Shown here in pieces: positions 1-60,946 of a stretch of DNA of 60,946 bases; within the stretch, counting starts at the first letter, position 1; each line of letters opens with the position of its first letter. A program made the translations under genes and the position numbers. The notes under the pieces were generated by a model. That model ran no database searches, was not told the DNA's origin, and saw only the letters and a program-made list of their open reading frames with translations. Location of the stretch: assembly GCA_021157585.1 (NCBI GenBank), contig JAGGWH010000040.1, positions 1 through 60,946 of the forward strand, written 5' to 3'. Origin of the DNA: Bacteroidales bacterium. GTDB lineage: Bacteria > Bacteroidota > Bacteroidia > Bacteroidales > UBA12170.

Positions 1-479
1 AGAAAATAACCGATGCCTACATGGATAAATCCTCCATAAATGCCAATAAAGAAAAACAACAGATATTGTTTCCAGCTTAACGATTTGTTTACCAAATCAG
101 TTTGTTCTTTGATTAGTTTTTGTGGATTGAAAAGGATGAAGACAAGCATTACCAACAGGATAACGCCCATTGCTTTTTCAAAAATGGCCTCGTTTAAATC
201 TACAGCAACAAAAGCTCCTAAAATAGAACCAACGGTAGCCGGAATAGCAAGTAAGAATCCTTTTTTACTGTCAAGAACACCTTGCTGTTTGAAACTCCCG
301 ACTCCTACAATATTTTGAATAGCAATTCCGATACGATTAGTGCCATTTGCCATTGCAGGCGATAAGCCCATAAGCATTAAAACAGATAATGATATTGTTG
401 ATCCTCCACCGGCTAAAGTGTTGATAAATCCAACAGTAATTCCGGCTATAACTAAAGCAAAAAAATCTATGAGGTTCAT
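1..479 (-). CDS. TauE/SafE-family sulfite exporter/permease, 3' end cut by window edge
   Basis: Reading the minus strand from an ATG at 479 gives about 159 residues before the window ends, so the C-terminal part is missing. The protein is hydrophobic. It carries a GGGSTIS stretch near residue 27 followed by MANGTNRIGI, the N-terminal signature of TauE/SafE (DUF81) permeases, and a second membrane repeat begins at the edge. Family members export sulfite, sulfoacetate or related small anions, but the substrate cannot be read from sequence. It diverges from the arsC-like gene at 621, with 141 bases between them. I am confident of the family and not of the substrate. Confidence 0.85.
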   Translation of the reverse strand, partial: MNLIDFFALVIAGITVGFINTLAGGGSTISLSVLMLMGLSPAMANGTNRIGIAIQNIVGVGSFKQQGVLDSKKGFLLAIPATVGSILGAFVAVDLNEAIFEKAMGVILLVMLVFILFNPQKLIKEQTDLVNKSLSWKQYLLFFFIGIYGGFIHVGIGYF

Positions 480-583
480 ATGTTATTTTTTGCAAACATA
501 AATAAAATTAAAAAACTGATTTATTTATAATCTAAAACCAACATATATTATCAAATTTATTCATTATCAAGATGATTATTTTA

Positions 584-591
584 TAATTTTG
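584..591 (+). promoter_or_regulatory. candidate -7 box TAnnTTTG upstream of the arsC-like gene
   Basis: TAATTTTG matches the Bacteroidota -7 consensus TAnnTTTG and lies about 30 bases before the ATG at 621. No clear -33 TTTG is visible at the usual distance. Confidence 0.45.
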
Positions 592-620
592 ATGTCTTAG
601 ATTGAAGAAATCCTATTATT

Positions 621-965
621 ATGATTGCAATTTACCATAATTCAAGATGTAAAAAATCACGTGCCGGACTTCAGGCTTTAAAAAATTTTACCGATAATTT
701 TGAAATAAAGCAATATTTAAAGGATGATCCGTTTACCGTTGAAACTTTTACAGATGTTTTACGGAAATTAGGGAAGAGTCCTCAAGAAATGATTCGTAAG
801 CAAGAGGCTGTTTATAAGTCAGATTATAAAGCCAAGAGCTTTACCGATGCTGAATGGATAGAGATTATGGTTAAAAACCCTAAGTTGATTCATCGTCCAA
901 TAATTATTAAAGATGATAAAGCCGTTCTTGGTGATCCTGCAGAAAATGTTGGAAAGTTATTTTAA
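621..965 (+). CDS. ArsC/Spx-family thioredoxin-fold protein (arsenate reductase-like)
   Basis: This 114-residue protein has the length and fold signature of the ArsC/Spx/YffB family. The N-terminal strand leads into RCKKSR with Cys10 and Ser13, the CxxS active site of glutaredoxin-dependent ArsC rather than the CxxC of Spx. HRPIIIK near residue 91 is the family's C-terminal motif, and its Arg is an oxyanion-binding candidate. No arsenic efflux or ArsR gene is adjacent, so an arsenate role is not supported by context, and a general thiol-redox role is equally possible. fumC starts 32 bases downstream on the same strand and may be cotranscribed. Confidence 0.85.
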   Translation: MIAIYHNSRCKKSRAGLQALKNFTDNFEIKQYLKDDPFTVETFTDVLRKLGKSPQEMIRKQEAVYKSDYKAKSFTDAEWIEIMVKNPKLIHRPIIIKDDKAVLGDPAENVGKLF

Positions 966-997
966 ATGAATACGTAAACTAATAAACATATAAGATA

Positions 998-2392
998 ATG
1001 GAATATAGAATAGAAAAAGACACTATGGGCGATGTTCAGGTACCTGCCGATAAATATTGGGGTGCTCAAACGCAACGTTCTAAAATGAATTTTAAAATTG
1101 GTGATGAAGGTTCAATGCCAAGAGAAATTATTGATGCTTTTGCATATTTGAAAAAAGCAGCTGCACTTTCTAATGCTGAATTGGGTGGTTTAGCCCGTGA
1201 AAAAGCAGATTTGATTGCAAAAGTTGCAGATGAGATTTTAGCCGGTAAATTATATGATAATTTTCCATTAGTTATTTGGCAGACAGGTTCGGGAACTCAA
1301 TCTAATATGAATGTAAACGAGGTTATTTCTAATCGCGCTCACGTATTGGCAGGAAATAAATTAGGTGAAGGCACAAAGATGATTCATCCTAATGATGATG
1401 TGAATAAATCGCAGTCTTCAAACGACACTTTCCCAACAGCTATGCATATTGCCGCTTATAAAATGATTATGGAAATAACTATTCCCGGAGTTAAACATTT
1501 GCGCGATGCTATTGATAAAAAAGCCAAAGAATTTAAAGATATTGTAAAAACTGGTCGTACACATTGGATGGATGCAACTCCTTTAACTCTTGGACAAGAA
1601 TTTTCGGGTTATGTTTCTCAACTCGATCATGGATTGGCTGCCTTAGAAGCTACTTTAGATCATTTGTCGGAATTGGCTTTAGGTGGAACCGCAGTAGGAA
1701 CAGGTTTAAATACTCCAAAAGGATATGATGTAAATGTAGCGGCTAAAATTTCTGAACTAACCGGATATAAATTTAAGACAGCTCCAAATAAATTCGAAGC
1801 TTTATCGGCTCACGATGCTGTTGTAGAAACATCAGGTGCTTTAAAAGTGTTGGCAGTAAGCTTAATGCATATTGCTAATAATGTACGTTATTTAGCTTCC
1901 GGTCCTCGTTGTAGTATTGGAGAGGTAAACCTTCCTGCTAATGAACCAGGATCTTCTATTATGCCGGGAAAAGTTAATCCTACTCAAAATGAAGCTTTGA
2001 CAATGGTTTGTGCACAGGTTATTGGTAACGATGCTGCTATTGCCGTTGGTGGTATGCAAGGCCATTATCAATTAAATGTGTTTAAACCTGTAATGATTTC
2101 AAATTTATTGCAGTCGGCTCGTTTATTAGGTGATGCTTGTGTTTCTTTTGCTGATAACGCAATAGCTGGAGCAGAGGCTAACTTGAAAAACATTCAACAT
2201 AATCTTGAAAGTTCTTTGATGTTAGTTACAGCTTTAAATACACATATTGGATATGAAAAGGCTGCTAAAATTGCTAAAAAAGCACATGCAGAAGGAACAA
2301 CTCTTCGTGAAGCAACTTTGGAATTAGGCTATCTTAGCGATGAAGAATTTACAGAAATTGTTGACCCTAAAAAAATGTTAGGACATAGTTAG
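998..2392 (+). CDS. fumC: fumarate hydratase class II
   Basis: This 464-residue protein is full length for class II fumarases, which reversibly hydrate fumarate to L-malate in the TCA cycle or in reductive fumarate/succinate fermentation. The superfamily signature [11 protein letters not shown] is intact near residue 318. [14 protein letters not shown] near residue 96 and [16 protein letters not shown] near residue 187 supply the other active-site regions. Fumarase is distinguished from aspartase by the overall sequence, although the two are homologous. It follows the ArsC-like gene by 32 bases and ends at a strong rho-independent terminator. Confidence 0.95.
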
Positions 2393-2414
2393 TAATAAAA
2401 CCCTTTTTTTTAAT

Positions 2415-2451
2415 AAGCCCGCTCTAATTTATTTTGGGGTGGGCTTTTTTT
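2415..2451 (+). terminator. rho-independent terminator of fumC
   Basis: AAGCCC at 2415-2420 pairs with GGGCTT at 2441-2446. The stem extends inward through G-C and G-U pairs and is followed by a T-run. Confidence 0.85.
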
Positions 2452-2486
2452 ATATAGAGAAACTTTTGTGAAACTATTTGGATATC

Positions 2487-2510
2487 ATTCTGAGCACTCG
2501 CGAGGAATCT
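2487..2510. repeat. copy of a dispersed degenerate intergenic motif
   Basis: The 24-base segment begins ATTCTGAGC and ends GAGGAATCT. A related segment with the same two ends lies at 16761-16783. Both sit in gene-free DNA just past the 3' end of a minus-strand gene. It may be a remnant of a small palindromic repeat family. Confidence 0.4.
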
Positions 2511-2591
2511 ATAAATAATTATTTATTAGCAATTTATATTCTTTACTTAATTTAGAGCTTAGGGAGGAATTAAAAAGAATTTTACAAAAGT

Positions 2592-3470
2592 TTAAAGTGT
2601 TAATATCCACGCGCCCTTAAATTTTTGAGCATATTTTTTCAAAGATCTATCAGCTTCTTTTTTATTTGTAAAATAATCTATTGCAACACGGAATTTATTG
2701 GCTGTTTCAACTAAAATAGCTTTTGGATAACCCATTTCTTTGTAACTTCTTACCGCATTTACCCCGTCTTTTTTATTTTTATAACTGCCAATTGTAATAT
2801 AATAAACAGGGTTTTCTGTAGATTGTTCCTGAGTATTTTTGGCTTTATATTCGGGCGAAGCATTATTCAATACCTGAATAGATGTCCCACATACGGGCGT
2901 ACTAACCTCATAGTCTATACCTTCTCCCAGCCAAACTACAGCATAACCATCTTCAATTCCGATTCCAATAGCTTTCCACGATTTATTTTCCCATTGCCCA
3001 CGATTAATCAGTAAGTCGGCACTAATTTTATTTTCTCGCCAAAAACTTAAAATCTGTCGAGGTGAATTTTCTACATTAGACCAATAGGTAATTTCGTATG
3101 CTTCAGATGAGTAGCCGATAATCTCTTTGGCTTTAAATTTTATATTATTCTTTTTTGATTGTTCTGAAGGAAAGCAGATGGGTTTCCATCGCCCTTTATC
3201 CGACCATGAATGCATATTGCAAATGGTATCAGGATTAAAATTTACTGATAAATCGCGTGCATGCGTAATAGCAACATAACTTAAAGACTTTGATAGTGCA
3301 ATTTGAGGAAGGGCAAAAGCTTTTCGGTAATCGTTTATTAATTGATATAATTGATATTCTTCAGTACTAATACAAAAATCATCAGGGATAGTATCTGTTT
3401 GGGCTAATGTTTTGGTGTTGACTATGAACAATCCAATACTTAAAAATAAAAAGAAAACAATTTTTTTCAT
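2592..3470 (-). CDS. secreted CAP-domain protein with C-terminal SPOR domain
   Basis: This 292-residue protein has an N-terminal signal peptide (about residues 1-23, ending TLAQ). Residues about 38-185 form a CAP/SCP domain, with THARDL and NMHSWSD resembling its two conserved motifs. The last ~75 residues, from YYITIGSYKNK to the end, form a SPOR domain, the module that binds glycan strands lacking stem peptides in septal peptidoglycan. The pairing suggests an envelope protein anchored to peptidoglycan. Bacterial CAP domains have no single known activity, so none is assigned. The gene converges on fumC. Confidence 0.8.
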   Translation of the reverse strand: MKKIVFFLFLSIGLFIVNTKTLAQTDTIPDDFCISTEEYQLYQLINDYRKAFALPQIALSKSLSYVAITHARDLSVNFNPDTICNMHSWSDKGRWKPICFPSEQSKKNNIKFKAKEIIGYSSEAYEITYWSNVENSPRQILSFWRENKISADLLINRGQWENKSWKAIGIGIEDGYAVVWLGEGIDYEVSTPVCGTSIQVLNNASPEYKAKNTQEQSTENPVYYITIGSYKNKKDGVNAVRSYKEMGYPKAILVETANKFRVAIDYFTNKKEADRSLKKYAQKFKGAWILTL

Positions 3471-3584
3471 CTGTTTATATTTTTGTATTCCGCTTATTAT
3501 TTGTTCTGATTCTTTAAAATGTATTTTAGTTTCAAATTTCAGAACTAAGTTTATAAGCCCAAACGTTTAAACTAATCATTATTA

Positions 3585-4394
3585 TTACCAACTTCCTCCG
3601 GCACCGCCGCCTCCGAAGCCGCCGCCTCCGAAGCCGCCAAAACCGCCGCCTCCAAAGCTTCCTCCTCCGGAATTAAAATTACTCCATCCGCTACTGCTTC
3701 TTCCGCCACCCATCATACTTCCTAAAAACATCATAGTCAGTAGGGAGGATGAATTGCTTCTGCTTCCGTAGCCTGTTGGTCTGTTTCGACCTTTCATAGT
3801 AAATAGTATAAATATTATAATGAAAAAGAAAAACGGAATAAGCCCTGCAATATCGCCACCTTTACTTTGAGCATATTGATCTGCTGTATATTCTCCGGTA
3901 GTTATATTTATTAGTATTTTACTTGCTTTAGCAAAACCTGAATAATAATCTCCGATTTTAAACTCAGGTATCATTTCATATTCTACAATTTGTTTGGCAA
4001 CAGCGTCAGGGACAACGCCTTCAAGCCCATATCCAACAGCAATATACGCTTCGCCTTTTGAACTTGTTGTTTTGGGTTTGACTAAAATTAAAATGCCATT
4101 GTCTTTACCTTTTTGTCCGATGCCCCATTTGTGAGCTAATTCAACGGCATATTGTGCTTTATCTAAGCCTTGTAAATCGGGAACTGTTACCAAAACAATT
4201 TGAGTAGAGCTTTGATAAGAAAACTGCGAAAGCTGGTTGAACAACATTTTTTCTTGTTGAGCAGTTAACACATCTGCAAAATCATTTACAGGACTGGCCG
4301 GCTCGGGTTTTGTTGGAAACTGACCAAAAATATTAATTGAAATACCGATTAATAAAAATAGCGTAGCTAAGCCGGATTTAGATATTATTTTCAT
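3585..4394 (-). CDS. TPM-domain membrane protein (YgcG-like) with Gly-rich tail
   Basis: About 269 residues from the ATG at 4394, which follows the upstream gene's stop by one base and begins a good signal peptide (MKIISKSGL). A longer ATG start at 4418 overlaps the upstream gene and would spoil the signal. Residues about 30-170 form a TPM (formerly DUF477) domain, including VNDFADVL and a QIVLVTVPDL strand. One transmembrane helix follows (IPFFFFIIIFILF), and the last ~35 residues are almost all Gly, Phe and Ser, ending GGSW. The order lemA-TPM-TPM is a common Bacteroidota operon thought to act at the membrane. TPM domains have been linked to photosystem repair and phosphatase activity, but the function here is unknown. 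Confidence 0.8.
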   Translation of the reverse strand: MKIISKSGLATLFLLIGISINIFGQFPTKPEPASPVNDFADVLTAQQEKMLFNQLSQFSYQSSTQIVLVTVPDLQGLDKAQYAVELAHKWGIGQKGKDNGILILVKPKTTSSKGEAYIAVGYGLEGVVPDAVAKQIVEYEMIPEFKIGDYYSGFAKASKILINITTGEYTADQYAQSKGGDIAGLIPFFFFIIIFILFTMKGRNRPTGYGSRSNSSSLLTMMFLGSMMGGGRSSSGWSNFNSGGGSFGGGGFGGFGGGGFGGGGAGGSW

Positions 4395-4395
4395 A

Positions 4396-4839
4396 TTATT
4401 TACCAAAAGAAATTTCATCGCTTAATTCGTTTTTATCGTCAGATTGATGTGGAAAATGCTCTTTAAGTTGTTGCCCTGCTTTGATAATTCCTTGTGATAG
4501 ACCACCAACAAAATCGCCTTTTAAAAATGTTTGTTGAACTTCCTCTTTAATTTCGTCCCAGAAATTTTCCGGTACTTTTTGATTAATTCCAACATCGCCG
4601 ATTATAGCAAACTTCTTACTTTTTACAGCAAGGTAAAAAAGTACTCCGTTGCGTAATTCTGTTTTATGCATTTTAAGTTTAGCAAAAGTATAAGAAGCGC
4701 AGTCAAGAACATCTTTTTCACACTTATTTTCGATATGTACGCGGATTTCTCCGGAACTGGCTAATTCTGCGTCGGCGATAGCCTGCATAATTTTCTGTTT
4801 TTCTTCTTTGCTGAAGAATGTTAATGCGAGTTTACTCAT
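4396..4839 (-). CDS. small soluble TPM-domain protein
   Basis: This 147-residue protein is essentially a single TPM domain without a signal peptide or membrane segment. Motifs include SGEIRVHIENKCEKDVLD and NGVLFYLAVKSKKFAIIGD. It is the middle gene of the operon lemA (4851-5441), this gene, then the larger TPM protein. Spacings are 11 bases upstream and 1 base downstream, so the three are probably translated from one message. This domain is predicted to be cytoplasmic, while its larger neighbour presents a related domain outside the membrane. Confidence 0.8.
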   Translation of the reverse strand: MSKLALTFFSKEEKQKIMQAIADAELASSGEIRVHIENKCEKDVLDCASYTFAKLKMHKTELRNGVLFYLAVKSKKFAIIGDVGINQKVPENFWDEIKEEVQQTFLKGDFVGGLSQGIIKAGQQLKEHFPHQSDDKNELSDEISFGK

Positions 4840-4850
4840 AGTGCTAACAG

Positions 4851-5441
4851 TTAAAATTCAACTTTTGGAGCTGTTTCTGCTCCTTGAGCAGCTTGAAAAT
4901 AGGCTTTTTCATCGAAATTGAACATGCCTGCAAATAAGTTATTTGGAAATGTTTTGATACTTACATTATAGTTTCTTGCGGCATCGTTGAAGCGTTTACG
5001 CTCAACAGAGATTCTATTTTCAGTACCCTCAAGTTGTGCTTGTAATTCCATAAAATTCTGATTTGCTTTCAAATCGGGGTATTTTTCTACAACCACCATC
5101 AAACGAGATAAAGCAGAACTTAATCCGTCTTGAGCTTGTTGAAACTGCTGTAGTTGAGCTGCATTCATGTTTCCGGCATTAATAGTTGTTGATGTTGCTT
5201 TTGCACGTGCTTTTACTACTCCTTCAAGAGTTTCTTGCTCGTGGGTAGCATAACCTTTTACAGTTGCAACTAAATTGGGAATTAAATCGGCTCGGCGTTG
5301 GTATACATTCTCCACTTGTGCCCATTGAGCATCTACAACTTCGGAGCCGGAAACCATATTATTGTAAGTATTTTTTACTGAAGAATAGCCGAGAAAGATT
5401 AAAACTACGACTACTATTAAAACTATCCAAGATTTTTTCAT
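4851..5441 (-). CDS. lemA: LemA family protein
   Basis: LemA proteins have one N-terminal transmembrane helix and a coiled helical domain. This one begins MKKSWIVLIVVVV and continues with the family hallmarks VDAQWAQVENVYQRRADLIPN and FPNNLFAGMFNF. I chose the ATG at 5441 (196 residues). A longer ATG start at 5492 would add 17 residues that fall across the htpG terminator and ahead of a -7-like box at 5469-5476, so it is unlikely. It is the first gene of the lemA-TPM-TPM operon. The molecular role is unknown. Confidence 0.9.
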   Translation of the reverse strand: MKKSWIVLIVVVVLIFLGYSSVKNTYNNMVSGSEVVDAQWAQVENVYQRRADLIPNLVATVKGYATHEQETLEGVVKARAKATSTTINAGNMNAAQLQQFQQAQDGLSSALSRLMVVVEKYPDLKANQNFMELQAQLEGTENRISVERKRFNDAARNYNVSIKTFPNNLFAGMFNFDEKAYFQAAQGAETAPKVEF

Positions 5442-5468
5442 AGTGTTCTGATTATTTAAATTGAAATA

Positions 5469-5476
5469 TAAAGATA
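5469..5476 (-). promoter_or_regulatory. candidate -7 box for lemA operon
   Basis: The minus strand reads TATCTTTA, one mismatch from TAnnTTTG, about 28 bases before the lemA ATG at 5441 and directly after the htpG terminator. Confidence 0.4.
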
Positions 5477-5540
5477 CAAAAAAGGCTGTCAAACCTTTGT
5501 GTTTTAATTAAAAAACCAAAAATACGGGTCTAACAGCCTT
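5477..5540 (-). terminator. terminator of htpG
   Basis: On the minus strand AAGGCTGT (5540-5533) pairs with ACAGCCTT (5489-5482), followed by a T-run. The loop of about 43 bases is long and may fold internally. Confidence 0.6.
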
Positions 5541-5545
5541 GCTAA

Positions 5546-7453
5546 TTATTTTATTAACGTAAAACTACGTTTAATGAAATCTGCTAATTCTTTTCCTTTT
5601 AGCAGGTTTTGCGAAAGCATTGCCAAATCATACATTTGAGTAATTAAAGCGGCTTGCTTTTTCTCGTCTTTTTCTTCTAAAAGATTTCCAACAAGATTAT
5701 GGTTGGTGTTTACAACCAAATTATAAGAATCAGGTAAATTACCCATTCCCATCATACCGCCGCCGCCAAGTTTTTCCATATCTTTCATACGGCGCATAAA
5801 CTCGCTTTGGGTAATCATAAATGGTTGCTCGTTTTCGCTTAGTGCTTCAAAAACAACGGTAAATTTGGTTTTATCAATATTGCCTTCGATGATTGGCTTC
5901 AAGCTTTCTTTTTGCTTATCATCCAATTTTGAAGGAATTTCTTCGTCCTTAGCAATTAGTTTATCGATAGTATCCGCATCAACACGTTTGAATTGAACAT
6001 CGGTTAATTTCTGTTCCAAAGTATTTACAAAATGATTGTCTAAAACGCCATCCATTTCCAACACATCGTAACCACGGTCTTTAGCCGATTGAATAAAATT
6101 ATATTGTTCATCAACATTATTAGCGTATAGATAAACAATTTTTTTGTCTTTATCGATTTGTGAATCTTTTACCTGCTCTTTGTATTCCTCTAAAGTGAAG
6201 TATTTGCCCTCGGTATTTTTTAATAAGGCAAATTTTTCAGCCCTGCTGTAGAATTTTTCATCGGAAAGCATTCCGTATTCAATAAATACTTTAATGTCAT
6301 CCCATTTTTTCTCAAATTCTTCGCGATTGTTTTTGAATAACTCCTCTAGTTTATCAGCTACTTTTTTGCTGATATGATTAGCAATCTTTTTTACTGCTCC
6401 ATCGCTTTGCAGATAAGAACGAGAAACGTTTAGAGGAATATCCGGCGAATCGATAACGCCATGTAAAAGAGTAAGAAACTCCGGAACAACACCTTCTACG
6501 GAATCGGTAATAAATACCTGATTACTGTATAGTTGAATTTTGTCTTTTTGAACCTCGAGATTCTTTTTTAATTTGGGGAAATAAAGAATACCGGTAAGAT
6601 TAAAAGGATAATCTACATTAAGATGAATCTGAAATAGAGGTTCATCAAAGTTCATTGGATAGAGCTCGCGATAAAAATCTTTGTAATCTTTATCTTCTAA
6701 ATCGGCTGGAGCTTTTTTCCAAATTGGATTAGGGTTATTAATGATACGATCTTTTTCAACTTCTTTATATACATCGTTACCGTCTTTGTCTTTCTCTCCT
6801 TCAACTTTTTCTTGAGTTTTTTCTGTTCCAAATTTAATAGGAATAGGCATAAACTTATTGTACTTATTTAGAAGCTCAAGGATTTTATGTTCTGATAAAA
6901 ATTCTTTGCTGTCTTCGGAAATATGCAGAATAATGTCTGTTCCTCTGCTTTTCTTATCAATTTCTTCTATAGTGTAATTTGGGCTGCCATCGCATATCCA
7001 TTTTACAGCTTTTGTTGAACCTCCTTTTTTGTAGGTCTTGCTATGAATTTCTACATTATCAGAAACCATAAATGAAGAGTAGAATCCTAAACCAAACTTA
7101 CCGATAATTGCATTTTTTTCCGATTCGGTTTTTGTTTTGAATTTTTTCACAAACTCTTCTGCTCCGGAAAAAGCAATTTGATTGATATATTTATCAACCT
7201 CTTCGGCAGTCATACCAATACCTTTATCTCGGATAGTAAGTGTTTTGGCTTTTTCGTCTAAAATAATCTCAACGGTAATGTCGCCAAGTTCATCTTTAAA
7301 TTTTCCTAATGAAGCCAATGTTTTTAGCTTTTGTGTTGCATCAACAGCATTGGAAACAAGCTCACGAAGAAATATTTCGTGATCTGAATAGAGAAATTTC
7401 TTGATAACCGGAAATATATTTTCCGTTTGTACATTAATTTGTCCTTTTTGCAT
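5546..7453 (-). CDS. htpG: molecular chaperone HtpG (bacterial Hsp90)
   Basis: This 635-residue protein matches the length of bacterial Hsp90. The N-terminal GHKL ATPase domain (about 1-215) shows ELVSNAVDA near residue 30, DKGIGMT near residue 77, and GKFGLGFYS near residue 118 (ATP lid). The middle domain (about 230-500) contains SRSYLQSD with the Arg that contacts the ATP gamma-phosphate. The C-terminal dimerisation domain carries a Gly/Met-rich loop near residue 565. It folds and remodels client proteins in the cytoplasm. It is a single-gene unit with its own terminator. Confidence 0.97.
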   Translation of the reverse strand: MQKGQINVQTENIFPVIKKFLYSDHEIFLRELVSNAVDATQKLKTLASLGKFKDELGDITVEIILDEKAKTLTIRDKGIGMTAEEVDKYINQIAFSGAEEFVKKFKTKTESEKNAIIGKFGLGFYSSFMVSDNVEIHSKTYKKGGSTKAVKWICDGSPNYTIEEIDKKSRGTDIILHISEDSKEFLSEHKILELLNKYNKFMPIPIKFGTEKTQEKVEGEKDKDGNDVYKEVEKDRIINNPNPIWKKAPADLEDKDYKDFYRELYPMNFDEPLFQIHLNVDYPFNLTGILYFPKLKKNLEVQKDKIQLYSNQVFITDSVEGVVPEFLTLLHGVIDSPDIPLNVSRSYLQSDGAVKKIANHISKKVADKLEELFKNNREEFEKKWDDIKVFIEYGMLSDEKFYSRAEKFALLKNTEGKYFTLEEYKEQVKDSQIDKDKKIVYLYANNVDEQYNFIQSAKDRGYDVLEMDGVLDNHFVNTLEQKLTDVQFKRVDADTIDKLIAKDEEIPSKLDDKQKESLKPIIEGNIDKTKFTVVFEALSENEQPFMITQSEFMRRMKDMEKLGGGGMMGMGNLPDSYNLVVNTNHNLVGNLLEEKDEKKQAALITQMYDLAMLSQNLLKGKELADFIKRSFTLIK

Positions 7454-7532
7454 TTTATATATGGTTTTTAATTTCTTGATGCTCTATTCACAAATTTGAT
7501 ACCACTACTTTAATGCTGACAAATTGACAAAT

Positions 7533-7565
7533 AAAAAAGCCTGTTCACCAAAGGTGAACAGGCTT
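7533..7565 (-). terminator. strong terminator of the first LruC gene
   Basis: AAGCCTGTTCACC and its perfect complement GGTGAACAGGCTT form a 13-bp stem around a 3-base loop. On the minus strand it is followed by a T-run, placing it just past the stop at 7590. Confidence 0.92.
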
Positions 7566-7589
7566 GACATTGAAAACACTTCGTCCCTC

Positions 7590-9605
7590 CTAATCAACGA
7601 CTAAGTACGCATTATCTCTATAATCATCTTGGTCTTTATACCAATCAGTAAAATCGGCTCCTCCGGAAACAGCCCAAGAAGCAAATTTTGTGTATCCTTT
7701 ATTAATAGCGTTTTTCTCTTTAGGGAAAGTAAAATCATACAAAATATTTATTCCCCAAGGTAGATTAGTTGAATTTCTGTAATATCTACCGATAGAAGGA
7801 TTGCTATCATCATCAGCTGTTCCGAATAGTGAAGTATCCATAAGGTCGGTTGGTTCCATATCGGCAAAATGTACTTCTCTGCCTCTATCACCATCGATAA
7901 AAATAAATGGATTTAAACTTCCCATTTGATTATTTGCTATAGGTTGATGGTAATGCATTATTACTCGCATTTTCCCATCGTTTACATTTACATTTGCCCA
8001 AGCATCGTCAAAAACAATGATTACAGGTTTTGACTGGTTATTTTCTAAACCCTGACCGTTTAACGAAATCTTTCCTGTAGTTAAATTATAACCTGTTATT
8101 TCACTAATTACATTTGGATCTGCGTTAACTTCTATACCAAATCCATTTCTAAAAGATCCACCTACATTTTTAATAATAAAATCAAATATGGTTTCATAGA
8201 TTAATCCTGCACTATTGTAAACGTGAGTGAAACGATAATTTATAACTAAATCATTAAAATCGAAATCGCCAATATTGGGCCAAAGGTCTTCAAAAGCATA
8301 AGTTCCCAATCCATAAATTGAAGGGGTGTAAACGTTATAAGCACGGTTAGCATCATCGGGATATTCATCATAAAAATCGATAATTCCATCACCATCTGTA
8401 TCTGTAGTTGCTACTAAATCCTCATCTAAAGGCAGAGTTGCCAAATCAAAAATATAGTCAGAATATCCTTCAAAACGATTTTCCCAACCACCGGTTACAT
8501 CATCCATAATAAACAGTCTTCCTTGCGAAGATATATTTGAAGCCCACCACAACTCTTGATTAGAATCATAGGTTAAAGAATTTGGATAATTGGGTAAATT
8601 TTCTGCAGAAATTCGTGTTGCTGTAATATTTTTATTATCGGCGTACTCACAACGGTAAAGACCAGCCTCCGTAGAAAGAAACATATTTCCTTCAGCATCA
8701 AAAGTAAGGTCTCCTCCGTCTAAATCGTGTAATCCATTTACTTTGTAATAAGATAACATTTTTCCGTCTTTTGGATCTAGTTTTAGTACCCAATAATTAA
8801 AAGAATAATAAAGTAAACCATCATTAATATTATAACCCAAGCGTGGGCCGAAATATCCTACACTGCCTTGCCTTTCCCATTTATCATCCTCAATATCATA
8901 GGAATATAAATTATACGGCCTCCTAATTCCAATCGTATAAACAATTTCTTTTACAGGATCGATAGCACAAGTGTAACTACCACCCATATCACTTGGAAGA
9001 GAACTAACAATCTCCATATCTCCTGTTTCTGCATTTATTGTAAACAGGTCATCTCGATTAACACCATAAAGAATGTCAACAGATCCTGCTTTTAAGCTGG
9101 TGGAGCTAATGGTTTGATTAGGAGCTTCAAAAGTGGCAGACATCTTATTGCTGTTTATAGGTAATGTTAAAGTTGAGTAATCTGCCATATTATTTTTTAC
9201 TATAAATATAGAATCATAATAGGAAGGGATAGTTAAATTCAAATCGAAATTTGACGAACTTGTAATCTGCGTAAAAGCTAAATCACTCATAGCGTCCACC
9301 AGAACTCCAGATTGAGCAACGGGATCACCATCGTCACCCGTGGTGGTGGTAGATATATTTATTCCATCAGGATTATAGAGGTAAACATCATATTTCACTA
9401 AATCTTCGGTGGCTGATTTAAATCCACTGAAAGAGAGTGTAACTTCATCTGAAGTTTGAAAATTAAAATCGGCTGGAATATCTAAATCTAATAGACTAGT
9501 GTTAGGGTCGGTGGGGTCTACTGGATCTGGATCGAGTTCTTTGTGACAGCTACTTAAGCCAAAGGCTATAAAGAGAGCTAAGAAAAATGCATTTGTTCTT
9601 TTCAT
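7590..9605 (-). CDS. LruC-domain surface lipoprotein, copy 1
   Basis: From the ATG at 9605 the protein has 671 residues and opens with a lipoprotein signal (MKRTNAFFLALF, lipobox LSSC). A longer start at 9638 only adds 11 residues before the signal. The central region (about 190-400) looks like a six-bladed repeat sensor with short beta blades (VDILYGVNRDDLF, AIDPVKEIVYTIGI). Near residue 410 a calcium-loop-like TDTDGDGIIDFYDEYPDD introduces the C-terminal LruC/DUF4842 domain (FEDLWPNIGDFDFNDLVINY, GFGIEV). It is probably anchored in the outer membrane. The function is unknown. It is a tandem paralogue of the next gene. Confidence 0.85.
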   Translation of the reverse strand: MKRTNAFFLALFIAFGLSSCHKELDPDPVDPTDPNTSLLDLDIPADFNFQTSDEVTLSFSGFKSATEDLVKYDVYLYNPDGINISTTTTGDDGDPVAQSGVLVDAMSDLAFTQITSSSNFDLNLTIPSYYDSIFIVKNNMADYSTLTLPINSNKMSATFEAPNQTISSTSLKAGSVDILYGVNRDDLFTINAETGDMEIVSSLPSDMGGSYTCAIDPVKEIVYTIGIRRPYNLYSYDIEDDKWERQGSVGYFGPRLGYNINDGLLYYSFNYWVLKLDPKDGKMLSYYKVNGLHDLDGGDLTFDAEGNMFLSTEAGLYRCEYADNKNITATRISAENLPNYPNSLTYDSNQELWWASNISSQGRLFIMDDVTGGWENRFEGYSDYIFDLATLPLDEDLVATTDTDGDGIIDFYDEYPDDANRAYNVYTPSIYGLGTYAFEDLWPNIGDFDFNDLVINYRFTHVYNSAGLIYETIFDFIIKNVGGSFRNGFGIEVNADPNVISEITGYNLTTGKISLNGQGLENNQSKPVIIVFDDAWANVNVNDGKMRVIMHYHQPIANNQMGSLNPFIFIDGDRGREVHFADMEPTDLMDTSLFGTADDDSNPSIGRYYRNSTNLPWGINILYDFTFPKEKNAINKGYTKFASWAVSGGADFTDWYKDQDDYRDNAYLVVD

Positions 9606-9647
9606 GATGTGGTTGTTTAGGACAATTAATATTTTCAATAATCACCA

Positions 9648-9655
9648 CAAAATTA
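9648..9655 (-). promoter_or_regulatory. -7 box of LruC copy 1
   Basis: TAATTTTG on the minus strand, about 43 bases before the ATG at 9605. A TTG lies 20 bases further upstream, giving a fair match to the Bacteroidota promoter. Confidence 0.6.
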
Positions 9656-9810
9656 AATAGCCTGACAGTTAAAAGCAATTTTTATCGGGCTAAATTTTAG
9701 GTGAAAAGCGATATTTTTGTACGTATTGGACAATTTTGTCCAATATTTGGAAGTTTATATGCTTGATTTTAATAGGAGTAAGCCGGATAGGAATGAAAAA
9801 TACACAGTTA

Positions 9811-9838
9811 AAAAAAGCTTGTTGCATTGCAACAAGCT
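9811..9838 (-). terminator. terminator of LruC copy 2
   Basis: AGCTTGTTGCA (9816-9826) and its exact complement TGCAACAAGCT (9828-9838) are followed on the minus strand by a T-run. It lies 25 bases past the stop at 9863 and separates the two paralogues into independent transcripts. Confidence 0.88.
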
Positions 9839-9862
9839 CAAATATTTTAACACGAGCAAAGA

Positions 9863-11893
9863 TTAATCAGCAATTAAATAAGTATAATCCCTGTAATCAT
9901 CAATATCAGAATACCAATCGTCAAATTCTGTACCGCCAGAAGTTGCCCAGTCAACAAATTTTATATATCCCTTATTTATTGGGCTTTTTTCTACCGGCAT
10001 AGTGAAATCGTAGAGAATATTTATTCCCCAAGGTAGATTGTTAGAATTCTTATAATAACTTCCACTTGCAGCATTTGAGTTATCGTCACCACTTCCAAAT
10101 AAGGAAGTGTCAGCTAAAGTTGTTGGGCTAAAATCAGCCAAATGAACTTCTCTTCCTCTTTCACCATTAATAAAAATGAAAGGATTAAAAGTGCCAATAG
10201 CATCTGGATTAACGGGTTGGGTATAGCTAATTATTAATTCCATTACACCATTATTGGTGTCCATGATATTATGAGAATTGTCAAAAGCAATAATTACTGC
10301 TTTATCTTGATTGTTTTCCAAACCCTGACCATTCATTGAAATTATTCCTTCTGTGAGGTTGTGTCCGGTAACTTGATTTATTAAATTTTTGTCGATATTT
10401 AATTCAATACCAAATCCGTTATGAAAAGACCCTCCAATGTTTTTAACAAAGAAATACATTTTTGTTTCAACAACTAAACCTTCGGAATTAGCTACATTGA
10501 GAAATCTGTAGTTTACAATCAAATCATTAAAATCGTAATCGCCTTGATAAGGCCAAAGATCTTCGAAAGCATAACTTCCAAGACCTGTTATTGATGGAGT
10601 GTAAACATCTGTTGCACGCTCTGCATCGTTTGGGTAATCATCATAAATATCTATAATACCGTCATTGTCTGAATCTGCTTCTATAATTTCTTCTACCTCG
10701 ATAGGTAAAACCGCAATATCATCAATAGAAATATCAAATGGAGAGAAATGACTGCTTTCTTCAGCATTATCAAGATCGAAAGTAAATATTTGTCCTTTAC
10801 CATCAATATTAGTTGCCCACCAGAAAGTATCATCATAGCCAAAAGCTAAAGCACTTGGATAATTTGTAATACTACCTGAGATAAGTTCTGAATTATAACT
10901 TCTACTCCAGAAGCTCCAGCTATAGGTTAAATGATATATTCCGGAAGTTGTAGACATATACAGGCTGCCATCTGCAGAATGTGCAATATCTCCACCATCT
11001 TTAGCATCTAAATTTCTTATCCGATAAGTAGCTAATATTTTTGCATTGGAAGGATCCATTTTAACAAATCTATCATCATAAGAATAATACAAAAGGCCAT
11101 CGGCTATATTATATGATAAACGAGGACCATAAATTCCGGTAGCATCAATAGTAGTCCAAGTATCAGCATTAATGTCGTAAGCCAATAAATTGTAAGGTTT
11201 AGTTAAACCAACAGCATATAAAATCTTTCTTACAGGATCGATAGCACAAGTGTGACTTCCGCCGTTTCCTTCAGGAATTTTACTTATAATTTTGAGTTCT
11301 CCTGTTTCTGTATTAATTTGAAAAACATCGGATGAGCTATTTACACCATATATCATATCTACAGTATAAGTGTCGGTGGTGGCTTTTGTCGATTTAAAAG
11401 AAGCTTCGTTTGAAGGGAAGATTACAGACATCTTATTACTATTTACAGGGAGTATCATTGAGGAAAATACACCTCTGTCATTCTTAATTATATAGATTGA
11501 TTTATAAAAATTTGGTATAGTTAGTTTTATATCGAAGCTTGCAGCATCAGTAATATACGAGGCCGCAAGATTACTCAGGGCATCTACGGCTTGCATAGTT
11601 TCTGTTACTGCCAATCCGTCATCGCCAACGGTTGTAGTTGTTATAATTTCTCCATCAGGATTATAAAGATAAATATCGTATTTAACTTTGGTTGATGAGG
11701 AGGATTTAAAACCGCCAATATTCAGAGTGACTTCGGTTGCTGTCTCAAATTTAAAATCTTGGGGAACATTTATGTTTGCTATATTAAAATTAGGATCCGA
11801 TTGGTCTACAGTTTTGATAGGTAATTCTTTATGACAGCTTGATAAGCTGACAACCAATAATAAAGTTAAAAGTGATAAGATTGTTCTTTTCAT
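9863..11893 (-). CDS. LruC-domain surface lipoprotein, copy 2
   Basis: 676 residues from the ATG at 11893. A longer start at 11923 would lie inside the -7 box at 11921-11928 and is rejected. It has a lipoprotein signal with lipobox LSSC followed by HKEL, identical to the Cys-HKEL start of copy 1. The architecture is the same: an N-terminal beta domain, a blade-like middle (VDMIYGVNSSSDVFQI, KILYAVGL), an acidic SDNDGIIDIYDDYPND loop near residue 415, then the LruC/DUF4842 domain (FEDLWPYQGDYDFNDLIVNY). The two copies are collinear throughout, indicating tandem duplication followed by marked divergence. The function is unknown. Confidence 0.85.
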   Translation of the reverse strand: MKRTILSLLTLLLVVSLSSCHKELPIKTVDQSDPNFNIANINVPQDFKFETATEVTLNIGGFKSSSSTKVKYDIYLYNPDGEIITTTTVGDDGLAVTETMQAVDALSNLAASYITDAASFDIKLTIPNFYKSIYIIKNDRGVFSSMILPVNSNKMSVIFPSNEASFKSTKATTDTYTVDMIYGVNSSSDVFQINTETGELKIISKIPEGNGGSHTCAIDPVRKILYAVGLTKPYNLLAYDINADTWTTIDATGIYGPRLSYNIADGLLYYSYDDRFVKMDPSNAKILATYRIRNLDAKDGGDIAHSADGSLYMSTTSGIYHLTYSWSFWSRSYNSELISGSITNYPSALAFGYDDTFWWATNIDGKGQIFTFDLDNAEESSHFSPFDISIDDIAVLPIEVEEIIEADSDNDGIIDIYDDYPNDAERATDVYTPSITGLGSYAFEDLWPYQGDYDFNDLIVNYRFLNVANSEGLVVETKMYFFVKNIGGSFHNGFGIELNIDKNLINQVTGHNLTEGIISMNGQGLENNQDKAVIIAFDNSHNIMDTNNGVMELIISYTQPVNPDAIGTFNPFIFINGERGREVHLADFSPTTLADTSLFGSGDDNSNAASGSYYKNSNNLPWGINILYDFTMPVEKSPINKGYIKFVDWATSGGTEFDDWYSDIDDYRDYTYLIAD

Positions 11894-11920
11894 GCCGTGG
11901 CTATTATTAATATTTAACCG

Positions 11921-11928
11921 CAAATATA
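11921..11928 (-). promoter_or_regulatory. -7 box of LruC copy 2
   Basis: TATATTTG on the minus strand, a perfect TAnnTTTG, about 28 bases before the ATG at 11893. It decides the start of that gene. Confidence 0.6.
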
Positions 11929-12036
11929 AATCAATCTCAAGCTAAAAAACAAGAGCCAATTCGTAAACGTTTGTTTTCCACTCGTAAATGACGAAGATTA
12001 ATAAAAAGAATCAATATGTTTTTTTAATATTAAATT

Positions 12037-13098
12037 CTAACGTTTATCGTATTGAGCTTCGTAATATTTTTGATAATCACCTGAAGTTATATTCTCGAGC
12101 CATTCGGTATTTTCTAGATACCAATCAACTGTTTTTTCCAATCCCTCTTCAAATTGTAAGCTGGGAGTCCAGCCTAAATCTTTTTGTAATTTACTACTAT
12201 CAATAGCATAACGTAAATCATGGCCGGCTCTATCCGTTACATATGTAATCAGTTTTTCACTCTCGCCATCAGCTCTTCCCAATTTCTTATCCATCACTTT
12301 ACAAAGCAATTTGATCAAATCGATATTGGTCCACTCATTATGACCACCAATGTTATACGTAGTCCCTGTAGCTGCTTTATGAAAAATAACATCAATAGCT
12401 CTTGCATGGTCTTCAACCCAAAGCCAATCGCGAATATTCTTTCCTTCTCCATAAACAGGAAGCGGCTTATTCGTTTTAATATTATTGATAAATAAAGGCA
12501 ATAACTTTTCAGGAAACTGAAACGAACCGTAATTATTTGAGCAATTTGAAATTACAGTTTGTAATCCGAAAGTATCGTAATATGCACGTACAAAATGATC
12601 AGAACTGGCTTTGGACGCAGAATACGGGCTATGTGGATCGTAAGCGGTAGTTTCTGTGAACATTCCTGTATCACCTAAACTTCCATAGACCTCATCGGTA
12701 GAAACATGGTAAAAGCGATGAGCTTCCATATTATCTTTCCAAATAAATTTGGCTGCATTTAGTAAGTTTACCGTTCCGATAACATTGGTCATCACAAACT
12801 CTGTGGGATTTGTGATTGAGCGATCGACATGCGACTCGGCAGCAAGATGAATAACATCGGTAAATTGTTCCTCTTGAAACAGTTCTGTAATAGCTTTGGC
12901 ATTTACAATATTCATCTTTACAAAACTATAATTAGGCATATTTTCGACATCCTTTAAGTTTGCCAAATTTCCGGCATAAGTTAAAGCATCGAGATTAACA
13001 ATCTGATATTCAGGATATTTGTTTACATAAAGACGAACTAAATGTGAACCTATAAATCCGGCTCCGCCGGTTATTAATATTTTCTTTTTATAAGCCAT
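12037..13098 (-). CDS. rmlB: dTDP-glucose 4,6-dehydratase
   Basis: This 353-residue short-chain dehydrogenase of the extended type converts dTDP-glucose to dTDP-4-keto-6-deoxyglucose, the committed step to rhamnose and other deoxysugars. It has the NAD-binding GGAGFIGSH near residue 11, STDEVYGSLGD with the Asp/Glu catalytic pair near residue 133, and YSASKASSDH (Tyr and Lys catalytic). IRDWLWVEDHARAI is typical of RmlB. No rmlA, rmlC or rmlD is adjacent, so the other deoxysugar steps lie elsewhere. galE follows upstream on the same strand. Confidence 0.94.
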   Translation of the reverse strand: MAYKKKILITGGAGFIGSHLVRLYVNKYPEYQIVNLDALTYAGNLANLKDVENMPNYSFVKMNIVNAKAITELFQEEQFTDVIHLAAESHVDRSITNPTEFVMTNVIGTVNLLNAAKFIWKDNMEAHRFYHVSTDEVYGSLGDTGMFTETTAYDPHSPYSASKASSDHFVRAYYDTFGLQTVISNCSNNYGSFQFPEKLLPLFINNIKTNKPLPVYGEGKNIRDWLWVEDHARAIDVIFHKAATGTTYNIGGHNEWTNIDLIKLLCKVMDKKLGRADGESEKLITYVTDRAGHDLRYAIDSSKLQKDLGWTPSLQFEEGLEKTVDWYLENTEWLENITSGDYQKYYEAQYDKR

Positions 13099-13145
13099 AA
13101 TTCTATAATTGTATGGTGTTTAATTTAAGTAGTGATAGTGATTAG

Positions 13146-13153
13146 CAAATTTA
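13146..13153 (-). promoter_or_regulatory. candidate -7 box of rmlB
   Basis: TAAATTTG on the minus strand, a perfect TAnnTTTG match, 48 bases before the rmlB ATG. It lies in the galE-rmlB gap, so rmlB may have its own promoter. Confidence 0.45.
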
Positions 13154-13171
13154 AACTTTTACTCTAAACTC

Positions 13172-14191
13172 CTAACTTTTCCCTGCAAGAGCTTTTTCCC
13201 AATTCCAGGCAGAGAGCATCATTTCATCAAGTGATTTTTTTGCTTTCCATCCTAATTCATTATTTGCAAAAGTTGTATCGGCATACACTATTTCAACATC
13301 ACCTGCACGACGATCAACTATTTTATAATTCAGTTTTTCTTTAGATACTTTTTCAAAGGAATTAATCACCTCAAGCACAGAAAAACCGTTTCCTGTTCCC
13401 AAATTAAAGATTTCGACATTCTTCTTTCCTTTTTTATTAATCATTCTTTCTACGGCTACAACATGTGCTTGGGCTAAATCAACAACATGAATATAATCGC
13501 GGATAGCTGTACCGTCGGGGGTATTGTAATCGGAGCCGAAAACGCTGAGTTGTTCACGAATTCCAATAGCTGTTTGAGTAATAAATGGGACGAGATTATT
13601 AGGGACGCCAAGTGGTAATTCGCCAATTAAAGCCGTTTCGTGAGCTCCAATCGGATTAAAATAGCGCAAAAGAATTGCTTTGATATCTGTTACAGAACTG
13701 GTGTCGGTAATAATTTCTTCGGCTATTTGTTTGGTATTTCCGTATGGCGACATAGCCTTTAAAATTGGTGATTCTTCTGAAACAGGTAAAATTTCGGGTT
13801 GTCCGTAAACGGTACACGAAGAAGAAAAAACAAGATTCTCTATCCTGTGCACTTTCATGTTTTCTAAGATATTAAGTAAAGAGCCAATATTATTACGGTA
13901 GTACATTAAGGGATTGTTTACCGATTCGCCTACAGCTTTATAGGCCGCAAAATGAATAATACCACTTAAATCGTGATTACGATTAAAAAAATCATTGGTC
14001 TTTTCATTATCGGTTAAATCAAACTCTTCAAAAGCGGGACGAATCCCTGAAATTTGTTCTATCTTATCGACAACATTAGCATGTGAATTAGAAAGATTAT
14101 CTACAATAATGACTTCAAAACCTTTTTTCTGAAGCTCGACGACGGTGTGAGAACCTATATATCCGGTGCCTCCTGTTACTAAAATTTTCAT
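13172..14191 (-). CDS. galE: UDP-glucose 4-epimerase
   Basis: This 339-residue protein interconverts UDP-glucose and UDP-galactose. It shows GGTGYIGSHTVVEL at the N terminus (NAD binding), FSSSCTVYGQP near residue 120, SPYGNTKQIAEE (Tyr and Lys of the YxxxK motif), and RYFNPIGAH plus RDYIHVVDLAQAH, both characteristic of GalE. It precedes rmlB on the same strand with a 73-base gap, and the pair would supply sugar nucleotides for surface glycans such as those of the 33.6-38.8 kb locus. Confidence 0.94.
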   Translation of the reverse strand: MKILVTGGTGYIGSHTVVELQKKGFEVIIVDNLSNSHANVVDKIEQISGIRPAFEEFDLTDNEKTNDFFNRNHDLSGIIHFAAYKAVGESVNNPLMYYRNNIGSLLNILENMKVHRIENLVFSSSCTVYGQPEILPVSEESPILKAMSPYGNTKQIAEEIITDTSSVTDIKAILLRYFNPIGAHETALIGELPLGVPNNLVPFITQTAIGIREQLSVFGSDYNTPDGTAIRDYIHVVDLAQAHVVAVERMINKKGKKNVEIFNLGTGNGFSVLEVINSFEKVSKEKLNYKIVDRRAGDVEIVYADTTFANNELGWKAKKSLDEMMLSAWNWEKALAGKS

Positions 14192-14335
14192 AAGCTCTAT
14201 TTAATAATTGTTCACTAATTGGTTGCTTTTTTGAGCGAACTAAGTTAGTAAATAATAAAAACGCCTACAACATTTTATGTAATCTTTTAAAACTTTTGAT
14301 TTTTCAGACTTAGCTAAAAACAACTTTAAATCGTC

Positions 14336-14869
14336 TTATTCTTTTATCCAGTCAGTAATTTCAGTATCGTAAGCTTTAGTTTTTGGAGATATAATTTTTT
14401 TAAGTTTACCATCTTTTCCAATCAGATATTTCTGAAAATTCCAACTTACCTTGGAGTCTTTAACTCCGTTAAGTTCTTTCTGAGTAAGCCATTTATACAA
14501 AGCGTGTATATCTTTTCCTTTTACTGATATTTTACTCATCATCGGAAATGTTACTCCATAATTTAAAGTGCAAAATTTCTTAATCTCAGCATCCGATCCC
14601 GGTTCTTGGTGTAAAAAGTTATTGGCAGGAAACCCAATAATTATAAAATTATCATTACCAAACTCCTTATATAATTTTTCTAAGCCTTCGTATTGAGGCG
14701 TAAAACCACATTTGGAGGCGGTATTAACAATCATTACTTTTTTGCCTGATAGCTGGCTAAAAGCAAAGCTATTGCCATCAATATCTTTTACAACAAAATC
14801 GTAAAAACTACTTTGTGAAAAACCTTGAATACTCATAAATAATAGGGTAATGAAAATAAAACGACGCAT
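14336..14869 (-). CDS. exported glutathione-peroxidase-like thiol peroxidase
   Basis: From the ATG at 14869 there are 177 residues, beginning with a signal peptide (MRRFIFITLLFMSIQGFSQ). A longer ATG start at 14917 lies upstream of the perfect -7 box at 14884-14891 and is rejected. The domain belongs to the GPx/BsaA family. Cys54 in TASKCGFTPQY replaces selenocysteine, and SWNFQKYLIG carries the family Trp and Asn. The usual FPCNQF reads FPANNF, so the tetrad Gln is Asn84 and the Cys is Ala. Such enzymes generally reduce peroxides through thioredoxin-like donors, and the signal places this one in the periplasm. It diverges from the MATE gene. Confidence 0.88.
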   Translation of the reverse strand: MRRFIFITLLFMSIQGFSQSSFYDFVVKDIDGNSFAFSQLSGKKVMIVNTASKCGFTPQYEGLEKLYKEFGNDNFIIIGFPANNFLHQEPGSDAEIKKFCTLNYGVTFPMMSKISVKGKDIHALYKWLTQKELNGVKDSKVSWNFQKYLIGKDGKLKKIISPKTKAYDTEITDWIKE

Positions 14870-14883
14870 AATTTCTTTTTTGT

Positions 14884-14891
14884 CAAAGATA
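14884..14891 (-). promoter_or_regulatory. -7 box of the peroxidase gene
   Basis: TATCTTTG on the minus strand is a perfect match and lies about 15 bases before the ATG at 14869, implying a leader of about a dozen bases. Confidence 0.6.
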
Positions 14892-14949
14892 CAATTTATA
14901 TTGATTCTAAATAACAATAAAAATTACTCTGTTTTCAATCCTATTTTTC

Positions 14950-14957
14950 TACTTTTG
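14950..14957 (+). promoter_or_regulatory. -7 box of the MATE gene, implying a leaderless message
   Basis: TACTTTTG is a perfect TAnnTTTG whose last base is only 5 bases before the ATG at 14962, so transcription would begin at or next to the start codon. Confidence 0.5.
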
Positions 14958-14961
14958 CAAA

Positions 14962-16254
14962 ATGCGAAAACAAATTCTTCGGCTCGCCATTCCAAACATT
15001 CTGAGCAATATTAGCGTGCCTCTTTTAGGTGTTGTTGATTTGGCTTTGATGGGTCATTTAGAATCGGAAGTGCATATCAATGCCATTGCTATTGGAGGTG
15101 TTATTTTCAGTTTTATTTATATGAGTTTCGGTTTTCTGCGTATGGGAACAACGGGTTTTACGGCTCAGGCTTTTGGGCAGAAAAACGAAAAAGAAAGTGC
15201 TCTTATTTTTTCCCGATCATTACTTCTTGCATTTAGCATAGCATTTCTCTTGCTGATATTTCAGGAGTTAATTATTGCTGTTGGATTACAACTTTTACAA
15301 GCCAGTACGGAGGTTTCGTTTTATGCTAAACAGTATTATAACATCCGAATATTTGCGGCTCCTGCCACTTTAGGATTATATGCAATTAGTGGTTGGTTTA
15401 TTGGTCGACAAGATACCAAAACGCCTCTTTTCTTGGCACTATTAGTAAATTTTGCGAATCTGGGTTTTAATCTGCTTTTTATTAAAGTCTTTGATATGAA
15501 ATCGGACGGAGTGGCTTGGGGAACTTTGTTAGCACAATACCTTGGCTTTATAAGTGGGTTGCTTATAATTTTAGTCCGACATAAAGTAATATTTCGTTGG
15601 TGGAATTTTAGAGAAATGATTAAAAAGTCAGCACTAAAGGCTTATTTTCAAGTCAATAAAGATATTTTTATACGAACACTTTTGCTTATTTCAAGTTTGA
15701 GTTTTTTTACAGCGGCATCAGCAAGGATAAGCGATAATATTTTAGCCATCAATACTTTGCTATTTCAGTTTTTCTTGTTCTTCTCTTATTTTATTGATGG
15801 TTTTGCAAATGCTGCTGAAGCTCTTGTTGGGAAATATATTGGTATTGGAAAGAAAAAGGAAATTAAAACTGTAATTCATCAATTGCTTCGCTGGGGATTT
15901 TTTATCAGCATTCCGTTTTCTATCGCCTTCTTCCTTTTTGGCTCGAGTTTAATGTTTATCCTAACAGACATTCCACATCTTATTGAACAATCAAAACCCT
16001 ACTTTATTTGGGTTGGGCTAATCCCAATATTCAGTTTTGCAGCTTTTATTTACGATGGAATTTATGTGGGAGCTACTCAAGCTAAAGCGATGCGCAACTC
16101 CATGTTTATCGCAAGTTTATTGGTTTATATTCCTTTGTATTATCTACTCCGGATACCTTTTGGAAATCACGGTTTGTGGGCTGCATTTTTAGCCTTTTTA
16201 GCCGTGAGAGGAATATTGCTTTTTGTGTGGACAAAGAAATATATTTATAGATAA
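14962..16254 (+). CDS. MATE-family efflux transporter (DinF-like)
   Basis: This 430-residue integral membrane protein has about twelve hydrophobic helices. IPNILSNISVPLLGVVDLALMGHL at the N terminus and GTTGFTAQAFGQKNEKE near residue 70 are typical of the DinF branch of MATE transporters, which export cationic compounds using a Na+ or H+ gradient. The substrate is unknown. It stands alone, divergent from the peroxidase gene, and is followed by a 533-base gene-free region. Confidence 0.88.
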   Translation: MRKQILRLAIPNILSNISVPLLGVVDLALMGHLESEVHINAIAIGGVIFSFIYMSFGFLRMGTTGFTAQAFGQKNEKESALIFSRSLLLAFSIAFLLLIFQELIIAVGLQLLQASTEVSFYAKQYYNIRIFAAPATLGLYAISGWFIGRQDTKTPLFLALLVNFANLGFNLLFIKVFDMKSDGVAWGTLLAQYLGFISGLLIILVRHKVIFRWWNFREMIKKSALKAYFQVNKDIFIRTLLLISSLSFFTAASARISDNILAINTLLFQFFLFFSYFIDGFANAAEALVGKYIGIGKKKEIKTVIHQLLRWGFFISIPFSIAFFLFGSSLMFILTDIPHLIEQSKPYFIWVGLIPIFSFAAFIYDGIYVGATQAKAMRNSMFIASLLVYIPLYYLLRIPFGNHGLWAAFLAFLAVRGILLFVWTKKYIYR

Positions 16255-16362
16255 TGGTGGGAGATATGTTTTGGCACCGTACTCAACCCTGAGCAAAGCA
16301 TAAAAAATCTTTATTATTAAAAAAATATTGTGCTAAATCCCTTCTTCAATTTTAATCAAAAA

Positions 16363-16407
16363 CCCTCGGCTTAAAACCGAGGCAATTCAAAATAGCCCGT
16401 AGGGCTT
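16363..16407. repeat. double-hairpin REP-like element
   Basis: Two adjacent stem-loops, CCTCGG/CCGAGG and AGCCC/GGGCT, separated by an A-rich spacer of about 11 bases. Pairs of such hairpins are the usual form of elements mobilised by IS200-like REP transposases, though no such transposase is in this window. Confidence 0.55.
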
Positions 16408-16760
16408 CGAGATTAATAAAAAAGTAAGGCTTAAAAGAGTTTCTTTGTCCGAGGACATTAACCTAAATGCAAAAAAACAGCGAAGAATCTTAATCTCCAT
16501 ACGTAGAATATTTTTTTTGGCAAAGAAAGATTTTATTGAAATCAATGTCTACGGACAATGGAGATCTCTCCTGCACTACGTTTCGTCGAGATGAGAGAAT
16601 GGCAACCCTATATCGAACTTAGAGAGATATCTCATTCTGGTGAAACACATTTGCCTTCGTTGATGAGAAACAGATTTCTCATTTCGTTTTACTCCATTCG
16701 AAATGAAGGATGGTGTCTCCGTCGGAATGAGAGAAAAACCCATTCCAACTGCATTCCCTT

Positions 16761-16783
16761 ATTCCGAACAAAGTGAGGAATCT
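16761..16783. repeat. second copy of the dispersed ATTC...GAGGAATCT motif
   Basis: It begins ATTCCGAAC and ends GAGGAATCT, matching the ends of the 2487-2510 segment. It lies just past the pyrH stop. Confidence 0.4.
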
Positions 16784-16787
16784 TTAT

Positions 16788-17498
16788 CTATTTGATAATC
16801 GTTCCAATATGATCGCCCTGAACTACTTTTAATAGATTTCCAGGTGTATTCATATCAAAAACATAAACAGGTAGTGCATTTTCTTTGCAGAGTGTAAAAG
16901 CCGTTAAATCCATAATCTTCAAACCTTTTTCATAAGCTTCATCAAAACTCAATTCGCTGAATTTAGTAGCTTCTGGATCTTTTTCGGGGTCGGCTGAATA
17001 GACACCATCCACACGTGTTCCTTTTAAGAAAACATCGGCTTGGATTTCTACGCCACGTAGAGCAGAAGCAGAATCCGTTGTAAAGAAAGGATTACCTGTT
17101 CCACCAGCAATAATTACTACTTTACCTTGCTTTAAATAATCAACTGCAATTTTCCGACTCATCGGCTCTGCCATAGGTTTTAAAGTTAGACTGGAAAGCA
17201 ATTTTACATCCAATCCTATTTTTTCAAGCTCGCCTTGAAGTGCTAAAGAATTAATAGCTGTAGCCAACATGCCCATATAATCGCCTTGAACACGATCCAT
17301 ACCTTTTCCTGCACCTTGTAATCCACGGTAAATATTACCTCCGCCAATAACGATACCGACTTCAACGCCTTCGTTAACAACATCTTTAATCTGAGAAGCA
17401 TAGCTTGTCAATTGCTCCGGGTCGATGCCAAATTGCTGATTTCCCATTAATGCTTCGCCACTTAATTTTAGTAATATACGCTTGAATTTCATGCTCAT
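16788..17498 (-). CDS. pyrH: uridylate kinase
   Basis: 236 residues, the usual size of hexameric bacterial UMP kinase, which converts UMP to UDP for RNA, sugar-nucleotide and envelope synthesis. Motifs include LLKLSGEALMG at the N terminus, VGIVIGGGNIYRG near residue 50, IIAGGTGNPFFTTDSAS near residue 130 and GTRVDGVYSADPEKDP near residue 160. The ATG at 17492 (MKFKRILLK) is an equally good start two codons in. A perfect -7 box lies 29 bases upstream. In many genomes pyrH sits with tsf and frr, but here it is beside an isoprenoid-fold protein. Confidence 0.96.
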   Translation of the reverse strand: MSMKFKRILLKLSGEALMGNQQFGIDPEQLTSYASQIKDVVNEGVEVGIVIGGGNIYRGLQGAGKGMDRVQGDYMGMLATAINSLALQGELEKIGLDVKLLSSLTLKPMAEPMSRKIAVDYLKQGKVVIIAGGTGNPFFTTDSASALRGVEIQADVFLKGTRVDGVYSADPEKDPEATKFSELSFDEAYEKGLKIMDLTAFTLCKENALPVYVFDMNTPGNLLKVVQGDHIGTIIK

Positions 17499-17526
17499 TA
17501 TTATTTTAGCTGGTTCATTTGATAAA

Positions 17527-17534
17527 CAAAGATA
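17527..17534 (-). promoter_or_regulatory. -7 box of pyrH
   Basis: TATCTTTG on the minus strand is a perfect TAnnTTTG in the 41-base gap between the 331-residue protein gene and pyrH, suggesting pyrH is transcribed on its own. Confidence 0.55.
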
Positions 17535-17539
17535 GCAAT

Positions 17540-18535
17540 TCAGCTTAGATAGTTTAAACTGCGGCTAAACATTTTGAAAGCATTTTTGGGTTTTTCCATA
17601 TCTATTATCCAATGTTTTCTTTCAATTTGCAAACAATCTTTTGGACTGATTTTATATTTTATCTCTATTAAAGCGTATTCTTGAAATGCTAAACGAATGG
17701 CTCCGGCAAAGATTTGTAATATATTGACAAAATCTCTCTTTGCTTGAGACTTAGTGTCAAGATTTTCAACTTTTTTTATAATTGAATCCATAATACTCTC
17801 AAAGAAAAGTTCAATTTCTTTTATGGTTTTTGAGGTGTTAGGTAAAGTAAAAATACCCTGAGCTCTGTCGTCATACAAATCAAAAACATCATCCATAAAC
17901 TGCCCAAAAGCACCCAACTCAAAAGCTAAACCCTTTTCCTGATCAGACAAATCATGACTTAAAAGCAAAGCATACATCAAACCCGAATATCCACCTTTTT
18001 GCCGAGATATATCCCACAAATGCTCTGCTTCTGATTCAAAGCGCTGTTGCTTTTTTGCTTTTGCTTGCGCATTGAACAGCTGATTGGCAGCATTTAAAAA
18101 TTCAGTTTTATTATTTACATCTGCTAAAATATTTTGAAGAAAAAGGGCTGCTAATTTTTGCTCTTCTGTTTCAGGCTTTTCGTTTTCAACATTATTCAAA
18201 AGCTTATTTATTTTGTTTAGCTCGTCCTTGTCTTTATCAAAAAAATCATCGAAAATAGGTGCGCAAGCACTTAGATTTGCAAATCGTTTTCGCTCAGTAT
18301 TGTCCATTTTAGATCTGCGCAAAACACAAAGTAACTCACCAAAAAAATGATTGGCATGCATATATTGTTTGGTGCGGTTATAATATTTAGAACCGTAAAA
18401 ATATTCTTGTTCCAAACTGTTTGGAAAATTAAGATCGCTCAGAAAATGCTGTTTTAAATATTTGCGTAAACGCCAATAAATGCCAATAGCTTGGGCATAA
18501 TACGAAATACCTAATTTTAATTGCTTTGGGCTCAA
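17540..18535 (-). CDS. divergent class I isoprenoid-synthase-like protein
   Basis: This 331-residue, mostly helical protein is not closely recognisable by overall similarity. It has two aspartate-rich motifs spaced as in trans-isoprenyl synthases: DDFFD at residues 96-100 and DDVFD at 215-219 (in GQFMDDVFDLYDD). These are the two metal-binding DDxxD sites that hold the diphosphate substrate in prenyl transferases, squalene/phytoene synthases and terpene cyclases. SRQKGGYSGLMYALLL, about 30 residues before the second motif, is a plausible helix of that fold. No substrate can be assigned, and it may have another diphosphate substrate. It lies 24 bases after citF on the same strand and 41 bases before pyrH. 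Confidence 0.6.
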   Translation of the reverse strand: MSPKQLKLGISYYAQAIGIYWRLRKYLKQHFLSDLNFPNSLEQEYFYGSKYYNRTKQYMHANHFFGELLCVLRRSKMDNTERKRFANLSACAPIFDDFFDKDKDELNKINKLLNNVENEKPETEEQKLAALFLQNILADVNNKTEFLNAANQLFNAQAKAKKQQRFESEAEHLWDISRQKGGYSGLMYALLLSHDLSDQEKGLAFELGAFGQFMDDVFDLYDDRAQGIFTLPNTSKTIKEIELFFESIMDSIIKKVENLDTKSQAKRDFVNILQIFAGAIRLAFQEYALIEIKYKISPKDCLQIERKHWIIDMEKPKNAFKMFSRSLNYLS

Positions 18536-18559
18536 CAGCGTTTCCCTTTCGTCAATGAT

Positions 18560-20134
18560 TTAATTATCGACAGCCTCTTTTACTTTCCGTACGACATCAA
18601 TAATAGTTCCGTCAACCCATTTAATTGCCGCAATAATTTCATCGGTAAACTCAGGTTTTTCCGGCTTTCCGCAAATAGCCTCCGCCTCTGCTTTTAGCTC
18701 TTCAATGGTTTTAATTGGTAAGTTGGAATCTTTTAATTTTTCTATCAAATCTGTTCTGCGCGGATTAATAGCGATTCCTCTTTCTGTAGCAATAACATCT
18801 ATCAGCTCTCCGGGACCACAAATAGTAGTCACTTCATCCACAATTACAGGAATACGATCACGGAAAAGAGGAATAGGCAAAATAGTACATTTTGAGAAAA
18901 GACAGTTTTGCCAACCACCAATACCATGCAATAAAGCACCATCGGAATGAGTAACCACATTAGCATTAAAATTTACATCCACTTCGGTAGCACCAAGAAT
19001 TACCACATCTACCATGCTTGCAAAATTCCCTTTACTGTGGTAATTATATGATGTAAATGGACTTGTGGCCAAATGGCTTTCATTTTCGCGCATAGAACGA
19101 ACACCTTCCAAATCAAAAGTCTGTCCATCAAGGATATAATCTACCAAACCTTCTTCAAGCATTTTTACAGGATATTGATTACTTCCGGCACGAATAAAAC
19201 GTGCTTTCCATCCTCTTTCTTTCAGTATCTCAGCAAAATAAATTCCAATGCTTAAGGCTGTTCCTCCTGCTCCTGCTTGATATGAAAATCCATCTTGAAC
19301 AATGCCTGCTTCTTCGCAAAACTGTGCTGTCATTTCAGCAATTAAAAGTCGGTCAGGACTTTTAGTAATTTGTGTTGTTCCTGAAATAATTTTTTCAGGA
19401 TCACCTACTTTACCAACCAAAACAGTATAATCCACATAATTTCCATGAATTTGGAAGGGGACACAAGGAAAAGGAACCAAATTATCGGTTACCACGATCA
19501 CTTTATCAGCATATTGAGAATCGCCCAAAGCAAAACCCAATAAACCGCAAGCAGCAGGACCATTAACACCATTGGCATTGCCAAAAGCATCTGCTGAAGG
19601 TGCAGCAATTACAGCAATATCTATTTGAACTTCACCATCTTGGATAGCTTGGTAACGACCGCCATGCGATCGCAAAATGCCTATGCCTTCCATTTTTCCT
19701 TCGGAGCAAAATTTACCTAATGCTCCATTCATACTTCCTTCAATTCGTTGAATAGTTCCATCTTCCAAATAGGGAATTAGATGTTCGTGACAAGGAAAAG
19801 AAGCTGAAGGAAACCATCGCAAACCTTTAATGCCTAATTCATGAGCAATATCAAAAATCTGATTTGCTATCAAATCGCCGTTTCTGAAATGGTGATGAGT
19901 AGAGATTGTCATCCCATCTTTTAATCCGGCTTTAATTAAGGCTTCTTTTAGGTTTGGCAGTAACTTATTTCCGTCTTCAGGATAATCAGCACACGTTGGA
20001 ATACGAGGAGCATGTTTCCTACCTTTGGGGCGAAATTTCCCGACTCCTTGAAAAGCGGTATGCTCTTCACCATTTATAATCTCCGGGACTATTCGTCCTA
20101 CGGCATTTTTTATCAATTGATCGTATTTTTTCAT
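18560..20134 (-). CDS. citF: citrate lyase alpha subunit
   Basis: This 524-residue protein is full length for CitF, the citrate:acetyl-ACP transferase subunit, which swaps citrate for acetate on the prosthetic group of CitD. HTAFQGVGKFRPKGRKHAP, STHHHFRNGD and GGWQNCLFSK are characteristic of CitF. EEAGIVQDGFSYQAGAGGTALSIG is the CoA-transferase-type glycine-rich region. It lies downstream of the citD-citE fusion, 53 bases away. Together they would split citrate into oxaloacetate and acetate. Confidence 0.93.
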   Translation of the reverse strand: MKKYDQLIKNAVGRIVPEIINGEEHTAFQGVGKFRPKGRKHAPRIPTCADYPEDGNKLLPNLKEALIKAGLKDGMTISTHHHFRNGDLIANQIFDIAHELGIKGLRWFPSASFPCHEHLIPYLEDGTIQRIEGSMNGALGKFCSEGKMEGIGILRSHGGRYQAIQDGEVQIDIAVIAAPSADAFGNANGVNGPAACGLLGFALGDSQYADKVIVVTDNLVPFPCVPFQIHGNYVDYTVLVGKVGDPEKIISGTTQITKSPDRLLIAEMTAQFCEEAGIVQDGFSYQAGAGGTALSIGIYFAEILKERGWKARFIRAGSNQYPVKMLEEGLVDYILDGQTFDLEGVRSMRENESHLATSPFTSYNYHSKGNFASMVDVVILGATEVDVNFNANVVTHSDGALLHGIGGWQNCLFSKCTILPIPLFRDRIPVIVDEVTTICGPGELIDVIATERGIAINPRRTDLIEKLKDSNLPIKTIEELKAEAEAICGKPEKPEFTDEIIAAIKWVDGTIIDVVRKVKEAVDN

Positions 20135-20187
20135 CTTCTATAAATTATAAATCGAGGAGTCTATTAAGCATTGTCATCTTTCAAGAA

Positions 20188-21402
20188 TTATTTATCAAAA
20201 TCTGTTAGCCAGTCTTTCTTTAATTTTCCCATATCCACGGCAAGCTGAATAACTTTTTCAGCACGTTTCACTACCGGAGCATCTATCATCTTTGTTCCCA
20301 AAGAAACAACACCAAGTCCTTTTGCTTTGGCATCGAGAAAAGCTAAATAAATTTTCATTGCTTTTTCAATTTCTACAGTATCAGGTGCGAAATTTTCGTG
20401 GATAACGCGAATCTGACGAGGATGAATACATCCCATACCGTTAAAGCCTAAACTTTTTGAAATTTGTACGTTTTTCTTTAATCCTTCCATATCAGACACA
20501 TCTGAAAATACCGAGTCGATAGCCTGAATTCCGGCTGCAACAGCGGCATTAACTAAAGTGGTGCGTGCAAAAAAGGATTCTGTTCCTTCAGCCGTACGAC
20601 GAACACCAAGATCAGCCGTATAATCTTCTAAACCGATAGCCAAAGAAGAAACTTTATCGCTTGCCGAAGCAATAGCATAAGCGTGCATTACGCCTTTTGC
20701 ACTTTCAATAATTGGCATTAGCCAAACTGGGTTTTTTAAATTGTGTTTAATTTGAAGCTGTTTAATTTTTTCGTCAACAGCAAGCAATTGTTCTGGTGTT
20801 TCCACTTTTGGAACTAAAATCAGGTTTGCTCCATGTGGAATTATAAAATCTAAATCTTCAATTCCTCTCTCCCCCTGGTTGATTCGTACCATACGCTCAG
20901 CACCGTAAAAATTCAAAGATCGTAAGGCGTTGCGTACTAAAAAACGAGCTTCGTGTTTTTTATCAGGAGCTACAGCATCTTCCAAATCCAAAATTAAACC
21001 ATCGGGAGAATGAATTCCCGCATTAAGCATCAAACTTGGCGAATTTCCCGGCAAATAAAGTCGAGAAAAACGATGTTGCTCTTTTAGGCTTGCCTGTTTA
21101 TTTTCGTCTAATATCTCGAGCAAGAATTCTTTTTCAGAATCGAGCAATTGCTTAATTGCAGCTTCAATACGAGCTGCAATTACAAAGGGTAGGGCACCGC
21201 TATCAACAAATTGAATACGAGCGTGTTCGATTTCAAAAAAGGCTAAGATATCAAGAATTAATTGACGGTTGGCTTTCCCGTACATAATCTCAACTTTAGA
21301 GTTCATTTCGAGCTGAATGCCTCCCGAAGTTTTAATTTCCAATTCGATAAAACAGTCGGATCGAATTTTCTTTCCTTTGTTACCTGCTTGAGCTATTTGC
21401 AT
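20188..21402 (-). CDS. citE: citrate lyase gamma (ACP)-beta fusion, CitD-CitE
   Basis: At 404 residues this is about 100 longer than CitE. Residues about 1-95 match CitD, the acyl carrier subunit: QIAQAGNKGKKIRSDC contains Ser15, the attachment site for the triphosphoribosyl-dephospho-CoA group. A helical linker (about 95-108) leads to CitE (about 110-404) with RLYLPGNSPSLMLNA, ILDLEDAV, VRINQ, LVPKVETPEQL and IGLEDYTADLGVRRT, all core motifs of citryl lyase. The fusion would fix the carrier next to its lyase. The maturation genes citC, citG and citX are not in the window. Confidence 0.9.
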   Translation of the reverse strand: MQIAQAGNKGKKIRSDCFIELEIKTSGGIQLEMNSKVEIMYGKANRQLILDILAFFEIEHARIQFVDSGALPFVIAARIEAAIKQLLDSEKEFLLEILDENKQASLKEQHRFSRLYLPGNSPSLMLNAGIHSPDGLILDLEDAVAPDKKHEARFLVRNALRSLNFYGAERMVRINQGERGIEDLDFIIPHGANLILVPKVETPEQLLAVDEKIKQLQIKHNLKNPVWLMPIIESAKGVMHAYAIASASDKVSSLAIGLEDYTADLGVRRTAEGTESFFARTTLVNAAVAAGIQAIDSVFSDVSDMEGLKKNVQISKSLGFNGMGCIHPRQIRVIHENFAPDTVEIEKAMKIYLAFLDAKAKGLGVVSLGTKMIDAPVVKRAEKVIQLAVDMGKLKKDWLTDFDK

Positions 21403-21439
21403 ATTTTTATATTCTATATTTTTTTTAAAAACGTTGTAA

Positions 21440-22597
21440 TTAAAACCGCATTTCGAGCAGAGTTCTTAAACGATCCGGTGTTAATGCTTTTCGCTCTCCC
21501 AAATTTATCTTTTTTTGCTTATTAAGTTTTTGAATTACGGTTTCTATTTCGCTTTTAGGAATATTGTATTCACTCAATCGTGTTTTAGCCCCTAAAAGTT
21601 TAAAAAATTCTTCTGTTTTGATTATTGCTTTATCTATTAGTATTTCTTCGTCTTCCTCATCAATATTCCAAACATTTTTAGCGAAGCGAATTAATTTTTC
21701 ATGTTTTTCTTTACGCATAACTTCCATTGTTCCTGCTAATAAAATAGCTAAAGATTGTGCGTGATCCAAGCCGTAAAGAGCTGTAAGTTCGTGTCCAATG
21801 GTATGTGTTGCCCAATCGGTTGGAACACCCAAAGCCAACTGACCATTTAAAGCCATGGTAATAGCCCACATACTATTTGCAGCAACATCATAATCAAAAT
21901 CTTTTAATACATAGTCAGGTCCGTATTCTATTAGGCTAAGCATAACCCCTTCTGCCCAACGATCTTGAATTTCCGCTTTATTTGGAAACGTAAGATATTG
22001 TTCAATTACATGAATAAAAGCATCTATAATGCCATTTGCTAATTGAGTTTTAGGTAAAGTTTTTAAAACGCAAGGATCTAAGATGGAAAATTTAGGATAG
22101 ACTTTTTCGCTATGAAAGGGAAGCTTTTCATTTGTTTCGTCATTGCTTACTACACAAAAAGAATTCATTTCGGAGCCTGTTGCAGCGAGCGTTAATATAA
22201 CACCTAACGGCATAGCAGATTTAACAGGGGCTCCTTTTTGACAAATTGCCCAAGGATCACCATCTTTAAAATGAGCGGCTGCTGCCAAAAATTTAGTGCC
22301 GTCGATTACAGAGCCTCCGCCAACAGCTAAAAGGAAATCAATTTTTTCTTTTTCAACTATTTTTAGGGCATTCATCATAGTGTGATAACGCGGATTGGGC
22401 TCTATACCACCAAATTCAAAAATGGTAAATTCTGACAATGCTTTTTTTACTTGTTCATAAATGCCATTTTTAAAAATACTTCCGCTACCATAAGTCATTA
22501 AAATTCGGCTATTCTTTGGAATTTCTCTTGCTACAGAAGAAATTGTTTCTTTTCCGAAAATGATTTTAACAGGATTTTGATATTCGAAATTGTACAT
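21440..22597 (-). CDS. iron-containing alcohol dehydrogenase (YqhD/BDH-like)
   Basis: 385 residues, typical of the NADPH-linked butanol dehydrogenase branch. GGGSVIDGTKFLAAAA near residue 95 is the nucleotide-binding region. NGIIDAFIHVIEQYL near residue 195 and THTIGHELTALYGLDHAQSLA near residue 265 supply the Asp and His metal ligands. It is the first gene of a minus-strand run with the citD-citE fusion (37-base gap) and citF, and so may dispose of reducing equivalents from citrate fermentation or reduce a toxic aldehyde. The true substrate is unknown. Confidence 0.9.
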   Translation of the reverse strand: MYNFEYQNPVKIIFGKETISSVAREIPKNSRILMTYGSGSIFKNGIYEQVKKALSEFTIFEFGGIEPNPRYHTMMNALKIVEKEKIDFLLAVGGGSVIDGTKFLAAAAHFKDGDPWAICQKGAPVKSAMPLGVILTLAATGSEMNSFCVVSNDETNEKLPFHSEKVYPKFSILDPCVLKTLPKTQLANGIIDAFIHVIEQYLTFPNKAEIQDRWAEGVMLSLIEYGPDYVLKDFDYDVAANSMWAITMALNGQLALGVPTDWATHTIGHELTALYGLDHAQSLAILLAGTMEVMRKEKHEKLIRFAKNVWNIDEEDEEILIDKAIIKTEEFFKLLGAKTRLSEYNIPKSEIETVIQKLNKQKKINLGERKALTPDRLRTLLEMRF

Positions 22598-22684
22598 TTA
22601 TTTTTTTATTCAAATTTACTAAATTTTGGTGCATCACAAAGTCTTAATAAAACTAATTAGGCAGTCTGTTTTCTTTATTAAAAG

Positions 22685-22713
22685 TTGTTTTGTCTATAAA
22701 AAATATAACTTTG
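22685..22713 (+). promoter_or_regulatory. promoter of the phosphoglycerol transferase operon
   Basis: TTG at 22685-22687, then 18 bases, then a perfect TAACTTTG at 22706-22713. This is one of the best Bacteroidota-type promoters in the window, about 20 bases ahead of the ATG at 22733. Confidence 0.7.
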
Positions 22714-22732
22714 TAGCATTCAACAAATTCTT

Positions 22733-24604
22733 ATGAAAAGTATTGAATTTAAAGGCAAGGTCTATACCGTATTATTTCTTCGACTGCTAATAGTTTTAGT
22801 CTTGCTAAGCATATCTCGTATGCTTCTATACTTTTTTAATGTGAATTATTTTGGCGAGCTTTCTGCTAACGACTTATTTTCAATCTATTTTTTAGGACTT
22901 CGTTTTGACATTGCGGCTCTGATGATGTTGAATTTTCCATTAATACTGCTTAGTACTTTGCCGTTTAATTATAAATATAGTAGAAAAGTAATAAATGCAG
23001 TTTTGTATATCACATTACTATTCAATAGTTTGGCCATCTTTTCCAATTTAATAGATGTTATATATTTTAGATTTACATTAAAAAGGAGCACTTTCGATAT
23101 TTTTAATTTTTTGGATGCTAATGTTGGATTGTTTGATATTTTTAAATCCTTAGTTTTAGATTATTGGTATATTATATTGCTTGCTGTAGCAATGATACTA
23201 TTGATGGTTTATGCTTTGTTAAGGATTAAAGAAAGGATTATTATTCCAAAGCAATCTCTTGCTCAAACCATATACAAAAGTTTTCTTTTTCTTTTAATTT
23301 TAGGTTTAAGCATTTTAGGAATGCGAGGAGGAACTCAACTTAAGCCTCTTAATTTGATTGATGCCGAGAGAATGGTAAATTCTAGACAAGTTCCATTAAT
23401 AATAAATACTCCGTTTAGTTTAATTGTAACTCGTGGACAACAAAAGCTTGAACTTAAATCGTGGTTTAAGCAAGACGAAGTAAAACAGTATTTTAATCCT
23501 ATTCATTTTTATAGCCATCCGGATTTATTAGCTGATAATAGAAATGTTGTAGTGCTTATTTTGGAGAGTTTCTCTGCTAAGAAAGTCGGGTATTTTAGTC
23601 CTTCACAAAAGAGTTTGACTCCCTTTCTCGATAGCCTTCTTAATAAATCGCTTACTTTTAAAGGTATTGCAAACGGTAAAAAAAGTATAGAAGGAATTCC
23701 TGCTATACTTTCTGGTATTCCTACATTGATGCGTCAACCATTTTTAACTTCTCTTTATGCTAATAATCAATTTTATAGTTTGGCTTCCATATTAGGTGAT
23801 AAAGGTTATACTTCTGCTTTTTTTCATGGCGGAAAAAATGGGACTATGAATTTTGACAGCTATGCTACTAAAGCAGGGTTTAAATACTATTTTGGTTTGA
23901 ACGAATATGAAAATAAAGACGATTACGATGGTAGTTGGGGTATTTGGGATCACAAATTCTATCCTTTCTTTAAATCTAAGTTGGATACTTTTAACGAACC
24001 GTTTATTGCTGCTTTCTTTAGCTTGTCGTCGCATCATCCCTACGCTATTCCTAAACAATATCAATCAAGATTTTCAGATTATAAACCTTTGGATAATAGT
24101 ATAGCATATTCTGATTTTGCCTTATCAAAATTCTTCCAATCGGCTAAAAAGGAAAAGTGGTTTAATAATACTCTTTTTGTTATAACTGCTGACCATACAG
24201 CAGAACTTCCAAACACAAGAGATTCAAGTAATTTGGTTCATTTTGAAATACCAATTGCTTTTTATGCTCCAAATGATACGGTTTTAGTTAAAAAAGCACA
24301 TAGGCAAATTATGCAGCAAAGTGATATTTTGCCAAGTGTTTTAGATTATCTCAATCTCCCCGATACATTTGTAGCTTTTGGGAATTCTATATTTGATACA
24401 ACAGCTCCTGACTTTATGATTTATTATTTGAATGATATTTATTTTGGAGTTACACCCAATTTTACTTTTGAATTTAATGGTAAAGAATTTTCTTTTTCTG
24501 ATGGTGACTCTTCAAATAAACGCAATACAGAAAATCAAGCTAAAGCCATTATTCAAAATTATTCCGATTTTATGATACATAATAAATTAGGTTTTAATAA
24601 GTAA
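22733..24604 (+). CDS. LtaS-like membrane sulfatase-fold phosphoglycerol transferase
   Basis: 623 residues. Five N-terminal transmembrane helices (about 1-200) precede an extracytoplasmic alkaline-phosphatase-superfamily domain (about 260-560), as in lipoteichoic-acid synthase and OpgB. NVVVLILESFSAKK near residue 270 provides the metal-binding Glu. NGKKSIEGIPAILSG near residue 315 contains the nucleophile position, where a Ser appears in place of the LtaS Thr. SSHHPYAIP and TADHTAE carry His and Asp ligands. Bacteroidota do not make lipoteichoic acid, so the acceptor is probably another envelope glycan. The next gene overlaps it (TAATG), implying coupling with a lipid kinase. Confidence 0.85.
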   Translation: MKSIEFKGKVYTVLFLRLLIVLVLLSISRMLLYFFNVNYFGELSANDLFSIYFLGLRFDIAALMMLNFPLILLSTLPFNYKYSRKVINAVLYITLLFNSLAIFSNLIDVIYFRFTLKRSTFDIFNFLDANVGLFDIFKSLVLDYWYIILLAVAMILLMVYALLRIKERIIIPKQSLAQTIYKSFLFLLILGLSILGMRGGTQLKPLNLIDAERMVNSRQVPLIINTPFSLIVTRGQQKLELKSWFKQDEVKQYFNPIHFYSHPDLLADNRNVVVLILESFSAKKVGYFSPSQKSLTPFLDSLLNKSLTFKGIANGKKSIEGIPAILSGIPTLMRQPFLTSLYANNQFYSLASILGDKGYTSAFFHGGKNGTMNFDSYATKAGFKYYFGLNEYENKDDYDGSWGIWDHKFYPFFKSKLDTFNEPFIAAFFSLSSHHPYAIPKQYQSRFSDYKPLDNSIAYSDFALSKFFQSAKKEKWFNNTLFVITADHTAELPNTRDSSNLVHFEIPIAFYAPNDTVLVKKAHRQIMQQSDILPSVLDYLNLPDTFVAFGNSIFDTTAPDFMIYYLNDIYFGVTPNFTFEFNGKEFSFSDGDSSNKRNTENQAKAIIQNYSDFMIHNKLGFNK

Positions 24605-25476
24605 TGAAGAAAAAGATTAGAATAATCATCAATCCAATTAGCGGCACTAATAAGCAAATTAAAGCTGAAAAAGCTATAGAGGCGAATCTTAATACCGAAA
24701 TGTTTGATAGTGAGATTGTTTACTCTAATAAAAAAGGACATTTAACCACACTTGCAAAAGAAGCTGCTGAGAAAAATTATGATGCTGTAATTGTAGTTGG
24801 AGGAGATGGTTCTATAAACGAGGCCGCTCAAGGGTTGATAGGCAGTAAAACATCACTTGGCATAATTCCTATTGGCTCAGGAAATGGTTTTGCCAGACAT
24901 TTGAATATCCCTATGTCGTTACCTAATGCTGTTGAACGCATTAATCAATTTAGAATAAAGAGCGTTGATACTGTTAAAGTGAACGAACAGTCGTTTGTTA
25001 GTATTTCCGGTTTGGGTTTTGATGCCCACATTGCCGAAAAATTTAGTCTTGCAAAAGGCAGAGGATTATGGAACTATACAAAAATAAGTATCCGTGAATT
25101 TTTCAGCTATTCAGAAAAAGAATATACTATAAGTCTAGACGAAACTACTTTTGAGAAAAAAGCCTTTATGATTGTATTTGCCAATACCAATCAGTTTGGA
25201 AATAATTTTGTAATTGCTCCACAAGCTAAAATTGATGATGGACAACTTGATGTGTGTTTTGTCAGTAAACCCAAGCTTTTGCAAATACCATATGTGCTCC
25301 TCAAAATATTAAAGAAGGAAATAGATCAAACAAAATTTGTTCAGATAAAGAAAGCCAAAAAAATTAAAATAGAATTAAATGATAAAGTGTTTATGAATAT
25401 TGATGGGGAAGCTATTCAGCAAAGCAAAACAATTAATATCGCCATAAATCCATTATCTTTATCGGTAATATATTAA
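24604..25476 (+). CDS. diacylglycerol/sphingoid-type lipid kinase (YegS/DgkB family)
   Basis: 290 residues with the DAGK catalytic domain: INPISGTNKQIKAEKAIE at the N terminus, VVVGGDGSINEAAQGL near residue 62 (nucleotide binding GGDG) and IPIGSGNGFARHL near residue 94. The C-terminal beta domain includes DGEAIQ. It starts within the stop codon of the upstream phosphoglycerol transferase. Transferases of that kind release diacylglycerol from phosphatidylglycerol, and a kinase would return it to phosphatidic acid, so recycling is the most economical reading. Direct lipid specificity is not known. Confidence 0.88.
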   Translation: MKKKIRIIINPISGTNKQIKAEKAIEANLNTEMFDSEIVYSNKKGHLTTLAKEAAEKNYDAVIVVGGDGSINEAAQGLIGSKTSLGIIPIGSGNGFARHLNIPMSLPNAVERINQFRIKSVDTVKVNEQSFVSISGLGFDAHIAEKFSLAKGRGLWNYTKISIREFFSYSEKEYTISLDETTFEKKAFMIVFANTNQFGNNFVIAPQAKIDDGQLDVCFVSKPKLLQIPYVLLKILKKEIDQTKFVQIKKAKKIKIELNDKVFMNIDGEAIQQSKTINIAINPLSLSVIY

Positions 25477-25488
25477 GCCCAAAACCAT

Positions 25489-25836
25489 ATGTCGAAAAAG
25501 AAGAAAAAGAAGAAAATAGTAGGTGATGTGATGTATTCTACTAATCCTGATTTTGAATATGAAATGGAAGAAGATGTAGAAACTTTATTGCCTTCGGAAC
25601 AAGATCTTAGAGTTTGGCTCGATCGTAAACACAGAGGTGGCAAACAAGCAACTTTAGTAAAAGGTTTTATAGGAAATAATGATGATTTAAAAGATTTGGG
25701 AAAGATTTTAAAAACAAAATGTGGTGTTGGTGGCTCATCAAAAGATGGTGAAATAATTATTCAGGGAGATCACAGAGATAAGGTGGTAGATATTTTAAAG
25801 AATCTTGGATATAAAGTTAAAAAAGCGGGAGCATAA
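25489..25836 (+). CDS. SUI1/eIF1-like translation factor (YciH family)
   Basis: 115 residues: a Lys-rich N terminus, an acidic linker, then the SUI1 domain (about 40-112) with RGGKQATLVKGF, CGVGGSSKDGEIIIQGDHRDKV and LKNLGYKVKKAG. Bacterial eIF1-like proteins bind the small ribosomal subunit and can affect start-site fidelity. That is of interest here because many messages seem to have very short leaders. It is the third gene of the LtaS-kinase-SUI1 run, 12 bases after the kinase, and is followed by a hairpin terminator. Confidence 0.9.
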   Translation: MSKKKKKKKIVGDVMYSTNPDFEYEMEEDVETLLPSEQDLRVWLDRKHRGGKQATLVKGFIGNNDDLKDLGKILKTKCGVGGSSKDGEIIIQGDHRDKVVDILKNLGYKVKKAGA

Positions 25837-25837
25837 A

Positions 25838-25858
25838 AAAAGCCTGAAAATCAGGCTT
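25838..25858. terminator. terminator between convergent SUI1 and DUF2795 genes
   Basis: AAGCCTGA and TCAGGCTT form an 8-bp stem with a 3-base loop. The minus-strand side is followed by seven T, so it is strongest for the DUF2795 gene. The plus side has a weaker AT tail. Confidence 0.8.
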
Positions 25859-25863
25859 ATATT

Positions 25864-26085
25864 TTAATATTCATCCTCGTTAAAGAAAAAATCTTCTTTA
25901 GTCGGATAATCAGGCCATATATCTTCTATACGATCGTATGCTTCTCCCTCATCTTCTATTTCTGCCAAATTCTCGGCTACTTCTGCAGGTGCTCCGGAAC
26001 GAATACAAAAATCAATTAATTCTTCTTTAGTAGCTGGCCAAGGCGCATCTTCTAACTTTGAGGCTAATTCTAAGGTCCAATACAT
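25864..26085 (-). CDS. DUF2795-domain protein
   Basis: 73 residues from the ATG at 26085, starting MYWTLELASKLEDAPWP. A longer start at 26139 lies upstream of the -7 box at 26110-26117 and is rejected. The sequence WPATKEELIDFCIRSGAP followed by an acidic tail is typical of small DUF2795 proteins common in Bacteroidota. The function is unknown. It is a single gene with its own promoter and terminator. Confidence 0.85.
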   Translation of the reverse strand: MYWTLELASKLEDAPWPATKEELIDFCIRSGAPAEVAENLAEIEDEGEAYDRIEDIWPDYPTKEDFFFNEDEY

Positions 26086-26386
26086 AGTTATGTTGTTTTG
26101 TAATTTTTGCAAAAATAAATTTTTTTTAGAGAAAAACAAGCGTGTTAATAAAAAAGTATTTTTAAACCATAGTACCTTGTCAATAAAGAAGATATACAGG
26201 CGGTTTAAATAATCTGTAAAATAAAAGGGTTAAACATTAAGCTTGAATAATCTTTTTTATGTTTAAACTGTACTTAAAAACTGTTTTATCATCAAGATAT
26301 GGGTTAAAATCATGTGTTTTTAGTCCAACTCTTTTTTAGCTTCAGCAATATTTAAAAGTAAATATCCGATAACAATTATTTTCAGT
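26086..26386. other. 301-base gene-free stretch
   Basis: It contains the -7 box of the DUF2795 gene and a very AT-rich spacer. I see no convincing gene, RNA structure or repeat. The 3' end of the tungstate-binding gene abuts it. Confidence 0.5.
26110..26117 (-). promoter_or_regulatory. -7 box of the DUF2795 gene
   Basis: TATTTTTG on the minus strand, a perfect TAnnTTTG, about 25 bases before the ATG at 26085. It decides that start. Confidence 0.5.
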
Positions 26387-27376
26387 TTACTCTGTGTTTT
26401 TGTTCGAGTCGAGAGCAAACTTCTTGAAATTTTCAGGTATTTGATTATAACTAGATGTAATAGCAGGAATAATAGATGTTTGTCCTTGCTCCTCAATAAT
26501 TTTCATTCCTTTATCAGTATCAAAGAAAAAATCTAAGAATGCTGTTGCTGCTTCTGCATTAGGAGCATTTTTTAGTTGTGTGATGCTATAAACCATCGGA
26601 CTCCCAATTAAACTTATATATTCTCCCGGTTTTTTTCCTGCAATATTAACTTTTGCGTTGGTATACCAATCGGATAAATCAGAATTAGAAAGATTTATTG
26701 AGTCGTTTAAAGTGATATAGTTCAAATGATGTTGAGTGGCTACCGATTTATAGATGAAAATATAATCAATGGCATTAGCTTCGAGTAATCCTAATAAATC
26801 CACTTCTTTTGGACGAATGTAATTTTGATCTTTATCTAATATTTTTAGTATTTCGGGATTCCCCTCTTGTAAAGCTGTAAGTTGAGTAGTCATTACAGAG
26901 CGATAGCCGCAGGGATCGGAATTGGGATCGGATCGACCGTAAATCACCTCGGGTTTAGCTAAGATTTCGTACCAGTTTTTGTTTGTAATTTCATTTGCCA
27001 ATTTCGATTTATCCGTAAAGGCTATTGCCATCTCATTTGCTGCAAAGGAAATATTCCAACCTGCATAATTAGGAATTAAGAATCTGTCAATGACCTGATA
27101 ATCAGCCGATGCCATAATATCACAATCTTTATTTAAATCGGTAATTTTTCTTGCGCAAGCAACACTTCCTGCAGCTTCTAATAATACATCTACATTTGGA
27201 TTTTCTTTCTCAAATTCTTTGGCAATCAAACGGAATGGAACAGATAAAGAGCCTGCATGGAAGACAATTAAATTGCCTTGTAAGCCTTCGGGTTTAGATT
27301 TCTTATTAGTGTTTTGGCAAGATTGAAATCCAATGGCAAAAGTCATTATCCATAGTAAGAATATTCTTTTTTTCAT
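26387..27376 (-). CDS. wtpA: tungstate/molybdate-binding lipoprotein (WtpA/ModA type)
   Basis: 329 residues with a lipoprotein signal (lipobox FQSC, Cys20). The mature part is a periplasmic oxyanion-binding protein: LIVFHAGSLSVPF, EAAGSVACARKITDL and ADYQVIDRFLIP are diagnostic of the WtpA branch, which binds tungstate and molybdate. YGRSDPNSDPCGYRSVM is another WtpA motif. No permease or ATPase gene lies next to it, so the transporter is incomplete here. Tungstate would serve aldehyde:ferredoxin oxidoreductase-type enzymes, which fits an anaerobe. A -7 box is 18 bases upstream. Confidence 0.88.
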   Translation of the reverse strand: MKKRIFLLWIMTFAIGFQSCQNTNKKSKPEGLQGNLIVFHAGSLSVPFRLIAKEFEKENPNVDVLLEAAGSVACARKITDLNKDCDIMASADYQVIDRFLIPNYAGWNISFAANEMAIAFTDKSKLANEITNKNWYEILAKPEVIYGRSDPNSDPCGYRSVMTTQLTALQEGNPEILKILDKDQNYIRPKEVDLLGLLEANAIDYIFIYKSVATQHHLNYITLNDSINLSNSDLSDWYTNAKVNIAGKKPGEYISLIGSPMVYSITQLKNAPNAEAATAFLDFFFDTDKGMKIIEEQGQTSIIPAITSSYNQIPENFKKFALDSNKNTE

Positions 27377-27393
27377 AGCTTATTTTCGTTATG

Positions 27394-27401
27394 CAAATTT
27401 A
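27394..27401 (-). promoter_or_regulatory. -7 box of wtpA
   Basis: TAAATTTG on the minus strand, a perfect TAnnTTTG, about 18 bases before the ATG. Confidence 0.5.
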
Positions 27402-27593
27402 AACATATCGAATAGAAAAAACAATAAATACAGTAGAATATTAATAAGAAAGCAATGTAAAATGATAGTAGTAATTAGCTATATAAACTCCAACCTCAGA
27501 AGTAATGAGTATAAGCTAAATTTTGGCTTAACTCACTATGAACAGGCTTGGTTTAATTAAATGATTTTGAATCAAGCTTAAAAGTATCACCAA

Positions 27594-28049
27594 TTAGTTT
27601 TCACGTAAAATAACGTTATCGTATTCAATTTCAAAGGCCATTTTATGCTTAGCTTCTTCTTGAGCTAGTCCGATAAAAAGATCTTTAAATTGCTTATCAT
27701 CTGTTTTTGACGATAGTTTCATATACAAACGATAAGCTGCTTTTTCTCTTTTCATAGCAAGAATTAATGCATCCTGATAAGACATGTTTTCAGAAACAGC
27801 TTGACGAACAACATAGTCAGCAACTTTCATATCTAAAATTGATTGTTCTTCTAATTGAAAAACGCCTTCTTTTTTGATAGAAATCAATTTTTCTTTGTGT
27901 CCAATTTCTTCATTAGCATACAAAGTAAAAGTTTCGCGAATACTTTTATCTCGAGTTATATCGGCAAGTTTAAAGTAAAAATCAGCAGCGTTTTGCTCGT
28001 TTTCTATAGCGAAGTCTAAAATCTCGTCTACTGTTTGAAAATTTTTCAT
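27594..28049 (-). CDS. ferritin-like/rubrerythrin-type diiron protein
   Basis: 151 residues from the ATG at 28049. A longer start at 28097 lies beyond the -7-like box at 28072-28079. The four-helix bundle shows ENEQNAADFYFKLAD, ANEEIGHKEKL, KREKAAYRLYMKLSS and LAQEEAKHKMAFE, giving the two Glu...ExxH-type diiron ligand sets. There is no rubredoxin-like Cys4 domain, so it is the erythrin core only. Such proteins reduce peroxide or store iron in anaerobes. It diverges from gapA. Confidence 0.85.
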   Translation of the reverse strand: MKNFQTVDEILDFAIENEQNAADFYFKLADITRDKSIRETFTLYANEEIGHKEKLISIKKEGVFQLEEQSILDMKVADYVVRQAVSENMSYQDALILAMKREKAAYRLYMKLSSKTDDKQFKDLFIGLAQEEAKHKMAFEIEYDNVILREN

Positions 28050-28071
28050 AATCAGGATAGTTTTGAAGCTA

Positions 28072-28079
28072 TAAAGATA
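28072..28079 (-). promoter_or_regulatory. candidate -7 box of the ferritin-like gene
   Basis: TATCTTTA on the minus strand, one mismatch from consensus, about 23 bases before the ATG at 28049. Confidence 0.4.
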
Positions 28080-28122
28080 GGTATTTTCGCCTTTCACCAG
28101 CCACCATTTCTCGAAAAAGCAT

Positions 28123-28130
28123 TAGCTTTG
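28123..28130 (+). promoter_or_regulatory. -7 box of gapA
   Basis: TAGCTTTG, a perfect TAnnTTTG, ends 15 bases before the gapA ATG. Confidence 0.55.
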
Positions 28131-28144
28131 TCAAAAAATAAATC

Positions 28145-29158
28145 ATGTCAAAAATTCGCTTGGCAATAAATGGTTTTGGTCGTATTGGTCGAGCTACATT
28201 TAGGAATTTAATCCATAATAAAAATATTGAGGTCGTTGCTATCAACGATTTAACCGACACGCTAACTTTAGCACATTTGTTAAAATATGACACTGTTCAT
28301 CGTTTACTTAAAGCCGATATTAGTTTTGATGAAAGCCATTTGGTGGTAAACAATCATAAAACACTTGTTTTGAAGGAGAAAAATCCCGAAGAACTACCGT
28401 GGAAGAATTTAGATATTGATGTCGTGATAGAATCTACCGGTTTGTTTGCAACAAAAGCAGGAGCCGTGAAACATTTGGCAGCGGGAGCGAAAAAAGTTAT
28501 TTTGTCGGCACCGGCGAAAGGTGATGGGAGTGAAGAGATTCCTTTTGTCGTTTTAGGTGTTAACACCGAAGTGATAGCAAAAGCAGATCGAATTATTTCA
28601 AATGCTAGCTGTACAACAAATAATATTGCTCCTTTAATAAAAATTTTGGATGAGAGATGGGGTATTGAAAAAGCCTTTATTACTACTATTCATAGTTATA
28701 CTAAAGACCAAAATATTTTAGATGGTCCGCATACCGATTTACGCCGTGGACGAACAGCTGCCGAAAATATTGTACCCACTACAACGGGTGCGGCAAAGGC
28801 AGTTACTAGGATATTTCCTCATTTAGCTAAAAATATTGGCGGTGCCGGTATTCGTGTTCCTGTTCCCGACGGGTCGCTTACCGATTTAACTGGAACCTTG
28901 CGAAAACCTGCTTGCGCTGAAGAGATTAATGCAGCTTTTAAGGCGGCATCAGAAAATGAACTAAAAGGAATTTTGGAATACACCGAAGATCCCATTGTTT
29001 CGCGCGATGTGATTGGAAATACACATTCGGCTGTTTTTGATTCTAAACTGACTGCCGTTTTAGGTGATAAAAACAAATTGGTAAAAGTAATAGCTTGGTA
29101 CGATAACGAAATGGGTTATTCCAGTCGCTTGGTAGAATTGGTAGAGTTATTTGCGTAA
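28145..29158 (+). CDS. gapA: glyceraldehyde-3-phosphate dehydrogenase, type I
   Basis: 337 residues. INGFGRIGRATFRNL at the N terminus binds NAD(P). SNASCTTNNIAP near residue 153 holds the catalytic Cys, and TIHSYTKDQNILDGPH holds the His. WYDNEMGYSSRLVEL closes the protein. The enzyme oxidises glyceraldehyde-3-phosphate in glycolysis. It is a single gene with a near-leaderless promoter, followed by a repeat region. Confidence 0.96.
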   Translation: MSKIRLAINGFGRIGRATFRNLIHNKNIEVVAINDLTDTLTLAHLLKYDTVHRLLKADISFDESHLVVNNHKTLVLKEKNPEELPWKNLDIDVVIESTGLFATKAGAVKHLAAGAKKVILSAPAKGDGSEEIPFVVLGVNTEVIAKADRIISNASCTTNNIAPLIKILDERWGIEKAFITTIHSYTKDQNILDGPHTDLRRGRTAAENIVPTTTGAAKAVTRIFPHLAKNIGGAGIRVPVPDGSLTDLTGTLRKPACAEEINAAFKAASENELKGILEYTEDPIVSRDVIGNTHSAVFDSKLTAVLGDKNKLVKVIAWYDNEMGYSSRLVELVELFA

Positions 29159-29190
29159 TACTTGAATGTTGATCAATACACTATTCTTTT

Positions 29191-29455
29191 CTCTGTGATA
29201 TTTTTCTTTTGTGGTGAAAAGTTTACCACGGAGACACTAAGACACTAAGTTTAAAAAAAAACATTTCTCTAATATTTTTTCTTTGTGATTTTGTGCTTTT
29301 GTGGTGAAAAGTTTACCACGGAGACACTAAGATACCAAGTTTAAAAAAAAATATTTCTCTGATATTTTTTCTCTGTGCCTCTGTGCCTTTGTGGTGAAAA
29401 GTTTACTACTGAGACACTAAGACACTAAGTCTGAAAAATATTTCTCTGATATAAG
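29191..29455. repeat. three direct repeats with an exact 90-base period
   Basis: GTGGTGAAAAGTTTA begins at 29211, 29301 and 29391. Units run 29191-29280, 29281-29370 and 29371 to about 29455; the third is the most diverged at its right end. Inside each unit GTGGT and ACCAC form a short inverted repeat around the A/T centre (the third unit has ACTAC), and GAGACACTAAG follows. The array fills the space between convergent gapA and the metallophosphoesterase gene. There is no open reading frame. The repeats abut without unique spacers. Confidence 0.88.
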
Positions 29456-29476
29456 AACCTACAACGATTAGATAGA

Positions 29477-30691
29477 TTACTCTAAATGTTTGGTGGAATT
29501 ATTTGTTTGATAAAAAAGTGGATTTGGAATTAGCTGATAAAGCTCATTAAGTTTTTCTTTCCTCATTTTATCATTTAAGAATCTGGCATCTCTATAAATC
29601 ATTTCTTTGAGAGGAATATCTCTTTTATGTGCTTTTTCTTTAACCTTATTAAGCCAGCTTTTAGTGTTTTTTATACGTTTGCTGTATACCGAAATAGCCT
29701 CTTCTTGATTACGGTATAAGCTATCTATTTGTAAACATAAACTATCTGCTTTTGTTTCGGGGTAGCCTTTTTCTTTGAGCTGAGACAAAAAATACAGAAA
29801 GTTAAGATCTACAAAATTCCAGTACAGTTTTTTATTTTCTTTATCATAATTAAAAATTAAAACTTTGTCTTTTGGTGGATTAGGATGCTTATCAGGGTTT
29901 TTCAAAAACATAGTATTATTAATCCCCGAAGCTAAAAACTGTATGCCATCAACAGATTTAAAACTATAGTTTTTACTCCATTTTCCAATATCGCCGGCTA
30001 TCCAAATAACATCAATATTCTTCTTCTGTATTTTGATCAGATTGGGATAAATATCAGTTATAAAACTTATTGAACTGTCGGTACTAAAACTATAAGGTTT
30101 AGAAACATTAGCAAATGTTCGGCTGGTACTATCTAAATCTTTCCATACCACATTATGACTTAAAACAATAAGATGTGATGATTTTGTTATGGTATCGCTG
30201 AGGTTTGAAATCAGTTGAAGCTGATTTTTGTATTCATCTTCTTTTTGCTCTGTACTTAAATTGCTGTGCTCAAAATTTGTATTTAAAACTAAGAAAGTTA
30301 GTCCGTTTATTGATTTTGCATAATACGATTTTCGTTTGGTATATTTTTCAATTAAGGCAAGATTTCCATTACGCAAATCGTGATTTCCTATTGCCCATAA
30401 TACTTTAGGATTTGAAATGTTGAATATAGAGTCGATATGAAGCAGGCTTGTATCACTACGTGAAGATTCGGAACAAATATCTCCGCCGAGCAAAACCATT
30501 TCGTAATCTTTTAAGTCGAGGCTTTGTATTCTGAAATCAATTCTATCATTAGAATACCAATGATAAGTGTGTCCTAAAAAAATATAGCGTCCGCTTTCAG
30601 GAGAGATTGATTTATGCTTTTCGGTATTCATTTGGCAAGACCAAATACTAAAAAGCATGATTACAAAAATTAATGCTTGTTTTCCCCTCAT
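29477..30691 (-). CDS. metallophosphoesterase-fold lipoprotein
   Basis: 404 residues with a lipoprotein signal ending IWSC (Cys19). Motifs of the calcineurin-like fold are GGDI (Asp71), IGNHD (His104, Asp105), LSHN near residue 176 and AGDIG near residue 236. The usual first DxH ligand motif reads GHTYHW, so the Asp ligand is not evident. The last ~110 residues hold a helical tail with the motif SWLNKVKEKAHKRDIPL, outside the catalytic fold. It is predicted to sit on an outer or inner membrane facing the periplasm. The substrate is unknown. It follows rnhB by 4 bases. Confidence 0.78.
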   Translation of the reverse strand: MRGKQALIFVIMLFSIWSCQMNTEKHKSISPESGRYIFLGHTYHWYSNDRIDFRIQSLDLKDYEMVLLGGDICSESSRSDTSLLHIDSIFNISNPKVLWAIGNHDLRNGNLALIEKYTKRKSYYAKSINGLTFLVLNTNFEHSNLSTEQKEDEYKNQLQLISNLSDTITKSSHLIVLSHNVVWKDLDSTSRTFANVSKPYSFSTDSSISFITDIYPNLIKIQKKNIDVIWIAGDIGKWSKNYSFKSVDGIQFLASGINNTMFLKNPDKHPNPPKDKVLIFNYDKENKKLYWNFVDLNFLYFLSQLKEKGYPETKADSLCLQIDSLYRNQEEAISVYSKRIKNTKSWLNKVKEKAHKRDIPLKEMIYRDARFLNDKMRKEKLNELYQLIPNPLFYQTNNSTKHLE

Positions 30692-30695
30692 AATA

Positions 30696-31295
30696 TTAAA
30701 GTATTAATTTCAATTGTTCTGCTAACCGAAATGATTTTCGATGATAAGGAGTAATACCACGTAAACGGATAGCTTCTCTATGTTTTTTTGTTGGATAGCC
30801 TTTGTTATTTTGCCAATCGTAGTCGGGAAATTCTTCATGAAGTTTTTCCATATATTCATCGCGATGGGTTTTAGCTAATATTGATGCCGCTGCAATAGCC
30901 ATGTATTTTCCATCGCCTTTAATAACAGTATGATATTCAATATTTTCAAATGGTTTAAATCTATTGCCATCGATAAGTAAACGTTGTGGCCGGATATTTA
31001 GTTTTTTTACGGCTTTGTGCATGCTGAAAATGCTGGCATTAAGAATATTTATTTCGTCAATCTCTTCGGGTGTCATACTATCTACTGCCCAAGCCAACGC
31101 CTTTTCTTCTATCAATTTGCGCAAAATATCTCGATTTTTCTTATTGAGTTTTTTAGAGTCGTTTAAAATCTCATTTTTGAAATTGAAAGGTAAAATAACT
31201 GCTGCTGCAAATACAGGACCGGCTAAGCAGCCACGTCCGGCTTCGTCGCAACCGGCTTCTATTTTTTTATCATTAATAAATCTTAGTTTAAGCAT
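30696..31295 (-). CDS. rnhB: ribonuclease HII
   Basis: 199 residues. GCDEAGRGCLAGPVFAAAV near residue 18 gives the Asp-Glu metal pair, LIDGNRF near residue 106 the third acidic residue, and AAASILAKTHRDEYM near residue 133 the fourth. The enzyme cuts RNA in RNA-DNA hybrids, including single ribonucleotides left in DNA. The start overlaps the upstream DUF6427 gene by 8 bases. Confidence 0.95.
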   Translation of the reverse strand: MLKLRFINDKKIEAGCDEAGRGCLAGPVFAAAVILPFNFKNEILNDSKKLNKKNRDILRKLIEEKALAWAVDSMTPEEIDEINILNASIFSMHKAVKKLNIRPQRLLIDGNRFKPFENIEYHTVIKGDGKYMAIAAASILAKTHRDEYMEKLHEEFPDYDWQNNKGYPTKKHREAIRLRGITPYHRKSFRLAEQLKLIL

Positions 31296-32274
31296 TCCAA
31301 AGGATTTGGTAATTCTGAAATAGAATAAGGATAAAAATAATACTTATGAAGATATCAGCCCAAAGCTGTCTTTTTACCACATTAAAATAATGTCCTAATA
31401 TTGCTGCAAAAGGAATAAATACTATTTCGTGCGAAAGTGTATCAGATGTAAAAAAAGAAATAAGAATACTAAATCCTAAAAACCAGTATATAAGACTTGT
31501 TTTTTTACGTATGCTTATTACCTGATTTCCAATACGCGGAAAAATATAACTACTTGCTAAAAAAAGTAAAGCTGCAAAGCCTGTAAGTTCAATGATTTCC
31601 ACTCCGGTAGGTATTCTTGGAAATTCTATAAGCTTACTCAATAAGCTTTCCATTTGTTCCATAAAAAGCAAACTATTATCTAACCAAAAATAGGCTATAG
31701 CAATAAAAAAGTAAGGGGTTAGTAAACCGACTAGGCTAATGGGAATACTCCGCCAATTAAATGATTGAAAAAGTATCAGGCTTATCCAGATAATGGGAAA
31801 AAGTAGAATTACTGATGGAATAAACAAGCTTGCTAAAGAAAATAATATTGATGTGGAAAGCAAGAGATTATAAGCTCGAATAGATTTAAAATTCTCAAGT
31901 AGTTTTTTAAGTCCAAGAGACAAAAGAAGCAAGGCTATTAGAGTGGGATTAAATCCAAGATGTTCGGGAGTACGACTTAAAAAAAGTACAAATAAGAATC
32001 CCGATAAGAAATTATTACTATATGTAAGTTGATGATTTGAAAATATATTGGATAGCATAAAAGCCTCAAAAAGCAAAAGTAAAAATCCTAAAAATACAGC
32101 CGGTATAGAATTACTTAATAAGGTCTGTGAAAAAAAGAAATTGGTAAATGGATTTGATGTAGATATAATTACTGTTGGCGGCTTAATAAAAGCAGGAAAC
32201 CAAATGATAAGTGATAATATAATCAGCGAAGCGATTTGGATAAAATAAGACTGTTTAAAAAGCTTTAGTATCAT
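31288..32274 (-). CDS. DUF6427 integral membrane protein
   Basis: 328 residues with about nine to ten hydrophobic helices and few charged loops. The opening MILKLFKQSYFIQIASLIIL and FLSRTPEHLGFNP match the DUF6427 family, which is confined to Bacteroidota and often sits near purD and rnhB. The function is unknown. It is tightly packed between purD (5 bases upstream) and rnhB (8-base overlap), so the block is probably one transcript. Confidence 0.75.
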   Translation of the reverse strand: MILKLFKQSYFIQIASLIILSLIIWFPAFIKPPTVIISTSNPFTNFFFSQTLLSNSIPAVFLGFLLLLFEAFMLSNIFSNHQLTYSNNFLSGFLFVLFLSRTPEHLGFNPTLIALLLLSLGLKKLLENFKSIRAYNLLLSTSILFSLASLFIPSVILLFPIIWISLILFQSFNWRSIPISLVGLLTPYFFIAIAYFWLDNSLLFMEQMESLLSKLIEFPRIPTGVEIIELTGFAALLFLASSYIFPRIGNQVISIRKKTSLIYWFLGFSILISFFTSDTLSHEIVFIPFAAILGHYFNVVKRQLWADIFISIIFILILFQNYQILWNA

Positions 32275-32279
32275 AAGTT

Positions 32280-33554
32280 TTATAAATCAAAGCCGAGGTC
32301 GTAGCGTAAATACTTTCCCTCAAATTGTATTTTTTCCGATTCTTGGTATGCTTTATCTAAAGCTTCTTTTTGAGTATTTCCAAAAGCGGTAACAGCCATA
32401 ACACGACCTCCATTGGTTAAGATTTCCCCCTTGTCGTTTTGTTTAGTTCCGGCATGAAAAACCAAACAATCTTTAACCAAATCAAGTCCGCTAATTACTT
32501 TGCCTTTTTCATAATTTTCAGGATAACCACCTGAAACCAGCATAACCGAAGCCGTAGTTTTTTCGGAGAATTTTATCTCCTTTTCTGACAGGCGTTTTTC
32601 GGAGGCAGCTATAAATAAATCAAGTAAATCGTTTTCTAATCGTGGGATAACAGATTCTGTTTCAGGGTCGCCCATACGAACATTGTATTCGATAAGGTAA
32701 GGATTCCCTTTTACTTTTATCAATCCAAAGAAAATAAATCCGCTATAGTCTATTTTTTCATTTTTTAATCCATTGATAGTAGGCTCAATAATTCGACTTT
32801 TTACTTTTTTCATAAATTCGGTATCAGCAAAGCTAACGGGAGATATTGATCCCATTCCACCGGTATTTAATCCTGTATCTCCTTCGCCAATTCGTTTGTA
32901 GTCTTTAGCTTCGGGGAGCAGTTTGTAATTTTCTCCATCGGTTAAAACAAATACTGAACATTCAATACCACTCAGAAATTCTTCTATCAAAACTGTTTTA
33001 CTGGCAGTTCCAAACTTTTCATCCCGGAGCATAGCTTTAAATTCAGCAATAGCTTCGTTTAAGTCATTTAAAATAAGGACTCCTTTTCCGGCTGCTAATC
33101 CGTCGGCTTTAAGTACATATGGAGATTTTATATCTTCTAAAAACCGAAAGCCATGTTCAATAGTTTCAAGTGTAAAACTTTTATAATTGGCTGTCGGGAT
33201 TCCATATTTCAACATAAACTCTTTAGAAAAATCTTTACTTCCTTCTAATAATGCTGCTTGTTTTTTTGGTCCAATTACTGCAATATGACTAGTTTGAGAA
33301 TCGGTAAGGATTTGATCGTGAAGCCCTTTAACAAGAGGGTCTTCGGGGCCTATTACTAGCATATTTATATTTTCCTTAAGGAGAAAATTTTTAAGTTCAT
33401 CGAAATTTTCCCAGTCAATTGAAATATTTGTTCCGTGAGTAGCCGTTCCCGCATTTCCGGGACTAATAAATAGCTTCTTTAGTTTAGGGCTTTTTGCTAA
33501 TTTCCAAGCTAGTGTGTGTTCACGACCTCCTGAACCGATTAATAATACATTCAT
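32280..33554 (-). CDS. purD: phosphoribosylamine-glycine ligase
   Basis: 424 residues, the length of monofunctional PurD. The enzyme uses ATP to join glycine to phosphoribosylamine in purine synthesis. VLLIGSGGREHTLAWKL at the N terminus, KADGLAAGKGVLI near residue 150 (ATP-grasp), NTGGMGSISPV near residue 230 and YNVRMGDPETE near residue 288 are all standard. It is cotranscribed with the DUF6427 gene and preceded by the glycosyltransferase gene by 21 bases. Confidence 0.96.
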   Translation of the reverse strand: MNVLLIGSGGREHTLAWKLAKSPKLKKLFISPGNAGTATHGTNISIDWENFDELKNFLLKENINMLVIGPEDPLVKGLHDQILTDSQTSHIAVIGPKKQAALLEGSKDFSKEFMLKYGIPTANYKSFTLETIEHGFRFLEDIKSPYVLKADGLAAGKGVLILNDLNEAIAEFKAMLRDEKFGTASKTVLIEEFLSGIECSVFVLTDGENYKLLPEAKDYKRIGEGDTGLNTGGMGSISPVSFADTEFMKKVKSRIIEPTINGLKNEKIDYSGFIFFGLIKVKGNPYLIEYNVRMGDPETESVIPRLENDLLDLFIAASEKRLSEKEIKFSEKTTASVMLVSGGYPENYEKGKVISGLDLVKDCLVFHAGTKQNDKGEILTNGGRVMAVTAFGNTQKEALDKAYQESEKIQFEGKYLRYDLGFDL

Positions 33555-33575
33555 TATTTTTTATCATTAATTAGA

Positions 33576-34727
33576 TTACAAATTACGATTTTTGTTCTTC
33601 TTGTTGACGGGAAATAATCCTTCAATATCTTCCCAAAGTTTTTCAGCCGTTTTATTCCAGCTGAATTTCATTTTTTGTTTATTTCCTTTTTCTATGAGTT
33701 TTTTTCTAAGAGCCTCGTCTTCTATTTCATGTAAGGCTTGCTGAATCTTCTCTATAGAGTGTGGGTTAATTAAAAGTGCAGCATCACCGGCTATTTCGGG
33801 CATAGAGCTAATATTGGATGTGATTACCGGTGTTTCACAGGCAAAAGCTTCAACAATAGGAATACCAAAACCTTCGAAAAAAGATACAAAAGTTAAGGCT
33901 TTTGCCGCTGCGAGTACGGCATGTAACTCATCAGCAAACAGATGACCGTGAAAATGAACATTATCGCGATAGCTCATTTCATTATAGGTTTTAAATATTT
34001 TGTTGGCTTTAAAAAGCTTTGAGCCGATGACTAATAATCTGGTGTTTGTTTGGTCGGTTTTTTTATATTCATCAAAAGCCTTTAAAAGATTGCAAAGATT
34101 TTTACGTGGGTGTAAGCTACCAACAAAAATAAAATAGGGATTTCCTTCGGCATATTTTTTTCGAACGGCTGCTTTTTCTATTTCAGAAATAGGCCCAAAA
34201 GATTCGTTTATGCCATTATAAACTACGCTTATTTTTGATGGAACAATATTATAAGTTTTAATAATATCGTTTTTTGAATATTTAGAAACGGTAGCGATTT
34301 TAGAAGCTATTAATGCATATTTTGGAAAATAATGTTTGTAATATTTAGCGGCAAAGAAAGGAATGCCTTTTGTTTGATGTTCAAAATTAATATCGTGAAT
34401 AACAGCTAAAGACGGCACCTTTGATTTTAAAGGTAAAAAACCATCGGGCGAAACAAATACATCAATATCATATTTTTTTAAAAGCTGTGGAATACGCAAA
34501 TGAAACCAAATATAAAATAAAAACGGATGTCTTGCTTGCGGACTTAAAATCAGCGGTTTAACATTAGAGGAAAAGATAAATTCTTTTTGAAAAGGGCGAT
34601 CGAAAATAAAATAAAAGGTGTGTTCAGGATGTGCTTGTGTAATCCGTTTAAAAGTTTCGAAAGTAAACCACTGAATACCTTCCATTTTTTGGTTTATAAG
34701 TAATCGGGTATTTATGGCAATTTTCAC
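33576..34727 (-). CDS. family 4 glycosyltransferase, probable GTG start
   Basis: About 383 residues from a GTG at 34727, where the protein begins VKIAINTRLLI, a classic glycosyltransferase N terminus. A longer ATG start at 34811 would overlap the divergent flippase gene and add an unrelated leader. GT-B fold: FIFVGSLHPRKNL near residue 200 and SFFEGFGIPIVEAFACETPVIT near residue 290 form the GT4 donor-binding region (EGFGIPxxE). It transfers a sugar from a nucleotide donor to a growing glycan, probably for the polysaccharide locus that starts divergently at 34806. Confidence 0.85.
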   Translation of the reverse strand: MKIAINTRLLINQKMEGIQWFTFETFKRITQAHPEHTFYFIFDRPFQKEFIFSSNVKPLILSPQARHPFLFYIWFHLRIPQLLKKYDIDVFVSPDGFLPLKSKVPSLAVIHDINFEHQTKGIPFFAAKYYKHYFPKYALIASKIATVSKYSKNDIIKTYNIVPSKISVVYNGINESFGPISEIEKAAVRKKYAEGNPYFIFVGSLHPRKNLCNLLKAFDEYKKTDQTNTRLLVIGSKLFKANKIFKTYNEMSYRDNVHFHGHLFADELHAVLAAAKALTFVSFFEGFGIPIVEAFACETPVITSNISSMPEIAGDAALLINPHSIEKIQQALHEIEDEALRKKLIEKGNKQKMKFSWNKTAEKLWEDIEGLFPVNKKNKNRNL

Positions 34728-34805
34728 GGATGCAAAGCTATATTTAATAAATTTGTTCAAAGATAAAATAAGTGAGGCGAACAGAGTACTTTCGCTTGAT
34801 AAATT

Positions 34806-36275
34806 ATGCAAAGAAAATTTTTAACAAATTTAATTTTTCTTATACTTCTCAATTTACTGATTAAGCCTTTTTGGATATTCGGGATTGATAGAACGGTACA
34901 GAATGTTGTTGGATCGCAAGATTTTGGATTTTATTTTACTCTTTTAAACTTTTCATTTATTTTTAATATCCTTCTTGATCTTGGAATTACAAATTTTAAC
35001 AATAGAAATATTGCACAACATACGGTTCTCTTAAAGAAGCATTTTTCGGGGATATTAACATTAAAACTTTTACTCTCAGTAGTTTATTTCGTTGTTACTT
35101 TTAGTATCGCTTTTTTAATAGGATATCGTGGGCATCAGTTAAATCTATTGGCTTTAGTGGGCTTTAATCAGTTTTTAATTTCCCTGATAATGTATATGCG
35201 TTCAAATATTAGTGGTATGCTAATGTTTAGGACTGAAAGTTTAATGTCGGTTTTCGATCGGGTTTTGATGATTGGAATTATGTCGATTTTACTCTGGGGA
35301 AATGTAAGTAGTCAACCTTTTAAAATAGAGTGGTTTGTTTATGCACAGACAGCAGCTTATGGCTTTACAGCTTTTGTTGGTTTTATTATAGTTGTTTTAA
35401 AATCCGGCTTTCGCCGATTAAGTTGGAATCCTGTCTTTTTTCTGATGATACTTAAAAAGAGTGCTCCTTTTGCGTTATTAGTTTTACTAATGACTTTATA
35501 CCATCGTATTGATAGTGTGCTTTTAGAGCGGTTATTGCCTGATGGTGATGGAGAAACTCAGGTGGGAATATACGCGCACGCCTTTAGGATTATGGATGCT
35601 GCTAATCAATTAGCTTATTTATTTGCAATATTGCTAATGCCAATTTTTTCTAAAATGATTAAAGAAAAACAGGCTTTGATACAGATGATAAAAATGCCAA
35701 TGACATTATTGTTTACAGCAACATTTATTTTGGCTATAGGTTCTTGGATGTATAGTTATGAGCTAATGGAACTTTTATATCTCGATAATATTCAAGAATC
35801 TGCATCGGTATTGTCTATTTTGATATTTGGAAGTATCGCTGTTGCTATATCTTATGTTTTTGGTACTTTATTAACAGCTAATGGCGATTTGAAAATTCTT
35901 ATTGGAATTGCTTCTTTTAGTATGTTTGTCAGTTTTTCTTTAAATGCTTTATTAATACCTCATTATGCTGCTTTAGGATCGGCTATTGCTAATGTTTCTG
36001 CATTGTTTTCCAGTATGATCTTACACTTGATTTTTGCTTATAAACAACTTAATATAAGTTTTAAACCTCAGTTTTATTTAAGATTGATTACTTTTTCTCT
36101 TTCGGTATTAGGAATTGCTTACGTAACTTTTGAACTGGGTTTTGAATGGTGGAAAAATCTTGGAGTATTTGTTCTCTTATCGCTTATTATAGCTTTCTTT
36201 TTACGTTTGCTTAATATTCGTGAAATTTATTTTATTCTGAGTAAACGCGAAAAAGAGCTTGTTGTTGAAGAATAA
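34806..36275 (+). CDS. polysaccharide flippase (Wzx-like, MOP superfamily)
   Basis: 489 residues with 12-14 hydrophobic helices, starting IFGIDRTVQNVVGSQDFGFYFTLLN, which resembles oligosaccharide flippases of the MATE/MOP group. KSAPFALLVLLMTLYHRIDSVLL near residue 220 matches the second half of the transporter. It would move undecaprenyl-linked repeat units to the outer leaflet. The sugar unit cannot be read from sequence. The chain-length and polymerase genes follow. Confidence 0.85.
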   Translation: MQRKFLTNLIFLILLNLLIKPFWIFGIDRTVQNVVGSQDFGFYFTLLNFSFIFNILLDLGITNFNNRNIAQHTVLLKKHFSGILTLKLLLSVVYFVVTFSIAFLIGYRGHQLNLLALVGFNQFLISLIMYMRSNISGMLMFRTESLMSVFDRVLMIGIMSILLWGNVSSQPFKIEWFVYAQTAAYGFTAFVGFIIVVLKSGFRRLSWNPVFFLMILKKSAPFALLVLLMTLYHRIDSVLLERLLPDGDGETQVGIYAHAFRIMDAANQLAYLFAILLMPIFSKMIKEKQALIQMIKMPMTLLFTATFILAIGSWMYSYELMELLYLDNIQESASVLSILIFGSIAVAISYVFGTLLTANGDLKILIGIASFSMFVSFSLNALLIPHYAALGSAIANVSALFSSMILHLIFAYKQLNISFKPQFYLRLITFSLSVLGIAYVTFELGFEWWKNLGVFVLLSLIIAFFLRLLNIREIYFILSKREKELVVEE

Positions 36276-36332
36276 TATTAAAACGTGTTTATAAAAATAA
36301 AAGTAGACTAAAAGCAGATGCTTTTTTTATTG

Positions 36333-36340
36333 TACTTTTG
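36333..36340 (+). promoter_or_regulatory. candidate -7 box of the chain-length gene
   Basis: TACTTTTG, perfect TAnnTTTG, about 55 bases before the ATG at 36395. The Wzz-Wzy pair may have its own promoter in the 119-base gap. Confidence 0.45.
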
Positions 36341-36394
36341 AATAAAGTAAGGGACTGTGCACATTATTCTATCTAATAATTAAAAAAATTAAGA

Positions 36395-37345
36395 ATGGAG
36401 TTGAATTTCAGAAATGTCAATTTGTTAAATTTAATATTGAAATGGTTTAAGCTGTTGCTTATTATTCAAATCATAACAATTTTACTTGCTACTATATTTT
36501 CTTCTCCAATGTTTATTAAACCTAAATATAAGAGTTGGGCTGTTGTTTATCCGGCAAATATTACTTCTTATTCCGACGAAAGTTTAACAGAGCAAATGGT
36601 GCAGGTTTTAGATGCAAATAAAATTAGAGAAAGTATTATTAAACAGTTTCATTTGATGAAACATTATGAGTTAGATTCAAATAATAGATATGCCCAAACT
36701 AAGATAAACCGTTTGTATCGTAAAAATGTCTCTGTTTCAAAAACACTTGCAGATGCTGTTATGGTTGAGGTTCTCGATAGCGATCCTGAAATAGCCAAAC
36801 AAATGGTAGATGCTATTTTAAAGGAATATGAACTGAAAATAAAATCTTTACACGAAAGACGATATGCCGAAACGGTTGGAATGTGGGATCGTGCAATTAA
36901 CAGAAAACTATTTACTATAGACTCATTAAAAAACCGTTTGCATTATTTAGCAACTAAAGAAGGACTTATTGATTTTGGAGCACAGGCTTCAGAAGTTGTG
37001 AAAGGCTATTTAGGAACGGTAGAAGGTGGGCTTACCAAAGTAGATAAGAAAAGAGTTGACGCTTTAAAGAAAAAGATAGACGAGAAAGGTGGTGAGTTAA
37101 TAATTGTTATGGATCGTTTGAAATATGAAGGTGGTTTGCTTAATAATTTGATTGGTGCTCACGATATTGCTGTTGCCGACCTTGATAGGCAAGAGACTTA
37201 TGTAGATGTTATTGAATCCGCTTATGTTGCCGATAAAAAAGATCGTCCTATTCGCTGGATTATCGTTTTAGGAAGTATGCTCTCCGTTGCTTTAATATCA
37301 CTTTCAGTTTTAGCTGTATTCGAAGGTGTTGAGCTTAAAAAATAA
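36395..37345 (+). CDS. Wzz-like polysaccharide chain-length regulator
   Basis: 316 residues. One transmembrane helix near residue 22 and another near residue 295 flank a long helical periplasmic region, the topology of polysaccharide co-polymerases. DSDPEIAKQMVDAILKEYELKIKSLHERR is typical of the Wzz coiled region. No tyrosine-kinase domain is fused. It would set the length of the polymer made by the next gene, which overlaps it by 20 bases. Confidence 0.75.
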   Translation: MELNFRNVNLLNLILKWFKLLLIIQIITILLATIFSSPMFIKPKYKSWAVVYPANITSYSDESLTEQMVQVLDANKIRESIIKQFHLMKHYELDSNNRYAQTKINRLYRKNVSVSKTLADAVMVEVLDSDPEIAKQMVDAILKEYELKIKSLHERRYAETVGMWDRAINRKLFTIDSLKNRLHYLATKEGLIDFGAQASEVVKGYLGTVEGGLTKVDKKRVDALKKKIDEKGGELIIVMDRLKYEGGLLNNLIGAHDIAVADLDRQETYVDVIESAYVADKKDRPIRWIIVLGSMLSVALISLSVLAVFEGVELKK

Positions 37346-38792
37346 TTATAAATCCGTGTTAAATACAAAGTGGAAAATACTATTAGTAAGCTTGTTTAGC
37401 TTGCTCTTTGTGGTGTTGAATCTTGTGTTTATCAGTTATGATAATTATTACTTATTTGCTTTTCCATTGGTCTTAGTTGGTTTATTGTTGTTGTTGTTTG
37501 CTCAAGAATATGCCTATTGGTTCATTATTTTTTTAACGCCATTATCTATAAATTTAGATCGCCTCGATATAGGTTTTGCTATTGCATTGCCAACCGAACC
37601 CCTTTTGATAGCTTTGCTTTTATTCTTTTTGTTAAAATTATTTCAAAATATTAGAACAGATACTTTCTTATTAAAACATCCTATAACATTGGCTATTTTC
37701 TTTTACTTGACTTGGATGTTAGTTACTAGTTTTACCAGTGAAGACCCATTAGTTTCGTTTAAGTATTTATTGGCTCGTTTGTGGTTTATTGTCCCTTTAT
37801 ATTTTATGGCTTTTCCACTTTATAAAAAGACAAAAAATATTTATCGCTTTTTTTGGTTATCTATAATTTCATTGTCTTTGGTGATTATTTATACAACTAT
37901 TATCCATTATAAATATAATTTTTCCGAGGAAGTTGGTCGTTGGGTAATGAGTCCCTTTTATAATGACCATACGGCTTACGGTATGATAGTGACTCTTTTT
38001 ATTCCTTTTTTGTTGAGTTTATTTTTTTTGTCAAAATCTTCAAGACGAATAAAATTGCTGGCCTTTAGCTTTTCAGTGTTATTATTTATAGCTCTTTATT
38101 TATCTTATAGTAGAGCTGCTTGGTTAAGTTTGGTAGTTGCTATTTTTGTCTTTACTTTTTTAAAATTAAAAATCAGATTTTCTTATTTATTTCTTTTTAG
38201 TTTTTTAGTTTTACTTTTTACTGTTTTAAATCAGCAAGCTATAAGCGATAGATTGTCGAAAAACAGTTCTCAATCGTCGGAGAATTTTGTTGAGCATGTT
38301 GAATCTTCCTCCAATATTATGACTGACGCCTCTAATTTAGAGCGTATTAACAGATGGAAGTGTGCTATTCGCTTATTCGATAAACGAAAATTTTTCGGCT
38401 GGGGTCCGGGGACATATCAATTTGTTTATGGTCCAATGCAGCGATCAGATGAACGCACAATAATTAGTACTAATTCGGGTGATGCCGGTACTGCGCATAG
38501 CGAATATTTAGGTCCTTTAGCGGAGTCGGGAATTTTTGGTTTATTAGCTATTTTAGCCGTTTTTCTTAGCTTGATGTATACGGGATTTAAAGTATATAAA
38601 AAAGCAGGGACAGCTCAGATAAAGCTATTAGCTCTGATTAGTACTATAGCTCTTTCAACATATTTAAGTCACGGGTTTTTGAATAATTTTTTAGATACTG
38701 ATAAAGCTTCTGTTCCGTTTTGGACTTTGGCTGCAATTTTATTAGCTCTAGATTGGCAGAATCAGCAAATAAAAGAGAAAGAAACTTTTTAG
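37326..38792 (+). CDS. O-antigen ligase/polymerase family membrane protein (Wzy/WaaL)
   Basis: 488 residues with about eleven membrane helices. LSYSRAAWLSLVV and AHSEYLGPLAESGIFG around residue 397 are the Wzy_C-type ligase/polymerase signatures, with a large periplasmic loop just before (about 315-395). It polymerises or attaches polysaccharide. An in-frame GTG at 37356 (VLNTKWKILL) lies 10 bases after the Wzz stop and is an alternative start. The stop overlaps the convergent lpxD2 stop by 4 bases. Confidence 0.85.
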   Translation: MLSLKNNYKSVLNTKWKILLVSLFSLLFVVLNLVFISYDNYYLFAFPLVLVGLLLLLFAQEYAYWFIIFLTPLSINLDRLDIGFAIALPTEPLLIALLLFFLLKLFQNIRTDTFLLKHPITLAIFFYLTWMLVTSFTSEDPLVSFKYLLARLWFIVPLYFMAFPLYKKTKNIYRFFWLSIISLSLVIIYTTIIHYKYNFSEEVGRWVMSPFYNDHTAYGMIVTLFIPFLLSLFFLSKSSRRIKLLAFSFSVLLFIALYLSYSRAAWLSLVVAIFVFTFLKLKIRFSYLFLFSFLVLLFTVLNQQAISDRLSKNSSQSSENFVEHVESSSNIMTDASNLERINRWKCAIRLFDKRKFFGWGPGTYQFVYGPMQRSDERTIISTNSGDAGTAHSEYLGPLAESGIFGLLAILAVFLSLMYTGFKVYKKAGTAQIKLLALISTIALSTYLSHGFLNNFLDTDKASVPFWTLAAILLALDWQNQQIKEKETF

Positions 38793-39727
38793 TGGTTTTT
38801 TCTGCTATTATTAAATTCTTCTACCATTTTCTTTTGAATAGCCATTTCTTTCCATTTAGTTCTAGCTTCAATGGCAGGTAATCCAAAATAGGTTTTGCCT
38901 CCGGCGATGCTTTTAACTACTCCTGTTGTAGCTAAAACAATAGCTCCTTTTCCAATAACTAAATCTTTGTTTACCGTAACACGACCCCAAAGAATCACAT
39001 CATCTTCAATTCGTGTAACTCCGGCTATGGCGGCAAATGCTCCTATTAAACAGTTTTTGCCAATATAAGTGTCGTGTCCAATCTGACAATGATTATCTGT
39101 TTTAGTACCTTCTTCAATAATTGTATCTCCAGAAACGCCTTTATCTATGGTACATAATGCCCCAATTTCTACGCTATCCTTAATAATAACACGACCGGAA
39201 CTTTCAAACTTTTTAAAGCCGTCTGCTCTTTTTTGAAAATAAAAAGCATCGGCTCCAATTACGGAATTGGCATGAATAATTACATTGTTTCCTATAATGC
39301 TATGGTCGTAAATGCTAACATTTGAGTGGATTAAGCAATTTTTTCCTATACTCACATTGTTCCCGATAAAAGCACCGGGCTGAATAATTGTTCCTTCTCC
39401 AATTTTAGCACTTTCACTAATGTTTTTATCTGAACTTTTAAAAGGACGAAATAGCTGCACTAATTTTAAATAATCTGAAAAAGGGTCTTCGGAAATAATT
39501 AAGGTTTTGCCTGATGGACACTCTACTTCTTTATTAATAATTATTGTTGTAGCATCGGATGTTAAGGCTTTATTGTAATATTTAGGATGATCGACAAAAG
39601 TCAAATCTCCTTTTCTAACCATATGAATTTCGTTTATTCCACTAATTAGAAAATCGGCTTTGCCAATGGTTTTTTTGTTTAATATTCCTCCTATTTCGGA
39701 TAAGGTATATTTCTTTGGTAAGTCCAT
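38789..39727 (-). CDS. lpxD: second LpxD-like UDP-acylglucosamine N-acyltransferase
   Basis: 312 residues: an N-terminal uridine-binding domain (about 1-100) and a left-handed beta-helix of hexapeptide repeats (SIGKNCLIHSNVSIYDHSIIG), as in LpxD. It differs clearly from the 341-residue copy at 42661-43686 and lies at the other end of the lipid A block beyond efp. A second, shorter LpxD-like copy in this position is common in Bacteroidota. It may acylate a different sugar or chain. A strong terminator separates it from efp. Confidence 0.82.
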   Translation of the reverse strand: MDLPKKYTLSEIGGILNKKTIGKADFLISGINEIHMVRKGDLTFVDHPKYYNKALTSDATTIIINKEVECPSGKTLIISEDPFSDYLKLVQLFRPFKSSDKNISESAKIGEGTIIQPGAFIGNNVSIGKNCLIHSNVSIYDHSIIGNNVIIHANSVIGADAFYFQKRADGFKKFESSGRVIIKDSVEIGALCTIDKGVSGDTIIEEGTKTDNHCQIGHDTYIGKNCLIGAFAAIAGVTRIEDDVILWGRVTVNKDLVIGKGAIVLATTGVVKSIAGGKTYFGLPAIEARTKWKEMAIQKKMVEEFNNSRKNH

Positions 39728-39740
39728 GCTTGAATATTTT

Positions 39741-39779
39741 TAAACAAAAATAGCAGGAATAAATATATTCCTGCTATTT
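39741..39779 (-). terminator. terminator of the efp operon
   Basis: AAATAGCAGGAAT and its exact complement ATTCCTGCTATTT make a 13-bp stem with a 6-base loop and a T-rich minus-strand tail. It lies in the efp-lpxD2 gap, so lpxD2 needs read-through or its own promoter. Confidence 0.85.
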
Positions 39780-39797
39780 AAAATATTTTAATTGATT

Positions 39798-40367
39798 TTA
39801 AACTTTAACGCGTTCAGAATAGCTGCCGGAGCGAGTGTCTACTTTAATAAACTCTCCGGTATTTATAAAAAGAGGAACTTTTACGTTTGCACCTGTTTCT
39901 ACAGTAGCATCTTTAAAAGTGTTAGTAGCGGTATTTCCTCTTTCTCCGGGTTCTGTATAAGTGATTTCTAAAACTACGTAAGCTGGCAAATCAACGGTTA
40001 ATGGAGTTTCCGTTTCGGCATGGAAGAGAATTTCCACATTTTGACCTTCTTTAAGAAAGTCAGCAGGTTTCCCTATTAGTACTCTATCAATAAAAGTTTG
40101 CTCAAAGGTTTCGTTATTCATAAAATGCATAGTATCACCATCGCTGTATAAAAACTGATAGCTTCTACGTTCAACACGTTCCACATTAATTTTTACTCCG
40201 GCTGTGAATGTATTAGGAATAACTTTTCCGGTTTTTAGATTTTTAAGTTTAGATCGTACGAAAGCAGGTCCTTTACCTGGTTTAACATGTTGAAATTCGA
40301 CGATGGAGTATAAATCGCCATTAAATTCTATTACCAGTCCGTTTTTGAAATCTGAAGTATTTGCCAT
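39798..40367 (-). CDS. efp: translation elongation factor P
   Basis: 189 residues, three beta domains. The tip loop reads HVKPGKGPAFVRSKL, with a Lys at the position that is modified in many bacteria. ITYTEPGERGNTATNTFKDATVETG is the domain III signature. EF-P relieves ribosome stalling at polyproline. It lies between lpxA (9 bases upstream) and a terminator. No modification enzyme is in the window. Confidence 0.96.
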   Translation of the reverse strand: MANTSDFKNGLVIEFNGDLYSIVEFQHVKPGKGPAFVRSKLKNLKTGKVIPNTFTAGVKINVERVERRSYQFLYSDGDTMHFMNNETFEQTFIDRVLIGKPADFLKEGQNVEILFHAETETPLTVDLPAYVVLEITYTEPGERGNTATNTFKDATVETGANVKVPLFINTGEFIKVDTRSGSYSERVKV

Positions 40368-40376
40368 TGTATTATA

Positions 40377-41159
40377 TTATTTTTTTATATTTCCTTTCAT
40401 TATCCCACGTTCAGAATTTTTAATAAATAGAAGAATCTCATCGCGGATAGCAGTATAAGGCATATTAGCTTCTATATATTGAACTGCTTGTGTAACATTT
40501 CTGTTACGTAAATAAAGTTCGCGATAGATATCTTGAATATTATTTATCTGCTCTTGGCTGTATCCTCTTCGTCCAAGGCCTATGGAGTTAACACCAACAT
40601 ATGATACAGGTTCTCTGCCTGCTTTTGTAAAAGGAGGGATGTCTTTTACTATTAAAGAACCTCCGGAAATCATGGTATGCTTACCTATTTTAACAAATTG
40701 ATGTACGGCGGAAAGACCTCCGATAATTGCCCAATCGTCAATTTCTATATGTCCTGCTAAGGTAGCTGCATTTGCTAAAATAACGTGATCTCCAATAATA
40801 CAATCGTGAGCAATATGAACATAGGCCATAAGCAAGCAGTTGCTTCCAACAATTGTTTCCATATTAGCCTTGGTTCCTCTGTTAATAGTAACAAATTCTC
40901 GAATAGAAGTATTATCACCTATTTTTACTATGGTGTCTTCACCGGCATATTTTAAGTCTTGAGGTATGGCGGAAATTACAGCTCCCGGAAAAATTTTACA
41001 ATTTTTTCCGATTCTGGCTCCTTCCATAATGGTTACATTAGAACCTATCCAGGTTCCTTCGCCAATTTCTACGTTCTTTTCTATATTTACAAATGGCTCT
41101 ATAACAACGCTTTTAGCCACTTTGGCTTCAGGATGAACGTATGCTAGGGGTTGATTCAT
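40377..41159 (-). CDS. lpxA: UDP-N-acetylglucosamine O-acyltransferase
   Basis: 260 residues, the usual LpxA length. It transfers an acyl chain from acyl-ACP to UDP-GlcNAc, the first step of lipid A. The hexapeptide beta-helix (about 1-185) includes the catalytic-His segment MAYVHIAHDCIIGDHVILANAATLAGH; VNSIGLGRRGYSQEQI begins the C-terminal helical domain. It follows lpxC-fabZ by 5 bases in the order lpxD, lpxC-fabZ, lpxA, efp. Confidence 0.95.
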   Translation of the reverse strand: MNQPLAYVHPEAKVAKSVVIEPFVNIEKNVEIGEGTWIGSNVTIMEGARIGKNCKIFPGAVISAIPQDLKYAGEDTIVKIGDNTSIREFVTINRGTKANMETIVGSNCLLMAYVHIAHDCIIGDHVILANAATLAGHIEIDDWAIIGGLSAVHQFVKIGKHTMISGGSLIVKDIPPFTKAGREPVSYVGVNSIGLGRRGYSQEQINNIQDIYRELYLRNRNVTQAVQYIEANMPYTAIRDEILLFIKNSERGIMKGNIKK

Positions 41160-41164
41160 ATGGT

Positions 41165-42562
41165 TTATTTTTTCTTTGTAATTTGAGCCATCATTTCGCC
41201 TTCCATTACAATTTTATTTCCCACATAAGCAACGCCTTTCATTTGGCAAATACCTCTGCGGATTGGTGATATTAAATTTAGTTTAAAGTAAAGAGTATCT
41301 CCCGGAACTACTTTATTTCTGAATTTAAGATTATCAATTTTCATAAAGTAGGTGAGATAATTTTCGGGATCAGGGACGGTATTTAGTACCAGAATACCTC
41401 CCGTTTGAGCCATTGCTTCTATTTGTAGAACTCCCGGCATAACAGGTTCTTCGGGAAAATGTCCAACAAAGAATGATTCGTTCATAGTAACATTTTTCGA
41501 CCCGATTATTTGATCTTCTGAAATTTGTAAAATCCTATCGACTAATAAAAAAGGAGGTCGATGAGGCAAAATTTTCATTATATCATTGATGTTATAAACA
41601 GGTTTAGAATGTGCATTAAATTGAGGTGTTTTTTTTAGTTCTTTGTGTTTAACGGATACCTTTTGTAGCGCTTTGGCAAATTCAACATTATTGAAATGTC
41701 CCGGTTTTTTAGCAATAATGTGAGCTTTAATAGGTTGCCCAACTAAAGCCAAATCTCCGATAACATCTAATAGCTTGTGTCTAGCGGGTTCGTTATTAGC
41801 TAATAACTCTACATTATTCAAATAGCCTTTTTCTGTAATCGAAACGGTAGGTTTGTTAAAAAGCTTTGCCATTTCGTTAAGGTCGTTCTGAGAAACTGCT
41901 TTATCAACAAATACAAGCGCATTTGTCAAATCACCACCTTTAATTAGTCCTTTTTTGAATAGGAATTCTAATTCATGAAAAAATGCAAAAGTTTTGGCTT
42001 CGGATATTGCCGACTTAAAGTCTTCAATTTTACTTATTTCTGCAAATTGAGGACCTAAAACATCAGAGCCATAATCAACCATAACGCTCAAACGGAAAGT
42101 ATCTGAGGGAACAGCAATAAATTCAGTACCATTCTCTTCGTTTTTGTATGTAATAGTTTCTTTAAGTTCAAAATAATCTTTTTGTGCATCTTGTTCTTTG
42201 ATACCCACTTCTTCAAATAAAGCAATAAATAGTTTTGCACTACCATCTAATATTGGAATTTCAGGACCGTTTAGTTCCATTATCACATTGTCTATTTGCA
42301 TGCCTACCAATGCAGAAAGAACATGTTCGATAGTATAAACACGAGCACCGCTTTGTTCTATTGTTGTACCACGAGAAGTGTCTACAACATTCTGAGTAAC
42401 AGCTTTTATTATCGGGTTATTTTCTAAATCTATTCTAATAAAACGGAAGCCGTAATTTTCAGGTGCAGGTTTAAAGGTAATAGTAATGTTTTTCCCTGTA
42501 TGTAAACCAATTCCGGAGATATGAGTTTCTTTCTTAAGAGTTCTTTGTTTTTTTAAGGTCAT
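41165..42562 (-). CDS. lpxC: bifunctional LpxC deacetylase-FabZ dehydratase
   Basis: 465 residues, the LpxC-FabZ fusion typical of Bacteroidota. Residues about 1-300 are LpxC: EHVLSALVGM (zinc His), ARHKLLDVIGDLALVG (second His and Asp) and KPGHFNNVEFA. Residues about 320-465 are FabZ: LPHRPPFLLVDRI and GHFPEEPVMPGVLQIEAMAQTG, with catalytic His and Glu. LpxC removes acetate from the LpxA product, and FabZ dehydrates hydroxyacyl-ACP and so competes for the lipid A acyl donor. The fusion ties both fates to one polypeptide. Confidence 0.97.
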   Translation of the reverse strand: MTLKKQRTLKKETHISGIGLHTGKNITITFKPAPENYGFRFIRIDLENNPIIKAVTQNVVDTSRGTTIEQSGARVYTIEHVLSALVGMQIDNVIMELNGPEIPILDGSAKLFIALFEEVGIKEQDAQKDYFELKETITYKNEENGTEFIAVPSDTFRLSVMVDYGSDVLGPQFAEISKIEDFKSAISEAKTFAFFHELEFLFKKGLIKGGDLTNALVFVDKAVSQNDLNEMAKLFNKPTVSITEKGYLNNVELLANNEPARHKLLDVIGDLALVGQPIKAHIIAKKPGHFNNVEFAKALQKVSVKHKELKKTPQFNAHSKPVYNINDIMKILPHRPPFLLVDRILQISEDQIIGSKNVTMNESFFVGHFPEEPVMPGVLQIEAMAQTGGILVLNTVPDPENYLTYFMKIDNLKFRNKVVPGDTLYFKLNLISPIRRGICQMKGVAYVGNKIVMEGEMMAQITKKK

Positions 42563-42660
42563 TAATCAGGACTTAAGTATGATATAAAATAATTGTAACT
42601 AAACAATTAACTTTTATTTGCGCCTGCAAATGTATTAAAATTAAAAATACTATGGTAAAT

Positions 42661-43686
42661 TTAATTCTCTTTGAGCTTTTTCTCTAATGTGTTAATCTTT
42701 TGAGCTAATTCAGGAAGCTTCTTAAAATAAACAGATGCTTTCATAAATGCTCCTACGTCAATTGCCGGAGATCCAATGATAGTTCGTCCGTCTTTTACAT
42801 TGCTAATTACTCCTGTTTGAGCTCCTATTTTAACATTATCGCCAATACTGATATGACCGTTCATTCCTACTTGTCCTCCAATCATACAGTTTTTTCCTAT
42901 TTTGGTAGATCCAGAAATTCCACTAAGTGCTGCCATTACCGTATTCTCTCCGATTTCAACATTATGTGCAACCTGAATAAGGTTGTCAAGCTTAACGCCT
43001 TTCCGAATGATAGTAGATCCTAATGTTGCCCTGTCGATGACAGAGTTGGCTCCAATTTCAACATAATCTTCGATGATAACATTTCCGATTTGAGCAACTT
43101 TTTTATACATGTCGTCTTCTTGCGGAGCAAAACCAAAGCCATCTGACCCAATTACAACTCCGGCATGAAAAGTACAATTATTACCAATTACGCAGTCAGA
43201 ATAAATTTTTACTCCGGGAAATAGAGTTGTGTCTTCTCCAACTTTACAGTTCTCACCTATAAAAGTTTGTGGATAAATCTTGGCATTATCTCCAACAATA
43301 GCGTTATCGCTAATAACTGCAAACTCACCAATATATACGTTTTTTCCAATTTTTGCTGATTTGGATATTGCTGCTTGAGGAGAAATACCTGATTTGTTTA
43401 GTTTAACTTCATTGTACATGTCCAGTAGTTGCGAAAAAGCAGTATAAGAATCCGCAACTCGAATAATAGTGCAGTCTAAAGCTTTTGAAGCTTGGAAATC
43501 GGAATTTACAATAACAATGCTTGCTTTAGTATTGTATATATAAGGAGTGTATTTTGGATTAGCTAAAAAACTTAAGGAGCCTACTTTTCCTTCTTCAATT
43601 TTTGAAAGTGTAGTAACTTCTGCTTCCTTGTTTCCCTCAATTTTCCCATTGAGGACTTTGGCAATTTGTTCGGCTGTGAATTTCAT
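42661..43686 (-). CDS. lpxD: UDP-3-O-acylglucosamine N-acyltransferase
   Basis: 341 residues, full-length LpxD. It has an N-terminal domain (about 1-100), a hexapeptide helix, [15 protein letters not shown] near residue 178 and [17 protein letters not shown] near residue 242 with the catalytic His. Its C-terminal helix ends in a Lys-rich tail. It adds the second acyl chain in lipid A synthesis. It heads the lpx block, 98 bases before lpxC-fabZ, and is preceded by the HD-domain gene. Confidence 0.95.
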
Positions 43687-43719
43687 ATGTATAAAGTGGT
43701 TTTTAGCAATTAATATAAA

Positions 43720-44970
43720 TTATATTATTTCAATATCTTTAGGATAAAAAAGAAAATATTTTTTTACTGGTTTTGAAAGTGTTTGGATGTTGAAATTATC
43801 CGATGCTGTAGCAATATCGGTAAGTTCACCCGTTTTTGATGCAATAAATATTCCGTCGTGTATTTGGTTATACGCTCTGTTGCTAACGGTTCCGTTCACA
43901 ACAAAATGTTTACTTTCTTCAAAAGGGATATTGTATTTTTTTGCAATAGAAGAACGAATACTATTCAGTTCAGCAGAATTGTATTTCTCATTTTGAATTC
44001 GGATTTTAGGTAAATGTCTGTTAATCAACATCCGACTAAGTAAGGAAAGGCTTTTGTCGGGATGTTTTGTCCATACTTTTATGGCTCCCATGATATCAAA
44101 ATCATCCATTTCAACAAAACTATCCAATACTTCGCGATTATTGAAGAATGCCGATTTATTAGGATGCTCATTTAAGAAAAATTGAAAAGCCGGTGAACCG
44201 AAAACTGATAATTTTTTATCTATACTGAGATTTTTTGCTCGCTGAATAATTTGAATGAGAAGATGTTCTGCTACCAAAACGGTTTTGTGTAAATAAACTT
44301 GCCAATACATTAAGCGGCGCGCAACTAAAAATTTTTCGACAGAATAAATACCTTTTTCTTCAACAACTATTTTGTCATCAACTACATTTAACATTTTTAT
44401 GAGGCGCTCGGTTCCGATTACTCCTTCCGAAACGCCGGTAAAAAAACTGTCTCGACGAAGATAATCTAAACGATCCATATCGAGCTGGCTACTTACTAAT
44501 TGATGAAAAAAACCGCGTTTGTATGTATTTCTAAAAATAGAAATAGCTAAGTCTAATTTTCCACTAAATTCTTTATTTAGTAAATCAAGCAGATAATTTG
44601 TTATCTCTTCATGGGTGATGTCTCGAATCAGTATTCCTTCCAAAGTGTGCGAATATGGTCCATGTCCAATATCGTGTAATAATATTGCAATATAGGTCGC
44701 TGTTTGTTCTTCTTCCGAAATATAAATACCTTTTTCAGTTAGAGTTCTTAAGGCATGACTCATTAAAAAAAGCGTCCCCATAGAGTGTTGAAAACGCGAA
44801 TGTATTGCACCGGGATAAACCAAATGCGATAAACCTAATTGTTTTATTCTTCTGAGTCTTTGAAAGTAAGGATGTTCAATTAAATCGAATAAAAGAGGGT
44901 TAGGAATAGAAATAAATCCATAAACAGGATCGTTAAAAATTTTTCTTTTATTCGTTGTTGAGCGTTTCAT
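43720..44970 (-). CDS. HD-domain phosphohydrolase (dGTPase-like)
   Basis: 416 residues. HPYFQRLRRIKQLGLSHLVYPGA and HSRFQHSMGTLFL near residue 58 supply the first His. LLHDIGHGPYSHTLEG near residue 95 is the HD motif, and LDMDRLDYLRRDSFFTGV carries the last Asp. This is the pattern of SAMHD1/dGTPase-related proteins. The exact nucleotide is unknown. It lies directly upstream of lpxD in many Bacteroidota, and a -7 box is about 22 bases before its start. Confidence 0.88.
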   Translation of the reverse strand: MKRSTTNKRKIFNDPVYGFISIPNPLLFDLIEHPYFQRLRRIKQLGLSHLVYPGAIHSRFQHSMGTLFLMSHALRTLTEKGIYISEEEQTATYIAILLHDIGHGPYSHTLEGILIRDITHEEITNYLLDLLNKEFSGKLDLAISIFRNTYKRGFFHQLVSSQLDMDRLDYLRRDSFFTGVSEGVIGTERLIKMLNVVDDKIVVEEKGIYSVEKFLVARRLMYWQVYLHKTVLVAEHLLIQIIQRAKNLSIDKKLSVFGSPAFQFFLNEHPNKSAFFNNREVLDSFVEMDDFDIMGAIKVWTKHPDKSLSLLSRMLINRHLPKIRIQNEKYNSAELNSIRSSIAKKYNIPFEESKHFVVNGTVSNRAYNQIHDGIFIASKTGELTDIATASDNFNIQTLSKPVKKYFLFYPKDIEII

Positions 44971-44991
44971 AAGTCATCTAAAGGCTTGGTG

Positions 44992-44999
44992 CAAAGCTA
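44992..44999 (-). promoter_or_regulatory. -7 box of the HD-domain gene
   Basis: TAGCTTTG on the minus strand, perfect TAnnTTTG, about 22 bases before the ATG at 44970. Confidence 0.55.
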
Positions 45000-45136
45000 A
45001 TACTTTGGTATGAATAGTAGGTAATATTCATAACTATTTAATAACAAAGATACTGAATTAGTTTGTCCAAGGCTGAATTAACAAAGATTAACAGCGTATC
45101 TCAGTTTTGGATAGTATAAGAAAGTGTAATTTGCAA

Positions 45137-45144
45137 TAATTTTG
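45137..45144 (+). promoter_or_regulatory. candidate -7 box of porX
   Basis: TAATTTTG, perfect TAnnTTTG, 64 bases before the porX ATG. The -33 region is poor, so confidence is moderate. Confidence 0.4.
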
Positions 45145-45207
45145 AAAAACGAGGGAAAATAGATTGATATTTACTTGGTTTTTGAAAGAGCATAAAATAT
45201 TTAAAAA

Positions 45208-46761
45208 ATGAAACAGGCGAAAATTCTTTGGGTTGATGACGAAATTGAAATCTTAAAACCTCATATTTTATTTCTTGAACAGAAGGGATATAGTGTTAAA
45301 GCATTAAATAATGGGATGGATGCTATTGAATTAATTGATAATGAGCGTTTTGATATTGTTTTTTTAGATGAGAATATGCCTGGTTTATCAGGTATCGAAA
45401 CTCTTGAAAAAATAAAGGTTAGTCATCCGCAATTACCCATAGTGATGATAACAAAAAGTGAAGAAGAATCGATTATGGAAGATGCTATCGGATCTAATAT
45501 TGCTGATTATTTGATAAAGCCGGTAAAGCCAAATCAAATCTTACTTTCGCTTAAAAAGAATTTGGATACAAAAAAATTGGTTAGCGAAAAAACTATCAGT
45601 TCATATCAGCAGCAGTTCAGGAATATTAGTATGGAATTGTCGGGCAATTTAGATTTTAATGATTGGATAGATATTTATAAAAAGCTTGTTCATTGGGAGC
45701 TGAGTTTAGATATATCTGAAGATGATAGTATGAGCGAAATTCTTTTACAACAAAAAGAAGAAGCTAATGCTCTGTTTGGCAAATTTATTAGTAGGAATTA
45801 TGTAGATTGGCATAAATCCGGAAATGCTGATACTCCTTTACTTTCACATATGTTATTAAAGAAAAGAGTTTTGCCTGAATTGCAAAAAGACAAATCCGTT
45901 TTTCTATTTTTGATAGATAACTTGCGTTACGATCAATGGAAAAGTATAGAGTCTTTGTTGGAGCCGTATTTTTATGCCGAAAAAGAAGAGTTATATTACA
46001 GTATCTTACCAACAGCAACACAGTATGCCAGAAATGGATTATTTGCCGGAATGATGCCCTTAGAAATTCAAAAGAAAATGCCACAGTATTGGGTTGATGA
46101 ATTGGAAACTCCGGGAAAAAATAGCTATGAAGAGGAGTTGCTTTCAAATTTATTTTCTCGTTCTCATATCAATCCTTCTTTTTCATATCATAAAGTTTTG
46201 AATATGGATTTTGCAAAGCGTTTGCTTGATAAATTCCCGAATTTGTTAAATAATCAATTTAATGTAATTGTATACAATTTTGTGGATATGCTGTCACATG
46301 CACGTACCGATTTAGAGATACTGCGCGAACTTGCTGAAGACGAATCTGCTTATCGTTCAATAACCCGTTCTTGGTTTGAACATTCGCCGCTTTTTGATAT
46401 GCTAAAATACTTATCTGAAAAAAAAGTTAGTGTAATAATTACTACCGATCATGGATCCATTCGTGTAAAAAATCCTGTTCAAATTATTGGAGATAAAAAC
46501 GTTAGTTCTAATCTACGATATAAAACAGGTAAAAATCTGGCTTATAAACCTAAAGAAGTATTTGAGCTTAGAAATCCTGAAGAAGTTGGCCTGACAAAGC
46601 AGTATCTTTCTTCAAGTTTTATTTTTGCTCGTCAAACTGATTTTTTCGCATATAAAAATAACTTTAATTATTATGCGTCTCACTATAAAAATACATTTCA
46701 GCATGGAGGAATTTCAATGGAAGAAATGCTAATTCCCTTAGTGTTTTTAAAAGCTAAGTAA
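45208..46761 (+). CDS. porX: PorX-type response regulator with PglZ phosphodiesterase domain
   Basis: 517 residues. Residues 1-120 form a receiver domain with Asp10/Asp11, phospho-acceptor Asp54 (VFLDENMPG), Thr82 and Lys104. A helical linker leads to an alkaline-phosphatase-superfamily PglZ domain (about 200-517), with FLFLIDNLRYDQW, the Thr-containing SILPTATQYARNG and ITTDHGSIRV. This architecture is PorX, the regulator of type IX secretion, which works with histidine kinase PorY and, in Porphyromonas gingivalis, the ECF sigma factor SigP. PorY is not in this window. tsaE and ald follow. Confidence 0.93.
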   Translation: MKQAKILWVDDEIEILKPHILFLEQKGYSVKALNNGMDAIELIDNERFDIVFLDENMPGLSGIETLEKIKVSHPQLPIVMITKSEEESIMEDAIGSNIADYLIKPVKPNQILLSLKKNLDTKKLVSEKTISSYQQQFRNISMELSGNLDFNDWIDIYKKLVHWELSLDISEDDSMSEILLQQKEEANALFGKFISRNYVDWHKSGNADTPLLSHMLLKKRVLPELQKDKSVFLFLIDNLRYDQWKSIESLLEPYFYAEKEELYYSILPTATQYARNGLFAGMMPLEIQKKMPQYWVDELETPGKNSYEEELLSNLFSRSHINPSFSYHKVLNMDFAKRLLDKFPNLLNNQFNVIVYNFVDMLSHARTDLEILRELAEDESAYRSITRSWFEHSPLFDMLKYLSEKKVSVIITTDHGSIRVKNPVQIIGDKNVSSNLRYKTGKNLAYKPKEVFELRNPEEVGLTKQYLSSSFIFARQTDFFAYKNNFNYYASHYKNTFQHGGISMEEMLIPLVFLKAK

Positions 46762-46849
46762 AGTTGTTTTTTCTATTTTTGTATAAAATATTCTTGATGA
46801 CTCAGATATAAGAAGTTTGGGTTGTGTCTAAATAAAAAAATATAAACAA

Positions 46850-47275
46850 ATGACTAAATCTTTTACTATTCAGTCGGTTAATGAACTAAAAGTTGTTGCC
46901 GAAGCATTAGTCGAAAGTATGAATAAAGCAAATGTTTTTGCATTTTTCGGATCGATGGGAGCAGGGAAAACTACTTTTATTCAATCTATTTGCGAAGTAC
47001 TTGGAGTAGAAAATGTAGTTAATTCTCCAACTTTTGCCATAGTGAATGAGTACGTTCATCCTAATGGAGATCCAATATTTCATTTTGATTTTTATCGTTT
47101 AAATTCTCCCGGCGAAGCTGTTGATATTGGCTATCACGAATATGTAGAAAGTGGTTATTTATGTTTAATGGAATGGCCGGAGAAAATTGAGAACCTTTTG
47201 CCTGAAAATTGCGTATACGTTTACATTAAATCGGAGGATAATACAGGTTTGCGTACTATTTCTTGGGAAGTGTAA
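46850..47275 (+). CDS. tsaE: tRNA threonylcarbamoyladenosine ATPase TsaE
   Basis: 141 residues. FGSMGAGKTTFIQSI near residue 34 is the Walker A motif, and VNSPTFAIVNEY and HFDFYRL are the other TsaE motifs. With TsaB, TsaC and TsaD it makes t6A at position 37 of ANN-decoding tRNAs. The order porX-tsaE-ald is a known Bacteroidota arrangement. ald starts 22 bases downstream. Confidence 0.94.
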   Translation: MTKSFTIQSVNELKVVAEALVESMNKANVFAFFGSMGAGKTTFIQSICEVLGVENVVNSPTFAIVNEYVHPNGDPIFHFDFYRLNSPGEAVDIGYHEYVESGYLCLMEWPEKIENLLPENCVYVYIKSEDNTGLRTISWEV

Positions 47276-47297
47276 ATCCTGAAACAACCTTATTTAT

Positions 47298-48521
47298 ATG
47301 GTAGCTGACGAAAAAAATATTTCAAATTTTTCCTTTTCAACACAGTTGATGCCTAAAGAAGAAAAATTAGCTTCTTCGCCTAAAAAGGCAAGTTTAACCA
47401 TAGCTGTTTTAAAAGAAAATAGTGACACTGAAAGAAGAGTTTGCTTAAGCCCTGAAGCCGTTGGATTACTTGTTCAGAACGGACATACTATCCTTGTTGA
47501 ACGAGGTGCCGGATTGGCATCGCAATTCGAAGATGTAAATTATAGTGAAGAGGGTGCCCGTATTGTAGAATCAAAAGAAGAGCTTCTAAAAGCGCAGATA
47601 ATATTAAAAGTTTCTGCTTTGAATGAAAAGGAAATAGCTAGTTTGGGAAAAAACCAGACTTTATTTACCACTTTGCAATTATTGTCGCGAGACAAAAACT
47701 ATTTTATGCAATTAGCTGAGCGGAAGATAACTGCTTTAGCCTTTGAGAAAATAAAAGATAATACAGGATCTTATCCTATCATTCGCTCTATGGGCGAAAT
47801 TGTTGGAAATACATCTTTGCATGTTGCAGCAAAATATTTAGCTCATCATAAATACGGAAATGGTAGTATGTTAGGAGGGATTCCCGGATTAAAACCTACT
47901 GAAGTGGTTATTATCGGCGCAGGAACTGTTGCAGAAAATGCTGCTAAAGCTGCAATAGGAATGGGTGCTCTTGTGAAAGTTTTTGATAATTCGGTTTATC
48001 GTTTACGGCGACTTCAAAATAATATCCAAAGTAAAATATTTACATCTATTTTGCAACCAAAAAATTTAGAAGAGGCACTAACTACTGCCGATGTGGTTTT
48101 AGGCGCTATGCGAAAAAGAAAAGGTATATTATCGTTTATGGTTCCGGCTACTATGATTCAAAAAATGAAAAAGGGATCTGTAATAGTCGATGTAAGTATA
48201 GATCAGGGTGGGTTATTTGAGACTTCTCGTCTTACAACACATATTAAACCGGTATATCAAGAGTTTGGAGTAACACACTATTGTGTTCCAAATATAGCTT
48301 CTAGTGTGCCTCACACTGCAAGTCAAGCTTTGTCTAATTTCTTTATGCCTGTGATTTTACAAATAGCCGAGGATGGTGGTGTAGATCAACTTTTACGAAA
48401 TGACGAAGGCTTTCGGTCGGGAGTTTATCTGTTTAACGGAGTGGTTACATATAAAGAAATTGGGGAAACTTTTCACTTGGCTTATCGTGATTTGGAACTT
48501 CTTTTAGCTGTTTTGCATTAA
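47298..48521 (+). CDS. ald: alanine dehydrogenase
   Basis: 407 residues; the first ~35 are a phylum-typical extension before LTIAVLKENSDTERRVCLSPEAV. Other Ald/PNT motifs are VVIIGAGTVAENAAKAA (NAD binding, near residue 210) and VPNIASSVPHTASQALSN near residue 333. The enzyme reversibly deaminates L-alanine to pyruvate with NAD, which lets a fermenter use or form alanine. It is probably cotranscribed with tsaE. Confidence 0.9.
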   Translation: MVADEKNISNFSFSTQLMPKEEKLASSPKKASLTIAVLKENSDTERRVCLSPEAVGLLVQNGHTILVERGAGLASQFEDVNYSEEGARIVESKEELLKAQIILKVSALNEKEIASLGKNQTLFTTLQLLSRDKNYFMQLAERKITALAFEKIKDNTGSYPIIRSMGEIVGNTSLHVAAKYLAHHKYGNGSMLGGIPGLKPTEVVIIGAGTVAENAAKAAIGMGALVKVFDNSVYRLRRLQNNIQSKIFTSILQPKNLEEALTTADVVLGAMRKRKGILSFMVPATMIQKMKKGSVIVDVSIDQGGLFETSRLTTHIKPVYQEFGVTHYCVPNIASSVPHTASQALSNFFMPVILQIAEDGGVDQLLRNDEGFRSGVYLFNGVVTYKEIGETFHLAYRDLELLLAVLH

Positions 48522-48530
48522 AACAAATAT

Positions 48531-49613
48531 ATGATCCTTTGGATATATAAGGATACTCGTTTTTATATTGAAAGAAAAAAACTGAGTTTATTAGTTTTAT
48601 TTCTTATCGTATTTCCATTTTTATTATTTGCACAAGAGCATAAAGCCAATAATGAACAAGAAAAAACATTTAGGCTGATGTTTTATAATGTTGAAAATTA
48701 TTTTGATTCTTTTGACGATACTTTAACAAATGATAACGAATTCTTGCCTGACGGAATAAGAAACTGGAATTATTCACGCTTTTTAAAAAAGAGAAATAAT
48801 ATTTATAAAACAATTATGGCCGTTGGAGAGTGGGAGCCTCCTGCTATTATTGGACTTAGCGAAGTGGAAAATCGTTTTGTCTTAAATCAGTTGGTTTATA
48901 AAACGCCTTTTTCTCAATTTGATTATCGTATAATTCACGAAGAATCACCTGATAGGAGAGGCATTGATGTGGCTTTGCTCTTTAACCCAAAAGTATTCCA
49001 AGTTATTAATCATAAAGCTATTACTATAAATTTTCCATTCGATAAAGAATTAAAGACAAGGGATATTTTATATGTAAAAGGACTTGTCTTTGGTAGAGAT
49101 ACACTTCATATTTTTGTTAACCATTGGCCATCTCGATATGGCGGTGAGCTTTTTTCGAGACCAAAAAGAATTTTCGTTGCACAGCAATTAGCTAAACATA
49201 TAGATTCAATTTTACAAGAAAATAAAAATGCTGCTATAGTAGTAATGGGCGATTTTAACGATTATCCATTTAACCAAAGTATAAAAAAGGAGCTAAAAGC
49301 AGGGAAAGATCTTAATAATAGATTAATAAACCTTATGCCTAAGAACGATTATACTGTTGGAACAAATAAATATGATGGACAATGGGGTATTTTGGATCAA
49401 ATTATGGTTTCGCCAGTTCTACTTTCACAAGATAAGCCTATCTTTGTAAATGGGGAAGCTCAAATTTTTGATGCTGATTTTTTATTGCAAGAAGATGCTA
49501 AATTTTTAGGAAACATGCCTTTTCGTACCTTTTTTGGGGGGGAATATAGGGGTGGATTTAGTGATCATTTGCCTGTTTTTGTCGATTTTACCTTAAAAAT
49601 GGATAAAATGTAG
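48531..49613 (+). CDS. secreted endonuclease/exonuclease/phosphatase-family protein
   Basis: 360 residues with a hydrophobic N-terminal segment ending LLFAQ, consistent with a signal peptide. The EEP fold shows FRLMFYNVENYFD (Asn metal ligand), GLSEVENR (Glu), VNHWPSR (His), VMGDFNDYP (Asp, Asn) and FSDHLPVFVDF (Asp, His). Members hydrolyse DNA, phosphoinositides or sphingomyelin, and the substrate here is unknown. It follows ald by 9 bases. A gap of about 95 bases separates it from the sigma gene. Confidence 0.85.
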   Translation: MILWIYKDTRFYIERKKLSLLVLFLIVFPFLLFAQEHKANNEQEKTFRLMFYNVENYFDSFDDTLTNDNEFLPDGIRNWNYSRFLKKRNNIYKTIMAVGEWEPPAIIGLSEVENRFVLNQLVYKTPFSQFDYRIIHEESPDRRGIDVALLFNPKVFQVINHKAITINFPFDKELKTRDILYVKGLVFGRDTLHIFVNHWPSRYGGELFSRPKRIFVAQQLAKHIDSILQENKNAAIVVMGDFNDYPFNQSIKKELKAGKDLNNRLINLMPKNDYTVGTNKYDGQWGILDQIMVSPVLLSQDKPIFVNGEAQIFDADFLLQEDAKFLGNMPFRTFFGGEYRGGFSDHLPVFVDFTLKMDKM

Positions 49614-49707
49614 GCTTGTAACTATCAGGTTATGAGTAAAATAAAAAATAAATGAAAAAAAGTTGGGTTTTTAGGGTAACGTTTTGCTAAAATCAACCAT
49701 AAATAGA

Positions 49708-50286
49708 GTGAAGAAAGAAAGGTATAACGACAGAGAAATTATAGAAGGTTTAAGGCATGGAAATGATAATGTTTTGAATTTTATTTATAAAAATTATTAC
49801 GGAGCTGTTAGAAATTTAGTTTTAAATTCTTTTGGCAGCGAAGAACAGGCTCGGGATATCTTTCAGGAAGTAATTATAGTTATTTATAACAAATTGCAAG
49901 ACAGCAATTTTAAAATTACAAGTTCTTTTTTTACTTTTTTCTATGCAGTGGTTAAAAACACTTGGCTCGATTTCAGAAAGAGAAAAAAAACAAATCCTAT
50001 AGACTATGCCTTGGATTTTAATGATGAAATTGACGTGAATAGTGATGATATTAGTTTTCTTGCCACAAGAGCTTTGCAGAACAATTTATTTAATAGTTGT
50101 TTGAAACAATTATCTGAAAATTGCCAAAAAATATTGGAATTATCTATGGATTATTATAGTCACAAGGAAATTGCTGTAAAAATGAATCTGAAAAGTGGGG
50201 CTTATGTACGTAAACGCAAATCGGAATGTTTAAAATTGTTGATAGAAAAAATAAGAAAGGATACTTTGTTTAAGGAGTTATTATGA
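49708..50286 (+). CDS. ECF-type RNA polymerase sigma factor
   Basis: About 192 residues from a GTG at 49708 (VKKERYNDREII). A TTG at 49684 is the only other in-frame start after the stop at 49672, and no ATG is available. Sigma region 2 is seen at NVLNFIYKNYYGAVRNLV and SEEQARDIFQEV. Region 4 is ILELSMDYYSHKEIAVKMNLKSGAYVRKRK, a helix-turn-helix for the -35 element. Its stop overlaps the next ATG (ATGA), so the pair is translationally coupled. Its position 2.9 kb after porX makes it a candidate PorX partner. Confidence 0.85.
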   Translation: MKKERYNDREIIEGLRHGNDNVLNFIYKNYYGAVRNLVLNSFGSEEQARDIFQEVIIVIYNKLQDSNFKITSSFFTFFYAVVKNTWLDFRKRKKTNPIDYALDFNDEIDVNSDDISFLATRALQNNLFNSCLKQLSENCQKILELSMDYYSHKEIAVKMNLKSGAYVRKRKSECLKLLIEKIRKDTLFKELL

Positions 50287-51032
50287 AAAAAGATCACGAA
50301 GAATTAATGCTAGCGAAAATCTTTAACGAATTAAATGAGGAACAGTCTGCTCGTTTTGATCATAATCTGGCTACAGATGATGATTTCAGGAAAGAGTTTG
50401 AACTTTTCAAACAGTTATTCTCTAATTTAAAAGACAAAAAATCGATGGATCTTAGAAGTAAGTTAGATTCAATTTATGAAGAAATGTATGTAACAAAAAA
50501 GGAGGCTAAAATGATACAATTAATTAAACGAAATTGGTATTCGATAGCTGCTGCAGTAGCAGTATTATTTATGGTAGGTGCTTATTGGTTTGCGGGAGTA
50601 AATCAACAAGATTGGAATCAAGACCTTTATAATAAGTATTATCAAGAGGATGAGGTTTTTGTTAATACAAGAAGTGTTGCTAATTTCGATACGGATGTTT
50701 TGCATCTTGGTATGACGTTTCTTGAAAAGAAAGAGTTCTCGGCTGCATTAACAGAGTTTAATAAATTACCTACCAGTATTACGGCAAATTATTATGCCGG
50801 AGTAGCAAATATGGAACTTGATAATTACCAAATTGCTATTTCTAAGTTCGATTATGTGATAGAAGATTATTTGAACCTGTTTTATGATCAGGCGCAATGG
50901 TATAAAGGATTATGTTTAGTCAAATTAGAAAAGAAGTCTGAAGCTATTGAACTATTCGATCAGATAACAAATACAGAAAGTTATTTTAAAGAAAAAGCTA
51001 AACAAATTTTGACTGACTTACGGAAGAACTAA
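50283..51032 (+). CDS. membrane protein with TPR region, putative anti-sigma partner
   Basis: 249 residues. An acidic N-terminal ~75 residues (LMLAKIFNELNEEQSARFDHNL) resembles anti-sigma cytoplasmic domains. One transmembrane helix follows (SIAAAVAVLFMVGAYWFAG, about 83-101), then an outside part of TPR-like helices (VLHLGMTFLEKKEFSAALTEF, YYAGVANMELDNYQIAI, WYKGLCLVKLEKKSEAIELF). There is no HxxxCxxC zinc motif. The ATGA overlap with the sigma factor suggests they act together. The TPR part could sense an envelope protein. Whether it inhibits the sigma factor is inferred. Confidence 0.7.
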   Translation: MKKDHEELMLAKIFNELNEEQSARFDHNLATDDDFRKEFELFKQLFSNLKDKKSMDLRSKLDSIYEEMYVTKKEAKMIQLIKRNWYSIAAAVAVLFMVGAYWFAGVNQQDWNQDLYNKYYQEDEVFVNTRSVANFDTDVLHLGMTFLEKKEFSAALTEFNKLPTSITANYYAGVANMELDNYQIAISKFDYVIEDYLNLFYDQAQWYKGLCLVKLEKKSEAIELFDQITNTESYFKEKAKQILTDLRKN

Positions 51033-51042
51033 GAAAAGTTAA

Positions 51043-51077
51043 GCACAAATTGAGTTAAAACTCAATTTGTGCACTTT
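51043..51077. terminator. bidirectional terminator overlapping the 3' end of fabD
   Basis: GCACAAATTGAGTT and its exact complement AACTCAATTTGTGC form a 14-bp stem with a 2-base nominal loop. The plus side is followed by CTTTTTG. The hairpin includes the last codons and stop of fabD, so the C-terminal codons double as terminator stem. Confidence 0.85.
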
Positions 51078-51942
51078 TTGAAGGTAACTTTCTATTTACT
51101 TTTTTCAATAGCCCTTGTAATACATTTCCGGGACCTACTTCTGTTAATTCTGTCATACCATCGGCCAACATATTAGTCATTATCTGAGTCCATCGTACAG
51201 GTGCCGTCAATTGCTTTACCAGATTTTCTTTAATGATAGCTGAGTTTGTAACGGATTGTCCTGTTACGTTTTGATAAATTGGACAACTGCCTTCTTTGAA
51301 ATTTGTATTCTCAATAGCCATTGCTAGTTTTACCGCTGCCGGTTTCATTAATGGACTATGAAAAGCACCTCCAACGTTTAAAGGAATAGCCATTTTTGCT
51401 CCGGCTTCCGTTAATTTTTTACAGGCAATTTCAATACCTTTAAGAGAACCACTTATAACTAATTGTCCGGGACAATTAAAATTAGCAGGAACAACAATTT
51501 CATCTATTTCTGCACATATCTTTATAACTTTTTCGTCTTCCATTCCTATAATGGCAGCCATAGTCGAAGGTTCAATTTCACAGGCTTCTTGCATTGCCAT
51601 AGCCCGTTGTGAAACAAGTTTTAATCCGTCTCCAAAAGTTAAAGTTTTATTGGCAACTAAAGCAGAAAATTCGCCTAATGAGTGACCTGCAACCATATCA
51701 GGTTTAAAATCATCACCCATAATTTCGGCTAAAATTACCGAATGTAAAAAGATAGCCGGTTGTGTTACTTTTGTTTCTTTCAAGTCTTCATCAGTACCTT
51801 GAAACATTATATCGGTAATTCTGAATCCTAATATTTTGTTGGCTTTTTCAAATAATTCTTTTGCTCGGGGAGAATTCTCATATAAATCTTTTCCCATTCC
51901 TATATACTGAGCTCCCTGTCCGGGGAATACAAATGCTTTCAT
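51055..51942 (-). CDS. fabD: malonyl-CoA:ACP transacylase
   Basis: 295 residues. FVFPGQGAQYIGMG at the N terminus and GHSLGEFSALVA near residue 87 (nucleophile Ser) are diagnostic. AFHSPLM near residue 198 holds the catalytic His. It loads malonate on ACP to feed fatty acid synthesis, and through that the acyl chains of lipid A. It is a single gene ending in an overlapping terminator. Confidence 0.96.
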   Translation of the reverse strand: MKAFVFPGQGAQYIGMGKDLYENSPRAKELFEKANKILGFRITDIMFQGTDEDLKETKVTQPAIFLHSVILAEIMGDDFKPDMVAGHSLGEFSALVANKTLTFGDGLKLVSQRAMAMQEACEIEPSTMAAIIGMEDEKVIKICAEIDEIVVPANFNCPGQLVISGSLKGIEIACKKLTEAGAKMAIPLNVGGAFHSPLMKPAAVKLAMAIENTNFKEGSCPIYQNVTGQSVTNSAIIKENLVKQLTAPVRWTQIMTNMLADGMTELTEVGPGNVLQGLLKKVNRKLPSKSAQIEF

Positions 51943-51956
51943 ATTTTCTTTTTAAT

Positions 51957-51986
51957 AAAAAAACACGGACAATTTTTTTGTCCGTG
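51957..51986 (-). terminator. terminator of the BI-1 gene
   Basis: CACGGACAA and TTGTCCGTG form a 9-bp stem with a 5-base loop. On the minus strand a run of seven T follows. Confidence 0.88.
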
Positions 51987-52009
51987 CAAGTATAAAAAAT
52001 ATTTTTTGT

Positions 52010-52738
52010 TTACTTTCTATTTCCCATAAAACGAAGTAGGAATAAAAACAAATTAATAAAATCGAGATAAAGGGTTAAAGCACCCATAATTGCCAATTTA
52101 TCTTTTGATTCTCCTGCATATTCTCCTGTTGCCATTCCTATTCGTTTTAGCTTTTGTACGTCATAAGCAGTAAGTCCTGTAAAAATTAGTACGCCGCCAA
52201 TACTTATAATGTATTCAAGTGTACCGCTATGCATAAAGAAGTTGACCAGACTAGCTAAGATAATACCTATAAGAGCCATAAACAATATGGAACCAAACTT
52301 AGTTAAATCGGTATTTGTGGTATAGCCTAATACAGCCATTAATCCAAAAGTGCCCGAAGTAACTATAAAAGTAGAAAATACGCTAGCCTGAGTGTAAATC
52401 AGTAAAATAAAGCTAAGGCTCATTCCCATTAATATGGAATAGATTAAAAACATGAAACTGAGATTTGCTCGGCTCATTGTCTGAAACTTAAACGACATAA
52501 ACATTACCAATCCGAAAGGAGCTAGCATAACGACCCAACCGAGTATAGACATTCCTGTTTCGTTATACATTAAAGAAAGTAAGCTTTCGCTTGATGCAAA
52601 TAAATAAGCTGTTACAGCGGTTATTCCTAAAGCCAAAAACATCCAGCCAAAAACAGTTGTCATAAACGTTTTAGCAAGACTTTGTGTTTGTGAGTTTGAC
52701 GAAAAAGTCTGTTCAAATCTATTTTGTGGTATATTCAT
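52010..52738 (-). CDS. Bax inhibitor-1/YccA family membrane protein
   Basis: 242 residues with seven transmembrane helices. FMTTVFGWMFLALGITAVTAY, LGWVVMLAPFGLV and GLTAYDVQKLKRIG are family motifs, the last holding the Asp of the calcium-leak gate. Bacterial members include the pH-sensitive calcium channel YetJ and YccA, an FtsH modulator. The role here is not known. Its promoter region holds TATCCTTG, one mismatch from the -7 consensus. Confidence 0.9.
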   Translation of the reverse strand: MNIPQNRFEQTFSSNSQTQSLAKTFMTTVFGWMFLALGITAVTAYLFASSESLLSLMYNETGMSILGWVVMLAPFGLVMFMSFKFQTMSRANLSFMFLIYSILMGMSLSFILLIYTQASVFSTFIVTSGTFGLMAVLGYTTNTDLTKFGSILFMALIGIILASLVNFFMHSGTLEYIISIGGVLIFTGLTAYDVQKLKRIGMATGEYAGESKDKLAIMGALTLYLDFINLFLFLLRFMGNRK

Positions 52739-52821
52739 TTTTTAGTAATTATATGTTTCTTGATGCAAGGATATAAAATATTGTACCAAAGCAATAAATA
52801 TTAACAATAATTGACTTTTTG

Positions 52822-53424
52822 TCAGCCGTGAAGATTAGTGCTTATAAGATGTATAAATTCTTCGCGTGTTTCTTTTCTTTTGAATGCTCCGGTAAAATCG
52901 GAAGTGGTAGTGACAGAATTTTGTTTTTGTACTCCGCGCATAGCCATACATAGATGTTTTGCTTCAATAACAACTGCTACTCCTAACGGATTAAGTGTAT
53001 CTTGAATAGCATCTTTTATTTGGGTGGTTAAACGCTCTTGAACTTGAAGTCTGCGAGCAAAGGCTTCAACTACTCTTGCAATTTTGCTCAATCCGGTAAT
53101 ATATCCATCAGGAATATATGCTACATGTGCTCTGCCAATAAATGGTATCATATGATGCTCGCACATGGAATATACTTCAATGTCTTTAACAATTACCATT
53201 TCGCGATAGTCTTCTTTAAACATAGCAGAACGTAAAATTTCTCTAGGATCTACATCATAGCCTTGTGTTAAAAATTGCATAGCTTTTCCTACACGCAGAG
53301 GGGTGTCTATCAGACCTTCTCTCTTAGGGTCTTCACCTAAGAGTTTTAAAATTTCAAGATAGTGTTGGCTTAGTTTATCAAGTTTTTCAGGGTTCCATTT
53401 ATCTATTCTTTCGTAATCGTACAT
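52822..53424 (-). CDS. folE: GTP cyclohydrolase I
   Basis: 200 residues. [22 protein letters not shown] near residue 86 gives zinc Cys and His ligands, and [10 protein letters not shown] near residue 157 gives the second Cys. [21 protein letters not shown] is the helical signature. It makes dihydroneopterin triphosphate for folate and for queuosine. The next gene in the unit is queD, 36 bases upstream, the following step of the queuosine route. Confidence 0.96.
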
Positions 53425-53460
53425 AGTATTTAAAATTTTCTGTTTTTAATGTGAAGACTT

Positions 53461-53874
53461 TTATTCACCATAATATTCAACTGAATTATTTTCAGTTTCG
53501 GATATTTTGACACAATGAAGAGTCGCTCCCATATTTTTAATGTTGTTTTCTAATTCTTTCCAAATAGAAACTGCTATTACTTCTGTGCTTGTAAATTTAT
53601 TTTTTAAAAAATCTACTTCTATATTAAGGTTCTTATGATCAACTTTATCTATAATCTTTTCTCGAATAATATTTTTTAAGTCGGTAAGATTAATTAAAAA
53701 TCCGGTTTCCGGATTAATTTCTCCTTTTACAGTTACAAATAATTGATAATTATGTCCGTGCCAATTGGGATTAGAACATTTACCAAACACTTCCATATTT
53801 TCTTCGTCGGAATATTCCTCCCTAAATAAGCGATGTGCTGCGGTAAAACGTTCGCGCCGAGTAATATATATCAT
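53461..53874 (-). CDS. queD: 6-carboxytetrahydropterin synthase
   Basis: 137 residues. FTAAHRLFRE gives the first zinc His, and CSNPNWHGHNYQLFVTV gives Cys and two His. DHKNLN and ETENNSVEYYGE are further family motifs. It converts the FolE product to 6-carboxytetrahydropterin, the precursor of queuosine and other deazapurines. queC and queE are not in the window. The perfect -7 box at 53899-53906 supports this start. Confidence 0.94.
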   Translation of the reverse strand: MIYITRRERFTAAHRLFREEYSDEENMEVFGKCSNPNWHGHNYQLFVTVKGEINPETGFLINLTDLKNIIREKIIDKVDHKNLNIEVDFLKNKFTSTEVIAVSIWKELENNIKNMGATLHCVKISETENNSVEYYGE

Positions 53875-53898
53875 AGTGTGCAGATTTTATATCCGATT

Positions 53899-53906
53899 CA
53901 AAGGTA
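53899..53906 (-). promoter_or_regulatory. -7 box of the queD-folE unit
   Basis: TACCTTTG on the minus strand, perfect TAnnTTTG, about 25 bases before the queD ATG. Confidence 0.55.
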
Positions 53907-53964
53907 CAAAAAGCATTGATATAAATAATTTGATTATGGTTTAAGAAAAATTGGAATAACTCAA

Positions 53965-54357
53965 TTATTTTTTTTGAGCTGTTCTTAGATATTTTAAAAT
54001 AGAAATAATCTCAAACGAGGTAAAAATGAGATAGTAAGTAAAAAAAGTAAGAATAAATCCTATGGCATCATCCCTATTCAATAGTACGTAAATAACTATA
54101 ACAGCTAAGAAAAGTAGTAGTTTTATGGTGGTGGTTAATAAGAAGGCATTGATAAATTTAGCGTGTTGCCCTCCTGATTTTTTAAGCAAGTACCGATGAA
54201 CCAAAAGACTTATTGTAAAAAAGAATAAAATAATATAAGGCCATGAGCTGCTTATTAAATTCTCAGGTATAAGGTATGTTAAACCATATGTTAACGCTAT
54301 GCTTATTAGCGATAGAATAATTAAATTTTTACTAAATGTCTGTATAGTATTATCCAT
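53965..54357 (-). CDS. AtpI-like small membrane protein
   Basis: 130 residues with four transmembrane helices, matching the usual size and topology of ATP synthase subunit I-like proteins found between atpZ and atpB in Bacteroidota. HRYLLKKSGGQHAKFINAFLL is the interhelix loop. It follows AtpZ by 8 bases, but atpB and the rest of the operon are not downstream; queD is. Identity rests mostly on context. Confidence 0.55.
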   Translation of the reverse strand: MDNTIQTFSKNLIILSLISIALTYGLTYLIPENLISSSWPYIILFFFTISLLVHRYLLKKSGGQHAKFINAFLLTTTIKLLLFLAVIVIYVLLNRDDAIGFILTFFTYYLIFTSFEIISILKYLRTAQKK

Positions 54358-54365
54358 AATGATAT

Positions 54366-54581
54366 CTATTTTTTAATAAAATCTTTAATGGCAATATAAA
54401 TAGCCAAGGCAACTGAAGCAAGAGATAAAATTAATGTAAATAAAGGGAATTGCCAAGATGTGAGCTTGTCTAACTGCACCCCACCAAACATCCCAACCCC
54501 AATTATCACTCCCATCTGAAGTGCTAAGCCGGAATATTTTACATAGGCATTAAGATCCTTTTTTGGTTTGTTTGTTTTCAT
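54366..54581 (-). CDS. AtpZ/AtpI-family F1Fo ATP synthase accessory protein
   Basis: 71 residues: two transmembrane helices joined by a short loop. KYSGLALQMGVIIGVGMFGGVQLDKL is the AtpZ signature, a small protein made with the ATP synthase in many bacteria and thought to help Fo assembly or Mg uptake. It overlaps the bactofilin gene by 32 bases. Confidence 0.85.
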   Translation of the reverse strand: MKTNKPKKDLNAYVKYSGLALQMGVIIGVGMFGGVQLDKLTSWQFPLFTLILSLASVALAIYIAIKDFIKK

Positions 54582-54966
54582 TAGGTACTTTTGAACCTGA
54601 ATTATTCATAGTGCATTGTCCGCTGAATAGAGCTCCGGATTCAATTGATAATTTACCGGTTTTAATGTTTCCGTTTAAGTTAACTGTAGTTTTTAAAAAT
54701 AGGAGTTTTTCAACTTCAACATTACCTTTTATTGTTCCCGCAAAATCTGCATTCTGACAGAAAATATCTCCTTCTACAATACCACTTTGTCCGATAACAA
54801 CTTTTCCGGTAGACCTAATGCTTCCTATTAGTTTACCAACTATTCTAAAATCTCCCTCAGAAGTAATATCTCCTTTTACTATCGTTCCCATACTGATAGT
54901 TGTAACCGCATTAGTATCGAATTCCCCGTTTTTTGCCATTTTTTTATCTTTAGAATTACTAAACAT
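54550..54966 (-). CDS. bactofilin (polymer-forming cytoskeletal protein)
   Basis: 138 residues: a short tail, then a bactofilin beta-helix (about 22-118) with TISMGTIVKGDITSEGDFRI and the repeated GDI/GNI turns, then a basic C-terminal tail. Bactofilins polymerise without nucleotide at the membrane and place cell-wall enzymes. It begins at the porW stop (TAATG) and lies close to a divergent M23 endopeptidase gene, a recurrent functional partner in other bacteria. Confidence 0.92.
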   Translation of the reverse strand: MFSNSKDKKMAKNGEFDTNAVTTISMGTIVKGDITSEGDFRIVGKLIGSIRSTGKVVIGQSGIVEGDIFCQNADFAGTIKGNVEVEKLLFLKTTVNLNGNIKTGKLSIESGALFSGQCTMNNSGSKVPNENKQTKKGS

Positions 54967-57668
54967 TAGTATTTATATTTTTTTTTGAAAAATGAATCGT
55001 ATTTTTCAATATTCTTATCGTTAAAGAAACGCGAATAATTTTCAGCCGAAATTACAAAAGTTTTGGAATCATTCCTAAGAAGAGCAGGAAAAACGTAGCT
55101 GTCAGAAATGAAGGACTTATAATATTTCATAGCATCATCTTGATTTGTGAATTCTCCAATACTAATTACATATTCTTGATTGACAAAAGGATAGGAGGTA
55201 AGACTTAGGTTTTGTATTTGCTTTTTATTAAAGTCTTGTATTCTAACTTGAATCGCTTTTACATTTATTTTTTCTGCATCAATAATTATTAATACATACT
55301 GTTTGTCATTAGGATTAAAAGTATAAAGTTTTAAAGCGTCATTAAGCAATTTGTCAAGAGAAATATCGGTAGTGTTATCAGGCGTTTCAATAGACTCGAA
55401 TGCCTTTCCTCGACGTGATAAAATATTTTTGGCTTGTGGTGTTATTTCTGCATTAGGATAGAGGTTTATTAGTTTTTCCAAATTAGCATATAGAGAATCG
55501 ACCACACTTGTTTGTGCCATCGAAAGGGCTTTTATATATAAAAAATTGGCTTTTAATGGATTATTTTCCGCTTTGCTTAATGCTTGATTAGCGTGATGTA
55601 AAGAAAGTAAATATTGACCTTTTTCAAAGGCTTGATAGGTGCGTTTGTATTGCTCTTTAAAATAGCTTTGCTTTTTCTCCATCTCACGATAATAATTCGG
55701 GTCTTGAACCAAAATAGCGTAATCGGTGTTCGGATAATTACTTATAATTAAGTTTTTATATTTATTTTTTTTATCTGCGTCTGTATTTTTATCATAGAGT
55801 TGATACAGTTGAAAATAAACTTGTAATTGCTGAGGATGGTTTTTAATGCGTTTGACAAAATCCTCGAAAATTAAAAGGGCTTTGTTATTTAGTTTTAAGT
55901 CTTCTTTGTAAATAAATCCGGCTTGATAAAGTGCATTGGCAATTTGTGTGTTTGCATTAGCAATTTGTTCTTCTGTACGAGGAATATTTTTTAAATAATA
56001 ATTTCGTGATTTTGGGTCTGTGTCTGATCCGCCACTTAAGCTGTCGTTGGTGTTTTTGTTTAGCTCTTCGTCTTTATTAATGTCAACCCCAGCTGTATTT
56101 ACAGCCCGTTTATTACTTAATCTCCAGTTATCCGCCAAAGCTCTATTCCCCCATTTTGCAATAAATTCGGTATAGCCCATACTTCTGGCTTGGGGATTAT
56201 AAAAGTACCATTGTCCACCCCCTAAAGGCATTCCCATTCCTCCAGGCGAACTTCTCATCTGATTTCCCATAGCAATGCTTTGTTGTTTAGCAAATTCCTC
56301 ATCGCGTTTTTGATCTTCTTTTTCTCTGATAAGGGAAATGATACTGTCGGCTATAGCATATAATTTAGAATCAGGAAGTTGTCCAAGAAGTAAAAGGCTG
56401 TCTTGTTGTTGAACAATACTAAGCTGCTTAGATAAATTATTATAAATACCGGCTTCTTTTATAATTTGATTGTAATTATCGTAGGCAACAGGTAATTGCT
56501 GGATAGCAGTATCGTAATAATTAGCAGCTAATGAAAAACGCCCTTTATTAAATAATAGCTCGGCGACTTTTAATGCTGCTTTTGCTTTTTGTGTTTTATT
56601 TTCGGTACTGCTTTTTACTGCTGCTCTCAAATTTTTAATGGCAGACAGACTATCATTATCTTTTATGTCAATATCTGCCAAGGCATAATAAATCTGATCT
56701 AAATAATTCTTGTTTTTGCTATCTTTTAGCATTTTAAGCAAGTTCTTACGTAAGTCTTTGCCTCCCTCAGAATTGTGAGTATACAAAAATGCCATATTGA
56801 TTTTTGCATTAAAAGCCATTCTGTAATTGGTATTTAACTTAATAACTCTTTGATAATAAGTGCTTGCTATTCCCGGCTGATTGTCTTCTTGGTTCAGCTG
56901 TGCCAAAATATATGATATACGAGCAATTGTTTTTCTATTTATAGGTAATTCTAAAGCATGCTCTAAATGAGGTTTCGCTTTCTCAGCTTGCTTGCTTTTT
57001 AAATATAAATCGGCATAAACCAAGTCTAAATTCTTTCTTATAAAGGGTGTTTGTTCTTCATCAGAAATAATACTTAACTCGTTTAAGAGACTAAGTGCTT
57101 TTTGAAAATTTCCGGTTTCTATAAATGTTTTAGCTAGCCAAAGTAGAGCATCGTCTTTAATTTTATTGTAATAATATCTACTGATAATAAAATTAAAACT
57201 TTGGCGAGCACTGGTGTATTCTTGCTTTAAGAAGTTGGCTTTGCCAATTAGTAAATAGCTATCGTCTATCCACTTACAATGCTCTCTATTTTTAAACCAC
57301 ATACTATGCCTTAGAGCTGTAATAGAACCCTTTTCAATAGCTCTGTCCATATCAGCCGAAATAGAAGATGCCTGTGTTTCGTCGCCATAATTGAAAACAA
57401 ATAATGTTTTAGTATAATCATCGGTAACATTCTTATTTAATTTTGCTATTCCGTTTTTTAGACTTTCATTTCCATTCCACCAACTATTGTAGTGAGCGGT
57501 AAGATTATGGTAGGTACGTCGGCTAAAGGTGTTCTTTTTTGTAGAACAAGACGATAGTAAGAGCAATACAAATAAAAGTACGATTCTGTTTTTTGAAAAA
57601 ACGGATTTAAACTTATTGATTGATTTTAATTGTTTCAATGACACTATCTGTAAACTGTAATCTTGCAA
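54966..57668 (-). CDS. porW: type IX secretion lipoprotein PorW/SprE
   Basis: 900 residues. A lipobox LSSC (about Cys41) follows a membrane segment. STKKNTFSRRTYHNLTAHYNSWWNGNESLK is the hallmark opening of PorW/SprE, followed by many TPR repeats (about 130-430 and 600-740) and a C-terminal domain ending FFKKKYKY. PorW bridges the PorLM motor and the outer-membrane secretion parts in P. gingivalis; SprE is needed for gliding and secretion in Flavobacterium. The ATG at 57668 is used. A GTG at 57644 is an alternative start. porX is 8 kb away. Confidence 0.92.
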   Translation of the reverse strand: MQDYSLQIVSLKQLKSINKFKSVFSKNRIVLLFVLLLLSSCSTKKNTFSRRTYHNLTAHYNSWWNGNESLKNGIAKLNKNVTDDYTKTLFVFNYGDETQASSISADMDRAIEKGSITALRHSMWFKNREHCKWIDDSYLLIGKANFLKQEYTSARQSFNFIISRYYYNKIKDDALLWLAKTFIETGNFQKALSLLNELSIISDEEQTPFIRKNLDLVYADLYLKSKQAEKAKPHLEHALELPINRKTIARISYILAQLNQEDNQPGIASTYYQRVIKLNTNYRMAFNAKINMAFLYTHNSEGGKDLRKNLLKMLKDSKNKNYLDQIYYALADIDIKDNDSLSAIKNLRAAVKSSTENKTQKAKAALKVAELLFNKGRFSLAANYYDTAIQQLPVAYDNYNQIIKEAGIYNNLSKQLSIVQQQDSLLLLGQLPDSKLYAIADSIISLIREKEDQKRDEEFAKQQSIAMGNQMRSSPGGMGMPLGGGQWYFYNPQARSMGYTEFIAKWGNRALADNWRLSNKRAVNTAGVDINKDEELNKNTNDSLSGGSDTDPKSRNYYLKNIPRTEEQIANANTQIANALYQAGFIYKEDLKLNNKALLIFEDFVKRIKNHPQQLQVYFQLYQLYDKNTDADKKNKYKNLIISNYPNTDYAILVQDPNYYREMEKKQSYFKEQYKRTYQAFEKGQYLLSLHHANQALSKAENNPLKANFLYIKALSMAQTSVVDSLYANLEKLINLYPNAEITPQAKNILSRRGKAFESIETPDNTTDISLDKLLNDALKLYTFNPNDKQYVLIIIDAEKINVKAIQVRIQDFNKKQIQNLSLTSYPFVNQEYVISIGEFTNQDDAMKYYKSFISDSYVFPALLRNDSKTFVISAENYSRFFNDKNIEKYDSFFKKKYKY

Positions 57669-57751
57669 AAATATTTTAATTTTTCTGAAAACATTTGATT
57701 TATAGCAGGAATTGAAATAATTTTTGCTCTAATGTGATAAATTGTGTTGTT

Positions 57752-57784
57752 TTTGAGATAAAAATCATTTAATCCATATCTTTG
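57752..57784 (+). promoter_or_regulatory. promoter of the M23 peptidase gene
   Basis: TTTG at 57752-57755, 21 bases, then perfect TATCTTTG at 57777-57784. The ATG is 10 bases later, so the leader would be only about 7 bases. Confidence 0.65.
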
Positions 57785-57794
57785 CGAAGATAAG

Positions 57795-58676
57795 ATGGAA
57801 AAACATAAAGACAAAAAACGATTAGAGAAACTCAGGTATAAGTACCGCTTAGTTTTGATGAATGAAGATAATTTTGAGCAAAAAATTAGTCTTCGTTTAT
57901 CGCAACTCAATGTTATAGGTATCGTAAGTGTTTTTTCTTTGTTCTGGATTGGTATTATGATTTACATTTTAGCCTTTACTTCTGTACGTGAGTACATCCC
58001 TGGCTATACCGATCCGCATTTAGCCTCTCAGGTTTATAAAATGGAACTTGCTTTAGACTCCTTAGAACACAGATATACGTTACAAAATCGCTATATGTCT
58101 AATATTCAGCGTATTTTAAGAGGCGAGGATTTTGGGAATAATGAAAATCAGGGTCAGCCAGAAATTTACGATTATAGTAATATTAAAAATACTACTTCTG
58201 TTGAGGACTCTATTTTACGAGCTGAAGTAGAAAGTCAAAGTGCGTATAATCTTTATTTTTACGATGCGCAAGCTGTTGATTATGATCGTAATATTACAGA
58301 TAAAGGATTAATGGTTTTTTTTAAACCCATTAATGGGATTATTACTAATCATTTTAATGCTGCATTAAAACATTTTGCTATTGATTTGGTTTCTGAGAGA
58401 AATGATGCCGTAAAATCAGTTTATGACGGAATAGTGATTTTTTCCGATTGGACAATTAATACGGGATATGTTATTGCTATTCAGCATCCCAATAATTTTA
58501 TTTCTGTTTATAAACACAATTCTGCCCTTTTAAAGCAGCAAGGCGATATTGTTAAATCGGGCGATCCAATTGCAATTATTGGCGATAGTGGAGAGCAGAG
58601 TAGTGGCCCTCATTTACATTTTGAATTATGGGCAAATGGCTCTCCGGTAAATCCTCTTGATTATATTTCTTTTTAA
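57795..58676 (+). CDS. M23-family peptidoglycan endopeptidase
   Basis: 293 residues. One transmembrane helix (about 36-56) and a coiled region precede the M23/LytM domain (about 170-293). LKHFAIDLVS gives the first His and Asp, and SGPHLHFELWANGSPVNPLDYI gives HxH, so the zinc site is complete and the enzyme is likely active. It is the membrane-bound type that cuts cross-links during growth. It diverges from porW-bactofilin. Confidence 0.92.
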   Translation: MEKHKDKKRLEKLRYKYRLVLMNEDNFEQKISLRLSQLNVIGIVSVFSLFWIGIMIYILAFTSVREYIPGYTDPHLASQVYKMELALDSLEHRYTLQNRYMSNIQRILRGEDFGNNENQGQPEIYDYSNIKNTTSVEDSILRAEVESQSAYNLYFYDAQAVDYDRNITDKGLMVFFKPINGIITNHFNAALKHFAIDLVSERNDAVKSVYDGIVIFSDWTINTGYVIAIQHPNNFISVYKHNSALLKQQGDIVKSGDPIAIIGDSGEQSSGPHLHFELWANGSPVNPLDYISF

Positions 58677-59587
58677 AATATTGATTGCCCGCTTTTTGTT
58701 GTGAAGATTTCTAATGCTTTCATTCCACGAGCCGAATTCCCTTTTTTATTTAGTCGCGGACTCCAAACGGCAATTGTATATTTATTAGGTTGAAAAGCGA
58801 TAATACCACCACCAACACCACTCTTCCCGGGAAGGCCTACTGTAAAAGCAAATTCGCCGGATTCATCATAAAAACCGCACGAAAGCATAATAGCATTTAT
58901 GCGTTTTACCTGACTTTTACTTAATTGCACCGACGAAAAGTGGAATGAGTTTGTAAGGGACGCATAAGGCGAAATAGCTTGTGCCAATTGTTTGCAGCTC
59001 ATACTAATTGAACATTGGTGATAATAGAAATCGAGTACATCTTCGCAAGAATTTTGGATATTACCATGAGCTTTAAGCAAATGTACTAAAGAGGCATTAT
59101 GATGTCCGGTTTCTTTTTCTGATTGTGCCACTTTAGGATCAAAATTTATTGTTTTATCTCCTGTTAAATTGTATACAAAATCAAGAAGTTCTTCTTTAGG
59201 ATTTTCTAAATGCGACAGTAAAATGTCGGCAATAACTAAAGCACCGGCATTTATAAAAGGATTACGAGGTATCCCATTCTCATATTCAAGCTGAACAATA
59301 GAATTAAAAGGGCTACCCGAAGGCTCAACACCAACACGCTTCCATATTTTCTCACCCAAAAGAGAAAACGCCATCGATAAAGTAAAAACTTTTGAAATGC
59401 TCTGAATAGAAAAACGCTCTTGGCTATCGCCTAATTCAAAACTATCACCATCTTTCGTCTGGAGAAAAATACCAAATTTATCGGGATTGACATTTGATAA
59501 TTCAGGAATATAATTAGCTATACTTCCTTTTGAAGCAAAGGCTTGGCTTTCTGTATAAACTTGTTGGAGAATTTGGCTGTAATCCAT
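58673..59587 (-). CDS. glsA: glutaminase
   Basis: 304 residues from the ATG at 59587. A longer start at 59605 lies inside the -7 box at 59603-59610. Serine-dependent beta-lactamase-like fold: SISKVF near residue 61 is the SxxK motif, NPFINAGALV near residue 109 and GKSGVGGGIIA near residue 253 are GlsA signatures. It hydrolyses glutamine to glutamate and ammonia. Its stop overlaps the M23 stop by 4 bases. Confidence 0.94.
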   Translation of the reverse strand: MDYSQILQQVYTESQAFASKGSIANYIPELSNVNPDKFGIFLQTKDGDSFELGDSQERFSIQSISKVFTLSMAFSLLGEKIWKRVGVEPSGSPFNSIVQLEYENGIPRNPFINAGALVIADILLSHLENPKEELLDFVYNLTGDKTINFDPKVAQSEKETGHHNASLVHLLKAHGNIQNSCEDVLDFYYHQCSISMSCKQLAQAISPYASLTNSFHFSSVQLSKSQVKRINAIMLSCGFYDESGEFAFTVGLPGKSGVGGGIIAFQPNKYTIAVWSPRLNKKGNSARGMKALEIFTTKSGQSIF

Positions 59588-59602
59588 AATTTTAATTTTG
59601 GG

Positions 59603-59610
59603 CAAAGGTA
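59603..59610 (-). promoter_or_regulatory. -7 box of glsA
   Basis: TACCTTTG on the minus strand, a perfect TAnnTTTG, about 16 bases before the ATG at 59587. It decides that start. Confidence 0.6.
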
Positions 59611-59655
59611 AATTTTTGTTTTATATCTGCTTAATCAGAAAGAGATTGTATTGGG

Positions 59656-59675
59656 GAATATTATGTAACTTTACT
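59656..59675 (+). repeat. 20-base direct repeat upstream of the membrane protein gene, copy 1
   Basis: The 20-base GAATATTATGTAACTTTACT is repeated exactly at 60522-60541. Similarity continues weakly for ~25 bases. TAACTTTA inside it is one mismatch from the -7 consensus, so it may be a duplicated promoter. Confidence 0.8.
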
Positions 59676-59713
59676 ACAGATATAAATTAGTTAGCACCAA
59701 TTCTAACTTTAGA

Positions 59714-60430
59714 ATGAAAATAGTACTTAGGAAAACTTTCATTTGGCTAGCAATATTCAGTATCGCAATGGGTTTTCTTGAAACCTCCGTGGTAGTTTAC
59801 TTACGTAAAATATATTACCCTGAAGGCTTTTGTTTCCCACTCAATCCGATAGGTAAGGACATTGTTATTACAGAACTTTTGAGAGAAGTAGCTACAATGA
59901 TTATGCTTGTGGGAATTGCAATACTAGCTGGAAAAAATGCTGTTCAGCGATTTGCCTTTTTCCTCTTTTCCTTTGCCGTTTGGGACATTTTCTACTATAT
60001 ATTTCTTTATATACTAGTCGGCTGGCCTCAATCATTAATGACTTGGGACGTTCTGTTTCTCATTCCGATTCCCTGGGTTGGACCAGTTTTGTCGCCTCTT
60101 ATCATTACATTTCAAATGATAGCACTTGCCAACATAATGGTGTGCTTTGATAATAAAGGGATAAAGGCTCGAATCAACTTAAAAGAATGGCTGTTATTTA
60201 TTACAGGTTCCATCATTGTAATTATGTCTTGGACATGGGATTACTGTAATTACATTATTATCAATAATCCAAATGCATCTATTTGGTCGCTTTCTTCCAA
60301 AGAAGTATTGTTTGAAGCCAGTCAGAATTATGTTCCTCAATCATTTAATTGGTTGCTGTTTACAGTTGGCGCTTTCGTGATTTTATTGGCAATATGTTTT
60401 TACTATTTAAGAAATAGAACTAGAGAATGA
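59714..60430 (+). CDS. conserved six-helix membrane protein, unknown function
   Basis: 238 residues with about six transmembrane helices and a striking FLETSVVVYLRKIYYPEGF segment after helix 1. WDVLFLIPIPWVGPVLSPLII lies in the middle, and a periplasmic-type loop between the last two helices ends FNWLLFTVGAF. I do not recognise a characterised family. It stands 108 bases after divergent glsA and is followed by the cut DUF2971 gene, whose upstream region repeats its own. Confidence 0.65.
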   Translation: MKIVLRKTFIWLAIFSIAMGFLETSVVVYLRKIYYPEGFCFPLNPIGKDIVITELLREVATMIMLVGIAILAGKNAVQRFAFFLFSFAVWDIFYYIFLYILVGWPQSLMTWDVLFLIPIPWVGPVLSPLIITFQMIALANIMVCFDNKGIKARINLKEWLLFITGSIIVIMSWTWDYCNYIIINNPNASIWSLSSKEVLFEASQNYVPQSFNWLLFTVGAFVILLAICFYYLRNRTRE

Positions 60431-60521
60431 AGATCGCATTGTTTAGATTTTTCCCGAATATGATTGTTCATGGTAAATGATATTAAGATGGAAGCTCATT
60501 TTAAGAGATAATTTGATATGA

Positions 60522-60541
60522 GAATATTATGTAACTTTACT
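60522..60541 (+). repeat. 20-base direct repeat, copy 2
   Basis: Exact copy of 59656-59675, lying 54 bases before the ATG at 60596. Confidence 0.8.
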
Positions 60542-60595
60542 GTGCATATAAATGAGTTGGGATCAATACAACCAAAACACTAATATATTTTCATA

Positions 60596-60946
60596 ATGTT
60601 TAAATATTCTCCTATAAATTCATATTCCTTAAGGAATCTTCAAAAGAATCAAATATTCTTCAATAATCCGATAAATTTTAATGATCCATTTGACACCTTC
60701 CATCCTGCCGAATTCAAAGAAATTAGCAATGAATTATTTGTAAAGTTTTATTCAAGGTTTAGCAAGAGAAAATTCGATGAAAATGTACTACTTGAAATTT
60801 TACAGAAAAGTATTTCAAAAAGAGATTTCATTAACTTCTGTAACGATCACATAGAGTACTTTATTGATTTTAATAGAGAAAAAGAGAATGAAATTTTAAA
60901 GAGTAAAAGTAACTTCCTAAGTTATATTAATAATAATTCAGAGGTC
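60596..60946 (+). CDS. DUF2971-family protein, 3' end cut by window edge
   Basis: An open frame from the ATG at 60596 runs to the window end, 117 codons, without a stop. It begins MFKYSPINSYSLRNLQKNQ and continues FFNNPINFNDPFD, the opening signature of DUF2971 proteins, where a short N-terminal beta motif is followed by the DPFD segment. These are accessory genes in many bacteria and sometimes occur in defence islands. The function is unknown. Confidence 0.75.
   Translation, partial: MFKYSPINSYSLRNLQKNQIFFNNPINFNDPFDTFHPAEFKEISNELFVKFYSRFSKRKFDENVLLEILQKSISKRDFINFCNDHIEYFIDFNREKENEILKSKSNFLSYINNNSEV

Follow-up and report, generated by a model that had tools for sequence, protein, structure and literature searches.

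A predicted sigma factor/anti-sigma factor switch for a T9SS-exported surface protein, linked to a TPR-CHAT protein

We propose that a divergent ECF sigma factor encoded downstream of porX, together with the membrane protein encoded directly after it, probably forms an autoregulated switch for a surface protein that is exported by the type IX secretion system (T9SS), with a caspase-like TPR-CHAT protein as the candidate trigger. The TPR membrane protein would be the anti-sigma factor: its N-terminal helical domain would tether the sigma factor at the inner membrane, with its TPR domain exposed to the periplasm. Once released, the sigma factor would transcribe its own operon, an unlinked gene for a T9SS cargo of about 410 amino acids, and a few other genes, lipoprotein-like ones among them. 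The TPR-CHAT protein, which we read as facing the periplasm and held by a C-terminal membrane stretch, is a recurring third partner and would be the most likely trigger, cleaving the anti-sigma factor or prying it off; this action on the anti-sigma factor is conjecture. If the switch is real, it shows how some T9SS bacteria regulate what gets exported.

The locus around porX

The window is a stretch of 60,946 nucleotides from a Bacteroidales genome, which we refer to as G000; other G numbers are comparison genomes. The original prediction described PorX with intact receiver residues and a PglZ domain, followed on the plus strand by tsaE, ald, an EEP gene, an ECF sigma factor gene less than 3 kb away, and an overlapping gene for a single-pass TPR membrane protein, with PorW about 4 kb beyond, and this description was borne out (Table 1). 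The porX product scores 800.3 bits against NF052313 (T9SS_RR_PorX; cut-off 300), and D10, D11, D54, T82, and K104, which we take to be the receiver residues, are all present. From the porX stop to the GTG of the sigma factor gene is 2947 bases, and the ATGA overlap is real, as the TGA stop of the sigma factor gene (50284-50286) runs into the ATG of the TPR gene at 50283. PorW indicates that the window genome has a T9SS but lies outside the proposed switch; SprA is also found in this genome (2642 bits).

Table 1. Features of the porX neighborhood in the window
Feature	Position	Strand	Notes
porX, T9SS response regulator (receiver + PglZ)	45208..46761	+	profile NF052313, domains
tsaE	46850..47275	+	part of older porX-tsaE-ald gene order
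alanine dehydrogenase-like gene (ald)	47298..48521	+	
endonuclease/exonuclease/phosphatase (EEP) family protein	48531..49613	+	directly 5' of sigma promoter element
conserved -35/-10-like promoter element GGGTAACGTTTT-N10-ACCATAAATA	49674..49705	+	
ECF sigma factor (divergent), GTG 49708 as likelier start	49708..50286	+	
TPR protein, predicted anti-sigma factor	50283..51032	+	
porW/sprE, T9SS component	54966..57668	-	NF052312, 604.4 bits

With regions 2 and 4 only and a match to the ECF profile, the window sigma factor is an ECF sigma factor, and a divergent one: it scores 68 bits against TIGR02937 (cut-off 42.9) and 30 bits for Pfam region 2 (cut-off 24), while region 4, at 22.9 bits, falls just under its cut-off of 25.7. 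A search of solved structures returned eight ECF-type sigma chains, all of other groups. The mechanically called start is a TTG at 49684; because this codon falls within the conserved promoter-like element, the GTG is the likelier start.

A TPR membrane protein as the predicted anti-sigma factor

The TPR gene lies downstream of the sigma factor gene in all 10 loci of the genus that have the sigma factor, and it has the position of an anti-sigma factor gene, directly downstream of its sigma factor gene and overlapping or abutting it. Its product has one hydrophobic stretch (from about residue 88, by hydropathy) and a C-terminal TPR domain (at about 133-249). In the predicted structure, four helices within residues 2-71 are followed by a helix at 78-106, with pLDDT block means of 41-87 in this part. 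The N-terminal helices would be cytoplasmic and the TPR domain periplasmic. The anti-sigma profile NF052375 gives the window protein 25.4 bits (cut-off 100), and its E value is at most 0.001 in 4 of 12 members. A fold search with the whole protein found TPR proteins and some helical designs but no anti-sigma fold, and it amounted to a test of the TPR part. Outside the genus, the sigma factor is not paired with a TPR protein in every case. The overlap, the membrane stretch, the predicted fold, and the conservation support the idea, as originally proposed, that the TPR protein is an envelope-side regulator of the window sigma factor, even though it stays below the cut-offs of anti-sigma profiles. 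This regulation would be by inhibition of the sigma factor.

A promoter-like element shared with a predicted T9SS cargo gene

The element lies directly upstream of the sigma factor gene in all 10 genomes of the genus with upstream sequence, including G006. (The elements of G002 and G009 are variants outside the search pattern that we recognized by eye.) Besides five weaker sites, the window genome has three with at most one mismatch, and these three are at the sigma factor gene, at a cargo gene that is not linked to it (G000:C114:5382-5413, minus strand), and, with one mismatch, upstream of a lipoprotein-like gene (G000:C169:389-420), rather than at the T9SS machinery. In the 7 genomes of the genus for which the sequence upstream of the cargo gene is available, the element is always present. 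The pattern has 22 matches, which include the sigma sites that it was derived from, versus 4 for a reversed-pattern control; with up to three mismatches it is near background (56 matches versus 36). In ten genomes from outside the genus, a pattern with up to one mismatch has 36 matches versus 4 for the control.

The predicted cargo has an SdrD/prealbumin-like domain, a dockerin motif (PF00404, 26.6 bits; cut-off 22.9), a cohesin-like fold, and a C-terminal sorting domain. By its above-cut-off type A sorting domain, the cargo from the window genome is a predicted T9SS substrate (38.2 bits for TIGR04183, cut-off 23; 45.4 bits for PF18962, cut-off 27), and all 6 cargos that we scanned exceed the cut-off for TIGR04183. 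Five other candidate target proteins that were scanned lack a T9SS tail. The cohesin-like fold is from a low-confidence model (mean pLDDT 61) that resembles 2xdh (TMt 0.72). A protein-profile search identified the cargo in 8 genomes of the genus. From the 40 rows of that search we counted 13, of which 11 match nearly the full profile, one is a gene cut by a contig end (G003), and one is a truncated gene (G010); the other 27 match only in part, and almost all of these are different or far longer proteins. All 13 cargo genomes also have a sigma match and a CHAT protein. G005 and G007 have the sigma factor and the element and gave no cargo match in the profile search. A gene for a soluble histidine kinase adjoins the cargo gene. 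The expected connection of this sigma factor to the T9SS survives, via a predicted target with a T9SS export tail, but not via SigP (see below).

The element also lies directly before the sigma factor gene in G015, G023, G030, G032, and G050, and in four of these, from four other families (G030, G015, G023, and G050), the sigma factor and cargo genes share a family-specific form of the element. The cargos of these four genomes were located by neighborhood or by profile, not by the motif; the shared element of G030 has a matrix score of 26.7 bits, and the others were recognized by eye. Furthermore, the -35 part co-varies. Over 11 sigma/cargo pairs, including the sites placed by eye in G015, G023, and G050, we found 7 mismatches, versus a mean of 30.8 for shuffled pairs, and none of 100,000 shuffles was as low; within the genus alone, there were 5 mismatches versus a shuffled mean of 13.9, with 153 of 100,000 shuffles as low. 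(G005, G007, G010, and G056 were left out, as they have no sequence upstream of a cargo or no recognized sigma site.)

When scored with a matrix built from 14 sigma sites, 8 of 11 cargo upstream regions reached at least 12 bits; the low scores were from G015 (1.3 bits), G050 (-4.5 bits), and G056 (4.9 bits). Of 335 control upstream regions, 19 scored at or above 12 bits, and 17 of these belong to sigma-family genes, unfiltered cargos, or loci that had been fetched for the pattern. One of the remaining two belongs to a C39 ABC exporter in G032, the other to a further ECF-like sigma factor in G015. In G056, the sigma factor has neither a TPR partner nor a recognizable element and therefore may not be the cognate sigma factor. 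G004 has two perfect sites and no sigma factor was found there, which may reflect incomplete data, as this genome is 75% complete. From these sequence comparisons, we infer that the sigma factor recognizes the element.

A TPR-CHAT protein as the candidate trigger

The predicted TPR-CHAT protein of the window genome (L185:5501-8701) has a TPR array (TPR_12, 90.2 bits) and then a CHAT domain (187.4 bits) with His and Cys; HLAMH and SACNSG stretches are present in its sequence. A membrane stretch lies at its C-terminal end, and by eye its N-terminus resembles an export signal, although none was flagged there in the hydropathy scan. A search of solved structures matched this protein in its TPR part only, so its likeness to Csx29 comes from the CHAT family profile and the order of the domains.

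A TPR-CHAT gene lies within 6 kb of 12 of 40 sigma homologs, where about 0.36 would be expected. All 12 are among the 30 homologs from outside the genus, in 10 genomes, and the genes are in convergent, tandem, and divergent arrangements. CHAT is present in 25 of 27 sigma-positive genomes versus 10 of 33 sigma-negative genomes, although G007 has the sigma factor and no CHAT match.

A less likely reading is that this is an ordinary sigma/anti-sigma pair with a surface protein as its target, and that CHAT is a chance neighbor or acts on the exported protein rather than on the anti-sigma factor. In 9 of 13 cargo genomes, CHAT and the cargo share a contig, with CHAT downstream. Within the window's genus, it is not beside the sigma factor and is apparently transcribed separately. 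(In the window genome, CHAT and the cargo are on different contigs.) We saw no element in the region upstream of the window genome's CHAT gene, and in some genomes we noticed, by eye, terminator-like and housekeeping-like sequences 5' of CHAT, which suggests that CHAT is not a target of the sigma factor. On the other hand, a CHAT that merely accompanies the cargo fits less well with its proximity to 12 of the 30 outside sigma homologs, in all three orientations, or with the lack of a full-length cargo match in 8 of the 10 genomes with these linked genes. A more specific form of the switch, which we put forward tentatively and with more doubt than confidence, is that Bacteroidota have an envelope counterpart of the caspase-sigma switch linked to CRISPR: a TPR-CHAT protein in the periplasm, anchored to the membrane, would cleave the transmembrane TPR anti-sigma factor, freeing the ECF sigma factor to express itself and a cohesin/dockerin T9SS surface protein, and the cell would thereby report on the state of its own surface or secretion.

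PorX, SigP, and other regulators

The sigma factor gene is downstream of porX in 8 of 11 genomes of the genus, whose members are not independent samples, and in 2 more the locus is interrupted by contig ends; in the 15 genomes from outside the genus with both genes, they are never adjacent. So, the proximity expected across Bacteroidota holds within the genus but not beyond it: adjacency of the sigma pair to porX is a feature of the genus. Because the order porX-tsaE-ald-EEP-sigma-TPR is retained even though the sigma factors of more distant members are 35-41% identical, it is beyond chance within the genus. This persistence might indicate that PorX was recruited to bind and help the window sigma factor without that being a SigP ortholog, and PorX from P. 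gingivalis is reported to bind a sigma factor directly (PMC4800418). We consider such a partnership improbable. In other families, porX-tsaE, often with ald, is found without the sigma factor, so a low rate of rearrangement may simply keep neighbors together; a promoter-like element that belongs to the sigma factor gene itself follows the EEP gene; and PorX has a SigP ortholog available to it. Nor does the presence of the sigma factor track PorX: a sigma match was found in 24 of 53 PorX-positive versus 3 of 7 PorX-negative genomes, and one of these three (G008) lacks porX owing to a contig end. With PorX in 53 of 60 genomes, sigma matches in 27, and no visible association, we discarded co-occurrence with the T9SS as evidence.

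Even less probable is that the element is an operator through which a different regulator controls the two genes. The presence of the histidine kinase next to the cargo is a hint that further regulators exist, but the fixed -35/-10-like spacing, the co-variation of the sigma and cargo sites, and the element's location directly before the sigma factor gene, in the genus and in five other genomes, argue against this.

To look for SigP itself, we used the protein from Porphyromonas gulae, which we identified by its length of 193 amino acids and by the fit of both ends to published P. gingivalis primers. Its reciprocal best match in the window genome is L009 (G000:C28), with 145 bits versus 52 for the next. 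In this genome, BLAST with P. gulae SigP did not report the window sigma factor, and phmmer gave it 18.8 bits. Nothing in P. gulae or P. loveana matches the window sigma factor well (best E = 7.1e-4), and an exact 22-mer from P. gingivalis sigP has no match in the genome contigs that we searched. We rejected the window sigma factor as the SigP ortholog. Hence the original proposal, that PorX activates a local equivalent of SigP, which transcribes the genes for T9SS components and has the TPR protein for its sensor, is very improbable despite the adjacency to porX within the genus and the presence of the T9SS, because a better SigP ortholog sits elsewhere in the same genome; the absence of adjacency outside the genus also speaks against it, and the locations of the three strong sites, though not of the five weaker ones, lean the same way. 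Sigma factor genes near porX should not be taken for SigP.

Comparison with known systems

Among the matches listed from a search of the open-access literature on CHAT, sigma, TPR, and Bacteroidota, no title or start of an abstract described this module, which may nevertheless already be in print. Several known systems resemble parts of it.

As in cohesin-dockerin surface proteins, the predicted cargo has a dockerin match and a cohesin-like fold, but here both modules would be in one small T9SS cargo, with the fold taken from the low-confidence model.

Anti-sigma factors of the RseA and RskA/FecR types are transmembrane proteins that are released by proteolysis. The pair described here shares with them the overlap of the sigma gene and the predicted anti-sigma gene, and it would also share a cytoplasmic helical domain, one membrane helix, and an outer sensory domain. 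In contrast, the outside domain here would be a TPR domain, and the candidate protease is the caspase-like CHAT, not a DegS-type or other site-1 protease.

PorXY-SigP of P. gingivalis likewise combines a T9SS bacterium, an ECF sigma factor, and a link to cell-surface export. PorA of P. gingivalis is reported to be a T9SS-tailed protein tied to sigma signaling (PMC7712824), comparable to the T9SS-tailed predicted cargo. However, the window sigma factor is of a different lineage, its predicted target is a cargo gene instead of the secretion machine, and by eye there is no TPR membrane protein among the ORFs listed after P. gulae sigP.

The other parallel is the Csx29/Csx30/CASP-sigma system of type III-E CRISPR, in which a TPR-CHAT protease is reported to cleave the inhibitor of an ECF sigma factor, and sigma motifs are reported in the promoters of its own locus (PMC10028731). 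Both systems have a TPR-CHAT protein, an ECF sigma factor, a (here, predicted) sigma inhibitor, and (here, predicted) sigma sites at the sigma factor's own locus. They differ in that the inhibitor here would be a TPR-domain membrane protein, that CHAT has an export-signal-like N-terminus and a C-terminal membrane stretch, and that the predicted targets are surface proteins; also, in the loci that we read here, we noticed no RNA-guided part. If a sigma factor, a membrane anti-sigma factor, and a defined promoter do recur with CHAT, then the function of a CHAT protease outside of CRISPR becomes directly testable.

A predicted sigma/anti-sigma pair beside porX, and the counterpart of SigP

We had predicted that the ECF sigma factor encoded downstream of porX might be the local equivalent of SigP, acting with PorX, and that the TPR protein encoded by the overlapping gene might be its envelope-sensing regulator. 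This prediction is partly supported. The equivalence to SigP is refuted by sequence, but the two proteins are best read as a sigma factor and its anti-sigma factor, forming an autoregulated switch for a protein exported by the type IX secretion system (T9SS) and linked across families to a TPR-CHAT (caspase-like) protease.

The gene arrangement is as originally described. The plus strand of the window encodes PorX, TsaE, an alanine dehydrogenase-like protein, an EEP-family protein, the sigma factor, and the TPR protein, with an ATGA overlap joining the last two genes; PorW is encoded on the minus strand, about 4 kb past the TPR gene. A type IX system is present in this genome (G000), which encodes SprA (2642 bits) in addition to the PorX and PorW of the window. 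The window sigma factor is divergent: it matches the general ECF model at 68 bits, and its region 4 falls slightly under the Pfam cut-off.

As queries we used SigP from P. gulae and P. loveana, found with a degenerate pattern built on the published primers for P. gingivalis sigP. (The P. gulae protein has 193 amino acids, which is the published length, and both primer-encoded ends are present.) Among the sigma factors of G000, the best match to SigP was L009, on contig C28 (145 bits, 41% identity), and the next reached 52 bits; the window sigma was not matched in this BLAST search and scored 18.8 bits with phmmer. In the reverse search, L009 hit SigP at 145 bits (next, 73.9), and the best score of the window sigma was 35.4 bits. 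Against the whole genomes of both Porphyromonas, its best E value was only 7.1e-4. A better SigP orthologue elsewhere in the genome, the result that we had named as refuting our reading, is thus present on C28: L009 is the reciprocal best match of SigP, and the window sigma is, on these comparisons, not the SigP equivalent. The orthologue (locus L153) adjoins a uvrA-like gene, and the next downstream gene is on the other strand.

Conservation of the porX neighbourhood

The expected proximity of the sigma gene to porX holds within the genus and fails outside it. The order porX-tsaE-ald-EEP-sigma-TPR is found on a single contig in 8 of the 11 genus genomes, including the window and G003, where a contig end cuts porX itself. 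The others are G006 (contig break between EEP and sigma), G008 (a contig end precedes porX), and G004 (75% complete), in which we found no sigma match. The order is kept while sigma identity drops to 35-41% in G002, G003, G008, and G009. Outside the genus, none of the 15 genomes with both genes (draft contigs) had sigma within 6 kb of porX; the closest spacing was 13.5 kb, in G056. In 10 porX neighbourhoods from other families, tsaE was next in 8 and ald in 6, and sigma adjoined none of them, so the sigma pair was apparently added to a porX-tsaE-ald order that is older.

In four genomes of other families, porW is immediately upstream of porX (L106 in G032, L107 in G024, L108 in G017, and L114 in G012), in contrast to the window, where some 8 kb separate the two genes and porW is on the opposite strand.

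The TPR protein as a predicted anti-sigma factor

We aligned 12 members of the TPR protein family (20-68% identity to the window protein). In the predicted structure, four helices at the N-terminus are followed by a long one spanning the hydrophobic stretch and then by a TPR domain, for which pLDDT is near 90. The N-terminal part was modelled with moderate confidence and the fold search bore on the TPR part, which matches the TPR domain of YbgF (Z 15.6, rmsd 1.6, 114 residues). Weak matches to anti-sigma profiles were found for NF052375 (4 of 12 members) and LIMLP_03685 (3 of 12). In genomes from outside the genus, sigma is often, though not always, followed by a gene for a TPR protein. At L029 (G050:C12), a single 449-codon open frame holds the sigma homologue and continues into the membrane partner, as if the two were fused or a stop had been lost in assembly.

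A promoter-like element and its predicted targets

Throughout the genus, GGGTAACGTTTT-N10-ACCATWAATA or a variant lies immediately upstream of sigma. Allowing up to 3 mismatches in ten genus genomes, we found 22 sites (including the sigma sites on which the pattern was founded) versus 4 for the reversed pattern. Because a looser pattern was near background (56 versus 36 in eleven genomes with three mismatches), we used only sites with 0-1 mismatch or those before orthologues of genes having such sites. Within 49684-49710 of the window, the likely sigma start (GTG at 49708) is 2 bases past the -10-like ATAAATA, so the sigma transcript may be leaderless; the mechanically called TTG start falls within the element.

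Sites with 0-1 mismatch in G000 precede sigma itself and genes on contigs C114 and C169. The C114 site begins 85 bases upstream of a 412-amino-acid protein, the predicted cargo, which is hydrophobic over a stretch at its N-terminus, shows matches of the SdrD/prealbumin-like and dockerin kinds, and carries a sorting domain for the T9SS. A profile search found the cargo in 8 of 11 genus genomes, and the element precedes it in all 7 with upstream sequence (G000, G001, G002, G003, G006, G008, and G009). The C169 site precedes the gene for a lipoprotein-like protein that contains HESFH, an HExxH stretch, and matches no Pfam or NCBIfam profile. Another candidate target, L148 (G006:C49), is also lipoprotein-like, with HEVIH. 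At L149 (G006:C182) and L140 (G001:C96), the element precedes an HTH-like protein of 66-67 amino acids, followed by a Spi-inhibitor/C10 peptidase at the former and by a lipoprotein whose tail is glycine-rich and bacteriocin-like, with an ABC transporter alongside, at the latter.

Neighbourhood and protein-profile searches, rather than the motif, placed the cargo (about 410 amino acids) in five other families as well (G015, G023, G030, G050, and G056). The cargo gene and a sigma gene diverge in G015, G023 (where a contig end cuts the sigma frame), and G050, and in G030 the cargo comes first in the row cargo-CHAT-sigma-TPR. In these four genomes sigma and cargo both carry a version of the element specific to the family (GTATTACCTTTT, GTATAACYTTTT, GGGTTACCTTTK), with identical spacing; of their four cargo sites, a matrix trained on sigma sites scored only that of G030 highly (26.7 bits). 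The 10-mer TATTACCTTT occurs twice in the 29,286 bases examined from G015, once at sigma and once at cargo, and once in 32,631 bases from G056, before the cargo; in G050 it is present at other places too. Across 11 sigma/cargo pairs, the -35 parts differ at 7 positions in total versus a shuffled mean of 30.8 (0 of 100000 shuffles as low), and genus pairs alone differ at 5 versus 13.9 (153 of 100000), with shuffles that leave relatedness in place. Within the genus, the two sites are at separate places in the genome, yet they change together. We propose that the sigma factor would drive its own gene and the exported cargo, under the control of the membrane TPR anti-sigma.

In G032, the element also precedes the gene for a C39-peptidase ABC exporter, which is divergent from the CHAT gene; this suggests that peptide export is within the regulon of that family.

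Features of the predicted switch and its surroundings
Feature	Locus	Position	Remark
Promoter-like element	Window	49674..49705 (+)	
ECF sigma gene	Window	49708..50286 (+)	
TPR protein gene	Window	50283..51032 (+)	
Lipoprotein-like protein	L138 (G000:C169)	607-2157	
C39-peptidase ABC exporter	L192 (G032:C100)	1902-4088	
Histidine kinase	L137 (G000:C114)	5575-6372	
Histidine kinase	L152 (G009)	7855-8706	Own copy of promoter element
Histidine kinase	L194 (G052)	2537-3478	
Histidine kinase	L196 (G017)	12758-13621	

The cargo model is weak (mean pLDDT 61) and matches cohesins (2xdh, TMt 0.72); of six cargos scanned, those of G000 and G009 have dockerin matches over the Pfam cut-off. We conjecture that a small exported protein with both cohesin and dockerin halves could self-assemble at the surface. 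A soluble-looking histidine kinase (HisKA and HATPase_c) recurs beside the cargo or a TPR gene, and PorX, an orphan regulator, may be its partner.

A TPR-CHAT protease as a candidate third partner

We sought CHAT-domain proteins in the same 60 genomes as sigma. A CHAT domain is encoded within 6 kb on the same contig for 12 of 40 sigma matches, versus about 0.36 expected by position alone; all 12 are among the 30 matches outside the genus, spread over 10 genomes. Of the 27 sigma-positive genomes, 25 have CHAT, as do 10 of the 33 sigma-negative ones. All 13 cargo genomes have both a sigma match and CHAT, with the caveat that the sigma in G056 and G023 may not be cognate. In 9 of these 13, the cargo contig also carries CHAT, downstream of the cargo; this count takes in contig-end fragments in G001 and G010, two genomes in which other reading frames intervene. 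G000 has cargo and CHAT on separate contigs. Its CHAT protein combines TPRs with a CHAT domain (187 bits) and also shows His and Cys stretches, a C-terminal hydrophobic stretch, and a signal-like N-terminus that was seen by eye and not flagged in a hydropathy scan. In some genomes, the gap between cargo and CHAT contains, by eye, terminator-like hairpins and a TAnnTTTG box, the -7 element of housekeeping promoters in Bacteroidota; CHAT therefore probably has expression of its own, apart from the cargo.

From the linkage of the genes and a compartment that the proteins are inferred to share, we conjecture a CHAT step in the switch. In the type III-E CRISPR circuit (PMC10028731), a TPR-CHAT protease cleaves the inhibitor of an ECF sigma factor. 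By analogy with that cleavage, the TPR-CHAT protease would act here on the membrane anti-sigma. We do not claim that these genes belong to type III-E; it is plausible that the switch works like that circuit, with a similar arrangement of TPR-CHAT, ECF sigma, and sigma inhibitor but with a predicted membrane anti-sigma and surface targets.
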